41,689 nucleotides of DNA, from assembly GCA_028293565.1 (NCBI GenBank), contig JAQGON010000162.1:1-41689 (forward strand), read 5' to 3'. Position 1 is the first letter of the stretch, and each line of letters starts with the position of its first letter. Under the pieces are notes generated by a model, which was not told the origin of the DNA, searched no databases, and saw only the letters and a program-made list of their open reading frames with translations. Positions 1 to 41,689 of this stretch are shown here, in pieces. The stretch comes from Verrucomicrobiota bacterium. Its GTDB lineage: Bacteria > Verrucomicrobiota > Verrucomicrobiia > Opitutales > Opitutaceae. A program made the position numbers and the translations under genes.

Positions 1-1614
1 TCGGTCGACATCAACGGGCAGTTCACCTGGTCGGGCGGCAGCCTTGCCGGCCTGGGCGTGCTCAATTCGAACGCGGGCGCCGTCATCTCGGGTTCGAGCA
101 ACATCGCGAACAAGACGGCGACCTTCAGCGGATTCACGGGGTGGTCCCCGGGGAGCGTGATCAACGCCGGCAGCTCGGGCACGATCGTCAATGCCGCCGG
201 CGCCACGTTCACCAACGTGGGCGATTCGACTTTCCAATATGTTCTCGGCGGCGCGACGCCCGTGTTCACGAATCTCGGCACCTTCGCCAAGACCGGCGGC
301 ACCGGCACCACGCTGATCGGCGGCGCGGTGTTCAACACTTCCGGCGCGCTCGACATCCAGATCGGGACGCTGAGCCTGACCGGAGGCGGCGCGCTCGGCG
401 GCACCATCGCGATCGCGTCGGGCGCGATGGTTCGCCTCGGGGGCGGCGCCTTCGCCGCGACCTCGGGCTTCTCCGGCGGCGGGGCCCTGGTCTTCGCGGG
501 CGGCAGCACGACGTTCTCGGCGCCGAGCGTCTTCGGCAACAGCTCGAGCAGCGTCACCGTCAGCGGCGGGACGGCGGTGTTCGACGCGCTGACGACCGTG
601 TCCGGATCGTTGAGTTTCAGCGCCGGCACGATCGCGGGGTCGGACACGCTCGATCTCGACGGCCTTTTCACCTGGTCCGGCGGCGGACTCGTCGGCGCCG
701 GCATCCTCAACGCCAACGCGGGGGCGATGATTTCCGGCTCCGAGGACATCGCGAACCGCACCGCGGTTTTCAACGGCGCAACCGTCTGGGCGGACGGCAG
801 CGTCATCAACGGGGGCAGCGCCGGCACGCTGGTCAACAGCGCGACCGGGACGTTTGTCAATTCGGGCGACGCGACCTATCAATATGTTCTCGGCGGCGCG
901 ACGCCGGTCTTCACCAACCTCGGCACCTTTGCCAAAAGTTCCGGAAGGGGCACCACGGTTTTCTCCGGCGTGACGTTCAACAACTCCGGGACGATCAGCG
1001 TTTCGTCCGGAACGCTGAGCTTCACCGGCGCGTTCAACAACTCCGGCGGGTCCCTGATCGCCGCCGGCGGCAACTTTTCCTTTTCCAACGCGCTCAATGT
1101 GGGCACCGGCACGATCGGCGGCTTTGGCACCTTCACCGCGCCGTCGATCACCGCCGGCGGTCTTGTGCTGCCCGGCAATTCCCCCGGCCTGCTGAACATC
1201 GCCGGCGACCTGACGCTCCTCGGCACGGCGACGACGCTTTTTGAAATTGGCGGGACAAGTCCCGGCTCGACCTACGACGTCATCAACGTCTCCGGCACGG
1301 CGACCCTGAACGGCACGCTCGGCCTGATGTTCGCCAACGGCTTCGAGTCGACGGTCACCGGCGCCAACACCTTCACGATCCTGAACGCCGCGAGCCTCGC
1401 CGGAGCGTTCAGCAACGCAGCCAATGGCTCGCGCCTCGCGACGACGGATGGATTCGGATCCTTCCAGGTGAACTACTCGTCGGCCGCGCTGACCCTCTCC
1501 AACTTCGTCCCGGTGCCCGAGCCGTCGACCTGGGCACTGCTGTCCTGCGGCCTCCTCCTGGTTTTTCCCGCCTTCCGCCGCCGCCGAGCGCGGGAGAATC
1601 CGGAAACACCGTAG
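1..1614 (+). CDS. Repeat-rich secreted protein with PEP-CTERM sorting tail (5' truncated)
   Basis: The reading frame is already open at base 1, so the N-terminus lies outside the window. What remains is Gly/Ser/Thr/Asn-rich and reads like an autotransporter-type beta-helix passenger. Two long repeat units are visible: the block starting FTWSGG at base 22 recurs at base 667, and the YVLGGATPVFTNLGTFAK stretch recurs at the same 645-base offset (215 codons). The C-terminus has the classic PEP-CTERM layout: VPEPSTW at about base 1513, a hydrophobic helix (LLSCGLLLVFPAF), then an RRRR cluster. In known systems this tail is recognised by an exosortase and the protein is delivered to the cell surface or extracellular polymer. 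No catalytic motif is seen. The TAG stop lies inside a dispersed REP-like repeat (1611-1634). Function beyond a surface or matrix role is unknown. Confidence 0.85.
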   Translation, partial: SVDINGQFTWSGGSLAGLGVLNSNAGAVISGSSNIANKTATFSGFTGWSPGSVINAGSSGTIVNAAGATFTNVGDSTFQYVLGGATPVFTNLGTFAKTGGTGTTLIGGAVFNTSGALDIQIGTLSLTGGGALGGTIAIASGAMVRLGGGAFAATSGFSGGGALVFAGGSTTFSAPSVFGNSSSSVTVSGGTAVFDALTTVSGSLSFSAGTIAGSDTLDLDGLFTWSGGGLVGAGILNANAGAMISGSEDIANRTAVFNGATVWADGSVINGGSAGTLVNSATGTFVNSGDATYQYVLGGATPVFTNLGTFAKSSGRGTTVFSGVTFNNSGTISVSSGTLSFTGAFNNSGGSLIAAGGNFSFSNALNVGTGTIGGFGTFTAPSITAGGLVLPGNSPGLLNIAGDLTLLGTATTLFEIGGTSPGSTYDVINVSGTATLNGTLGLMFANGFESTVTGANTFTILNAASLAGAFSNAANGSRLATTDGFGSFQVNYSSAALTLSNFVPVPEPSTWALLSCGLLLVFPAFRRRRARENPETP

Positions 1615-1649
1615 CAGCCGAGGTCACGAGGCTGTGCTCGGCTGGCACC
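1611..1649. repeat. REP-like palindromic repeat, copy A
   Basis: GTAG head (1611-1614), stem CAGCC (1615-1619), ten-base centre, stem GGCTG (1630-1634). The same pattern occurs at 5981-6003 and 23991-24048. A partly overlapping inverted partner follows, so CAGCCGAG (1615-1622) can also pair with CTCGGCTG (1637-1644). The stop codon of the preceding gene (1612-1614) lies in the head. Confidence 0.7.
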
Positions 1650-1672
1650 GTTGCGTCCACGCTCGTTCCGAA

Positions 1673-1700
1673 AGGGCGGAGGCCCGGAGGCCTCCGCCCT
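1673..1700 (-). terminator. Strong hairpin between convergent genes
   Basis: Perfect 12-bp stem (AGGGCGGAGGCC at 1673-1684 with its complement at 1689-1700) and a 4-base loop, placed between two convergent genes. On the minus strand the stem is followed by a short T run, so it best fits termination of the TonB-dependent receptor transcript, but it could act in both directions. There is no long U tract. Confidence 0.65.
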
Positions 1701-1716
1701 GAATCCTCCCACCCGA

Positions 1717-4700
1717 TCAGAACGACACGGAATTCGAGAACACCCAGTTCCGCGCCGGCGACAGCACGAACGAACCTTCCGAGTACTGTTCGTCCGTCAC
1801 GTTGTAGAGACCGAAGGACGACGTGAGGTTGTAGCCGAAGACTTTCCACTGATAGCCCGCGGTCGCATCGAACACGACGTAGTCGCCGCCCTGATAACCG
1901 CCCGCGAGCGGGTTCCAGTCGACCGAGCGGCTGATGACGGTCTGCGACGAGTAACGCGCGCCGCCGCCGAGCGAGAGCCCGCGGACCGGACCGTCGCGGA
2001 ACGTGTATTTGCCGAACACGTTGAAGCGGTATTCCGGGACGTTTTCGATCCGCGCCTTGAAGTAGATGTCCGACGCCACCTTGGCCGCGGGGCTCGACGC
2101 ATTGTAGGCATCCGAGCCGGGTGCGGCGCGGGTGCGGTCGTAGATCGTCTTCGCCGTCCACATCCACGAGCCGTTGATCACCGCCTGGAAGTTGGGGATC
2201 GGCGTGAGGATGAATTCCGCCTCCGTGCCCTCGATGCGGTTTTTCAGGTTGGCCGTGCGCCACCGGAAGACGCGGGTGTTGTAACCCACGGTGCCCGGAG
2301 CGAACAGAGTCGTGTTGAAGTTGAAGGGTTCCTCGAGGTTCGACTGCTTGGCCGCGTCGTCGAGCCGCTGGTCCTTGCGCTCGCCGCGGAAGAACGAGAG
2401 CGTGCCGACGATCCGGTTGTCGGGCGTGGCGATCTTGGCGCCGATCTCCCAGTTCATGCCGGATTCGTCCTTGATGTCCTTGTACGCCCCGCGGGCGGTC
2501 TCGACCGCGACGGCCTGCGCGACCGAGGTGATGACCGTGCCGAGGTAGGTGAACGCGCCGTTGTTCTGGTCCAGCGCGCTCTGGTAGACCGCGAGCTCCG
2601 CGCCGGGAAACACGCCGCCGACGTTGCCGAGGTTGAACTGGAAGGTTTTCGAGATCGAGGCGTAGACGCTGATGTCCTTCGTGACCGCGAACGAGGCGCC
2701 GCCCATCCAAGCGTCGCCATGACGCTTGTAGATGTTCGTTTTGACGTAGTTCGCGTTGTAGCCCCACTCGTTCTCGGGATATAGGGACGGGTTCTTCCAG
2801 GCGTCGACCGGGACGTCGTACCACGGATAGTTCGAGAGCAGGTACTGGCCCTTTTCCTCGCGCCACTGGCGACGGAAACCGGCGATGACGTTCAGGCGGT
2901 CGTCGAACAAGGCGGCCTGGTAATTGAGGTAAGCCGCCGAGAGCAGCGGCTTGTAGCCGTCGAGCCACGCGCGGCTGATCGGAAACAGCTTGTCGATCGT
3001 CGGGTAGATTTCCGCGCCCGGATCGAAATCGCTGTAGACGGCCTTCACCAGCTTGATGTTGCCGTTGCGGTCGCGCACGACCGCGTTGGTGGTCGGGACG
3101 CCGGTGTCGTGGCCGCGGCCCTCGCCGACGAGGTTGCCCGGGACCTGCGAGCCGCCGGTGGTGCCGGCGACATAGCCGGGGTTGGCGATCGGGTTGGTGG
3201 CGCCCGGCACGAACCCGTAGAACGGCGTCAGCTTGAGATCGTTGCCGAGGTAATTCTGCGTCCACTCCGACTGGTTGTAGCCCGTGAGGACCTTGTGCTT
3301 GATGGCGCCGGTCCGGAACTTGAAGATCAGGTCCAGCTGGTGCGTGTCGGTGAGCCGATAGTAGCCCGAGGTGGCGCTGGCCGCGACGTTCCAGTGGATG
3401 CCGTCGGCGTAGGGCGTGGTGACGCCCTCGATCGAATCGAACCGGCTGTTGTCGCGCTGGAACACATAGCGGCCCTCGAGCCATTCCACCGGCGCGAAGT
3501 CGGCGGTAAGCGTGAAGGAATCGACCGAGTTCGTGCTGCGCGCGCCGCGGCTGGTGTAGTTGAACGCCTCGTCGTGGATGAACTGGTTCTTCGCGTTGGT
3601 GTAGTAGGCGCCGCGCTGGACGCTGGTGTACGCCGGCAGCGAATAGTTGCCGGTGGCGATGCGCCGGTTGTTGATGTACGTCGCGTAGGCCAGGCTGGGC
3701 GTGTTGAGGGAGTTGGCGACGGCAGCGCTTCCGGCCGCGGCGGCTTTCCAGCCGGCGAAGTCGCTGAAGATCCAGTCATAGTCGTTCTGGTTGAAGCTCT
3801 CGCGGAGATATTCCAGATCGAGGTTGATCTTCAGCTTGTCGTTCCCGAACGGCAGCACGGTGAGGCTCGGCGTGACGTTGAAGTTCTTGCGGAACTCGTA
3901 GCGGCGCTCGCCGGTGTTGTCCTCCCAGCCGGCCGACACGCGGAAGGCCGCCCGGCGGGAGAACAGGGTGTTGATGTCGGCGGTGATCCGGTCGCCGCCG
4001 TTGTCGTTGACCGAATAGCGGAAGGTCGAGGGAATCGCGACGAACGACGGCTGCTTGGTGATGTAATTGATCACGCCGCCGGGATAGCCCTGGCCGAAGA
4101 AGACCGAGGCGGGGCCCTTGACGATTTCGACGCGCTCAACGTTGTCCAGATTGTAGGAAATGTACCGGAAGATGCCGTTCCGCATCAGCGTGTTCACGGG
4201 ATAGCCGCGCATGGTGAACCCGCCCTGCGGGGTGGCTTCGTTGCCGGGCCGGCGCATCGCGTAGCGGGTGTCGCCCGACGACGCCGCGTTGTACCGCAGG
4301 AGGTCCATGAGCGAGCGGCTGTTGGTGTCGTCGATGAACTCGCGCGAGACGACGGAGAGGTTCATCGGCACCTTCTGGATTTCCATGCCGATGCGCGTGG
4401 CGGTCATCGCATTGGTCTTGAGGTACCCGAAGTCCCGCGAGCTGTTCACGTTGAACGCCGACATCAGCGTGACGTCCCGCGCGGGGCCGGCGGGCGTCTC
4501 CGTCGCAGAGGCGATCGCGACGGCGGCGCCACCCGGGGCGGCGGCGACGGGGGCCACGGGCGCGGCGGGGGGAGCGAGGCGGGCCTCGAGCTCGGCGAAC
4601 CGGCGGCGCAGGGCCGCGTTCTCGTCGCGGAGCTGGGCGTTTTCTTGCTGGAGCGCTTTCAGTGGATCGGTTTCCGCCCAACTCGGGTTGCACGCGAAGG

Positions 4701-4770
4701 CGAACAACACCGCGAAGGCGGCCATCAGGCTCCGCCTCCGGGTCTGCACGGGGGGTGTGATCTTTGTCAT
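1717..4770 (-). CDS. TonB-dependent receptor with coiled-coil leader
   Basis: About 1017 residues; outer-membrane TonB-gated importer. In order: signal peptide (about 1-32, ending AWA), a short heptad-like helix (about 34-66, QQENAQLRDENAALRRRFAELE), an Ala/Pro/Gly linker to about 98, a plug domain starting near DVTLMSAF, then the beta-barrel ending in Phe (NSVSF). No carboxypeptidase-like or STN domain precedes the plug; the coiled-coil takes that place. The open frame continues upstream to 5418, but that part is antisense to the LacI-type gene; the ATG at 4770 directly precedes the signal peptide, so it was chosen. No clear Shine-Dalgarno is visible. It is divergent from a LacI-type regulator, which suggests sugar-dependent control. 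The substrate is not readable from sequence; the neighbouring catabolic genes suggest an oligosaccharide. Confidence 0.9.
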   Translation of the reverse strand: MTKITPPVQTRRRSLMAAFAVLFAFACNPSWAETDPLKALQQENAQLRDENAALRRRFAELEARLAPPAAPVAPVAAAPGGAAVAIASATETPAGPARDVTLMSAFNVNSSRDFGYLKTNAMTATRIGMEIQKVPMNLSVVSREFIDDTNSRSLMDLLRYNAASSGDTRYAMRRPGNEATPQGGFTMRGYPVNTLMRNGIFRYISYNLDNVERVEIVKGPASVFFGQGYPGGVINYITKQPSFVAIPSTFRYSVNDNGGDRITADINTLFSRRAAFRVSAGWEDNTGERRYEFRKNFNVTPSLTVLPFGNDKLKINLDLEYLRESFNQNDYDWIFSDFAGWKAAAAGSAAVANSLNTPSLAYATYINNRRIATGNYSLPAYTSVQRGAYYTNAKNQFIHDEAFNYTSRGARSTNSVDSFTLTADFAPVEWLEGRYVFQRDNSRFDSIEGVTTPYADGIHWNVAASATSGYYRLTDTHQLDLIFKFRTGAIKHKVLTGYNQSEWTQNYLGNDLKLTPFYGFVPGATNPIANPGYVAGTTGGSQVPGNLVGEGRGHDTGVPTTNAVVRDRNGNIKLVKAVYSDFDPGAEIYPTIDKLFPISRAWLDGYKPLLSAAYLNYQAALFDDRLNVIAGFRRQWREEKGQYLLSNYPWYDVPVDAWKNPSLYPENEWGYNANYVKTNIYKRHGDAWMGGASFAVTKDISVYASISKTFQFNLGNVGGVFPGAELAVYQSALDQNNGAFTYLGTVITSVAQAVAVETARGAYKDIKDESGMNWEIGAKIATPDNRIVGTLSFFRGERKDQRLDDAAKQSNLEEPFNFNTTLFAPGTVGYNTRVFRWRTANLKNRIEGTEAEFILTPIPNFQAVINGSWMWTAKTIYDRTRAAPGSDAYNASSPAAKVASDIYFKARIENVPEYRFNVFGKYTFRDGPVRGLSLGGGARYSSQTVISRSVDWNPLAGGYQGGDYVVFDATAGYQWKVFGYNLTSSFGLYNVTDEQYSEGSFVLSPARNWVFSNSVSF

Positions 4771-4882
4771 GGTGGTATGGGACTGGGCCGTTTTTGAAGT
4801 CCCGCGAAAACGGGAATCACCAACGGAAAAAAACGGGGCGCAGGGGGGAGGGCGCGAGGGGCAGGGTGAGAAGCAGGCGGCG
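4771..4882. promoter_or_regulatory. Divergent promoter region, receptor / LacI regulator
   Basis: 112 bases separate the two divergent start codons, so both promoters must lie here or just inside the genes. The only symmetry seen is TCCCG (4800-4804), six bases, CGGGA (4811-4815), which could be a LacI-type operator. It is short and in GC-rich sequence, so this is weak. No clear -35/-10 boxes were recognised. Confidence 0.3.
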
Positions 4883-5989
4883 ATGCGGGCCGGTGGAGCT
4901 GAAAAAAAGGAGTTGTCCGGGGATGTCGCGCTCCCAGCTTTGGAAGCGTTGCAACGCCCCTCCGCCGTCACCCTCGGCTTCGTCGCCAAAACCTGCGGAA
5001 TCTCCTCCGCCACCGCCTCGCGCGCGCTCTCGGGCCACCCGAATGTGCGCGCCGCGATCCGCGCCCGCGTGCAGGCCGTCGCGCAGGCACATGGGTACCG
5101 GCGAAACCACCTCGTCAGCACGATCATGGGGCAGGTGCGCAGCGCCCGCACCCAACACTTCCTCGGCAACCTGGCGCTGGTGCATGTCCCGTCTCCGGCG
5201 CAGCCGACGCTCCGGCCGGTGCAGCTGCGGATGATCCGCGCCGCGGAGGAGCGGGCGGCGGAGCTCGGGTTTCGCGCCGGGGTGTTCAGCCTCGGCGACC
5301 GCGCGGGCGGCTCCGCGGCGCTGGCGCGCGTGCTGCAGGCGCGGGGCGTGCTCGGCGTGGTGTTTCTCCAGCCGAACTCCAACCGCACGACCGAGGGCTT
5401 CCCCTGGGAGCATTTCACCTCGGTCCAGATCGACTACGATTCGCCCATGCTGGTGCAGCACACCGTCTCGCTGGACCATCACTTCACGCTCGTCGCGGCG
5501 CTGGCGCGGCTGGCCGCGCTCGGCTACCGGCGCATCGGGCTGTTCATCGAGCGCCACAAGGACGAACGGCTCGTGCACAAATGGTCGGCCGCATTCCGCT
5601 CGTTCCAGGAAAACCACGGCGGCGTCGGCTCCGTGCCGGTGCTGATGAGCGAGCGCATTTCCCGCCCGGCCTTCCTGGCGTGGCAGCGGACGCACCGGCC
5701 CGACCTGGTGCTCGGCCACGTCGATCGCGCGCTGGGCTGGCTGCAACGCGCGGGAATCACCGCGCCGAAGGACATCGGCTTCTTCAACCTGAACTGGAAC
5801 GAGCGGATGCGGCCCTGCGCCGGCCTCGACCTCCGGCCCGAACTGCACGGCGTGGTCGCGATCGAGACCCTGGCCGCGCAGATCCAGCGGAACGAGCGCG
5901 GCATGCCGGCGAATCCCCAGACGGTCTCCATCCTCGGGCGCTGGGTCGACGGGCCGACGGTCCGCGGCGGGGCGCGGCCCGCCTCGTGA
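4883..5989 (+). CDS. LacI-family transcriptional regulator
   Basis: About 368 residues. The helix-turn-helix is at about residues 28-55 (VTLGFVAKTCGISSATASRALSG is cut short here to VAKTCGISSATASRALSG), followed by the hinge-like region and a periplasmic-binding-protein-like effector domain (YRRIGLFI near the middle, GFFNLNW near the end). LacI proteins bind palindromic operators and release or bind them on sugar binding. The ATG at 4883 leaves about 27 residues before the HTH, longer than usual; a TTG at 4913 is an alternative, but the AGGAG before it is too close. Upstream in-frame sequence belongs to the antisense of the receptor. The divergent receptor is the likely target. The TGA stop lies in a REP-like repeat (5981-6003). 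Confidence 0.9.
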   Translation: MRAGGAEKKELSGDVALPALEALQRPSAVTLGFVAKTCGISSATASRALSGHPNVRAAIRARVQAVAQAHGYRRNHLVSTIMGQVRSARTQHFLGNLALVHVPSPAQPTLRPVQLRMIRAAEERAAELGFRAGVFSLGDRAGGSAALARVLQARGVLGVVFLQPNSNRTTEGFPWEHFTSVQIDYDSPMLVQHTVSLDHHFTLVAALARLAALGYRRIGLFIERHKDERLVHKWSAAFRSFQENHGGVGSVPVLMSERISRPAFLAWQRTHRPDLVLGHVDRALGWLQRAGITAPKDIGFFNLNWNERMRPCAGLDLRPELHGVVAIETLAAQIQRNERGMPANPQTVSILGRWVDGPTVRGGARPAS

Positions 5990-6068
5990 CCTCGGCTGCT
6001 ACGTGGCTCGGGGATGCGGCGGCGCTTTCGCACGGTGCCCGGCCCGCCCCGTGACCTCGGCTGGTGCC
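5981..6068. repeat. REP-like repeats, copies B1 and B2 (direct pair)
   Basis: Two copies in the same orientation, 65 bases apart: 5981-6003 (CCTCGTGACCTCGGCTGCTAC) and a diverged one at 6046-6068 (CCCCGTGACCTCGGCTGG). They are the reverse complement of copy A (1611-1634). B1 keeps the CTAC (complement of GTAG) end; B2 has lost it. B1 supplies the stop codon of the LacI-type gene. Confidence 0.7.
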
Positions 6069-6102
6069 TGCGTTTCGCGACGCGTCAGTTTCGTCTGGCA
6101 TT

Positions 6103-6113
6103 TTGTAGGACAA
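6103..6113. promoter_or_regulatory. Predicted GntR/FadR-subfamily operator
   Basis: TTGTAGGACAA fits the published FadR-subfamily pattern TNGTNNNACNA at every fixed position and is a perfect 4-3-4 inverted repeat. It lies 36 bases before the start codon of a FadR-type GntR gene, where an autoregulatory operator is expected. A second symmetry, CATCG (6122-6126) and CGATG (6134-6138), lies between it and the gene. Binding by this regulator is an inference. Confidence 0.55.
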
Positions 6114-6149
6114 TGGTCATCCATCGATCCGACCGATGATTTTTTCCCG

Positions 6150-6911
6150 ATGAAGACGCGCCTGATCGCAGCGCCGGCCGAGGCCTCGGCGAACCTTTCG
6201 GCGCGGTTGTTTGGGACGATTCAGGAGCGAATCGTCAACGGGAGGATTCCGCCGGGGGCGCGGCTGGTGGAGCGCGTGCTCTGCGAGGAATTCACCGTCA
6301 GCCGGGGCATCGTGCGGGAAACGCTCCTGCGCCTGTCCAGCTGCGGGCTGGTCGACATCGCGCCCGACGCCGGGGCCCGGGTGAGCGCGCTGACCGACGC
6401 GCGCATCCTCGACGCGTTTCTCTTTCGCGAGGGCGTCGAAACGATCGCGGCCGAGCAGTGCGCCGTGCGGATGAACCGCGAGGAAGCGGACCAGCTGCAG
6501 GGCATCGCCAGCCGCTTCGCGCAGGAATATGCGGCCTTCAATTCCCACCGGCCGAACCAGCTGCAGCAGCTCGACATGTCGTTTCACCGCGCGATCATCG
6601 AGGGCTCGCGGAACGAGCTCATCCAGCGGGCCTGGGACACCTCGATGCTTCATTTCTTTCGCGGCGTCAGAACTCCGCCCGAGGAAATGGCGAAGGATGC
6701 GCAGCACACGATTGTCGACGACCACACCGCGATCGCCGCGGCGATCGTCGCGGGCTCGGCCGAGGAAGCCGGATTGAAGATGAAGCAGCATCTCCAGCAC
6801 GGCCGCGCCCTGTTCATCCAGTACACCCTGCGCAAGGTTCCGCTCGCCGGCCCTCTCCGCTCCGCGCCCCGGAAGTCCCGGCGGGCGAAGCCCTCCCCTT
6901 CTTCACCATGA
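6150..6911 (+). CDS. GntR-family regulator, FadR/FCD type
   Basis: 253 residues, the usual size. A winged helix-turn-helix spans about 16-80 (LFGTIQERIVNGRIPPGARL, then EFTVSRGIVRETLLRL). The C-terminal all-helical FCD domain (about 85-220) has the expected metal/ligand residues: D142 and H146 (DMSFH), H192 (DDHT) and H214 (MKQH). FCD regulators usually respond to organic or sugar acids. The start was set at ATG 6150, just before the conserved N-terminus; the frame is open further upstream through a repeat and the putative operator. The stop overlaps the next start by 4 bases (ATGA, 6908-6911), so it heads an operon with the PhyH and enolase genes and probably controls them and itself. Confidence 0.92.
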   Translation: MKTRLIAAPAEASANLSARLFGTIQERIVNGRIPPGARLVERVLCEEFTVSRGIVRETLLRLSSCGLVDIAPDAGARVSALTDARILDAFLFREGVETIAAEQCAVRMNREEADQLQGIASRFAQEYAAFNSHRPNQLQQLDMSFHRAIIEGSRNELIQRAWDTSMLHFFRGVRTPPEEMAKDAQHTIVDDHTAIAAAIVAGSAEEAGLKMKQHLQHGRALFIQYTLRKVPLAGPLRSAPRKSRRAKPSPSSP

Positions 6912-7756
6912 GCCAAATCCCCTCGCCCCGCATCGACCGCACCAACTGGGCCGCCATGAGCGACGCCCAGCTCATCAAGCACCTCGAGATCGAGGGCTTC
7001 ATCGTCCTGCCTGACCTCCTTTCCCCCGCGCAGGTCAAGGCGATCAAGCAGGAGCTGGCAGTCCTGCCGACGGTCGGGACCGACTACAGCGAGAACCAGC
7101 GCGGCCATCGCGACGTGCAGTGGAGCGATTCGCCCGCGTGCATCGACCTGATCGCGCTGCCGCGAACGACGGATTTTCTGCGGAAACTCTTCGGCGACGA
7201 CCTCGTGTGCACGTCCTGCATGTATGCCCTGTCGCGGCCGGGCCATCCGGGGATTGCGATCCACACGGACGCCCAGCCCTACGGCTCGAAGATTTTCGGC
7301 ATGCAGGCGAGCGCGCCGCGGCTCGTGCGGGTGCTCTATTATCTGGATGACCTGACGCCCGAGCGAGCGCCGCTGAAGGTGATCCCGCACTCGCATCTTT
7401 CCTTCCATGCGGACGCGAATCCGTACCACCGCTATTTGTCCCATCCCGAGGAGGTCATGGTGACGTGCAAGGCGGGCTCGGCCGCGATCATCAACCAGTC
7501 GATCTTTCACGCCAATTTTCCGAACGTCAGCCAGGAAGACCGCGAGCTGCTGGCCATCGCGTACCGTCCGGCGTGGGCGGGTCCGATCGCGGAGGTCCCG
7601 GAATGGCCGGCCGAGAAGGTCGCAAAACTGCCGGACCGCGTCCGCGGATATTTTCGCAGCCCGAACCTGCGCCGGATCAACTACGACGTGCCGAACCGCT
7701 CGCCCGACATGCCGACGTCGGCCCCGGGCATCAATCCGAGCCGCTGGGATGTGTGA
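6908..7756 (+). CDS. Phytanoyl-CoA dioxygenase (PhyH) family protein
   Basis: 282 residues; Fe(II)/2-oxoglutarate-dependent dioxygenase fold. The iron-binding facial triad is readable: H119 and D121 (IHTD) and the distal H201 (FHANFPN), with R212 placed to hold 2-oxoglutarate. Members hydroxylate very different small molecules, so the substrate cannot be read from sequence. It lies between a sugar-acid-type GntR regulator (4-base overlap) and an enolase-superfamily gene (14-base gap), so action on a sugar acid or related carboxylate is the best guess. It has no signal peptide and should be cytoplasmic. All catalytic ligands are present. Confidence 0.85.
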   Translation: MSQIPSPRIDRTNWAAMSDAQLIKHLEIEGFIVLPDLLSPAQVKAIKQELAVLPTVGTDYSENQRGHRDVQWSDSPACIDLIALPRTTDFLRKLFGDDLVCTSCMYALSRPGHPGIAIHTDAQPYGSKIFGMQASAPRLVRVLYYLDDLTPERAPLKVIPHSHLSFHADANPYHRYLSHPEEVMVTCKAGSAAIINQSIFHANFPNVSQEDRELLAIAYRPAWAGPIAEVPEWPAEKVAKLPDRVRGYFRSPNLRRINYDVPNRSPDMPTSAPGINPSRWDV

Positions 7757-7770
7757 TCGAACGCCCCACC

Positions 7771-9006
7771 ATGAAAATCACCGACGTCCGGACCATCCTG
7801 CTGACCGGCCCCATGACCAACGATCCGTTCCTCCGCGAGGCGCGCACGCTGCGGAGCGCCGCGTTCATCGAGGTCGTCACCGATGGCCCGACGGGCCTCG
7901 GCGAAACGTACGCGGGCTATTTTTGCCCGGAGCTTGTCCCCGGCATCGTCGAATTTTTTCGCCCGATCCTGATCGGCCAGACGGTGGACGACATTCCGGA
8001 GCTGTGGCGGCGGATGTACCGCTGCGGCAAGACGTGGTGCCGGGTGGGTCTCGGCACCATCGTCCTGAACGGGATCGAGGCGGCCCTCTGGGATTTGAAG
8101 GGGAAGCTCCTCGGCCAGCCGGTCCATGCGCTGCTGGGCGGCCGCCGCCATGACCGCCTGCCGGCGTATGCCACCGGCGGCCCGAGCAATTATCCCAAGG
8201 ACCGGCTCGCCGCGAAGATCGACCACTATCTGTCCCTGGGCTTCCGCGGCATGAAGGTGGGTGCGGGCAGCTACTCGAAGGACGGTGGCTGGTATTTCCC
8301 GAAGGAGACGGCGGAAGCGGCGGACTACGAAGCCGACAAGCTGGCATTCATGCGGTCCCACATGGGGAAACAGCCGTGGCTCATGATGGATGGCCACATG
8401 GACAACAGTCCCGGGACGACCTGGACGGTGGAGATGGCGAAGGCGGTCGCGCGCGCGGTCGAGCCCTTCGACCTCTTCTTCCTGGAGGAGCCGCTGCCCT
8501 ACACGGACCCGTGGGGATACGCCGAACTCTGTCGCGCGACCAGCGTTCCGATTGCCGGCGGCGAATGCCTCACGGCCGCCTACGAATGGAAGGTGTTCAT
8601 CGAACAGGACTGCTTCGACATGGGCCAGCCGGACGCGGCCTTCACGGGCGGAATCGGCGAATTCATGAAGGTGGCGGAGATGCTCGCGGCGCGCGACCGG
8701 AAGGTCGTCACGCATGCGGCGGGCGCCGGGGGATCGCTGATGCAGAATGTCCATGCCGGTTTCGCGGCGGCCAACACCTGCATGCTCGAGGTGCTGCCCG
8801 ACTATGGTCCGCTGCATTCCGAAGTGGTCGACGGCGGCTTTGTGATGAAGGACGGCTACGTGCTGCCGCCGGATCGTCCCGGGCTCGGGATCGTGCTCAC
8901 GGACGAAATCCGCCGCCGTTTCCCCTTCGTTCCCGACAGCGGCGAGTACATCAGCGTGCCCGGAAAGATCCTCAAGGACTGGGCACGACACGAAGTGGCC
9001 GGTTGA
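7771..9006 (+). CDS. Mandelate racemase / muconate lactonizing enzyme family protein
   Basis: 411 residues; enolase superfamily. The capping domain covers about 1-125 and the TIM-barrel about 140-385. Catalytic residues fit the mandelate racemase subgroup: K162 (MKVG), metal ligands D207 (MMDGH), the LEEP glutamates at 239-240 and E265 (GGEC), then the D288/H315 dyad (QPDAA, VTHAAG). Such enzymes mostly dehydrate or epimerise sugar acids (aldonates, aldarates). The start was set at ATG 7771; the open frame extends upstream, but that part overlaps the PhyH gene. Together with the GntR and PhyH genes it forms a three-gene unit. The precise substrate is unknown. Confidence 0.88.
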   Translation: MKITDVRTILLTGPMTNDPFLREARTLRSAAFIEVVTDGPTGLGETYAGYFCPELVPGIVEFFRPILIGQTVDDIPELWRRMYRCGKTWCRVGLGTIVLNGIEAALWDLKGKLLGQPVHALLGGRRHDRLPAYATGGPSNYPKDRLAAKIDHYLSLGFRGMKVGAGSYSKDGGWYFPKETAEAADYEADKLAFMRSHMGKQPWLMMDGHMDNSPGTTWTVEMAKAVARAVEPFDLFFLEEPLPYTDPWGYAELCRATSVPIAGGECLTAAYEWKVFIEQDCFDMGQPDAAFTGGIGEFMKVAEMLAARDRKVVTHAAGAGGSLMQNVHAGFAAANTCMLEVLPDYGPLHSEVVDGGFVMKDGYVLPPDRPGLGIVLTDEIRRRFPFVPDSGEYISVPGKILKDWARHEVAG

Positions 9007-9010
9007 GGCG

Positions 9011-9085
9011 TCAACCGATCGCCCTCGGGAGCGAGCTGCGTGCTTCTCCCGACGGTTGAACGCGAAGGTCGCGAAGAAGACTTCG
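9011..9085. terminator. Nested hairpins between convergent genes
   Basis: TCAACCG (9011-9017) pairs with CGGTTGA (9053-9059), and CGGGAG (9026-9031) with CTCCCG (9046-9051) inside it; a further CGAAG/CTTCG hairpin (9072-9085) follows. The position between two convergent genes suits a bidirectional terminator. There is no T tract, so this is tentative. Confidence 0.4.
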
Positions 9086-9095
9086 TCAGCGCCGG

Positions 9096-10385
9096 TCAGA
9101 AACGCGGCCCGGCGCCGTGGGTGAGCTTGATGGGCTCGAAGCGCGGCGCGAGCAGGTGGTGGATCGCGAAGGTCGCAAGGTAGGCGCACGCACAGAGGGT
9201 GAACAGGATCGTGTAGCCGGCCGTGACGTTTCCGCTCGCGGTGAATCGGTCGAGGAGCTTGCCGGAGTAGATCGGGAAAAGCATCCCGCCGATCGAACCC
9301 GCCATCCCGCCGATCCCGATCACGGAGGCGATCGCGTTCTTCGGAAACATGTCCGAGACCGTCGTGTACAGGTTCGCCGACCACGCCTGGTGCGCGGCGC
9401 CGCCGAGGCCGATCAGCATCACCGCCGTCCAGTCGCCGACGCGCGCCACCATCAGGAACGGCAGGGTGCACAGCGCGAAGACGAACATCCCCGTCTTGCG
9501 CGCGCGGGTCACGCTCCAGCCGGACTTGGCCAGGTGGCCGGTGACCCATCCGCCGAGGATGCTCAGCACCGTGACGATCGAATAGATGGTCACGAGGTGC
9601 ACCCAGCTGTTCTTGAGATCGAGGCCGCGGGTTTTCTTGAAGTAATCCGGGAGCCAGATGAGGAAGAACCACCACACCGGATCCGTCATGAACTTGGCCA
9701 CGATGAACGCCCAGGTCTGCCGGTAGGCGAGGAGCCGCCTCCACGGAATCCTGGCCGAGGCTTCCTCCCGATCGCTGCGGATGAGCGCAAGTTCGGCCAG
9801 CGACACGCCGCGGGATTTTTCGGGCACGTCGTAGAACGGCAGCCAGAAGGCCAGCCACGCGAACCCGGCCACGCCCGCGGCCACGAAGGCATAGCGCCAG
9901 CCCCAGGTGAGCGCGATCCACGGCACGAGTGCCGGCGCGACGATCGCGCCGACGTTGGCGCCCGAATTGAAGACGCTCGTGGCCAGCGCGCGCTCGCGCC
10001 GGGGAAACCAGAGCGCCACCGCCTTGATCGCCGAGGGAAAGTTGCCGCCCTCGCCCAGGCCCAGCGCCACCCGCGCCGTGAAAAATCCCCCGATCGTCGC
10101 GACCAGCGCGTGCCCCATCGCCGCGACGCTCCAGGCCGCGATGGAAACGGCGTAGCCGATCTTCGTGCCGAACCGGTCGATGAACGACCCGAATGCGAGG
10201 AGGCCGATGGCGTAGGCGCCCTGGAAAGCGGAGTTCACATATCCGAACTTCTCATTCGTCCAGCCCAGCTCCTGATCCAAAATCGGCTTGATCAACGAGA
10301 GGATCTGCCGGTCGATATAGTTGATCGTCGTCGCGAAAAACAGCAGGGCACAGATGATCCAGCGGTAGCGGCTGACGGCGGGCAT
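9096..10385 (-). CDS. MFS transporter, hexuronate (ExuT/ACS-like) type
   Basis: 429 residues with about twelve hydrophobic segments. Features fit the anion:cation symporter branch: NYIDRQILS in helix 1, the DRFGTKIGYA loop between helices 2 and 3, and ARVALGLGEGGNFPSAIKAV in helix 4, which matches hexuronate/galactonate carriers. It would be a proton symporter in the inner membrane bringing in uronic or aldonic acids. The ATG at 10385 lies 11 bases after the stop of the DUF4861 gene and is the last gene of the minus-strand run. The open frame extends upstream to 10472, but that would overlap the DUF4861 gene. Substrate assignment is from family and context only. Confidence 0.88.
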   Translation of the reverse strand: MPAVSRYRWIICALLFFATTINYIDRQILSLIKPILDQELGWTNEKFGYVNSAFQGAYAIGLLAFGSFIDRFGTKIGYAVSIAAWSVAAMGHALVATIGGFFTARVALGLGEGGNFPSAIKAVALWFPRRERALATSVFNSGANVGAIVAPALVPWIALTWGWRYAFVAAGVAGFAWLAFWLPFYDVPEKSRGVSLAELALIRSDREEASARIPWRRLLAYRQTWAFIVAKFMTDPVWWFFLIWLPDYFKKTRGLDLKNSWVHLVTIYSIVTVLSILGGWVTGHLAKSGWSVTRARKTGMFVFALCTLPFLMVARVGDWTAVMLIGLGGAAHQAWSANLYTTVSDMFPKNAIASVIGIGGMAGSIGGMLFPIYSGKLLDRFTASGNVTAGYTILFTLCACAYLATFAIHHLLAPRFEPIKLTHGAGPRF

Positions 10386-10396
10386 GGCGGAGTGGC

Positions 10397-11569
10397 TCAC
10401 GGGACGCGACGGATCTCGACCTTCACCGGCGCGCGGATCCGCGCCGCGCAGGCGGCGACATAGTCGGTCCACGACTTCTCCGTCGCGAATTCACCGGCCT
10501 TCGACCAGCCGGCGCCGACATAATAACGAAGGGGCTGTCCCGGCCTGGCCCTGGCCAGAATGAGCTGGTTGAGCGCATCCTCGGCATAACCGGCGAACGC
10601 ATCGCGCGGCACGATGATCGCGAGGCCAAGCTGGCCATCCGTTTTCTGCACCGACCACTGCGCGAGCGAGCCGTCCGCCGGCATGGGCGCGAGATGCACG
10701 GCCGCTTCCTGGTCCTTGTCGGCCAGATCCTTGTTCAGGCCAAGGCCGACCGTGAGCTCCTTCGCCGAGCCCTCGACGACGTCAAACGTGCTTTCGATCT
10801 CGTCAAGGTTGTGGCCGGCGTCGACGGTGAACCGTTTGGTTTCGGCGACTTTGAAACCGCCCGCGTCCCACGCGTCGTAGGTGAGTTCGAAGACCACGCG
10901 GATCGGACCCTCGGCGGTGATCCGCCACGAGCTGTAGTTGCGGCTCACGGCAAGAGTCCGCCCGTCCCAAATGCCGGTGCCGCCGCAGCCGCGTGAGGGG
11001 CCGACGTGATACATGTCCAATCCCTCGCCGCTGTCGGTGTGGTAATGGCCCCGCCGGTACCACCGGTCGACGATCAGGTCCGGGACGCGCTTGCACCAGA
11101 CATCGAGGCCGCTCGTCACGAGGAAGTCTTTTCCGGCGGCCGGCGTCGCGAGCGCCGGGCCGTAAGTCCGGTGGCCGACCTTGTCGTTTTCCCAGGCAAA
11201 ATCGTCGAAGCGCTCGGGCACGTGGCGCGCAAAGACCTTCGCCGGGAACGCCGGCGCGAGCCCGGCGGTCTTCTCGACGGTGAACGTCGCGGCCTGCTCG
11301 CCCGGCGCAAAGTCGTGCTGGAAAATCAGGCCGGCCCCGGCGTCCACCTGGCAGGGAAGCACGCGGCCGCCGTCATCCTTGACCGCGACCTGCTGCGGCG
11401 CCGCGCCCGGCAGCGCGCGCAAGATGCCGGACCACGGGACCACGATGGTTTCGGCGGGCCGGGCGATCGCGAGCTCGTGCGTGACGGAAATCATGGCGCG
11501 CTCCGCCGCCCGGCCGAGCGCCGGCAGGGCCAGGAGCGAGCGAAGGAGGAGCTTTCCGGACGGTTTCAC
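10397..11569 (-). CDS. DUF4861 family protein (exported)
   Basis: About 390 residues. The FARHVPERFDDFAWENDK motif and the following TYGPAL segment are typical of DUF4861, a family of secreted or periplasmic proteins often found in pectin and other polyuronide loci; no reaction is assigned here. I chose the GTG at 11569, which gives a plausible signal peptide (VKPSGKLLLRSLLALPALG) and a 13-base gap after KduD. An ATG at 11620 is in frame but overlaps the KduD gene by 38 bases; an internal ATG starting MISVTHEL is a third option. Neighbours are KduD upstream and the MFS carrier downstream, supporting a job in uronide breakdown. Confidence 0.75.
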   Translation of the reverse strand: MKPSGKLLLRSLLALPALGRAAERAMISVTHELAIARPAETIVVPWSGILRALPGAAPQQVAVKDDGGRVLPCQVDAGAGLIFQHDFAPGEQAATFTVEKTAGLAPAFPAKVFARHVPERFDDFAWENDKVGHRTYGPALATPAAGKDFLVTSGLDVWCKRVPDLIVDRWYRRGHYHTDSGEGLDMYHVGPSRGCGGTGIWDGRTLAVSRNYSSWRITAEGPIRVVFELTYDAWDAGGFKVAETKRFTVDAGHNLDEIESTFDVVEGSAKELTVGLGLNKDLADKDQEAAVHLAPMPADGSLAQWSVQKTDGQLGLAIIVPRDAFAGYAEDALNQLILARARPGQPLRYYVGAGWSKAGEFATEKSWTDYVAACAARIRAPVKVEIRRVP

Positions 11570-11582
11570 GACGTGGGAAAGG

Positions 11583-12350
11583 TCACCGCGCGAGCCATCC
11601 GCCGTCGACGGCCAGCGCATGACCGTGGACGTAATCGGAGGCCGGCGACGCCAGAAAAACGACGGCCCCTTTCAGGTCGGCTCCCGCGCCCCAGCGGCCG
11701 GCGGGAATTCGTTCGAGGATGGCGCGGTTGCGCTTCTCGTCGGCGCGCAGCGCGGCGGTGTTGTCGGTCGCCATGTAGCCGGGGGCGATGGCATTGACGT
11801 TGATGTTTTTCGCGGCGAGCTCGTTGGCCATCAGCCGGGTGAGGCCGAGGAGCGCGCTCTTCGCGGCCGTGTAGGACGCCACGCGCACGCCGCCCTGGAA
11901 CGAAAGCATCGAAGCGATGTTGATGATCTTGCCGGGCCGGCCGCCGGCGAGGAGGGGGCGGACAAAGGCCTGGCTGAGGATGAACGCGGCGTTGAGGTTG
12001 ACGTTGATCACGTCGTCCCAGTCCTTCTCGGAAAAGTTCTCGAACTCGCCGCGCCGGATGATGCCGGCGTTGTTGACCAGGATATCAAGGGGACCGGCGA
12101 ATCTGGTCGCCGTGGCGATGAGGGTCGTCGCGGCGGCGCGCTCGCCGAGATCGGCCCGGATGACTTCGACCCGCCGGCCCAGCGCCTCGATGCGCACGCG
12201 GGTTTCCGCACAGGAGCTGGTCGCGACCAGCACGAGGTCGGCCCCGGCTTCGGCGAGCGCTTCGGCGCAGGCCCGGCCGAGACCGCGCGAGGCGCCGGTG
12301 ACCAGCGCGGTCCTGCCGTCGAGCTTGAAGGAGTCGAGCAGCGAACTCAT
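11583..12350 (-). CDS. kduD: 2-dehydro-3-deoxy-D-gluconate 5-dehydrogenase
   Basis: 255 residues; classical short-chain dehydrogenase. The NAD(P) motif TGASRGLG is at 18-25, NNAG at 93-96, and the catalytic S147, Y160 and K164 are present (IASMLSF, SYTAAK). KduD reduces 2,5-diketo-3-deoxygluconate to 2-keto-3-deoxygluconate in the cytoplasm. The assignment rests on the N-terminal LDSFKLDGRTALVTGA and VNAIAPGYMATDNT pattern typical of KduD and on the KduI gene directly upstream (7-base gap). The open frame continues past the ATG at 12350, but that part overlaps KduI. It is followed closely by the DUF4861 and transporter genes in one likely operon. Confidence 0.9.
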   Translation of the reverse strand: MSSLLDSFKLDGRTALVTGASRGLGRACAEALAEAGADLVLVATSSCAETRVRIEALGRRVEVIRADLGERAAATTLIATATRFAGPLDILVNNAGIIRRGEFENFSEKDWDDVINVNLNAAFILSQAFVRPLLAGGRPGKIINIASMLSFQGGVRVASYTAAKSALLGLTRLMANELAAKNINVNAIAPGYMATDNTAALRADEKRNRAILERIPAGRWGAGADLKGAVVFLASPASDYVHGHALAVDGGWLAR

Positions 12351-12357
12351 GCGGCAA

Positions 12358-13188
12358 TCAGAGAAGGTCGGCGAGCGGCGCGGGATCCATGTCGGCAAAC
12401 TCCTGGTTTTCGCCGCCCATGCCCCAGACGAACCCGTAGGCGGCCGTGCCAGCGCCGCAATGAACGGACCACGGGGGCGAAAGCACGGCTTCGAGATCGC
12501 GGACGACCAGGTGCCGGGTCGATCTTGGTCCGCCCATGAAATGGAACACGGCTTGGGCGGGCGGGACGTCGAAATAGAGATAAACCTCGGAGCGGCGCAG
12601 GTGCGTGTGCGGCGGCATCGTGTTCCACACGCTGCCCGTCTCAAGCCGGGTGAATCCCATGACGAGCTGGCAGGTGGGAAACGCCGCGGGATGGAAGATC
12701 TTGAACAGGGTTCGCTGGTTGGCGTTCTCGCGGGCTCCGAGCGAAATTCCCGCGACGTCGGCGAAGCCCACCCGGCGCGTCGGATAGGCGGCATGGGCCG
12801 GATACGAGAGAAGATAGAAACGCGCGGGCGCGGCGGCGGAGGACGAGGCGAACACGACTTCCCTCACGCCGCGGCCCACGTAAAGCGCATCGAGATTTCC
12901 GAGCGGATGGTCGACGCCGTCGACGCGGACCGATCCGGCGCCGCCGAGGTTGATGATGCCCGCCTCGCGCCGCTCGAAAAAAAAGGCCGCGCGCAGGGCC
13001 GGAAAATTGGGGAGCACCAGCGGCGCCGCGAGCGGCACCGCTCCGCCGAGGACGGTGCGATCCGTTTCCCAGCCGCGCAGGTGGATCTCGCCCGGGCGGA
13101 AAAGCCCGGCGACGAGGAATTGCTGGCGCAGTTCCTCGGGGGCGAGCGTGGCGGCGAGAAGGCTCTGGGGATTATCCGGAAGGTTCAT
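12358..13188 (-). CDS. kduI: 5-dehydro-4-deoxy-D-glucuronate isomerase
   Basis: 276 residues, the normal length. KduI converts 5-keto-4-deoxyuronate (from unsaturated uronic acids) to 2,5-diketo-3-deoxygluconate. The cupin zinc ligands are all visible: H194 and H196 (PPHTH), E201 (SEVYLYF) and H243 (SVHCG), almost at the numbering of the E. coli enzyme. The ATG at 13188 was chosen because the frame upstream is unlike the family. GH88 upstream releases its presumed substrate and KduD downstream uses its product, so three consecutive steps lie side by side. Confidence 0.95.
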   Translation of the reverse strand: MNLPDNPQSLLAATLAPEELRQQFLVAGLFRPGEIHLRGWETDRTVLGGAVPLAAPLVLPNFPALRAAFFFERREAGIINLGGAGSVRVDGVDHPLGNLDALYVGRGVREVVFASSSAAAPARFYLLSYPAHAAYPTRRVGFADVAGISLGARENANQRTLFKIFHPAAFPTCQLVMGFTRLETGSVWNTMPPHTHLRRSEVYLYFDVPPAQAVFHFMGGPRSTRHLVVRDLEAVLSPPWSVHCGAGTAAYGFVWGMGGENQEFADMDPAPLADLL

Positions 13189-13265
13189 GGTGGGTTGGAC
13201 CGAGCAGGACCGCGGAGGGAGGCGAATCCGGAAACAGGCCGGCGGATTGGCCGCGGCCCGAAATC

Positions 13266-13302
13266 TTCCGCAAATCCGCATTCATTCGTGCCCATTCGCG
13301 GC
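13266..13302. repeat. Dispersed 'CGAATG'-type repeat overlapping a gene end
   Basis: Read on the minus strand it has the pattern CGCGAATGGGCACGAATGAA and then TGCGGATTTGCGG, an (A/G)CGAATG-rich string of a type often found between genes in Verrucomicrobiota (recalled, not searched). It encodes the last residues (ANGHE) and the TGA stop of the GH88 gene. Confidence 0.45.
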
Positions 13303-14508
13303 CGGGAGACGGGCCAGCCGCGCCTTGGAACGCAGCAGCGCCTCGAGGAAATAATAGTCGGCGTAGTTGATCGGGACATCGACCTCGTCGCGCTTCGGAA
13401 AATTTCCCGTCGAGTGCATGAGCAGGAAACCGTGGTTTTCGCCGGGCTTTGCGCGGTAGGCCGGCGAGGCGAGCGAGCGCAGCTGCTGTTCCGCGACCGC
13501 CGCGTAACGGCCGGCCGCGGCGGGCTCCACATTGTCGCTCAGCTCCAGCAGCGCCGAACACATGATCGCGGCCGCCGACGCATCGCGCGGGGCGGCGGGG
13601 ATGTCCGGCGCGTCAAAGTCCCAATAGGGAATCTTGTCGGCGGGGAGACGCGGGTGGTTCACGAGAAAGTCGGCGATTTTTTTCGCCTGCTCGAGATAGC
13701 GCCGGTCGCGCGTCTCCCGATACATCATCGTGAAACCGTAAAGACCCCACGCCTGGCCGCGCGCCCAGGCCGATTCGTCGGCCGCGCCCTGGTGCGTGAC
13801 ATGCAGCAGCGGCTTGCCGGTGACGGGGTCGTACGCCACGACATGATAGCTGCTGCCGTCGGCGCGAAAATGGTTGCGCAGCGTCGTATCGGCATGGGCC
13901 ACGGCGATCTCGCGATAACGCGGCTGGTTCCCGGCGCGCGCCGCCCAGCAGAGGAGCTCCAGGTTCATCATGTTGTCGATGATGACGGGAAAGGCCCACT
14001 GCCCGTGATCCCAGGACTTGATGCTGCCGACGGTGGCGTTGAAGCGGGTGCTCAACGACTCGGCGGCGGCGAGGAGGACCTCGCGATCGTCGGCATCTCC
14101 GGCGAGACGGAGAGCGTTGCCATAGCTGCAATACAACATGAAGCCGAGATCGTGGGTGTGCCGGTTCTCCTTCATGGCTTTCAGTCCCGCGGTGGCCGTG
14201 GCTGCGGCCATCCGCCATTTCGGATCTCCCGTCGCCTCGAACAAATACCAGAGCGAGCCCGGAAAAAAACCGCTGGTCCAGTCGGACGCAGGCACGAGAG
14301 TGATCTCGCCCTTGGCGACCGAACGGGGATATCCGGGCCTGCCCTCCAGGCTGGAGAGCATGAAGGCGTATTGCGCGGCCGAGAACTCCAGGCTGTCGCG
14401 CACCACCTCCCGCATCGGCGGTTCCGCGGCGGCGGCCAAGGGGACGGAGCCCGCCAGCAGGAGCGCGAGAAACGAAGCGAGGCGGGGAATTTTCTTCGGT
14501 GGGCTCAT
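13282..14508 (-). CDS. Glycoside hydrolase family 88, unsaturated glucuronyl hydrolase-like
   Basis: 408 residues with a signal peptide (about 1-28, ending AAAAE), so exported to the periplasm. GH88 enzymes hydrate the double bond of the 4,5-unsaturated uronic acid left by a lyase, freeing the uronate. Both key Asp residues of the family are present: D120 (HTHDLGFM) and D178 (IIDNMMNLEL), with the WTSGFFPG and HQGAADESAWARGQAWG segments typical of the alpha/alpha barrel. Two conserved Asp residues favour GH88 over the related GH105. It lies 9 bases after the response-regulator stop and upstream of KduI/KduD. The final residues come from a dispersed repeat (13266-13302). Confidence 0.9.
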   Translation of the reverse strand: MSPPKKIPRLASFLALLLAGSVPLAAAAEPPMREVVRDSLEFSAAQYAFMLSSLEGRPGYPRSVAKGEITLVPASDWTSGFFPGSLWYLFEATGDPKWRMAAATATAGLKAMKENRHTHDLGFMLYCSYGNALRLAGDADDREVLLAAAESLSTRFNATVGSIKSWDHGQWAFPVIIDNMMNLELLCWAARAGNQPRYREIAVAHADTTLRNHFRADGSSYHVVAYDPVTGKPLLHVTHQGAADESAWARGQAWGLYGFTMMYRETRDRRYLEQAKKIADFLVNHPRLPADKIPYWDFDAPDIPAAPRDASAAAIMCSALLELSDNVEPAAAGRYAAVAEQQLRSLASPAYRAKPGENHGFLLMHSTGNFPKRDEVDVPINYADYYFLEALLRSKARLARLPAANGHE

Positions 14509-14517
14509 GGCTCGACC

Positions 14518-15147
14518 TCAATAATGGATGATCCCGCGCTGGACCGCCACGATGACCGCCTGCGTGCGGTCGAGCACGCGCAATTTGCCGAGGATGCTTT
14601 TCAGGTGGCCCTTGGTGGTGTGCTCGGTGATCCCGAGGATGTCGGCGATTTCCTTGTTGGCCATGCCGCGGGACAGCTGCAGGAGGACCTCGTGTTCGCG
14701 GGCCGTGAGCTCCTCGTAGGTGTTGCGCGAATGGAGCCGGGTCGCGATCTCCTGCGGAATCCACCGCCGGCCCAGCGCCACCGCGTTGATCGCCGGGATC
14801 AGCTCCTCGCCCGTCACGCTCTTCAACACATAACCCCGCGCGCCGGCTTCCAGAGCCATGTGGATGTCGGCGTCGCCCTCGAACGCCGAGAGCATGAGGA
14901 TGCGCGCATCGGGATCGAGCGCCCGGATGCATTGCGTGGCCTCGTGCCCGTTTTTTCCCGGCAGCCGCAGGTCCATCACCACCAGATCGGGCCGCAGCGC
15001 CTTGAACTGCCGGATCGCCTCGTCGCCGTCGCCGGCCTCCCCGACCACGGTGAGATTCGGCTCCGTGCTGATCAGCGACAGCAGGCCGGTCCGGACGATG
15101 AAATGATCGTCCACGACCAGGATGCGGATTTTATCCGTCGCGTTCAA
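14518..15147 (-). CDS. NarL/FixJ-type response regulator
   Basis: 209 residues. The receiver domain (about 8-125) has the acidic pair DD at 13-14, the phospho-accepting D59 (VVMDLRLPG) and K109-like lysine (YVLKS). A LuxR-type helix-turn-helix is at about 143-195 (LTAREHEVLLQLSRGMANKEIA). The start overlaps the stop of the sensor kinase by 4 bases, so the two form a cognate pair. Being located between the GH2-lyase and GH88 genes, it probably controls the uronide genes. Confidence 0.95.
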   Translation of the reverse strand: MNATDKIRILVVDDHFIVRTGLLSLISTEPNLTVVGEAGDGDEAIRQFKALRPDLVVMDLRLPGKNGHEATQCIRALDPDARILMLSAFEGDADIHMALEAGARGYVLKSVTGEELIPAINAVALGRRWIPQEIATRLHSRNTYEELTAREHEVLLQLSRGMANKEIADILGITEHTTKGHLKSILGKLRVLDRTQAVIVAVQRGIIHY

Positions 15148-17372
15148 AGGACCGCCTTGGTCGTGGGTGCATCCGCTTCCACCGCGTGGCCGCGCAGCGG
15201 AATCGTGGCGCGCACCATCGTCCCTTCGCCCGGCGGACCGGAAACGTCGAGCCGGCCCCCGAGCCGCTTCGCGCGCTCGGTCATCCCGAGCAATCCGAAG
15301 TGCTGTTCGCCGCGGTCGGAAACCCGGGCGGCGACGAGGCCCGAGCCGTTGTCCCTGATCTCCAGCGCCACTTCGTCGGGCCGGAACATCAGCTGGAGGG
15401 TCGCGGCCGTCGCGCCCGAATGCCTGACCACGTTGGCCAGCGATTCCTGCGCGATCCGCAGCAGGTTGTCCTCGACGATTTCCGGCAGCCGCTGCCGCTC
15501 GCCGACGGTGCTGACCTCGACCGTGATGTTGCTGCCCGCCATGATCTGACCGCTCGCGATCGACAGGGCCTGCGTGAGGTCGAAGAGTTCCAGCTCCCGC
15601 GAGCGCAGATCCCAGATCGAGCGGCGCAACTCCAGGCGGCTCTGCCGGAGAAACCGCCGCGCCAGCTCGATCGGCTGCGCGGCGTCGGCGGGATTCCTTT
15701 CGAACAGCTTCACCGCGGTGTCGAGCTGCAGCATGATGCCGGTCAGCGCCTGCTCCAGCGTGTCGTGCAGCTCGCGGGCCAGCCGCGTGCGTTCCGTGAG
15801 GACGGCGCGGAACTCGACCTCGGCCGCCTTGCGGACGGACATCTCGATCTTGAGCTGGTCGGTGCGCTCCTTGACGCGCGCCTCGAGCTGGTCGTGCGCG
15901 AGCTGCAGCTCCCGCTGGGCCTTCTCCCGCTCCGCGACGAGGAAGCTGAGCATCGCATTTTTCTTCGAGACCGTGAGCAGCCAGACCGCGAGCGCCGCCA
16001 GCAGCGCGCCGACGACGGCGAGGCCGATGAGGAGACGCTGCGCCGTCAGCCAGCTGGGATTCTCGATCACGCGGAGGTCGTCCGCCTTCGGCAGCAGGAG
16101 GTTCACCGCCCTGGGCCGGCCGTCGTCACCGGACTCGAACGACGCGATGCCCTGCACCTCGACGAGGCTGCCGAGCGGCGCCGCGGTGATGCCGCCGCTC
16201 TCCTGCAGCCCCTCATACTCCGCGGTGAACGACTGCTCGCTGTGCCGGATCGTGCAGACGGTGCGCACGCCGACAAAGCCCGCCTCCTCGCGCCGGACCT
16301 GGCGGACGCTGTGATCCAGGAGGATTCCCCGCAGCACGATCAGTTCGCCGCCGTGCAGGCCCTCGCGCAGTTCCGTCATCGGCACCGGCTTCGGCGCGAC
16401 GACCGACCACGGCGCCGCGACTTCGCGCACCACGGCGTCGCGCAGGACCGGCTGGTAGTTGATGATCTCGAGGAACCCCACCGCCTCGATCGGCGTGCCC
16501 GCGAGGAGCTGGATCGGCTGGCGGGACTCGAGGTGCAGCCCGCCGGTTTCGTCCTGGATGAAAAGATCGAGGCCCGGGCGCTGGCAGGTGACCACGCCCT
16601 TCACGTGCAGCCGTTCGCCGAGATTGCTGCTCGTCCGGAATTTCGCGAGGTCGCCGATCGCCAGGGCCGGCTGGTCGAACGGCGGGTGCGACTCGGGCTC
16701 CTCGATCACGAAGTCCTCCTCCGTCGGCACAAAGAGATTCACCGCCGTGAGCTGGCGGCGCGCAGCATTGAAGGCCGTGCCGACCGTGCCGCGGGCGCGG
16801 ATCTTGGCGGCGACGAGCGAGCGGGGGCTGAGCCGGGAGGACAGCTTCGGGAAAACCCGCACGCGGTAGCCGCCGATGGAAATTTCGACCATCGTCTTCT
16901 GCGACGCGACATACGTGACCGAGCGGACGAGGCCGGAGATCTCGATGCGCTGGCTCGCCTCCACGCCGGCCATCAAGCGCTCGATCGAGACCTGCTTGGC
17001 CGGCGGCAGCGGAGCCGTGCCCAGTTTTTTCCAGCTCGTGGACTGGATCACCGGCGCGAACCACCCCGCGCCCGTCTGGCCGCTGACCTCGAGGTAGTCG
17101 CCGATCTCCGGCTGCGGCCCGATGTTCTGGACAAAGATTCCGGCGCTCTCGTCCTGGACGACGAACTTGCCGCTCCAGTCGGGCTCCGCCGCGGTGACGA
17201 CGCCGCGGATCGTGGCGCGGAGGTTCGAGCTCGCCTCGCTGGTGGACAACGCCCGCACTTCGGCCGCCGTGGTCAGAACCCGCCCCGCGGCCGACTGCGC
17301 CGCCAGCGGCGGCGCGCCCGCGAACAGCATCGGGGCAGCCATCGCCAGAATCAGTAAAGCCGAACGACGCAT
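15144..17372 (-). CDS. Sensor histidine kinase with OB-like extracytoplasmic repeats
   Basis: About 742 residues: signal peptide (1-26), a long extracytoplasmic part (about 30-440), one membrane helix (about 447-467), a coiled-coil linker, a HisKA_3 domain with phospho-acceptor H536 (ARELHDTLEQ), and a HATPase domain near the C-terminus (IRDNGSGL, HFGLLGMTERA). The sensor part contains repeated beta-rich units with the pattern RGVVT...FVVQDESAGIFVQ and KGVVT...LFIQDETGGLHL, and a third weaker one (LRGILLD...); these look like OB-fold-type modules seen in verrucomicrobial kinases. The start was set at ATG 17372 because it begins a signal peptide; ATG 17499, 8 bases after the GH2-lyase stop, is an alternative. 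It is paired with the response regulator by a 4-base overlap. Confidence 0.9.
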   Translation of the reverse strand: MRRSALLILAMAAPMLFAGAPPLAAQSAAGRVLTTAAEVRALSTSEASSNLRATIRGVVTAAEPDWSGKFVVQDESAGIFVQNIGPQPEIGDYLEVSGQTGAGWFAPVIQSTSWKKLGTAPLPPAKQVSIERLMAGVEASQRIEISGLVRSVTYVASQKTMVEISIGGYRVRVFPKLSSRLSPRSLVAAKIRARGTVGTAFNAARRQLTAVNLFVPTEEDFVIEEPESHPPFDQPALAIGDLAKFRTSSNLGERLHVKGVVTCQRPGLDLFIQDETGGLHLESRQPIQLLAGTPIEAVGFLEIINYQPVLRDAVVREVAAPWSVVAPKPVPMTELREGLHGGELIVLRGILLDHSVRQVRREEAGFVGVRTVCTIRHSEQSFTAEYEGLQESGGITAAPLGSLVEVQGIASFESGDDGRPRAVNLLLPKADDLRVIENPSWLTAQRLLIGLAVVGALLAALAVWLLTVSKKNAMLSFLVAEREKAQRELQLAHDQLEARVKERTDQLKIEMSVRKAAEVEFRAVLTERTRLARELHDTLEQALTGIMLQLDTAVKLFERNPADAAQPIELARRFLRQSRLELRRSIWDLRSRELELFDLTQALSIASGQIMAGSNITVEVSTVGERQRLPEIVEDNLLRIAQESLANVVRHSGATAATLQLMFRPDEVALEIRDNGSGLVAARVSDRGEQHFGLLGMTERAKRLGGRLDVSGPPGEGTMVRATIPLRGHAVEADAPTTKAVL

Positions 17373-17506
17373 GGGAGGGGCGGGTTTCCGAGGGAATCCC
17401 GCGATGCCGGAGATGACAAGCGCCGCGTGGTTCCGATCACGCGACGCGGTGCGCGCCCCGACTGCCCGTCTCGCAGCGACCGTCTGGAAAAAATCCATCG
17501 GAAAAA

Positions 17507-20500
17507 TCACGGTCGATCCTTCGCGGCCACGGGCGCCCGCAACCACAGCAGCGGCTGCGTCACCGCCATGTTGCGCCGCACCTCCCGATCCGCCGGCTCG
17601 GCCGGCAAACGCCGCCACAGTTCGAGATACTCCGGGCGATTCAGCCGCTCGCCTGCGAGGAGAAAAGCAGGCTGGCGCACCGGCCAGCCCTCGAAATGCG
17701 CGAGGTCCCGCGCGAACGGCCACGTCCCCCGGTCCGCCACATACGGATAGAGGAACGCCACCGCCTGCGCCACGCTGCGGCCGTCGGGCAGCGACGCGGT
17801 CCAAAGATTTTCAGACGGAGTGGAGAGGACGTCCGTCAACAAGGCGACGTTGTCCAGCTGGAAGATCGAATAACCGTATGGCTTGGTCCGCGCGAGTTCC
17901 CGCGGGAAACTTCCATCCGGCGCCAGCTGTCCCGGCAGGATGGCCTCGAGGAAAACCTGGCGGGCCTCGTCCAGCGCCGCGGCGTTTCCGGTGAAGCGCG
18001 CAAAGACGGCGACCTGGAGGTAATAGGCGACGCTGTGGTTGTTCGTCGCCGCGGCTTCCTTGCGCCCGTTCGGATCGGTGAGCATCCAGGTCAGGTAATC
18101 GGAAAACCAGGCGCGGACCGCCTGGATCGTCGCGGGGGAGACGCCCGGGGCGCCGGCGATCGCCGAAGCCGCCAGCGGCACTTCGACGAGATGCAGCGTG
18201 TCGATGATTCCATAACTGCGTCCCGCGGTCACGCCCAGCACCGCCTGGGCGAAGCGCAGGTGCGGGTTCATCCGCGTGCCGGCGTCGACAAAGAAGACCT
18301 GCAGCCAGTCGGCCGCGCGCCGCGCATATGCGGCATCTCCTGACACCAGATACGCGGCGGCCAGCAGGGAGACCGTGTCCCGCATTTCGCGCATTATCCG
18401 CCGGTGGTCGTCGAAGTTGTCCGGGTTGGTCTCCCCGTCGCGATTGACGTAAGGCAGGCCGTCCGGCGTTTTCGGATTTGGCCAGAAATAATCGGCCATC
18501 GAATAAAAATCCCCGGGAGCGACACCCGATGCTGCAGCGGACGCCGGCGGCGGCGCCGAGCGCAGCGAGAGAGGTCGTGTTTCCATGACGAGCGCGGCGC
18601 GCTGCAGCAGGCGATCGCGGTCGAGGGCCGCGATTTTGGCCGCGAGTTGCTCCCGCGTGATGGCCGGCGCTTCCGATTCCCGCGTCGCGCCCGCGGGTCG
18701 ATCGATCCGCAGGAATTCAACCGGCACTTTGGCGACCGAGGCGCTCACCACGGCGCGGCCGTGCGGCGGCACTGCGACGTCGATCCGCGCGCGCCCATTG
18801 GCCAGCTGCACCCGTCGCGAGCCTCCCGCGGTGCCGAGGTTGTCGAGGAGCCGCCCGTCGCCCGCCTGGCCGAACCGCACGAAATCGGCGGCGTCGAGGC
18901 AGACGACACCGGCCGCGTCGAGCAGCTCCACCTGCGCATGCACGCGGTCGTTTTCCGCCGGCAACTCCTGCATCCGGAGATGATGCGGCGGGCCCCACGG
19001 CCGGGTTTCGTAGCGGAAAAGCGTCTCGTCGCTCACCGTGGCGCCGTGGCTTCGTCCGATGGCGCGGAGCGTGTTCATGCCCGCGTTGAACGGCAGCTCC
19101 CAGCGCAGTCCGGCCGCGGGAAAATCCTGGCTCGCGCGACGGCGCACGCCTTGGGTCGCGCCGTTCAGCCACAGTTCAACCTCCTCGCAGTTCGAGTAGA
19201 CCTTCACCGTGCGCCGCTCGGCGGGCCGGCCCCAGCGCACGGGCCAGGAGTGCCCGTAGATGTGCACCATGGGTTCCTGCGTCCAATAGGATTGGTAGAC
19301 ATAGAACGACTCCTTCGGCGTCAGGTCCCGCTCCACGGCGCCCTTCTGGTTCACGAAGGGCACCGGGTTGTCCGGCCGCAGCGGCGTCGCGAAGTCCTTG
19401 AAGGGCCACATCGCCGAGCCCGTCAGCCAGTCCATTTTTTCCTGCTCCTTCAGATGCCAGTCCACCAGGTCGCAGAGATAGGTTTCCGACCAGTCGCCAT
19501 CGCGCGAGACGCGGTCGCTGCCGCCGACGTCCATGAAGTCGAGCCCGCGCTCGTCCGCCGCGCCGGTCCCCTTGACCTCGCGCAGCTTCGCCGAGGGATC
19601 CTCGGCATGCCGGCCCGCGTGGCTGTCGCCGCCCCACTCGACGTGGAGAAAATGTTTCACGCGGGCCTGCTCCTTGCGCGCGGCCTCCCGATAGTCGGTG
19701 AACGGCCCGCGGTACCAGCCGGCCCAGATCGACGGCGAGTAGACGTCCACGATGTCGCGGCAGAAATCGCAGCGCCTCAGCGCCGTCAGGCGCGCCGGGT
19801 CGAGCGCATGCGCCAGCTCGTGCAGCTCGCGCACGAACGCGCGGATGCCCTCCTGGTCGAATGCCGGGAAATCGCCCGGCCAGTCGTCCTCGTTGCCGAC
19901 GCCCCAGAGGATCACGGCCGGATGGTTGCCATGCTGGTCGATCATCGCGCGCAACATGCCCCGGGCCTGCGCCCGGTAGCGCTCGCCGCCGAGGCCGCCG
20001 CGACACCAGGGAATCTCCTCCCAGACCAGGATGCCGAGCTCGTCGCACAGCTCGAGAATCCGGCGTGGCTGCTGGTAATGGCCGAGGCGGATGAAATTCA
20101 CCCCCATGGACTTCATCAGCCGCATCTCCGCCTCCATCATCTCGTCCGTCATCGCCGCCCCCACCCCCGCATGATCCGCGTGGCGGTGCGTGCCGCGCAG
20201 CAGCAGCCGCTCGCCGTTCAATTTGAACGGACCGTGATCGATGAACTCGAACGAGCGCAGCCCGAAGCGTTCCCAGACCCGGCTGCTGCCCGCCGGACCC
20301 GTCGCCGTCACCTCCACGCCGTAGAGGGCCGGCGATTGCGGCGACCAGAGCTGCGCGTTCCCGAGGACAATCGCGGGCAGCGTCTGCGGTTCCGTCGAAG
20401 GTTTCAGCTGCAGCCTCGCGTGCGCGGCTTCGCGGCCGTCCGGACCGACAATGCGGACGGCAAGCGTTTGTTCGTCGGAAGATCCGGCCGCAAAGCGCGC

Positions 20501-21229
20501 GCTCAGCCCGATGCGCCAGGTGCCGTCAGGCTGCCGCTCCGGCATCGCATGCACGCGCATCAGCCCGGCGGCGGGCAAATAGACGAGACGGACGCGGCCA
20601 TACAGGCCGCCGTAACGGTTGAAGTCACTCAGGCTCGACGGAATCATCTCGAGGTCGCGCGAATTGTCACACCGCACCGCGAGCGGGATCCGGCCCGGGC
20701 TCACGCGATAATCGGCGGCCGGCATTTTCGCCAGCGCCGAGGCACGATAGGCCGCGACGGCATCGGTGATGTCGACCAGGAATTCGTCGTAGCCGCCGAC
20801 GTGCTCGCCGACCTGCCGATCGCCAATCCACACCGCGGTCTTTTGTCCGCTGCCCTCGAAATGCAGCAGCGTGCGTCCGCTGGCGTGCGGATTTTCGATC
20901 GCGAGCTCGGTCCGATACCATGCGGGCCCCTGGTAATACGGCGCGTCCGGATCGACGGAATCCACGGCGTTGACACAATGCGGCAGCGTCACGGCCGTCC
21001 ACCGCGGCAGGCCCAGCGCCCGGTTGTCGCTGCGGAGCGTTTCCCAGATGCCGCCCAGATCGCCGCGCACGTATTCCCAATTTTGCGCCAGGGTGGTTTG
21101 ATCGCGCCAGTCGCTCGGCGGCACCCGGGCCGGAGCCGGCTCCGCGGCCGGAGACTGGACCGCCGCGGCGAAGAGCGCGGCCGCCGCCGGCAACCGGAGG
21201 AACGAAAATGGATTTCGCGAAAGAAGCAT
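17507..21229 (-). CDS. GH2 glycosidase fused to alginate-lyase-family (PF05426-like) domain
   Basis: About 1240 residues. A signal peptide (MLLSRNPFSFLRLPAAAALF...) starts at ATG 21229; ATG 21280 is a less likely alternative. Residues about 40-840 are a GH2 enzyme: sugar-binding jelly roll, Ig-like domain, then a TIM barrel with acid/base E near 447 (GVGNEDDW) and the probable nucleophile E near 531 (HVEWGG). GH2 includes beta-galactosidases and beta-glucuronidases. From about residue 855 to the end a second, alpha-helical domain follows: ADYFWPNPKTPDGLPY, RMNPHLRFAQ, TNNH near 1063 and GYSIFQLDN near 1120, which match the gene at 27544-28626 and the alginate lyase family. No frameshift, stop or internal start suggests two genes. 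The two activities would be exported as one chain. Confidence 0.85.
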   Translation of the reverse strand: MLLSRNPFSFLRLPAAAALFAAAVQSPAAEPAPARVPPSDWRDQTTLAQNWEYVRGDLGGIWETLRSDNRALGLPRWTAVTLPHCVNAVDSVDPDAPYYQGPAWYRTELAIENPHASGRTLLHFEGSGQKTAVWIGDRQVGEHVGGYDEFLVDITDAVAAYRASALAKMPAADYRVSPGRIPLAVRCDNSRDLEMIPSSLSDFNRYGGLYGRVRLVYLPAAGLMRVHAMPERQPDGTWRIGLSARFAAGSSDEQTLAVRIVGPDGREAAHARLQLKPSTEPQTLPAIVLGNAQLWSPQSPALYGVEVTATGPAGSSRVWERFGLRSFEFIDHGPFKLNGERLLLRGTHRHADHAGVGAAMTDEMMEAEMRLMKSMGVNFIRLGHYQQPRRILELCDELGILVWEEIPWCRGGLGGERYRAQARGMLRAMIDQHGNHPAVILWGVGNEDDWPGDFPAFDQEGIRAFVRELHELAHALDPARLTALRRCDFCRDIVDVYSPSIWAGWYRGPFTDYREAARKEQARVKHFLHVEWGGDSHAGRHAEDPSAKLREVKGTGAADERGLDFMDVGGSDRVSRDGDWSETYLCDLVDWHLKEQEKMDWLTGSAMWPFKDFATPLRPDNPVPFVNQKGAVERDLTPKESFYVYQSYWTQEPMVHIYGHSWPVRWGRPAERRTVKVYSNCEEVELWLNGATQGVRRRASQDFPAAGLRWELPFNAGMNTLRAIGRSHGATVSDETLFRYETRPWGPPHHLRMQELPAENDRVHAQVELLDAAGVVCLDAADFVRFGQAGDGRLLDNLGTAGGSRRVQLANGRARIDVAVPPHGRAVVSASVAKVPVEFLRIDRPAGATRESEAPAITREQLAAKIAALDRDRLLQRAALVMETRPLSLRSAPPPASAAASGVAPGDFYSMADYFWPNPKTPDGLPYVNRDGETNPDNFDDHRRIMREMRDTVSLLAAAYLVSGDAAYARRAADWLQVFFVDAGTRMNPHLRFAQAVLGVTAGRSYGIIDTLHLVEVPLAASAIAGAPGVSPATIQAVRAWFSDYLTWMLTDPNGRKEAAATNNHSVAYYLQVAVFARFTGNAAALDEARQVFLEAILPGQLAPDGSFPRELARTKPYGYSIFQLDNVALLTDVLSTPSENLWTASLPDGRSVAQAVAFLYPYVADRGTWPFARDLAHFEGWPVRQPAFLLAGERLNRPEYLELWRRLPAEPADREVRRNMAVTQPLLWLRAPVAAKDRP

Positions 21230-21366
21230 GAAAAGGGGAAAAGCCGGCGACAATCGCCCGCATGAAAAACTCGGGGCCATCGACCCAAGCGATGAAGGCG
21301 CCGGGATCAGCGAGGGGGTTAAGAGCGAAGCAGGATTGAATGTAGTGGGTTTTGCCTCGTGCCGCC

Positions 21367-21383
21367 CCCCTCCTTCGAGGGGT
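21367..21383. repeat. CCCCTC-GAGGGG hairpin repeat
   Basis: CCCCTC (21367-21372), loop CTTC, GAGGGG (21377-21382), then T. The same core in a variant form (CCCTCCTTAGAGGGGT) is seen on the complementary strand at 24252-24270, so this is probably a small dispersed family. It lies between the DUF1501 and GH2-lyase genes and might act as a weak terminator. Confidence 0.45.
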
Positions 21384-21445
21384 GACGCCGCGCCCCGGGT
21401 TCTCCGTGGCCTCCGCCAACTCCGATGGCCGATCGGAGCGGCGCG

Positions 21446-22501
21446 TCACGAGAACAGGGCGAGGGGTTCGAAAGCGCGGCCGAGCACCGCGGTCGTCGAC
21501 GTGCGCAGCCACCGTTCGGTGACGGTCGCCAGGACGCGGCGGAAATCCAGCGGCTCGCCACCGACCCGGCCGTGGAAACCGCCGCGCACCCTCGCTCCCA
21601 GCAGCAAGACCGGCCCGGCCTCGCCGTGATCGGTGCCGCCCTGCGCGTTCTCGGCCGCGCTTCGGCCGAACTCGCTGAACACGACGGTCAGCACGCGATG
21701 GTCCACCCCGCGGCGCTCGAGGCGGCGCTGCAGGGCCAGCAAGGCGTCCGCCGCGAAGCCGAGCCGGGCGGCGTGCTGCGCGCCCTGATCGAAGTGCGTG
21801 TCGAAGCCCGGGATGGAAACGAAATAGACTTCGGCGCCCGCAACGCCTCCCGCGCGCTCGCCGATCTCGGCCAGCTGCACGGCGGCGTCCGCGCCGGCAT
21901 GCGCGAGCGGCTGGCGCATTTCTCCCCTCACCGCCGCGCCCGAATGCAGCCGGTCCTCGTCGCGGACAAAAACCCGCGGCATCGCCCGTCCGCCGTGATA
22001 CGCGGCGACCGGCGGCGACTGTGCTTCAAGCTCGGCAAATGTCCGGCCCAGCCATCCGGAATAGAGCCGCTCGTCGGAATCGCTCGCCGTGTGCCAGATC
22101 TCGGTGGAGCGAAAGTGACTCGGGCTCGGGTTCGCGCAACCGACGCCCGGCACCACGGCCAGCTTGCCGTCCTTGAAGAGGGGCTCGAGTCCCCTCCCCG
22201 CACGAGCCAATCCCGCTGACCCGTCGAGCCGGATGAGATCGTGCCGCGCCAGTGCCAGAGTCGGGCGCAGCCGGTAATATCCGTCGTCCGCCAAGGGCAC
22301 GAAGGTGCTCGCTCCATCGTGTCCGCCCTCGAGTTGAATCAAGATCAGCGCGCGCGGCTCGGCGGCGTCTCCGGTCTCGCTCCGGCGTCCGGCCGCGAAC
22401 ATCCGCGGCGCCAGGCCGCCCACGGCGCAGGCTGCGAGCCCGCAGCCGAGTTGGTGGACGAACTCGCGGCGCGTAGGCAACGGAGTGGACCGGCCTTTCA
22501 T
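21446..22501 (-). CDS. DUF1501 family protein with Tat signal
   Basis: 351 residues. The N-terminus has a twin-arginine signal (TRREFVHQLGCGLAACAVGG), so it should be exported folded. DUF1501 is a distant relative of the alkaline phosphatase/sulfatase fold; metal-ligand-like motifs are GFDTHFDQ (D234, H236) and GGTDHGEAG (D291, H292). The family often sits beside DUF1800, but no such gene is seen here, and the protein is somewhat short for the family. Its ATG overlaps the GH1 stop by 4 bases, so it is translated with GH1. No reaction is known; in this setting it may act on a decorated sugar or in surface assembly. Confidence 0.82.
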   Translation of the reverse strand: MKGRSTPLPTRREFVHQLGCGLAACAVGGLAPRMFAAGRRSETGDAAEPRALILIQLEGGHDGASTFVPLADDGYYRLRPTLALARHDLIRLDGSAGLARAGRGLEPLFKDGKLAVVPGVGCANPSPSHFRSTEIWHTASDSDERLYSGWLGRTFAELEAQSPPVAAYHGGRAMPRVFVRDEDRLHSGAAVRGEMRQPLAHAGADAAVQLAEIGERAGGVAGAEVYFVSIPGFDTHFDQGAQHAARLGFAADALLALQRRLERRGVDHRVLTVVFSEFGRSAAENAQGGTDHGEAGPVLLLGARVRGGFHGRVGGEPLDFRRVLATVTERWLRTSTTAVLGRAFEPLALFS

Positions 22502-23886
22502 ACGAGGGCGTTGCCGCGGATCACGCGGGAATACCAGTGCGCGCTGGCTTTGGGCGTGCGGACCTGGGTCTTGAAATCGTTATAGACCAAACCAAAGCGC
22601 CGGTCGTAACCGTCAGCCCATTCAAAGTTGTCCATGAAGGACCACGCAAAATAACCGCTGACCCGGTTGCCGTCGGCGATCCCGCGCCGCAGCTCGCGCA
22701 GGCAGGCGCGAAGGTAGTCCAGGCGGTGCAGATCGAGGACCTCGCCGTCGACCGGCGGGGCGTCGTCATAGCCGGCGCCGTTTTCCGTGATGACGACCTC
22801 CTTGACGCCGTAAACCTCCGCCGCTTCGCGCGGGCCCCAATAAAGGCCGCGCGGATTCAGCCGCAGCCACGGGCTGTCGGCCGTCGGATAGTGGCCGGGA
22901 TAAGGCACCACCTGCGGCTTTCCGCCGGGACCCTGGCGGACGCACGTTCCGGAATAGATGTTCATGCCGAGAAAGTCCGTCGGCTGCGCGATCAGCTCGA
23001 AGTCCCCCGGCGCGATCTGCGGAAGCCAGCCCGAGGTGAACGCGAGATAATCCGGGCCGTAGCCGCCGCGATAGATCGGCTCGAGGATGCGGCAGTTCTT
23101 CGATCCGACAAAATGCCGCTTCGCGGCCGCGATGTCCTCCGGCGTCTCGGCGAGCGGAATCGCCACCGTGGAATTGTCGGTCAAGCCCACGCGTGCGCCC
23201 GCGCCTCCGTGCTGGCGGACGGCGCGGACGCCGTGGCCGTGGCAGAGCAGCGCATGGTGGAACGCCTGGTTGACCACCCCGGCCGGTTCCTTGCGGCCCG
23301 GCGCGTGGCGGCCGCTGCCGTAGCCGTTGTCGAGAAACACCTCGATCTCGTTGAGCGTGATCCAGTGCTTCACGCGATCGCCGTAGGCCTTGACGATTTC
23401 GTCGGCGTAATCGGCGAAGGTGTCCGCCACGAGCCGCATCGGCCAGCCGCCCCTGGCCTCGAGCGCCTGCGGCAGATCCCAGTGAAACATCGTCACCCAC
23501 GGCGTGATCCCGCGCTCGAGCACCGCATCGATCAGCCGGTGATAAAAATCCAGTCCGCGCCGGTTCACGCTCCCGACGCCGTCCGGCATGATGCGCGGCC
23601 AGGCGATCGACAGCCGGTAGTTCTTCATCCCGAAGGCGGCCATCAGGTCGAAGTCCTGCCTGAAGCGATGATAGTGATCGCAGGCGACGGCGGGCGTGTC
23701 GCCGTTGTGCACGGCGCCCGGACGCTTCGCGAAGACGTCCCAGATCGAAAGGCCCTTGCCCTCCTCTTCGGCCGCGCCCTCGACCTGCGCCGCAGCCGCG
23801 GCGACGCCCCAGACGAAACCGGACGGGAAGGCCGACGGCGAGACCGCGGCGGCCCTCGCGGTCATTTTTTCCTTCGAGTCCTTCAT
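22498..23886 (-). CDS. Glycoside hydrolase family 1 (beta-glucosidase-like)
   Basis: 462 residues, the usual GH1 length. FVWGVAAAAAQVEGA near the N-terminus and the nucleophile motif VITENG (E368) identify the family. The acid/base glutamate is E180 in TLNEIEVF; most GH1 enzymes have NEP here, so the Pro is replaced by Ile. Other conserved elements are present (FHWDLPQAL, YFAWSFMDNFEW, RFGLVYNDF). No signal peptide is seen from ATG 23886, so it is probably cytoplasmic or periplasm-independent; ATG 23865 is an alternative start. It is the first gene of the minus-strand run and overlaps the DUF1501 gene by 4 bases. Substrate is unknown; a beta-linked disaccharide is expected. Confidence 0.93.
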   Translation of the reverse strand: MKDSKEKMTARAAAVSPSAFPSGFVWGVAAAAAQVEGAAEEEGKGLSIWDVFAKRPGAVHNGDTPAVACDHYHRFRQDFDLMAAFGMKNYRLSIAWPRIMPDGVGSVNRRGLDFYHRLIDAVLERGITPWVTMFHWDLPQALEARGGWPMRLVADTFADYADEIVKAYGDRVKHWITLNEIEVFLDNGYGSGRHAPGRKEPAGVVNQAFHHALLCHGHGVRAVRQHGGAGARVGLTDNSTVAIPLAETPEDIAAAKRHFVGSKNCRILEPIYRGGYGPDYLAFTSGWLPQIAPGDFELIAQPTDFLGMNIYSGTCVRQGPGGKPQVVPYPGHYPTADSPWLRLNPRGLYWGPREAAEVYGVKEVVITENGAGYDDAPPVDGEVLDLHRLDYLRACLRELRRGIADGNRVSGYFAWSFMDNFEWADGYDRRFGLVYNDFKTQVRTPKASAHWYSRVIRGNALV

Positions 23887-23990
23887 GACTGGAAAAAAGC
23901 ACAGCACGGCAAAACCGTCACGGAACGCAAACCCCGGAAGGCTTTGCCCCCAAGCGGCCCTCGCCGGCAAAGCCGCACTCCCGTCGCGCC

Positions 23991-24048
23991 AGCCTCGTGA
24001 CCTCGTCTGCTACACGGATCCGGCGTAGCAGCCGACGTCAGGAGGCTG
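23991..24048. repeat. REP-like inverted doublet, copies C1 and C2
   Basis: C1 (23991-24013) ends in CTAC and C2 (24025-24048) begins with GTAG; the two halves pair over 20 of 23 positions and are separated by 11 bases containing the palindrome CGGATCCG. C2 itself has the stem CAGCC/GGCTG. This head-to-head arrangement resembles a REPIN/BIME. Confidence 0.7.
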
Positions 24049-24222
24049 TTCCGGGATCCAGGAGCCCATCCGACAAGCTCAGCGTCCCTGCGAGTCGCCC
24101 GGGGGCCCGGCTCGTGAATTCCGTGATTAAATGCCTGAGGGGTCATGGCCTGATTTCGCCGCCGCCCGCGCGGGCCACGACAAGGCGGAGGATATCTCTT
24201 TGCCCGTCGCCGGCATCCCCCA

Positions 24223-24264
24223 TTAGAGGGGTCTCCATGGCAGAAATCGCCGAGACCCCTCTAA
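24223..24264. repeat. 13-bp perfect inverted repeat
   Basis: TTAGAGGGGTCTC (24223-24235) and GAGACCCCTCTAA (24252-24264) with a 16-base spacer, 120 bases before the receptor start codon. The arms contain the same AGAGGGGT core as the repeat at 21367-21383. It may be a mobile repeat, an mRNA leader hairpin or an operator. Confidence 0.6.
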
Positions 24265-24384
24265 GGAGGGATGTGAGCGGGACGGGCGCGGACTACAGTG
24301 ACGAAGAAATGCTTCCCCCGTGACGTCCCCTCGTCACGCCCCCCGACCCGCGACACCCCTCGCGTCCCTGCCTTCTCAAGACCC

Positions 24385-27300
24385 ATGCACCCCCACCACC
24401 CTGCCACATTCCGCTTCTTTTCCGCCGCGGGCCTCGCGCTCGCCTTCGCGCTGCCCGGCTTCGCCCAATCCACGGGGACCATCACCGGGCATGTCTTCAA
24501 CACCGTTAACAAGGAATTTGTCCGCGATGCGGACGTGCACGTCGGGAACACCAACATCACGGTCCCGACGGAAAGCGGCGGCTACTTCAGCCTGGCCCGC
24601 GTCCCGGCCGGCAAGGCGACCGTCACCGTGACCTACACCGGCCTCGCCCCCGCCTCGGCCGAGATCGAAGTCGTCGCGGGCGAAACGGTCTCGCACGAGT
24701 TCGAGCTGGGGCGCCCGGTGGCCGCCAAGCCGGGAGCGGCGGACACGGATCTCGTCAAGCTGAACGCCTATGTCGTCACCTCCGAGAAAGACGGCAACGC
24801 CAAGGCGCTCCAGCACCAGCGCAATTCCATGAACATGAGCCGATCGGTCGCCTCCGACGCGTTCGGCAATGTCACCGAGGGCAACGTCGGCGAGTTCCTC
24901 AAGTACCTGCCGGGGGTCGCGCTCGAATACTCCGAGGCCGACACCCGCGGTCCCCGCCTCGGCGGCATGAGTTCGGAATATGCCAGCGTCACCCTTGACG
25001 GAAAGAGCATCGCCAGCGCCGACGCGTTCTCGCAGTACACCGGTTTCGAGAATTCCGCCGCGGGCACGGCGAACCGCTCGTTCGGGTTCGACTCGATTTC
25101 GATCAACAGCATCGAGTCGATCGAGATCAACCGCGTCACCAGCGCGGCGATGGATGCCAACGCCCCGTCCGGCAACATCAACCTGATCACGAAAAAGGCC
25201 TTCGACCTGAAAGGCCGCCACATCGGCGTGTCCTTCGGCACGGTCTTCAATTCGGATCAGTTCACGCTGAAGCGGACGGTCGGCCCGGGCGACCGCTCCG
25301 GCCGCAAGTTCAAGCCGAACTTCACCGTGAATTATTCCGACATCTTTTTCCACGACACGCTGGGCGTGGTCATCAGCCTCCAGGAATCCAATCTCTACAA
25401 CGAGCAGTACCGGATCGATCATAACTACAACCGGACGCCGGCCGCGCCCGACACGCGTGGCCAGGTGCTGACCTCCGTGCTGCTCAAGGACGGGCCCAAG
25501 TGGACGGAGCGCGGCAGCGTCGGCGCGACCTTCGACTACAAGGCCACCTCCAGCCTCACGCTGTCGCTGACCGCGCTGTTCGCCCGCTACCACGCCACTT
25601 TCTACAACCGCCAGGTCACGATGACGGCGGGCGGCACCCGCGCGACCGAGCCGGGCGACGGCGTGCTCAGCTTCGGGAGCGCCACGCCCACGGGCGGGAG
25701 CATCGTCTTCGGCGGCGGCAATGGCGACAAATTCACCAACACCCTCACCCTCGCGCCCAGTTTCGAATATCGCCGGGGCAACGTGACCGTCGACGGCTCC
25801 TTCACGTCGTCCCACTCGCGCAACGACTACGACAACCTCGCGAAGGGCACGGTGGCCAACACCACCGTGAACAACCTCACCGGGGTGGGCTTCACCGCCG
25901 TGCGGTCGAGCGCCGACAGCGCCGACTGGAAAATCAGCCAGACCGGCGGGAGCAACTGGACCGACCTCTCGCTGCAGAAGAACCCGCGCATTTCCGACGA
26001 CAACCGCCAGAACACGATCGATATCAGGTCGGGGGATTTTAATTTCAAGTACGTCCTGCCCTTCAGGCTGCCGACCTTCGTTCAAACGGGCGTCAGGAGG
26101 ACACGGGATTCGCAGGACGCCACCGACACGAGAACCTATGAAAAGTGGCTGTTCACCGGGCCGGGGGGCGGAACCACCGGGTCGTTCGCGAACTACCTTT
26201 CGCCGTTTGTGCTCTATCAGGGCCGGAACCAGCCCGGCGTGCAGTTCAGCGCCCTTGGGGGCGGAGGCGCGCCGGCTTTCCCGGATCGCGACACGCTGGG
26301 AGAGCTCTTCCACAGCCACCCCGAGTATTTCCTCCGGAGCCTTCCGGCGAGCAGCACCGTGGCCGGCACCTCCGGCATGAGCCTCGCCGATTACGAGAGC
26401 GGCCGCTACCTGAACGTCCCGACCTACGACATCTCCGAGACGGTCTCCGCCGGCTACGTGATGGCCAACATGAGGATCGCGAAACTCCAGGTCCAGGGCG
26501 GCTTTCGCTACGAGAAGACCGACCTCGATGCCTCGGAAATGAACCCGTATTCAAATTCCCAGGTCGCCGCGGCGGGTTACGCGATGACGGCCCCGGTCGC
26601 CCCGGCGAGGGTGGGCGTTCCCAACAGCACGGCCGCGATCGATTACAAATATTCGCGGCCGCGGGTCGCGCGCCATTCCGATTACCATGACCTCTTCCCG
26701 AGCCTCACCGCAAAATATTCGTTCACCCCGGACCTGCTCGGAGACATCGGCTGGGGCAAGGCGATCAAGCGTCCCGACCTGAAGAACATCACCGGCACGC
26801 GCCAGATCAACGACGACACCGGCCAGGTCACCACGCCCAATCCCAACCTCCAGCCCGAACGCTCGGAAAAGGTCGTCGCCTCGCTCAGCTATTTCTTCGG
26901 CAGCAGCGGCATCAACAACGTGCAGGTCGTGGCCAGCCACACCAAGGTGACAAACCAAACCCTGTCCAAGACCATTTCGTCGGAGGAATACGGCAACACC
27001 GACCCCGCGCTAAACGGCTACGACTTCATCAGCTTCACCAACATCGCGGCGCCGGTGATCTACAACTCGATGGAGTATTCCTATCAGCAGTACCTGTCGT
27101 TCCTGCCGCGCTGGTTCCAGAGCACGTCGGTCAGCGCGTCGTACACCCGCACTTACTACCGGGCGCCGAACAACCAGCGGCTGTGGGGCGTCGTGCCCAA
27201 TTCGCTCAAGGGCACCCTCGGCTGGCGTTATGGTCGGGTCGGCGTCAGTTTCAGTGCCATCTGGGACGACGACGCCAACTGGCTCCAGGGCACTCCCAAC

Positions 27301-27501
27301 CGCTACCAGAAGGCCAACCTCAAATGCGATTTCAGCGGCAGCATCAGGCTCACGGAACGGATCAGCTTCTATTTTGCCGGCCGCAATATCTTCGAGGAGT
27401 CGCACCGCATCATGGAGTTCAGCCCGGGCAATCCCGACGTGCTGTACCGGTATGAAAACTACGGCACCAACTGGAGCTTCGGCCTCAAGGGCGATTTCTG
27501 A
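24385..27501 (+). CDS. TonB-dependent receptor with carboxypeptidase-like domain
   Basis: 1038 residues. Signal peptide (about 1-28, ending GFAQ), a carboxypeptidase-regulatory-like beta domain (about 30-110: GTITGHVFNTVNKEFVRDADV), then the plug (NVGEFLKYLPGV, YASVTLDGKSIASAD) and a large barrel ending in Phe (GLKGDF). The layout matches the large receptors that Verrucomicrobia, Caulobacter and Xanthomonas use for oligosaccharides. The frame is open upstream to 24298, but ATG 24385 gives the signal peptide directly. The downstream lyase gene starts 42 bases after the stop, so import and cleavage of one glycan are probably coupled. The ligand itself cannot be read from sequence. Confidence 0.92.
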   Translation: MHPHHPATFRFFSAAGLALAFALPGFAQSTGTITGHVFNTVNKEFVRDADVHVGNTNITVPTESGGYFSLARVPAGKATVTVTYTGLAPASAEIEVVAGETVSHEFELGRPVAAKPGAADTDLVKLNAYVVTSEKDGNAKALQHQRNSMNMSRSVASDAFGNVTEGNVGEFLKYLPGVALEYSEADTRGPRLGGMSSEYASVTLDGKSIASADAFSQYTGFENSAAGTANRSFGFDSISINSIESIEINRVTSAAMDANAPSGNINLITKKAFDLKGRHIGVSFGTVFNSDQFTLKRTVGPGDRSGRKFKPNFTVNYSDIFFHDTLGVVISLQESNLYNEQYRIDHNYNRTPAAPDTRGQVLTSVLLKDGPKWTERGSVGATFDYKATSSLTLSLTALFARYHATFYNRQVTMTAGGTRATEPGDGVLSFGSATPTGGSIVFGGGNGDKFTNTLTLAPSFEYRRGNVTVDGSFTSSHSRNDYDNLAKGTVANTTVNNLTGVGFTAVRSSADSADWKISQTGGSNWTDLSLQKNPRISDDNRQNTIDIRSGDFNFKYVLPFRLPTFVQTGVRRTRDSQDATDTRTYEKWLFTGPGGGTTGSFANYLSPFVLYQGRNQPGVQFSALGGGGAPAFPDRDTLGELFHSHPEYFLRSLPASSTVAGTSGMSLADYESGRYLNVPTYDISETVSAGYVMANMRIAKLQVQGGFRYEKTDLDASEMNPYSNSQVAAAGYAMTAPVAPARVGVPNSTAAIDYKYSRPRVARHSDYHDLFPSLTAKYSFTPDLLGDIGWGKAIKRPDLKNITGTRQINDDTGQVTTPNPNLQPERSEKVVASLSYFFGSSGINNVQVVASHTKVTNQTLSKTISSEEYGNTDPALNGYDFISFTNIAAPVIYNSMEYSYQQYLSFLPRWFQSTSVSASYTRTYYRAPNNQRLWGVVPNSLKGTLGWRYGRVGVSFSAIWDDDANWLQGTPNRYQKANLKCDFSGSIRLTERISFYFAGRNIFEESHRIMEFSPGNPDVLYRYENYGTNWSFGLKGDF

Positions 27502-27543
27502 GTTTGCAGCGGATCCCCGCCTTTTTTCCGCGGATGAGAATCC

Positions 27544-28626
27544 ATGATCCTGCCATACCTGCTTCTCCTCGCGGCCTCGCTTAGCGCGTCGGGTCCCGCG
27601 GGCGATGCGGATCCGCGGGCCAGGGACCGCCTGGCGGATCTCGCCGCAAAAGCCCCGGCGGCGCTCCGGGCGCCGATCATGACGGTCGTCGACAAACCGC
27701 AGGCTTCGCCCAGCGGGAACGCGCACGATTATGTGAGCTTCGCCCGGTATTACTGGCCCGATCCGGGCAAGCCCGACGGGCTGCCCTACGTCAGCCGCGA
27801 CGGCCATCACAACGAGGAGCAGGTCGCGCGCGGCGACCACCGGCGTCTCTGGAGCTTCGCTGAAAACGTCGAAGCCCTCGCGGCCGCGTGGCATACCCAC
27901 CGTGACGCCGCGGCCGCGCGCCGCGCCGGCGAGTGGCTGCGCGCCTGGTTCATCGCCCCGGCCACCCGCATGAATCCGAACCTCGACTACGCCCAGATCC
28001 GGCTCGGCCATGGCGGGAATCGCGGGAGCAAATCCGGCGTGATCGATGCCCGCTGCCTCAGCCAGGTGATCCACGCGCTGCTCCTGCTGCGCGGGTCGCC
28101 GGCGTTTTCCGCCGACGAGGAGGCAGTGATCCGGACCTGGTTCAAAGATTATCTGGACTGGTTGACCACCGCCGCGAACGCGCGCGACGAGCACGCCGCG
28201 AAGAACAACCATGGCTCATGGTTCCTCGCGCAGGTCATCCCCATCGCCCGCTACACCGGCCGCGGCGATCTCGCCCGCCGGTTTTGCGAAGAGGACCGGG
28301 CGCGAATCGCCAGCCAGATCAATTCCGACGGCAGCCAGCCGGAGGAAATGCGCCGGGCTGACGCTCTCAGCTACAGTGCATTCAACCTCGAAGCCCAATT
28401 TCAGATCGCCCGTCTGGCGGAAGACTGCGGCATCGACCTGTGGAATTACACGGCGCCAACGGGTGCGAGCCTCCGCCGCGCGCTCGAGTATGTCCGGCCC
28501 TACAACACGCGTCCCGAAACCTGGCCGGCGAATCAAAACGCCAGGCTGGAACCCGGATTTCTCGACCCGTTGCTCGCCGAGGCCAAAGCCGTGTGGCCGG
28601 ACTTCGCGGCCGCCGACGGCAGATAG
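27544..28626 (+). CDS. Alginate-lyase-family (PF05426-like) polysaccharide lyase
   Basis: 360 residues with a short signal peptide (about 1-16), so exported. The alpha-helical toroid pattern is clear: ARYYWPDPGKPDGLPY (about 68-83), RMNPNLDYAQIRLG, NNHGSW with H223, and ALSYSAFNLEA with Y277; His and Tyr are the usual catalytic pair of this fold, which cuts (1-4)-linked uronides by beta-elimination. The domain is also found at the C-terminus of the GH2 fusion (17507-21229). Members of this Pfam family include alginate and glucuronan lyases (PL5, PL38), so the uronide is not settled. It lies just behind a receptor gene and ends next to a convergent gene. Confidence 0.85.
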   Translation: MILPYLLLLAASLSASGPAGDADPRARDRLADLAAKAPAALRAPIMTVVDKPQASPSGNAHDYVSFARYYWPDPGKPDGLPYVSRDGHHNEEQVARGDHRRLWSFAENVEALAAAWHTHRDAAAARRAGEWLRAWFIAPATRMNPNLDYAQIRLGHGGNRGSKSGVIDARCLSQVIHALLLLRGSPAFSADEEAVIRTWFKDYLDWLTTAANARDEHAAKNNHGSWFLAQVIPIARYTGRGDLARRFCEEDRARIASQINSDGSQPEEMRRADALSYSAFNLEAQFQIARLAEDCGIDLWNYTAPTGASLRRALEYVRPYNTRPETWPANQNARLEPGFLDPLLAEAKAVWPDFAAADGR

Positions 28627-28631
28627 GAGGT

Positions 28632-28708
28632 CTCACCGCAAAGATCGCGAAGCTCGCGAAGGCCAAGCCCGCCGCCGCCTTTTTCCGACTTCGCGTCCTT
28701 CGTGGTTA
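28632..28708. repeat. Imperfect inverted repeat of CGCGAAG type between convergent genes
   Basis: ACCGCAAAGATCGCGAAG (from about 28636) is met on the other side by CTTCGCGTCCTTCGTGGT (to about 28707); the arms pair at 14 of 18 positions. Such 'accgcaaag...cgcgaag' strings are dispersed in many environmental genomes (recalled, not searched). It fills the gap between two convergent genes and may serve as a bidirectional terminator. Confidence 0.5.
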
Positions 28709-28726
28709 AAAATTCAGTTCCCCGTC

Positions 28727-30544
28727 TCAGGAAGTCCGGTTGGCCGCGAGCTCGGCCTTGACCGCTCCGCCGCCCGTCGGGCTGCGGAACAAGGCCCGGT
28801 AGATGCGCCAGGAGTCGACGATTGGCCGAAAATGGGAGAGCCGGTTCCCGTCGACGTAAACCGTCGGGATCGGAACCGAGCCGATGGAACGGCGGCCGCG
28901 CAAGGCCAGCAGCAGGATTTCCAGCTCCGTCTCATACCGCCCGCCCTCGATCGTCCCGACGATTTCACGCACAAAATCCCGGTGAAACGCGCGGAACCCC
29001 GACTGGGTGTCGATGGGGGCAGCCGGATGGAAAAGTTTCATCACCCCGGCCGTGAGCGTGTTTCCGAGGCGGCTGCGCAGGGGCATTTCTTCCCGCGCCA
29101 GCCGCTCGCCGATGACGAGCGACCGGTTTCCGTCCACCGTCGCGCGGACCAGTCGCGGGATGTCCTCCGGACGATGCTGGCCGTCGCCGTCGAGCGTGAC
29201 GAGAACATCGAAAGGCACCGTCTCCGCGGCCAGGCGAAACGCCTCCAGAAGCGCGACGCCCTTGCCCCGGTTTTCGGGAAAGGTCAGGACGCGCACGCGC
29301 GAGCCGCGTTCCTGCGCGATCTCCCGCAACACGCGCTCCGTGCCGTCGGCCGAGCCGTCGTTCACCACGATCACGTGTTCCGCAAAGTCCGCCGCCGCGC
29401 GCACGACCGGCCCGCAGATGTCGGCGAGGTTGTAGCACGGAATGACGCAGCAGGTGCGCGGCTCGTTATCCGACGCCTCCCGCCGCTTTTCCTCCGCCAG
29501 CGGCGCGCGGTCCAGCGCGATTTTGCACCACCCGCTTCGGTCGAAGAAGCCCCAGCCGCCGGCCGCCTTCACAAAAAGGCTGTGCACGGATTCAAACCAG
29601 GCCGCGGGCAGAAAGAGTTCATCCTGATCGCGCATCCGAACCCGGTGGACATGGGTCTGGCCCTCGCCGGAGGCGGCGTCGGCGATCACGGATTCATTGC
29701 GCCGCGACTGCCTGACGATTTTTCTCCAGGCGCCAGTCGGGGTTTCCGCGGCGAGCAGAAGCGAGGCCGACGCGGTCAGGTGCTTCCCGCTCAGGCAGAG
29801 GAAGCCGCCCGCGAAATCAGCTGAGAGAACAGGATCGCCAGGATCGCGGGGCACCGCTGAAGACGGACTCAGGAAACTCTCCACCGGTTTCACGAACGCG
29901 AGAAACCGTCGCCGGCTCAATGCGACCTGCGTGGCATGACAAAGGACCGCCTGCCGCTTCCGCTCGATCTGCTCCGGGGACAAGGTGGCCTCGAAATCCG
30001 CGGGCGGCGTTTCCGCGGCGCGCGCGTGCACCACGTATTCCAACAACGCGAAGGAATCCGCCGGGGGCGAACCGGGGCGCGCCAGCGCGAAATCCAGCAG
30101 GACCGCCAGGGCGTTGTGGTCAGGGTGAAGATCGCGCTTCGACGGCGTCACAAGCAGCGTCGGCCGCCACTCGGCAATCATGGCGGAGAGGCGCCCGACG
30201 ATCTCCTCTCCTCCGGCGAGCAACAGTCCGGTGAGTCCCTGGTCGGGATAGCCCCAGAACGAAACCGCCTCCGCCGGCAAACCGAGGCATGCCAGCGCGG
30301 CCACCGCCTCCTGGCGCCGTCGCCGGGCCCAGCGACGGCGGTCGGCGGCGCCAATCCGCCACCGGCGCTCGATGAAACGCTGCGGCCAGGGATTGTTGTC
30401 GCCATCCGTGACGACGATGACCCGGACGTCCGCGCCGCGCGCCATGGCCTGCTGGATCAGTCCACCCGCCGCGAGCGACTCGTCGTCAGGGTGAACGGCC
30501 AGCACCACAACCTTGCGCCAGGAGGAGGGAGGAAGCAGGTCCAT
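28727..30544 (-). CDS. PIG-L deacetylase fused to GT2 glycosyltransferase
   Basis: 605 residues. The N-terminal part (about 10-225) is a LmbE/PIG-L zinc deacetylase: AVHPDDE (H18, D21) and HPDH (H143) give the metal site and general base. A central section (about 230-355) has no recognised domain. The C-terminal part (about 365-590) is a GT-A family 2 transferase of the dolichol-phosphate-mannose-synthase type: CVIPCYN, VVNDGSADG (396-402) and the DGDGQH metal motif (453-458). PIG-L proteins remove acetyl groups from GlcNAc-type sugars, and GT2 enzymes add sugars from nucleotide donors, so one protein may deacetylate and glycosylate the same product. No membrane helix was seen. It is divergent from the sigma-factor operon. 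Confidence 0.85.
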   Translation of the reverse strand: MDLLPPSSWRKVVVLAVHPDDESLAAGGLIQQAMARGADVRVIVVTDGDNNPWPQRFIERRWRIGAADRRRWARRRRQEAVAALACLGLPAEAVSFWGYPDQGLTGLLLAGGEEIVGRLSAMIAEWRPTLLVTPSKRDLHPDHNALAVLLDFALARPGSPPADSFALLEYVVHARAAETPPADFEATLSPEQIERKRQAVLCHATQVALSRRRFLAFVKPVESFLSPSSAVPRDPGDPVLSADFAGGFLCLSGKHLTASASLLLAAETPTGAWRKIVRQSRRNESVIADAASGEGQTHVHRVRMRDQDELFLPAAWFESVHSLFVKAAGGWGFFDRSGWCKIALDRAPLAEEKRREASDNEPRTCCVIPCYNLADICGPVVRAAADFAEHVIVVNDGSADGTERVLREIAQERGSRVRVLTFPENRGKGVALLEAFRLAAETVPFDVLVTLDGDGQHRPEDIPRLVRATVDGNRSLVIGERLAREEMPLRSRLGNTLTAGVMKLFHPAAPIDTQSGFRAFHRDFVREIVGTIEGGRYETELEILLLALRGRRSIGSVPIPTVYVDGNRLSHFRPIVDSWRIYRALFRSPTGGGAVKAELAANRTS

Positions 30545-30755
30545 TTACGCAGGCACGGAGCGGCGATTCCGGAACTTGTTCCCACATCGATGCAGATTGC
30601 CGCCCAAATCCGGTGCGGCCCGGACTCGAGGATCCGGCCCATCGCCTTTTCGACGCAGTTTTGGACGTCATCGGTCCCCGTTCCGCCCGAGGGCAATCGG
30701 GGCTTGGGGCTTGCGTTTGAGAGGGGCGGGGCTACGCGTCCCTCCACCCGTCGCC

Positions 30756-31295
30756 GTGCCGCAAGATTCTGAAACCGCCCAGTGGTTCGATGAAAAGATC
30801 CGGCCACACCAACCGGCGCTGCGGGCGTGGTTCCGGGCGCGCTTCCCGACGCTGACCGATCCCGACGACGTCCTCCAGGACTGTTACCTCCGGCTTCTGC
30901 GCGCGCACGAGACGGGCACGGTCAAGAATTCCAAGGCGTTTCTGTTCACGGCGGTGCGGAACGCCGCCCTCGATATCCTGCGGCGCGGCCGGATCGTGAC
31001 GATGGAACCTTTAGTTAATGCGACCCCGTCGTTCGTCCTAGAGAATACCCCTGGCGTGGTCGAAACCGTCTGCTGCGCCCAGGAAATCGAAATTCTCCAC
31101 CAGGCCATCGAGGCCCTGCCCGAGCGCTGCCGCGAGATCATGACCCTCCAGAAGATCCACAACCTTTCCAACCGCGAGATCGCCACGCGGCTGGGCCTGT
31201 CGGTCAATACGGTCAACGCGCAGATCGTGATCGGCCTCGTGCGCTGCCGGGAATATCTCCGCCGTCATGGAGTGGTGCGCGGCCGTTTGTCATGA
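30756..31295 (+). CDS. ECF RNA polymerase sigma factor (FecI-like)
   Basis: About 179 residues from the GTG at 30756. Region 2 is near residues 10-75 (FPTLTDPDDVLQDCYLRLLR) and region 4 near 115-170 (ALPERCREIMTLQKIHNLSNREIATRLGLSVNTVNAQI). ECF factors of this kind direct transcription of a linked TonB receptor once the FecR-type anti-sigma factor is relieved. The open frame reaches back to 30513, but that part crosses the divergent gene and has no sigma-like sequence. No ATG lies near the conserved start, so GTG was chosen. The stop overlaps the fecR-like start by 4 bases (31292-31295). Confidence 0.88.
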   Translation: MPQDSETAQWFDEKIRPHQPALRAWFRARFPTLTDPDDVLQDCYLRLLRAHETGTVKNSKAFLFTAVRNAALDILRRGRIVTMEPLVNATPSFVLENTPGVVETVCCAQEIEILHQAIEALPERCREIMTLQKIHNLSNREIATRLGLSVNTVNAQIVIGLVRCREYLRRHGVVRGRLS

Positions 31296-32359
31296 GCCCC
31301 CCGTCTTCATTTTCCGACGATTCCGACGACGCCCCGCGGGAACTGGTGCACGCGGCGGCCGAGTGGACCGTCCGGCGCCAGCAGGGGCTGACGCTTCGCG
31401 AACAGCAGGAATTTCAGGCGTGGCTCGCGGCCGATTCCCGCCATGTCGACCTCTATGCCGAGATGCGCGAGACCTCGACGGCCCTGGACCGGCTGCACGA
31501 TCCCGCGCTGGCGGCCGACCCGGTCTCCGTGGCGGAACATCCGCGTTCGACCCGGGCAGGATGGCAGCGGTTCGCGCTGCCGATGGCGGCGGCCATGGTG
31601 ATCGCCGCCGGAGCGTGGGGCCTGAAGGTTTCGCGGGCACGCGCCAATTATTCGGAATCGGCGGCCACCGCGGTGGGCGGCCTGCATCGACTGTCGCTGC
31701 CTGACGGTTCAATGGTCGTTTTGAACACGGACAGCGCGGTCGAAGTCGACTACACCCGTGACGCGCGCCGGATTCGCCTGACGCGGGGCGAGGCGTTCTT
31801 CATCGTCGCGAAAAACCCGGAGCGCCCCTTCTGGGTGTCGGCGGGCGGCGTCAGCGTTCGCGCGGTCGGCACCGCATTCAATGTCCGCTTTAACCCCGAC
31901 GCGGTCGAGGTCCTCGTGAAGGAGGGCAAGGTCAGCGTGAACCCGATCGCCCCCGCGATCACCCGCACCCCTTATACCCTCGCCACCGTGCTGCCGCCGG
32001 CCGAGCCCCAGTTCGTGACGGCGGGCGAGCTGGCCAAGGTCCAGCTGGACGTCGATCCGACCCATCGCTCGGGTCCGGTGCAGGTGATCCCGATCCCGGC
32101 CCTGCGCGTGGAAAGCGCGCTGGCCTGGCAGTCGCGGCGGCTCGATTTTTCCGACACGCCGCTCTCCGAGGTCGTGGCGGAATTCAACCGCTACAACCGG
32201 CACAAGCTCGTGATCGACGACCCCCGCCTCGCGGCGCGCACCTTCGGCGGCGTTTTCTCGCCGGAAGGCTACAATTCCCTCGTCGAGGCGCTGGAGCAGG
32301 GATTCGGCGTGGTCGCGGAGCGGCAGGAAAATGCGACGATCCTGCGCCTCCCGCGATGA
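31292..32359 (+). CDS. FecR-family anti-sigma factor
   Basis: 355 residues. The cytoplasmic N-terminus is a DUF4880-like helix bundle (AAEWTVRRQQGLTLREQQEFQAW) that would bind the sigma factor. One membrane helix follows (about 93-110, LPMAAAMVIAAGAWGL), then the periplasmic FecR domain (about 125-220, LSLPDGSMVVLNTDSAVEV, GEAFFIVAKNPERPF) and a C-terminal STN-like region (about 280-355, LDFSDTPLSEVVAEFNRYNRHKLVI). It would pass a signal from the STN domain of the downstream receptor to the sigma factor. It overlaps the sigma gene by 4 bases and lies 113 bases before the receptor gene. Confidence 0.92.
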   Translation: MSPPSSFSDDSDDAPRELVHAAAEWTVRRQQGLTLREQQEFQAWLAADSRHVDLYAEMRETSTALDRLHDPALAADPVSVAEHPRSTRAGWQRFALPMAAAMVIAAGAWGLKVSRARANYSESAATAVGGLHRLSLPDGSMVVLNTDSAVEVDYTRDARRIRLTRGEAFFIVAKNPERPFWVSAGGVSVRAVGTAFNVRFNPDAVEVLVKEGKVSVNPIAPAITRTPYTLATVLPPAEPQFVTAGELAKVQLDVDPTHRSGPVQVIPIPALRVESALAWQSRRLDFSDTPLSEVVAEFNRYNRHKLVIDDPRLAARTFGGVFSPEGYNSLVEALEQGFGVVAERQENATILRLPR

Positions 32360-32376
32360 AGCGGTGAGGGGCGCCG

Positions 32377-32401
32377 GGGAAGAAAATAAAGATTTCTTCC
32401 C
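32377..32401 (+). terminator. Hairpin between fecR-like and receptor genes
   Basis: GGGAAGAAA (32377-32385) pairs perfectly with TTTCTTCCC (32393-32401) around a 7-base loop. It may be a partial terminator or processing site separating the regulator operon from the receptor gene. No T tract follows. About 30 bases further on, CGTCTA (32432-32437) could be an ECF-type -10 element, but no matching -35 was recognised. Confidence 0.4.
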
Positions 32402-32472
32402 GCGCGTTTAGTTAGTGCATCGGTCGCCAATCGTCTAAGGGGTGGTGCCTGGACCCTTCGGTCCTCCCACCT

Positions 32473-35079
32473 ATGACTTTTTCACCGTCTTTCCCACCCC
32501 GCGCCCTTTGCGCCGCCGCAATTTTCACCACGGTCCTGGCCCTGACCGGCGTGGCGGGCTGGGCTGCGGAAGCCGACTCCCGGCACGCCTTCCACATTCC
32601 CGCCGGCGACGCCACCGTCACGCTCCGGCTGTTCGCGCAGCAATCCGGCCTTGAGGTGCTTTATTCGACCCGCGAGGTCGAGGGCGCCGTGACCAAACTC
32701 GTCGCCGGCGATTACCCGCTGCGCGAGGCCCTCGCGGCCATGCTCGACGGCAGCGGCCTGGTCGCCACCCCGGGCGCCACCGGCGTCCTCGCCGTGCGGA
32801 GGGCCCCCGACCCAAACGCGCCAAGGGCGGCGCAAGGGAAACCGAGCGACCGCCCGAAAAGCCCCCCACTTCTTTCCTCCCGTAAGGAATCCAAAAACAC
32901 CATGAAACAAAAAAATCCGCTCGCGCTCCTGCTCGGCTGGCTGGCGATCTCGACCACCCAGGCCCAAACCGACCAGGCCGCGAATGATGCCAGTGCCAAA
33001 CCGAAGGATGACGTCGTCAAACTCTCGGTCTTCCAGGTCATCTCCACCCAGGAAAAGGGCTACATCGCCAACAGCGCGACGCCCTTCAAGACCCGCCAGG
33101 ACCTGACCGACATCCCGCAGTCGATCACCGTCGTGACCCGCGACATGATCGACGACATCGGCGGGCACGATTCCTCCGACATCCTCATCTACGCGGGCGC
33201 GATCCCGAAGTACCGCAGCGAGGCCTTCTCCCTGCGCGGCAGCAACACCGGCGTCACCTACCCGCTGATCGACGGCCAGATCGACCGCTCGATCTTCATG
33301 GATAACTTCTTCGTGGACTCCTACGAGGTGATCAAGGGCCCCGCCGCGCTGCTTTACCCCAACTCCGCGCTGACCGGCGTCATCAACAAGAACACCCGCA
33401 AGCCGCTGCCCTACGCCTCCACATCGTTGCGCGGCAGCATCACCGACTACGGCCTTTATCGCGCCGAGCTCGATACCACGGGTCCGATCGGCCAGGCCGG
33501 CGACGCCAAGTTCAGCTACCGCCTGCTGGCGGGTTACCAGGATGGCGACGCCTACTTCAAAAACATGAAGGACAAGCGCATCCTGATCCATCCTTCGGTC
33601 CAGCTCGATTTCAAGGGCACGACGGTGCTGCTCGCCTACGATCACCAGGACATCACCCACCCCTCGAATCCGACGGCGGTCCTCATGCCTGACGGCCACG
33701 TCTTCACCGGCAACGGCCGCGAGGACATCAACCTTCCCCCCGGCGCGATGGAGCAGCACGTCCACGACGGCTTCCGTCTCCAGGTGGTGCATCCGTTCTC
33801 GGACAACTGGGAAATGCGTCTCGGCGCCGATATGAACCAGCTGCATCGCCACGGCAGCATCGTGCTGCCGATCGGCGGCGTGGATTACCAGGCGCGCACG
33901 ATCACGTTTTTCAACCGGTTGAACGACCTCAAGCTCAACCACTACTCGCTCTCCCTCGACGTCAACGGCAAGTACAAGGTCTTCGGCCTCCAGAACCAGA
34001 GCACCTTCGGCTTCGCGCTGACCGACCAGGAGTCGCTCCAAAAACTTTGGACGAACAATGATTTCTACAACGGGATCGTCGCGGCCCGCATCGTCCGTCC
34101 GCTCGACCACCCCGACGTCAATTCGCTTCCGGTCAAACCGTTCGGCCAGTACGTCGCCCCGGCCAATCCCGGCACCAAGGTCCGCGCCGATCTGGGGAAT
34201 TTCTACTTCCAGCAGAATATCGACGTGATTCCGGACCGGCTCTCGCTCGTCGCCGGCGCCGCCTATTACAGCAACGAGACCTCGAGCAACGCGAACATCG
34301 CGATCCGTCCGGCCGCCGCCACGATTCTCAAGCAGAACGTGAAGCTGCACCGGTTTGGCATCGTGCTCCACGTCACGAAGGAAATCGGGCTCTATGCGAT
34401 GGAAGCCAACACCGCGCTGCCCCCGACCACCTCCGTGCTCCAGAACGGCAACGTCGTCGCCCCGGCCACCGGCAAGGGCAAGGAAGTCGGCATCAAGATC
34501 GACGCCTTCGACAGCCGGTTCAACGCCACGGTCGCCGCGTTCGATCTCCAGACCACGGGCCTGACCGTGTTCGGCGGCGTCCTCCCGAGCGGCATCACCT
34601 ACGTCATCCCGGTGGGCAGCATCACCCAGCGCGGTTTCGACGGGGACTTCTCCCTGCGTCTGACGCCGGAGTGGCAGCTGGTCGCGACCTTCTACCACGG
34701 CAGCGTTCACGACCAGGCAGGCGGCAAGGTGGACGACTCCTACACCGGCTCCTACAGCCTCTTCACCCGTTATGATTTCCACAACGGTCCGGCGAAGGGC
34801 CTCGGCATCGGCGGCGGCGCGTCCCGCATCCTCGGCCGCGTCGTGTCCTCCGCGGGCATCGTCTATCCGGTCGGGCAGACGAAGCCGGCCTTCATCGACG
34901 TCGCCCCGGCGACGCTGGCAAATGTGTTCGCGACGTACCGGCTGAACCGCAACTGGGACTTCCGGATCCAGTGCGACAACGTCTTCGACAAGACCTACGC
35001 CGTCGGCATCAACGCCGCCTATCTGATCGATCCGAGCCTGCCGCGCTCGTTCACGTTCTCGACCAAATACCGCTTCTGA
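32473..35079 (+). CDS. STN-domain TonB-dependent siderophore-type receptor with internal second signal peptide
   Basis: 868 residues from ATG 32473. A signal peptide (about 1-32) and a secretin/TonB short N-terminal (STN) domain (about 38-108, FHIPAGDATVTLRLFAQQSGLEV... is shortened here to DATVTLRLFAQQSGLEV) come first, then a Pro/Ser/Lys linker. At residue 144 (ATG 32902) a second complete signal peptide begins (MKQKNPLALLLGWLAISTTQAQ), with TAAGGA at 32883-32888 as a possible ribosome site. The plug (ITVVTRDMIDDIGG, YEVIKGPAALLYP) and barrel follow, ending STKYRF. From 32902 alone the product would be a normal 725-residue receptor. Located after sigma and FecR genes, it should be the signal-sensing receptor of a cell-surface signalling system; ligand unknown. 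Confidence 0.88.
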   Translation: MTFSPSFPPRALCAAAIFTTVLALTGVAGWAAEADSRHAFHIPAGDATVTLRLFAQQSGLEVLYSTREVEGAVTKLVAGDYPLREALAAMLDGSGLVATPGATGVLAVRRAPDPNAPRAAQGKPSDRPKSPPLLSSRKESKNTMKQKNPLALLLGWLAISTTQAQTDQAANDASAKPKDDVVKLSVFQVISTQEKGYIANSATPFKTRQDLTDIPQSITVVTRDMIDDIGGHDSSDILIYAGAIPKYRSEAFSLRGSNTGVTYPLIDGQIDRSIFMDNFFVDSYEVIKGPAALLYPNSALTGVINKNTRKPLPYASTSLRGSITDYGLYRAELDTTGPIGQAGDAKFSYRLLAGYQDGDAYFKNMKDKRILIHPSVQLDFKGTTVLLAYDHQDITHPSNPTAVLMPDGHVFTGNGREDINLPPGAMEQHVHDGFRLQVVHPFSDNWEMRLGADMNQLHRHGSIVLPIGGVDYQARTITFFNRLNDLKLNHYSLSLDVNGKYKVFGLQNQSTFGFALTDQESLQKLWTNNDFYNGIVAARIVRPLDHPDVNSLPVKPFGQYVAPANPGTKVRADLGNFYFQQNIDVIPDRLSLVAGAAYYSNETSSNANIAIRPAAATILKQNVKLHRFGIVLHVTKEIGLYAMEANTALPPTTSVLQNGNVVAPATGKGKEVGIKIDAFDSRFNATVAAFDLQTTGLTVFGGVLPSGITYVIPVGSITQRGFDGDFSLRLTPEWQLVATFYHGSVHDQAGGKVDDSYTGSYSLFTRYDFHNGPAKGLGIGGGASRILGRVVSSAGIVYPVGQTKPAFIDVAPATLANVFATYRLNRNWDFRIQCDNVFDKTYAVGINAAYLIDPSLPRSFTFSTKYRF

Positions 35080-35147
35080 CGAGCCCCGCCGCCGGACCGC
35101 GACGGACCGCTCGACGGACCCTCGCGGCCGGCCGGCCGGCTTTTCCC

Positions 35148-35180
35148 GCGGGGGCGCTCGCTTCAAGCTGGCGCCCCCGC
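35148..35180 (+). terminator. Hairpin downstream of the receptor gene
   Basis: Perfect 10-bp stem GCGGGGGCGC (35148-35157) and GCGCCCCCGC (35171-35180) with a 13-base loop, followed by a pyrimidine-rich stretch. It separates the receptor gene from the dehydrogenase operon and is the best terminator candidate there. Confidence 0.5.
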
Positions 35181-35204
35181 TTCCCTTTCCCTGTACCTGA
35201 CCTC

Positions 35205-35936
35205 ATGAGTTCGAACTCCGATCCCGCCCCGGACCGCCGTGAATTTCTCCGGCAGGCCGCAACTGTCGCCGGGATCCTCGCCTTGCCGGCGGCGGCGCGC
35301 GCCGCGGGCGCGCCCGCGGCGCAGACGCCCGCCGACGAATCCGCCGCTGGCGGTGCGGGCTGGCTGTGCTTCAGCCCCGACGAGGCCGCGTGGGTGGAGC
35401 GCCTGGTCGACGTGCTGTGCCCGGCGGACGAGCTGACGCCGCGCGGAGTCGACTGCGGCCTCGCGTTTTTTTTCGACCGCCAGCTGGCCGGCGCATACGG
35501 CCGTGGCGAGCGCCTCTATCTGCAGGGGCCGTGGCGGCCGGCCATTCCCGAGGACGGCTATCAGCTGCCGCTGACCCCCGAGGCGTATTTCAAGGTGGGC
35601 CTCAAGGCCGCGGAAGAGGCCGCGCGCGCGCGGCACCAGCGGGGATTCGCCGACTTGGGCGCGGCCGAGGCCGACGCGTTTCTGCAGCTCCTCGCGGCCG
35701 GACAGCTGAAGACTCCGCACGTCAATCTCGCCCACTGGTTCGACGAACTGGTGTACCCGCTGTTTCAACAGGCCTGTTTTTCCGACCCGATCCACGGGGG
35801 CAACCACGACCGGGTTTTCTGGAAGATGATCGGATACCCCGGACTGCCGGCGGTCAACGGGCTCAACATGGTCAAGTATCGCGGCAAGCCGTTTCCCGGC
35901 GCGAAGACGCCGCGCTCGATCGAGGATTTCAGCTAG
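35205..35936 (+). CDS. Gluconate 2-dehydrogenase subunit 3 family protein (Tat-exported)
   Basis: 243 residues. It has a twin-arginine signal (DRREFLRQAATVAGILALPAAARA) and a body with FSPDEAAWVERLVDVLCPADELTPR and the FWKMIGYPG segment near the C-terminus, typical of the small subunit of membrane-bound FAD dehydrogenases. In studied sorbitol, fructose and glucose dehydrogenases the small subunit carries the export signal for the whole complex and helps the flavoprotein fold. The next gene, a GMC flavoprotein without signal, starts 9 bases later and is presumably carried along by this Tat signal. Confidence 0.88.
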   Translation: MSSNSDPAPDRREFLRQAATVAGILALPAAARAAGAPAAQTPADESAAGGAGWLCFSPDEAAWVERLVDVLCPADELTPRGVDCGLAFFFDRQLAGAYGRGERLYLQGPWRPAIPEDGYQLPLTPEAYFKVGLKAAEEAARARHQRGFADLGAAEADAFLQLLAAGQLKTPHVNLAHWFDELVYPLFQQACFSDPIHGGNHDRVFWKMIGYPGLPAVNGLNMVKYRGKPFPGAKTPRSIEDFS

Positions 35937-35945
35937 CCCGCGCCG

Positions 35946-37709
35946 ATGAGAACCTTGCCCGAGTGCAGCGTGGTGATCGTCGGCGGCGGACTGGCGAGCG
36001 GCCTGGTCGCGCGCCAGCTGGCGCGACAGGGCGTGCAGACGGTCGTGCTCGAGCGCGGCGGGGACAACCGTGACGGCGCGGCGGGGAAAATTCCGACGCA
36101 GCGCGACGAGTTGCGCTGGGACACCCGCCTCGGCCTGATGCAGGATGCGGCGCGGGAAACCTACACCCTCCGCCGCTCGCGCGACGCCGCGGCGCAGCCG
36201 ATGCGGCGGCTTTCGGCCTTCCTCCCCGGCACGGGCGTGGGCGGCGCCGGAAACCACTGGGGCGGCCAGGTCTGGCGGTGGGCGGACTACAACATGGCGC
36301 TGCGCACCCGGCTGGAAACGCGTTACGGCCGCGGCGCGATCCCGGCCGAGATGCCGGTGCAGGACTGGGGCGTGACCTACGACGAGCTCGAGCCCTACCA
36401 CGATCTCTTCGAGCGCCTCTTCGGCGTCTCCGGCCAGGCCGGAAACCTGCGGGGCCAGATCCTCGCGGGGGGAAACCCCTTCGAAGCGCCGCGCCGCAAT
36501 CCCTACCCGCAGGCTCCGCTGGAAGCGACGGAAGCCGGGCTGATGTTCAAGGAAACGGTCGAGCGGGAATTCGGCTACAAGCCGTTTCCCTCGCCGGCGG
36601 CCAACTCGAGCGGCCCCTACGTCAATCCCGACGGCATGCACCTGGGCGCCTGCCAGTATTGCGGGCACTGCGACCGCTTCATCTGCGAGGCCAACGCCAA
36701 GGGCGCCCCCGACGTCCTGCTCTACCCGTGGCTCGCGCGCCAGCCCGGGTTCGAGCTGCGGACCCATTCGCACGTCACGGGCCTGGATTACGACCCCGTC
36801 GCGAAGCGCGTGCGCGGCGTGAAGTACCTGGACCTCGTCACCAGCGAGGAGGTTTGCCAGCCCGGCGGCGCGGTCGTCCTGGCGGGTTTCACGCTGACCA
36901 ACACGCGGCTGCTGCTCGGCGGCGGCATCGGCCGGCCGTACGACCCGGTTTCCGGCGGCGGCGTGGTCGGGAAAAATTTCTGCTACCAGGCGAACTCCGG
37001 CATCTCGATGTTCTTTCGCGACCGGTGGCTCAACCCCTTCCTCGCGGCGGGCAGCACGAGCACGATCATCGACGAGTTCAACGACGACAATTTCGACCAC
37101 ACGGGCCTCGGGTTCTTCGGCGGCGGCTACATCGGCGTGGGCGTCACCTCGGGCCGCCCGATCGCCGCCCGCCGGCTCCCGCCCCGCACGCCGCGCTGGG
37201 GCTCGGCGTGGAAGCAGGCGAACGCGGACTGGTATGCCCATTCGTGCGCGATCGGCGTCCAGGGCAGCTGCTACCCGCACCGCGAAAATTACCTCGATCT
37301 CGATCCCGATCACACCGACGCGTTCGGCCAGCCGCTGCTCCGGCTGAATTTCGACTGGCGCGACAATGAGGCGAAGGTGTCGGCCTACTGCACCGACCGC
37401 GCGCACCGCATCGCCCGCGCCATGGGGGCGACCCAGATCGGGCCGGTCGTGTCGCGCGCGTCGCCGTTCGACACGCGCTATTACCAGGGCTCCCACGTCA
37501 CCGGCGGCACGATCATGGGCGCGGATCCGGCGACGAGCGTCGTCTCGCCGCGCCTGCAGCACTGGGACGCGGAGAACCTCTTCGTCGTCGGAGCGTCGGT
37601 GTTCGCCCACAACGCGGGGCACAATCCCACCGGTCCCATCGGCGCACTGGCCCTGCGGCTGGGCGACGATCTCGCGCGGTACTCGTCCCAGCCGGGACGG
37701 CTCAGCTGA
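35946..37709 (+). CDS. GMC-family oxidoreductase (FAD dehydrogenase large subunit)
   Basis: 587 residues. The FAD-binding motif VIVGGGLASG is at 10-19, followed by VVLERGG near 37-43. GTGVGGAGNHWGGQVWRW lies in the flavin region. Toward the C-terminus SHVTGG and the GHNPTGPIGALALRLGDDL segment hold the catalytic His/Asn-type residues and the FAD closing loop. A cysteine-rich CQYCGHCDRFIC stretch in the middle may hold an Fe-S cluster, as in FAD-glucose dehydrogenase-type complexes; this is inferred from the four Cys. No signal peptide is present. With subunit 3 upstream and cytochrome c downstream it forms a three-part periplasmic dehydrogenase; substrate (polyol, sugar or sugar acid) unknown. 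Confidence 0.9.
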   Translation: MRTLPECSVVIVGGGLASGLVARQLARQGVQTVVLERGGDNRDGAAGKIPTQRDELRWDTRLGLMQDAARETYTLRRSRDAAAQPMRRLSAFLPGTGVGGAGNHWGGQVWRWADYNMALRTRLETRYGRGAIPAEMPVQDWGVTYDELEPYHDLFERLFGVSGQAGNLRGQILAGGNPFEAPRRNPYPQAPLEATEAGLMFKETVEREFGYKPFPSPAANSSGPYVNPDGMHLGACQYCGHCDRFICEANAKGAPDVLLYPWLARQPGFELRTHSHVTGLDYDPVAKRVRGVKYLDLVTSEEVCQPGGAVVLAGFTLTNTRLLLGGGIGRPYDPVSGGGVVGKNFCYQANSGISMFFRDRWLNPFLAAGSTSTIIDEFNDDNFDHTGLGFFGGGYIGVGVTSGRPIAARRLPPRTPRWGSAWKQANADWYAHSCAIGVQGSCYPHRENYLDLDPDHTDAFGQPLLRLNFDWRDNEAKVSAYCTDRAHRIARAMGATQIGPVVSRASPFDTRYYQGSHVTGGTIMGADPATSVVSPRLQHWDAENLFVVGASVFAHNAGHNPTGPIGALALRLGDDLARYSSQPGRLS

Positions 37710-37719
37710 GGCTTCCTGC

Positions 37720-38088
37720 ATGCGCCCCCAATTTCTCGCCTTCGCCATGCTCGCGGCGTCGCCGCTCCCGGCCCAGATCGCGCCGACGCCGGAGGTCGCG
37801 GCCGGCCGCGAGGCCTTCAAGGCCTGCCTGGCCTGCCACGATTCCACGCAGGCGCAGCGCACGGGCCCGGACCTGCGCAACGTCGTCGGCCGCGTCTCCG
37901 GCCAGGCGCCGGGTTTCCGCTTCGGCCGCGCGATGAAGAAGGCGCGCCTTCCCTGGAACGAGGCCAACCTCGACCGGTTTCTCGCCGATCCCCAGGCCGT
38001 CGTCCCGGGAAATCTCATGCCCTACCCCGGCCTGCCGGATGCGGCCCAGCGCGCGCACCTCATCGCCTATCTCAAAACGCTTCGATGA
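37720..38088 (+). CDS. Small c-type cytochrome
   Basis: 122 residues with a signal peptide (about 1-19, ending PLPAQ). It has one heme-binding site CLACH (C36, C39, H40) and a probable axial Met at 100 (GNLMPYPG), so a mono-heme class I cytochrome. It would take electrons from the GMC dehydrogenase encoded 10 bases upstream and pass them to the respiratory chain. The open frame extends upstream inside the GMC gene; ATG 37720 starts the signal peptide. The gene was chosen by motif, as it is short. Confidence 0.93.
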   Translation: MRPQFLAFAMLAASPLPAQIAPTPEVAAGREAFKACLACHDSTQAQRTGPDLRNVVGRVSGQAPGFRFGRAMKKARLPWNEANLDRFLADPQAVVPGNLMPYPGLPDAAQRAHLIAYLKTLR

Positions 38089-38094
38089 CTCCCC

Positions 38095-39255
38095 ATGAAC
38101 CGAAAACAATTCATTGCCACGCTCGGGGCCGGCGCGCTGGGCGCCAAGGCGCTCGCGTCCTCGGCTGAGACCGCGGTGAACAAGCCCGCACCCCAGCCCG
38201 TGCCGCTCGACACGCTGCTGTCCCTCGACGACGTCGAAGCCGCGGCGCAGGAGCGCATGGACCCGGCGGTCTACGCGTTCGTCGCAGGCGGGGCCGCCGA
38301 CGAGCTGACGATCAGGTGGAACCGCGAAAAATACCGCGAGATCCGACTGCAGCAGCGCGTGCTGCAGGATCTCTCCGGACTGGATTGCTCCACCACGCTG
38401 CTGGGCCAGCCGATGAAGTCGCCGATCCTGGTCGCGCCCTCGGCCAACCACCGGCTGGTCCATCCGGAAGGCGAGCTGGCGACGGCGCGCGGCGCCGGGA
38501 TGGCCGGCGCCACGATGGTCCTCAGCAGCGGGGCCAACACGAGCATCGAGGACGTGATGCGGGTCGCGACGCACCCGATCTGGTTTCAGCTCTACGTCGC
38601 CAAGGACCGCGGCCTCGCCAAGGCCCTCGTCGAACGCGTCCAGGCCGCGGGGGCCCGGGCGCTGTGCGTGACGGTCGACAGCTCGCTCGACGGTCCGCGC
38701 AACCGGCAGAACCGGGCGAAGCTCGTGATTCCGCCGGGCATCGGATACCCGCATTACGCGGGGATCACGGAGCCGCCGACGGTGGTCACCCTCGATGAAG
38801 TGCGGCCGATGCTGCTCGACTGGCGCGACATCGAGTGGATCCAATCGTGCGCCAGGATTCCGGTGCTGCTGAAAGGGATCATGAATCCCGCGGACGCCGC
38901 GATGGCCGTGAAGCTCGGCGTGGCGGGCATCATTGTTTCCAACCATGGCGGACGCTGCATCGACACGCAGCCGGCGACGATTGAAGCGCTGCCGCGCGTG
39001 GTCGAGCAGGTCGCCGGCCGCGTGCCGGTGATCGTCGACGGCGGAATCCGCCGCGGCACCGACGTCGTCAAGGCCCTCGCGCTCGGCGCCAACGCCGTCC
39101 AGCTCGGCCGCCCGTGCCTCTATGGCCTCGCCGTGCACGGCGCGGAAGGCGTCGCGCACGTCCTGAAGGTCCTGCGCCAGGAACTGCTGCTGTCGATGGC
39201 CGTGCTCGGCCGGCGGAGGCTGAGCGACATCGATCGGTCCGTGCTTTGGACCTGA
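38095..39255 (+). CDS. FMN-dependent alpha-hydroxy acid oxidase/dehydrogenase
   Basis: 386 residues. TIM-barrel flavoenzyme of the lactate/glycolate oxidase family: WFQLYV (about 163-168), K260 (VLLKGI), catalytic H284 and R287 (SNHGGR), and the phosphate-binding IVDGGIRRGTDVVKALALGA near the C-terminus. The motif after the catalytic His reads GGRCID instead of the common GGRQLD. The first about 25 residues (MNRKQFIATLGAGALGAKALASS) look like an export signal with only NRK in place of the RR of a Tat signal, so location is uncertain. It oxidises an L-2-hydroxy acid to the 2-keto acid. The start lies 6 bases after the cytochrome stop. Confidence 0.88.
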   Translation: MNRKQFIATLGAGALGAKALASSAETAVNKPAPQPVPLDTLLSLDDVEAAAQERMDPAVYAFVAGGAADELTIRWNREKYREIRLQQRVLQDLSGLDCSTTLLGQPMKSPILVAPSANHRLVHPEGELATARGAGMAGATMVLSSGANTSIEDVMRVATHPIWFQLYVAKDRGLAKALVERVQAAGARALCVTVDSSLDGPRNRQNRAKLVIPPGIGYPHYAGITEPPTVVTLDEVRPMLLDWRDIEWIQSCARIPVLLKGIMNPADAAMAVKLGVAGIIVSNHGGRCIDTQPATIEALPRVVEQVAGRVPVIVDGGIRRGTDVVKALALGANAVQLGRPCLYGLAVHGAEGVAHVLKVLRQELLLSMAVLGRRRLSDIDRSVLWT

Positions 39256-39291
39256 ACGTCGGAAAAACCGTTTCAGCCTAATTATCCTCTC

Positions 39292-40335
39292 ATGAAAAAA
39301 ATTCGATTTGGCATCACCGGCTCGGGCTACATGGGGCGCACCCATGCCGAGGCGATTCGTTATCTGGGCGGCTCCGCGGAACTCGTCGCCATCTGGGGCG
39401 GCACCCGCGCCCCCGCGCTGGCCGAGCGCATGGGCGTGGCCTGCGAGCCGACGGCCGAGGCGCTCATGCGCCGCACCGACATCGACGCCATCGTGATTTC
39501 CACGCCGCATCCGATGCACCTGCACGAGACGATGCTCGCACTGGAATCCGGCAAGCACGTCCTCGTGGAAAAACCGATGGCCACGTCGGTGGAGGACTGC
39601 GACCGGATGAACGCCGCCGCGGCGGCGCGGGAGCGCGTGCTCGGCGTCGCCTACAATCTCCGGTTTCGCGTCAACCTGCCGAAGGCCCGCGACCTGATCG
39701 CCAACGGCGCGATCGGCAAGGTGCAGAGCATGCACTACTCGATGATCCGCCAGCTCTCGAACGCCGGAAACTTCGGCGGCAACAAGCTCGGCTGGGTCAA
39801 CCAGCCCGAAGCCGTGGGCTTTGTCATCGACGGCCTGCCGCACGGCCTCGACGCGATCCGCTGGGCCACCGGCGCCGAGATCACCCGCGCCGCCGGGTTC
39901 TGCCGGACCTACACGCCCGGACGCGCGATCGAGGACACGACCGTCGGGATCTTTGACTTCTCCAATGGCGCGATCTGCTCCGTCCACACCACGGTGGCAT
40001 CGCACGGCGACTACGAGGGGGAAATGGCGCGCCTGATGATCTGCGGAAGCGCGGGAAGCCTGGACCTCGATGGATTCGGCGACATGCACCTGACGGACCG
40101 GCAGAAAGGCTGGCGGCTCGTGAGCACGCAACCCCCCGTGATGGCGGACGATCCGGAGTCGGCTTTCAAGGAAGGGCGCATGACGGCGTTCCGGAACCAG
40201 ATCCAGTCCTTCGTCGACGGCATCCATGGAAAACCGATGGACGTGGCGACCGGCGCCGACGGCCGCAACGGCCTCGCGGCGTGCCTGGCCCTGATGACCT
40301 CGAGCCGCGAAGGCCGCGTGGTCTCGCTTTCCTGA
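39292..40335 (+). CDS. Gfo/Idh/MocA-family oxidoreductase
   Basis: 347 residues. The N-terminal Rossmann fold has GITGSGYMG (7-15) for NAD(P); the family EKP motif is at 93-95; the C-terminal domain has the GLPHGLDAIRW segment with a likely catalytic His/Asp pair. Such enzymes oxidise or reduce a hydroxyl group on a sugar or inositol. No signal peptide, so cytoplasmic. It lies 36 bases after the FMN oxidase and 19 before a D-2-hydroxyacid dehydrogenase, so it probably handles a later step of the same pathway. Confidence 0.92.
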   Translation: MKKIRFGITGSGYMGRTHAEAIRYLGGSAELVAIWGGTRAPALAERMGVACEPTAEALMRRTDIDAIVISTPHPMHLHETMLALESGKHVLVEKPMATSVEDCDRMNAAAAARERVLGVAYNLRFRVNLPKARDLIANGAIGKVQSMHYSMIRQLSNAGNFGGNKLGWVNQPEAVGFVIDGLPHGLDAIRWATGAEITRAAGFCRTYTPGRAIEDTTVGIFDFSNGAICSVHTTVASHGDYEGEMARLMICGSAGSLDLDGFGDMHLTDRQKGWRLVSTQPPVMADDPESAFKEGRMTAFRNQIQSFVDGIHGKPMDVATGADGRNGLAACLALMTSSREGRVVSLS

Positions 40336-40354
40336 CGGATCGAAACCCACCGCC

Positions 40355-41377
40355 ATGCCCTTGCCTGCCGCGGCTCCGACCCGGATTTTTTTCAACTCGG
40401 ACATTTCCTACCGGCTGACCGCCGAGGACCGCGCCGGCCTGGATGCGGTGTGTCCGGGAGTCCAGATCACCGAATTCAATGACGGAGATTCTGCCGGCCT
40501 TCGGAATGCGGACGTGCTCGTCACCGACCTGCGCGTGCCGTCGGAGCTGAGCGCGTGTCCCAGCCTGAAGTGGCTTCAGCTCGTGTCGGCGGGCGCGAAC
40601 CAGGTGACGCGTCATCCGATTGCCGAGACGCCGATCCCGGTCACGACGGCGAGCGGACTGCACGGCGTGCCGATCGCGCAGTTTGTCACGGGCAACCTGC
40701 TGATGCTGATTCACCACCTGCCGGAACTCGCCGTGGCGCAGGGCGAGCGCCGCTGGCCGGCGGACCGGTGGTCGTTGCGCGGAACGCTCCTGCGCGGCCA
40801 GACCGCCGGCGTGCTCGGCTACGGGAGCATCGGGCGCGAGTGCGCGCGGCAGCTGCATGCGCTCGGGATGAGGATTGTCGCGCTGGACCCGGGTCCGCGC
40901 CGCGACGACGGCTACACGGCGTGGCCGGGCACCGGCGACGCCGAAGGGCGGCTCCCGGAAGCATGGTTTCAACCCGCGCAGCTGCGGGAAATGCTCGCGT
41001 GCTGCGACGTGCTGGTCGTGGCGGCGCCGCTGACGCCGCGCACGGAGGGAATGATCGGCCCCGAGGAGCTGGCGCTGCTGCGCCCCGGCGCGCACGTGAT
41101 CATCATCTCGCGGGGCGGCATCGTGCAGGAGCGCGCCCTGTCGGACGCGTTGAAGGCGGGAACGCTGGCGGGGGCCGCGGTGGACTGCTATGTGGAGGAG
41201 CCGCCGGCGCCGGATCATTTTCTCTACGGGACTCCGCGCCTCATCATGACGCCGCACCTGGCCGGGGCCTTCGAAGGGTTCTGGCCGGCGATGATGACGC
41301 TGTTCAAGGAGAACCTGCGCCGCTTCCATCGGGGCGAGCCGCTGCTGAACCAGGCGAACAAGCGCCTCGGCTACTGA
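40355..41377 (+). CDS. D-2-hydroxyacid dehydrogenase (NAD-binding)
   Basis: 340 residues. The NAD-binding motif GVLGYGSIGRECARQL is at about 152-167. The active-site set is recognisable: Arg in ISRGGIV, Glu in the VDCYVEEP region and His in TPHLAGAFEGFW. These enzymes interconvert 2-keto acids and D-2-hydroxy acids in the cytoplasm. Between the two halves of the NAD domain there is a loop rich in Gly/Asp/Pro (PGTGDAEGRLPEAWF). It is followed by an MFS transporter starting 11 bases later, suggesting a closed pathway of uptake and oxidation. Confidence 0.9.
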   Translation: MPLPAAAPTRIFFNSDISYRLTAEDRAGLDAVCPGVQITEFNDGDSAGLRNADVLVTDLRVPSELSACPSLKWLQLVSAGANQVTRHPIAETPIPVTTASGLHGVPIAQFVTGNLLMLIHHLPELAVAQGERRWPADRWSLRGTLLRGQTAGVLGYGSIGRECARQLHALGMRIVALDPGPRRDDGYTAWPGTGDAEGRLPEAWFQPAQLREMLACCDVLVVAAPLTPRTEGMIGPEELALLRPGAHVIIISRGGIVQERALSDALKAGTLAGAAVDCYVEEPPAPDHFLYGTPRLIMTPHLAGAFEGFWPAMMTLFKENLRRFHRGEPLLNQANKRLGY

Positions 41378-41388
41378 CCACGCCCGAC

Positions 41389-41689
41389 ATGAGTTCCCCG
41401 TCTTCCGTTTCCCGCCCTTCGGCCGCGCTGGATCGTCCCCCGGCGGGCGCGTGGCTGGTGGTCGGGCTGCTCTGGGTCGCGGGGTGCTCGAATTACCTGA
41501 CGCGCACGATGCTGACGACGATGCGCGGCTCGATCATGGCGGACATTCCGATGACCGAGGCGCAGTTCGGCCTGCTCACCTCCGTGTTTCTCTGGGTGTA
41601 CGCGTTCGTGAGTCCGGTGGGCGGATATTTCGCGGACCGGTTCAGCCGGCGTTCCGTGGTGCTGGTGAGCTTCTTCGCGTGGTCGGCGA
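41389..41689 (+). CDS. MFS transporter (3' truncated by window end)
   Basis: Starts at ATG 41389 and runs off the window; about 100 residues are visible. They hold two to three hydrophobic segments (AWLVVGLLWVAGCSNYL, then FGLLTSVFLWVYAFVSPVGG) and the MFS signature loop between helices 2 and 3 (GGYFADRFSRRSVVL). It begins 11 bases after the D-2-hydroxyacid dehydrogenase gene and so belongs to the same operon. The substrate is probably the hydroxy or sugar acid handled by the upstream enzymes. Confidence 0.85.
   Translation, partial: MSSPSSVSRPSAALDRPPAGAWLVVGLLWVAGCSNYLTRTMLTTMRGSIMADIPMTEAQFGLLTSVFLWVYAFVSPVGGYFADRFSRRSVVLVSFFAWSA

Follow-up and report, generated by a model that had tools for sequence, protein, structure and literature searches.

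The window, by which we mean the whole stretch of 41,689 nucleotides analyzed here, carries on its minus strand a gene (17507-21229) encoding a 1240-residue protein that comprises a signal-peptide-like N terminus, a GH2 glycosidase part, a short linker and a PF05426/PL38-type lyase part. The frame opens with an ATG at 21229 and closes with a stop codon at 17507-17509, with no internal stops; an additional in-frame ATG lies at 21280. An earlier note on this DNA had claimed, without giving a strand, a continuous frame of about 1240 codons with one signal peptide, and both claims hold, the single signal-peptide-like start being judged by eye. Since the same unbroken frame is found in other genomes, in GH2-lyase fusions sharing 49-72% identity with the window protein, a sequencing error masking a stop between the halves, which the earlier note had named as a possible refutation, is unlikely, and we rejected an artefact of sequencing or assembly. 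The frame is likewise continuous in genome G824. The predicted structure of the fused protein is of middling confidence (pLDDT 75.4, pTM 0.62) and unreliable for the mutual orientation of the active sites.

Downstream of the fusion, on the same strand and as assigned by Pfam, lie a HisKA_3 histidine kinase (15144-17372), a LuxR-type response regulator (14518-15147), a GH88/GH105-like protein (13282-14508; a weak PF07470 match at residues 74-293, 35.1 bits against a cut-off of 26.6), a KduI/IolB family protein that is a KduI candidate (12358-13281), a short-chain dehydrogenase that is a KduD candidate (11583-12794), a DUF4861 protein (10397-11620) and an MFS transporter (9096-10472), with a GntR/FCD regulator further away on the plus strand (6003-6911). 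In the reading frame as listed, the dehydrogenase domain begins near residue 162, and the true start is probably near 12350. Next upstream of the fusion are a DUF1501 protein (21446-22501, minus strand), a GH1 glycosidase (22498-23970, minus strand), a TonB-dependent receptor (24298-27501, plus strand) and a second, stand-alone PF05426 lyase (27544-28626, plus strand). The genome’s only two PF05426 matches and its only PF07470 match all fall within the window, and UxuA is encoded elsewhere in the genome. The histidine kinase is the gene directly after the fusion; in G015 (locus L117) and in L023, too, the fusion is followed by a HisKA_3 kinase.

The GH2 and lyase halves

The GH2 part covers approximately residues 30-842 (18704-21142, minus strand). 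Pfam places three GH2 domains there, all above their cut-offs (PF02837 at 62-163, PF00703 at 233-325 and PF02836 at 332-542), and DUF4982 at residues 674-732. The GNED and HVEWGG motifs reported earlier were located in GNEDDW from residue 445 and HVEWGG from 529. The catalytic residues Glu447 and Glu531 are present in 82/82 aligned relatives (the truncated L026 was left out) and align with those of Parabacteroides merdae GUS (PmGUS), and all 82 also keep the N-x-K motif (Asn627/Lys629), the two residues that, in E. coli GUS, make contact with the carboxylate of the uronate, according to an excerpt of PMC6351562. A strict motif search returned no pattern match in 12 of 83 GH2 and 6 of 48 lyase sequences; we consider these misses to be pattern failures, because the catalytic residues are intact in the aligned columns (82 GH2, 66 lyases).

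The nearest proteins of known structure are the beta-glucuronidases PmGUS (6dxu/6d7j) and Bacteroides uniformis BuGUS-3 (6d1p), with phmmer E values of 1.2e-299 and 7.1e-287 and a Foldseek identity of 52-54%; VIA matched the GH2 half to 6dxu with Z 33.9, rmsd 3.0 and 765 aligned. We thus class the GH2 half, by prediction, with the beta-glucuronidases of the PmGUS/BuGUS-3 type. PmGUS itself turns over pNP-glucuronide very slowly (kcat 0.088 per s in the published excerpt), which fits a larger natural substrate but might also reflect another specificity.

The lyase part comprises residues 867-1240 and the stop (17507-18631, minus strand), as delimited by Pfam, structure matches and a residue alignment. 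PF05426 was found at residues 906-1170 (E 6.7e-71, 239 bits, cut-off 22), inside the region of about 855-1240 where its absence was to have counted against the earlier note’s claim that a GH2 glycosidase is joined to an alginate-lyase-type domain in one polypeptide; Pfam finds both. The motif TNNH starts at residue 1062 and YGYSIF at 1118. In the alignment with BoPL38, its Y91, D108, Q173, N242, H243 and Y298 correspond to Tyr914, Asp931, Gln995, Asn1064, His1065 and Tyr1120. The bases of BoPL38 are H243 and Y298, as stated in the available part of PMC13169297, and this pair is kept in 66/66 aligned lyases, while the active-site His297 is absent, being G1119 in the window protein and Gly in 62 and Ser in 4 of the 66.

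Structure-sequence matches at E <= 0.001 comprised seven distinct sequences, namely 3nfv, whose family is unstated, and six of BoPL38, and VIA gave Z 30.4 to 3nnb and 30.3 to 8bdq (range 30.2-30.4 across 3nfv-type and BoPL38 structures). Among structures of stated family, the fused lyase is by sequence and predicted fold nearest to PL38. PL17 shares PF05426 and carries an additional C-terminal heparinase II/III-like domain; PF07940 was not among the Pfam families listed at E <= 0.1 for the fused protein. The “Alginate lyase” chains 4ozv, 7sa8 and 4ozw, which we take to be AlgL (PL5), matched the stand-alone window lyase weakly (E 0.0013-0.019) and did not match the fused lyase at E <= 0.001.

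Pfam calls PF05426 “Alginate lyase”, and alginate is the polymer cut by BoPL38, the nearest match among structures of stated family; an alginate-degrading enzyme is nonetheless very improbable. Alginate contains no GlcA and the fused GH2 belongs to a GlcA-uronidase type, all 66 lyases have Gly or Ser where BoPL38 has H297, and the scan of 28 window ORFs turned up no further alginate-lyase family.

The stand-alone lyase had been said to share the pattern YFWPNP/TNNH/GYSIF with the fused one. It is indeed a PF05426 lyase (E 1.1e-80), 39% identical to the fused lyase, but the motifs themselves are not shared, since it reads YYWPDP, KNNH and SYSAF. In the lyase tree it falls within a different, starred clade, and we therefore rejected the idea that the two lyases are recent duplicates.

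Recurrence of the fusion and a third partner

A survey for the same domain order in other genomes, as the earlier note had suggested, recovered the GH2-lyase fusion in the window’s family, in Phycisphaerae and in Sphingobacterium, and a fusion unique to the window was thus rejected. Both domain trees, which were quick reconstructions (LG+G4) with long-branch warnings and, for GH2, without the truncated L026, need two changes of the “fused” label, and their starred branches force two; a single origin was accordingly rejected. Locus L231, in which the fusion occurs once in the reverse order (PL-GH2), and G824 are outside the trees.

Across a best-hit sample of 83 loci, GH2 and lyase were fused in 10, adjacent in 28 (27 of them in the fusion’s order) and within the 10 kb flank in 20; in 22 loci the DNA covered matched neither of the window’s lyases. 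The two genes lie side by side in Pedobacter and Bacteroides. Unless Pfam named them, lyase and GH88/105 genes in the flanks and surveys were recognized by phmmer, with proteins from the window and from relatives as queries. The surveys include their centre genomes, which were chosen for holding the pair; certain genomes also appear both in more than one survey or in the surveys and the 83-locus set (for example, L027 is G423, and L061 is G425).

Two further samples are less biased. In Bacteroidota, a PL or GH88/105 match lay within 1.5 kb of the GH2 in 20/23 hits, a count that includes the chosen centre genome. For the BuGUS-3 type, the best 20 of 41 places held a PL in 19, a GH88/105 in 19 and a PL-GH105 fusion in 12; these relatives in L061’s genus share 52-78% identity with the query segment and mostly sit beside PL and GH105 genes. 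GH2-GH88 fusions occur in L055 and L065, GH105-GH2 fusions, by phmmer, in L135, L138, L139 and L141, and PL-GH105 fusions in L092 (Pfam) and in the 12 BuGUS-3-type places (phmmer). A GH88/GH105 enzyme is thus the third partner, and all three pairs are fused somewhere. In the window’s phylum the lyase was fused or adjacent in only 5/14 places (the window and two known relatives account for three of these 14), and with the PmGUS query in L061’s order, where some contigs are short, the lyase was found in 6/16 loci and neither partner in another 6/16. G186 has both genes 1.27 Mb apart, and the 11 other genomes of the window’s genus gave no comparable match.

The pairing is therefore a recurrent cassette, broader than this window. 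The earlier note knew of no characterized pairing of this kind, and in the open-access literature searched we likewise found no published description of it. The two halves could still be merely co-secreted and co-expressed, acting on different substrates or steps without cooperating, as their encoding by separate proteins in most sampled genomes and the 22 loci lacking a lyase match might suggest. We consider this unlikely, given that the fusion arose repeatedly, independently and in both orders, and that each half is also fused to the same third enzyme.

The genes around these loci vary and include fucosidases (GH29/GH95), GH31, GH30, GH10 and GH18 enzymes and sulfatases, so no single polymer can be pinned down. 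A GH31-PL fusion is present in L039.

A proposed route and its substrate

On balance, and judging from sequence, we favor a reading of the fused protein as a two-enzyme machine that is secreted, probably into the periplasm. Its lyase and exo-glucuronidase would work one after the other on a single glucuronate-rich glycan, separated by a GH105-like uncapping step. Using His1065/Tyr1120, the C-terminal PL38-type lyase would cleave by beta-elimination at the bond to O4 of a uronate, and the new non-reducing end would then bear a 4,5-unsaturated uronate. Judging by the recurring GH88/GH105 partner, this cap may first be taken off by a third enzyme, here the separate protein at 13282-14508. The GH2 half, with Glu447 as acid/base, Glu531 as nucleophile and Asn627/Lys629 holding the carboxylate, may then free a saturated beta-glucuronic acid, either the newly exposed unit or the one at an original chain end. 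The unsaturated sugar would pass to the KduI candidate and the KduD-like dehydrogenase, and glucuronate to UxuA. The fusion would keep the cutter and the end-chewer in a fixed ratio on a shared chain. GH2 glucuronidases are exo-enzymes acting at the non-reducing end, where the lyase leaves its cap; the earlier suggestion that the GH2 trims the other side of the chain is hence unlikely, as both activities would meet at the same end.

Within this serial reading, the substrate may take several narrower forms. The likeliest of them, at somewhat under even odds, is a heteroglycan (a plant, fungal or bacterial exopolysaccharide, or else a glycoside of the saponin type) that contains GlcA merely as one constituent of the chain or as a side group. 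The glycosidase partners differ by lineage, GH30 genes occur about 3 kb from the fusion in G015 and in the Pedobacter locus L027, and PL17/GH30_4/GH105/GH2 PULs have been proposed for beta-GlcA glycosides such as triterpenoid saponins (PMC5966431, in excerpt). Weighing against a heteroglycan, the conserved core consists of three uronate enzymes while the remainder changes by lineage, and GH1 is the sole further glycosidase among the 28 window ORFs scanned.

A beta-1,4-glucuronan-like polymer is a rather doubtful candidate as the specific substrate. On such a substrate the lyase, the GH88/105 and the GH2 would by themselves suffice to depolymerize the chain completely, and the GH2 would in effect be an exo-glucuronanase. 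The mutually fusing enzymes are mainly these three, and genes of GlcA catabolism (UxuA, SDR) adjoin the relatives’ loci. In partial texts, two characterized PL38 members are glucuronan lyases (PMC13027841), and glucuronan and alginate served as known PL38 substrates in the assay of an Akkermansia member (PMC11790493). The GH29/GH95, GH31, GH30, GH10, GH18 or sulfatase genes of several loci, and the GH31-PL fusion, point instead to heteroglycans.

A glycosaminoglycan or other sulfated glycan seems improbable. Excerpted reports on PL38 give activity on alginate, glucuronan and glycosaminoglycans, including hyaluronan/chondroitin, sulfatases lie near GH2/lyase genes in L121, L122 and L231, and L024 has a chondroitinase-B-like gene, but the 28 window ORFs scanned held no sulfatase or hexosaminidase family.

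Repeated gene fusion is a strong sign that proteins work on the same target, and the fusions and tight pairs tie a glucuronidase type studied in drug metabolism to a lyase and an unsaturated-glucuronyl hydrolase. More tentatively, and with well under even confidence, we propose that PmGUS/BuGUS-3-type GH2, PL38-type lyase and GH88/GH105 form a widespread, unrecognized three-enzyme cassette for a beta-glucuronate polymer, of which the fusion would perform two of three steps; such weakly drug-active gut GUS would then be exo-polyglucuronidases behind a dedicated lyase, and not drug-glucuronide enzymes. PmGUS is nearly inactive on a model glucuronide, and the linkage makes the natural substrate of such GUS a directly testable question. 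A partnership recurring across bacteria hints at the true food of poorly understood gut glucuronidases, and the fused enzyme is one potential reagent for two steps.

Comparison with known systems

The PL17 PULs with GH2, GH105 and GH30_4 (Sci Rep 2018, PMC5966431, as described in the accessible portion) resemble the window in their set of uronate lyase, GH2 and GH105; they differ in the heparinase-like domain of PL17, which was not found in the fused protein, whose lyase is instead fused to the GH2. The lyase fold is that of BoPL38 (the Bacteroides ovatus CP926 alginate lyase; 8bdq and the 9fht series) and BACOVA_01668 (3nfv/3nnb), with VIA Z of about 30 and 23-29% identity on the structural alignments. 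Unlike these two, the window lyase has no N-terminal signal of its own and lies C-terminal to a GH2, and H297 of BoPL38 is replaced by Gly. PmGUS (6dxu/6d7j) and BuGUS-3 (6d1p) share the GH2 fold (residues ~40-845) at 50-54% identity, with an identical catalytic Glu pair and N-x-K motif; they were solved as single-enzyme proteins of ~800 residues, whereas the window protein has a lyase attached.

Architecture and residues of the fused protein

The fused gene lies on the minus strand and runs from an ATG at 21229 to 17507, 1,240 codons with zero internal stops, which bears out the earlier note's claim of a single unbroken frame of about 1240 codons. Its product starts with a signal-peptide-like N terminus (judged by eye). 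The GH2 domains and PF05426 that the note had expected are both present in Pfam searches: GH2 at residues 62-163, 233-325 and 332-542, DUF4982 at 674-732, and PF05426 at 906-1170 (E 6.7e-71). We modeled residues 30-1229 from a 21-row alignment (mean pLDDT 75.4, pTM 0.62). Because the match to beta-glucuronidase (GUS) structures stops near residue 845 (phmmer against the PDB) and in the model the lyase's first helix begins near residue 859, the linker between the two parts is short. Sequence, residues, folds and linkage are what the data show directly.

The GH2 half matched 6d7j (E 1.2e-299) and 6d1p (E 7.1e-287) in phmmer searches of the PDB, by title the Parabacteroides merdae beta-glucuronidase (PmGUS) and Bacteroides uniformis beta-glucuronidase 3 (BuGUS-3), at 52-54% identity. 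The first part of the model superposed on the P. merdae enzyme 6dxu (VIA Z 33.9, rmsd 3.0, 765 aligned, 50% identity). E447 (GNE), E531 (HxEW), and N627 and K629 (NQK) were unchanged in all 82 aligned GH2 relatives; in E. coli GUS, the Asn and Lys equivalent to the latter two contact the uronate carboxylate (PMC6351562). In the GUS panel of that study, PmGUS was the slowest on pNP-glucuronide (kcat 0.088 per s), and its authors suggest that polysaccharides may be favored where a GUS has an open site and carbohydrate-binding domains.

For the lyase half, the nearest solved relatives were 3nfv (E 7e-61), followed by entries of BoPL38, the Bacteroides ovatus CP926 PL38 alginate lyase (E 3e-43 and weaker). 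The last part of the model aligned with BACOVA_01668 (3nnb; VIA Z 30.4, rmsd 3.8, 336 aligned) and with 8bdq, a PL38 lyase (VIA Z 30.3, rmsd 3.7, 334 aligned). The catalytic bases of BoPL38 are Y298 and H243 (PMC13169297). Placing BoPL38 residues, taken from that paper or from PDB titles, on the fused protein by sequence alignment paired Y91 with Y914, D108 with D931, Q173 with Q995, N242 with N1064, H243 with H1065 and Y298 with Y1120; these six positions did not vary among the 65 or 66 lyase sequences having a letter there. BoPL38 H297, however, is replaced by Gly in 62 and Ser in 4 of 66 relatives, and the corresponding residue 1119 (window 17873-17875) is a candidate specificity position. 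Since alginate, glucuronan, hyaluronan and chondroitin are among the recorded PL38 substrates, the Pfam label "alginate lyase" is not enough to tell which of them is cut here.

Fused, adjacent and unlinked genes

The survey for the same domain order elsewhere, proposed in the earlier note, covered the best 80 of 139 relatives in a scan of genome contigs plus the window, G015 and G030, two further comparison genomes. Among these 83 loci, some on short contigs, 10 were fused, 28 had a lyase gene within 300 bp, 20 had one inside the 10 kb flank, 3 had another or truncated lyase gene, and 22 lacked a match to either window lyase; the linked classes are inflated, as the sample favors long matches. 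As in the fusion, GH2 precedes the lyase in 27 of the 28 adjacent pairs, and the spacing ranges from -64 to 168 bp. In trees of both halves (a quick method, with long branches flagged), the fused proteins fall in two places, one holding the window's family (Verrucomicrobia, Opitutae) and Phycisphaerae, the other Sphingobacterium. Each domain tree needs two changes of the fused state, two being forced by starred branches.

We also drew less biased samples, which each contain their centre genome and partly overlap. Across the window's phylum, taken to be Verrucomicrobiota, 13 of 387 genomes held 14 GH2 places at E <= 1e-150: three fused (window, G015, G030), two adjacent, one of these with a 781-aa double lyase, and nine with no lyase inside the stretch read. 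In the window's family, 25 of 120 genomes carried a total of 26 lyase places, four within frames exceeding 1,250 codons; the fourth, in G824, was confirmed as a fusion. None of the other 11 genomes in the window's genus gave a comparable hit, and the gene is therefore patchy, through gain or loss.

A third partner, the unsaturated-glucuronyl hydrolase type GH88/GH105 (GH88/105, PF07470), recurs in Bacteroidota. In the phylum of the Pedobacter locus L027, GH2 matches occurred in 23 of 395 genomes, with a lyase within 1.5 kb in 8, a GH88/105 gene or domain in 15 and either in 20 (7, 15 and 19 of 22 without the centre genome); two of the three remaining loci have a lyase farther out, at 3.4 and 5.0 kb. 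In the genus of L061, a locus carrying the GH2-lyase pair, 39 of 149 genomes together gave 41 matches to the BuGUS-3 query. Among the best 20 of these 41, 19 had a lyase and 19 a GH88/105, the latter in 12 cases as one lyase-GH105 protein adjoining GH2. Such a fusion of about 780-800 aa adjoins the BuGUS-3-type GH2 in L228, L230, L232-L239 and L241, where a second GH2 (about 880-910 aa) often lies some 2.3-3.1 kb away; in L228 this second GH2 carries a malectin domain. Across the order of L061, 16 of 393 genomes matched the PmGUS query, at 17 places in all; in the 16 loci read (all except the centre's, several on short contigs), 6 had a lyase, 9 GH88/105, 10 either and 6 neither. Six loci with other GH2 types, drawn from the window's family or from its order (L015, L017, L018, L020, L021, L022), served as a small contrast and showed no lyase match within at most about 1.5 kb.

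The partners also combine in other fusions. We found the reverse lyase-GH2 order in L231 (1,190 aa; PF05426 at 62-343, then GH2), GH2-GH88 in L055 and L065 (Pfam), GH105-GH2 in L135, L138, L139 and L141 (phmmer), and lyase-GH105 in L092 (Pfam), L101 (PF07470 below cut-off) and 12 proteins found by phmmer, one cut at a contig end. Every pair among GH2, lyase and GH88/105 therefore exists as a single protein. We infer that the three serve one glycan, the three pairwise fusions being the strongest argument. A GH31-lyase fusion occurs in L039. Directly downstream of a GH2 gene, L122:6177-8522 (-) encodes the 781-aa double lyase with two PF05426 stretches; since it scores high against both lyases of the window, it may unite the clades of the fused and the separate one.

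Genomic context and proposed order of action

A lyase cut would leave an unsaturated uronate on the non-reducing end. GH2 glucuronidases are exo-enzymes of non-reducing ends, so this cap would have to go first: the recurring GH88/105 partner would take it off, exposing a residue that the GH2 domain could then remove. Both activities, their common substrate and this order of steps are our inference. The earlier note's idea that GH2 trims the other side of the chain misfits this polarity, since both would act at the non-reducing end, barring a fragment with the chain's original non-reducing end.

Window genes are co-directional over about 15 kb, in the order GH1, DUF1501, fusion, histidine kinase, LuxR-type regulator, GH88/105-like (35 bits against a cut-off of 26.6), KduI-family, short-chain dehydrogenase (SDR), DUF4861 and MFS; the genes for a TonB receptor and for the second lyase (27544-28626) are transcribed in the opposite direction. 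Both PF05426 matches and the sole PF07470 match of the whole genome fall inside the window, and its UxuA is on a different contig. UxuA and SDR lie near the relatives in L027 and L228, as free glucuronate as product would predict. G015 shares with the window the fusion, HisKA_3 kinase, DUF1501 gene and GH1, and a GH88 gene lies near the fusion in G015, G030 and G824.

At three loci (window 15144-17372, L117:12438-15467, L023:11659-13824), the fused gene is followed by one for a HisKA_3 histidine kinase, which may mean dedicated regulation. The DUF1501 gene adjoins GH1 near the fusion in the window (21446-23970) and G015 (L117:17628-19900). DUF4861 (window 10397-11620) and the KduI-like gene (12358-13281) recur together near GH105/GH2 in Bacteroidota (L138, L140, L250), and DUF4861 may be a uronate-pathway protein. 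Elsewhere in the window, one ORF (28727-30544, -) joins PIG-L deacetylase and family 2 glycosyltransferase domains, and consecutive GMC oxidoreductase, cytochrome c, FMN-dependent dehydrogenase and Gfo/Idh/MocA genes (35946-40335, +) look like a separate cluster oxidizing a sugar or hydroxy-acid.

Substrate and comparison with known systems

For a pure glucuronan-like chain, GH2, lyase and GH88/105 alone would suffice. The changing fucosidases, GH30, GH31 and sulfatases of other lineages argue for several related heteroglycans as targets. SGSH_C-type sulfatases lie close to the GH2/lyase genes in L121, L122 and L231, suggesting a sulfated substrate in some lineages. We found no paper on the GH2-PL38 pairing in the open-access literature searched, from which subscription papers are largely missing. 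The families of both halves are already known, as are multi-enzyme CAZymes.
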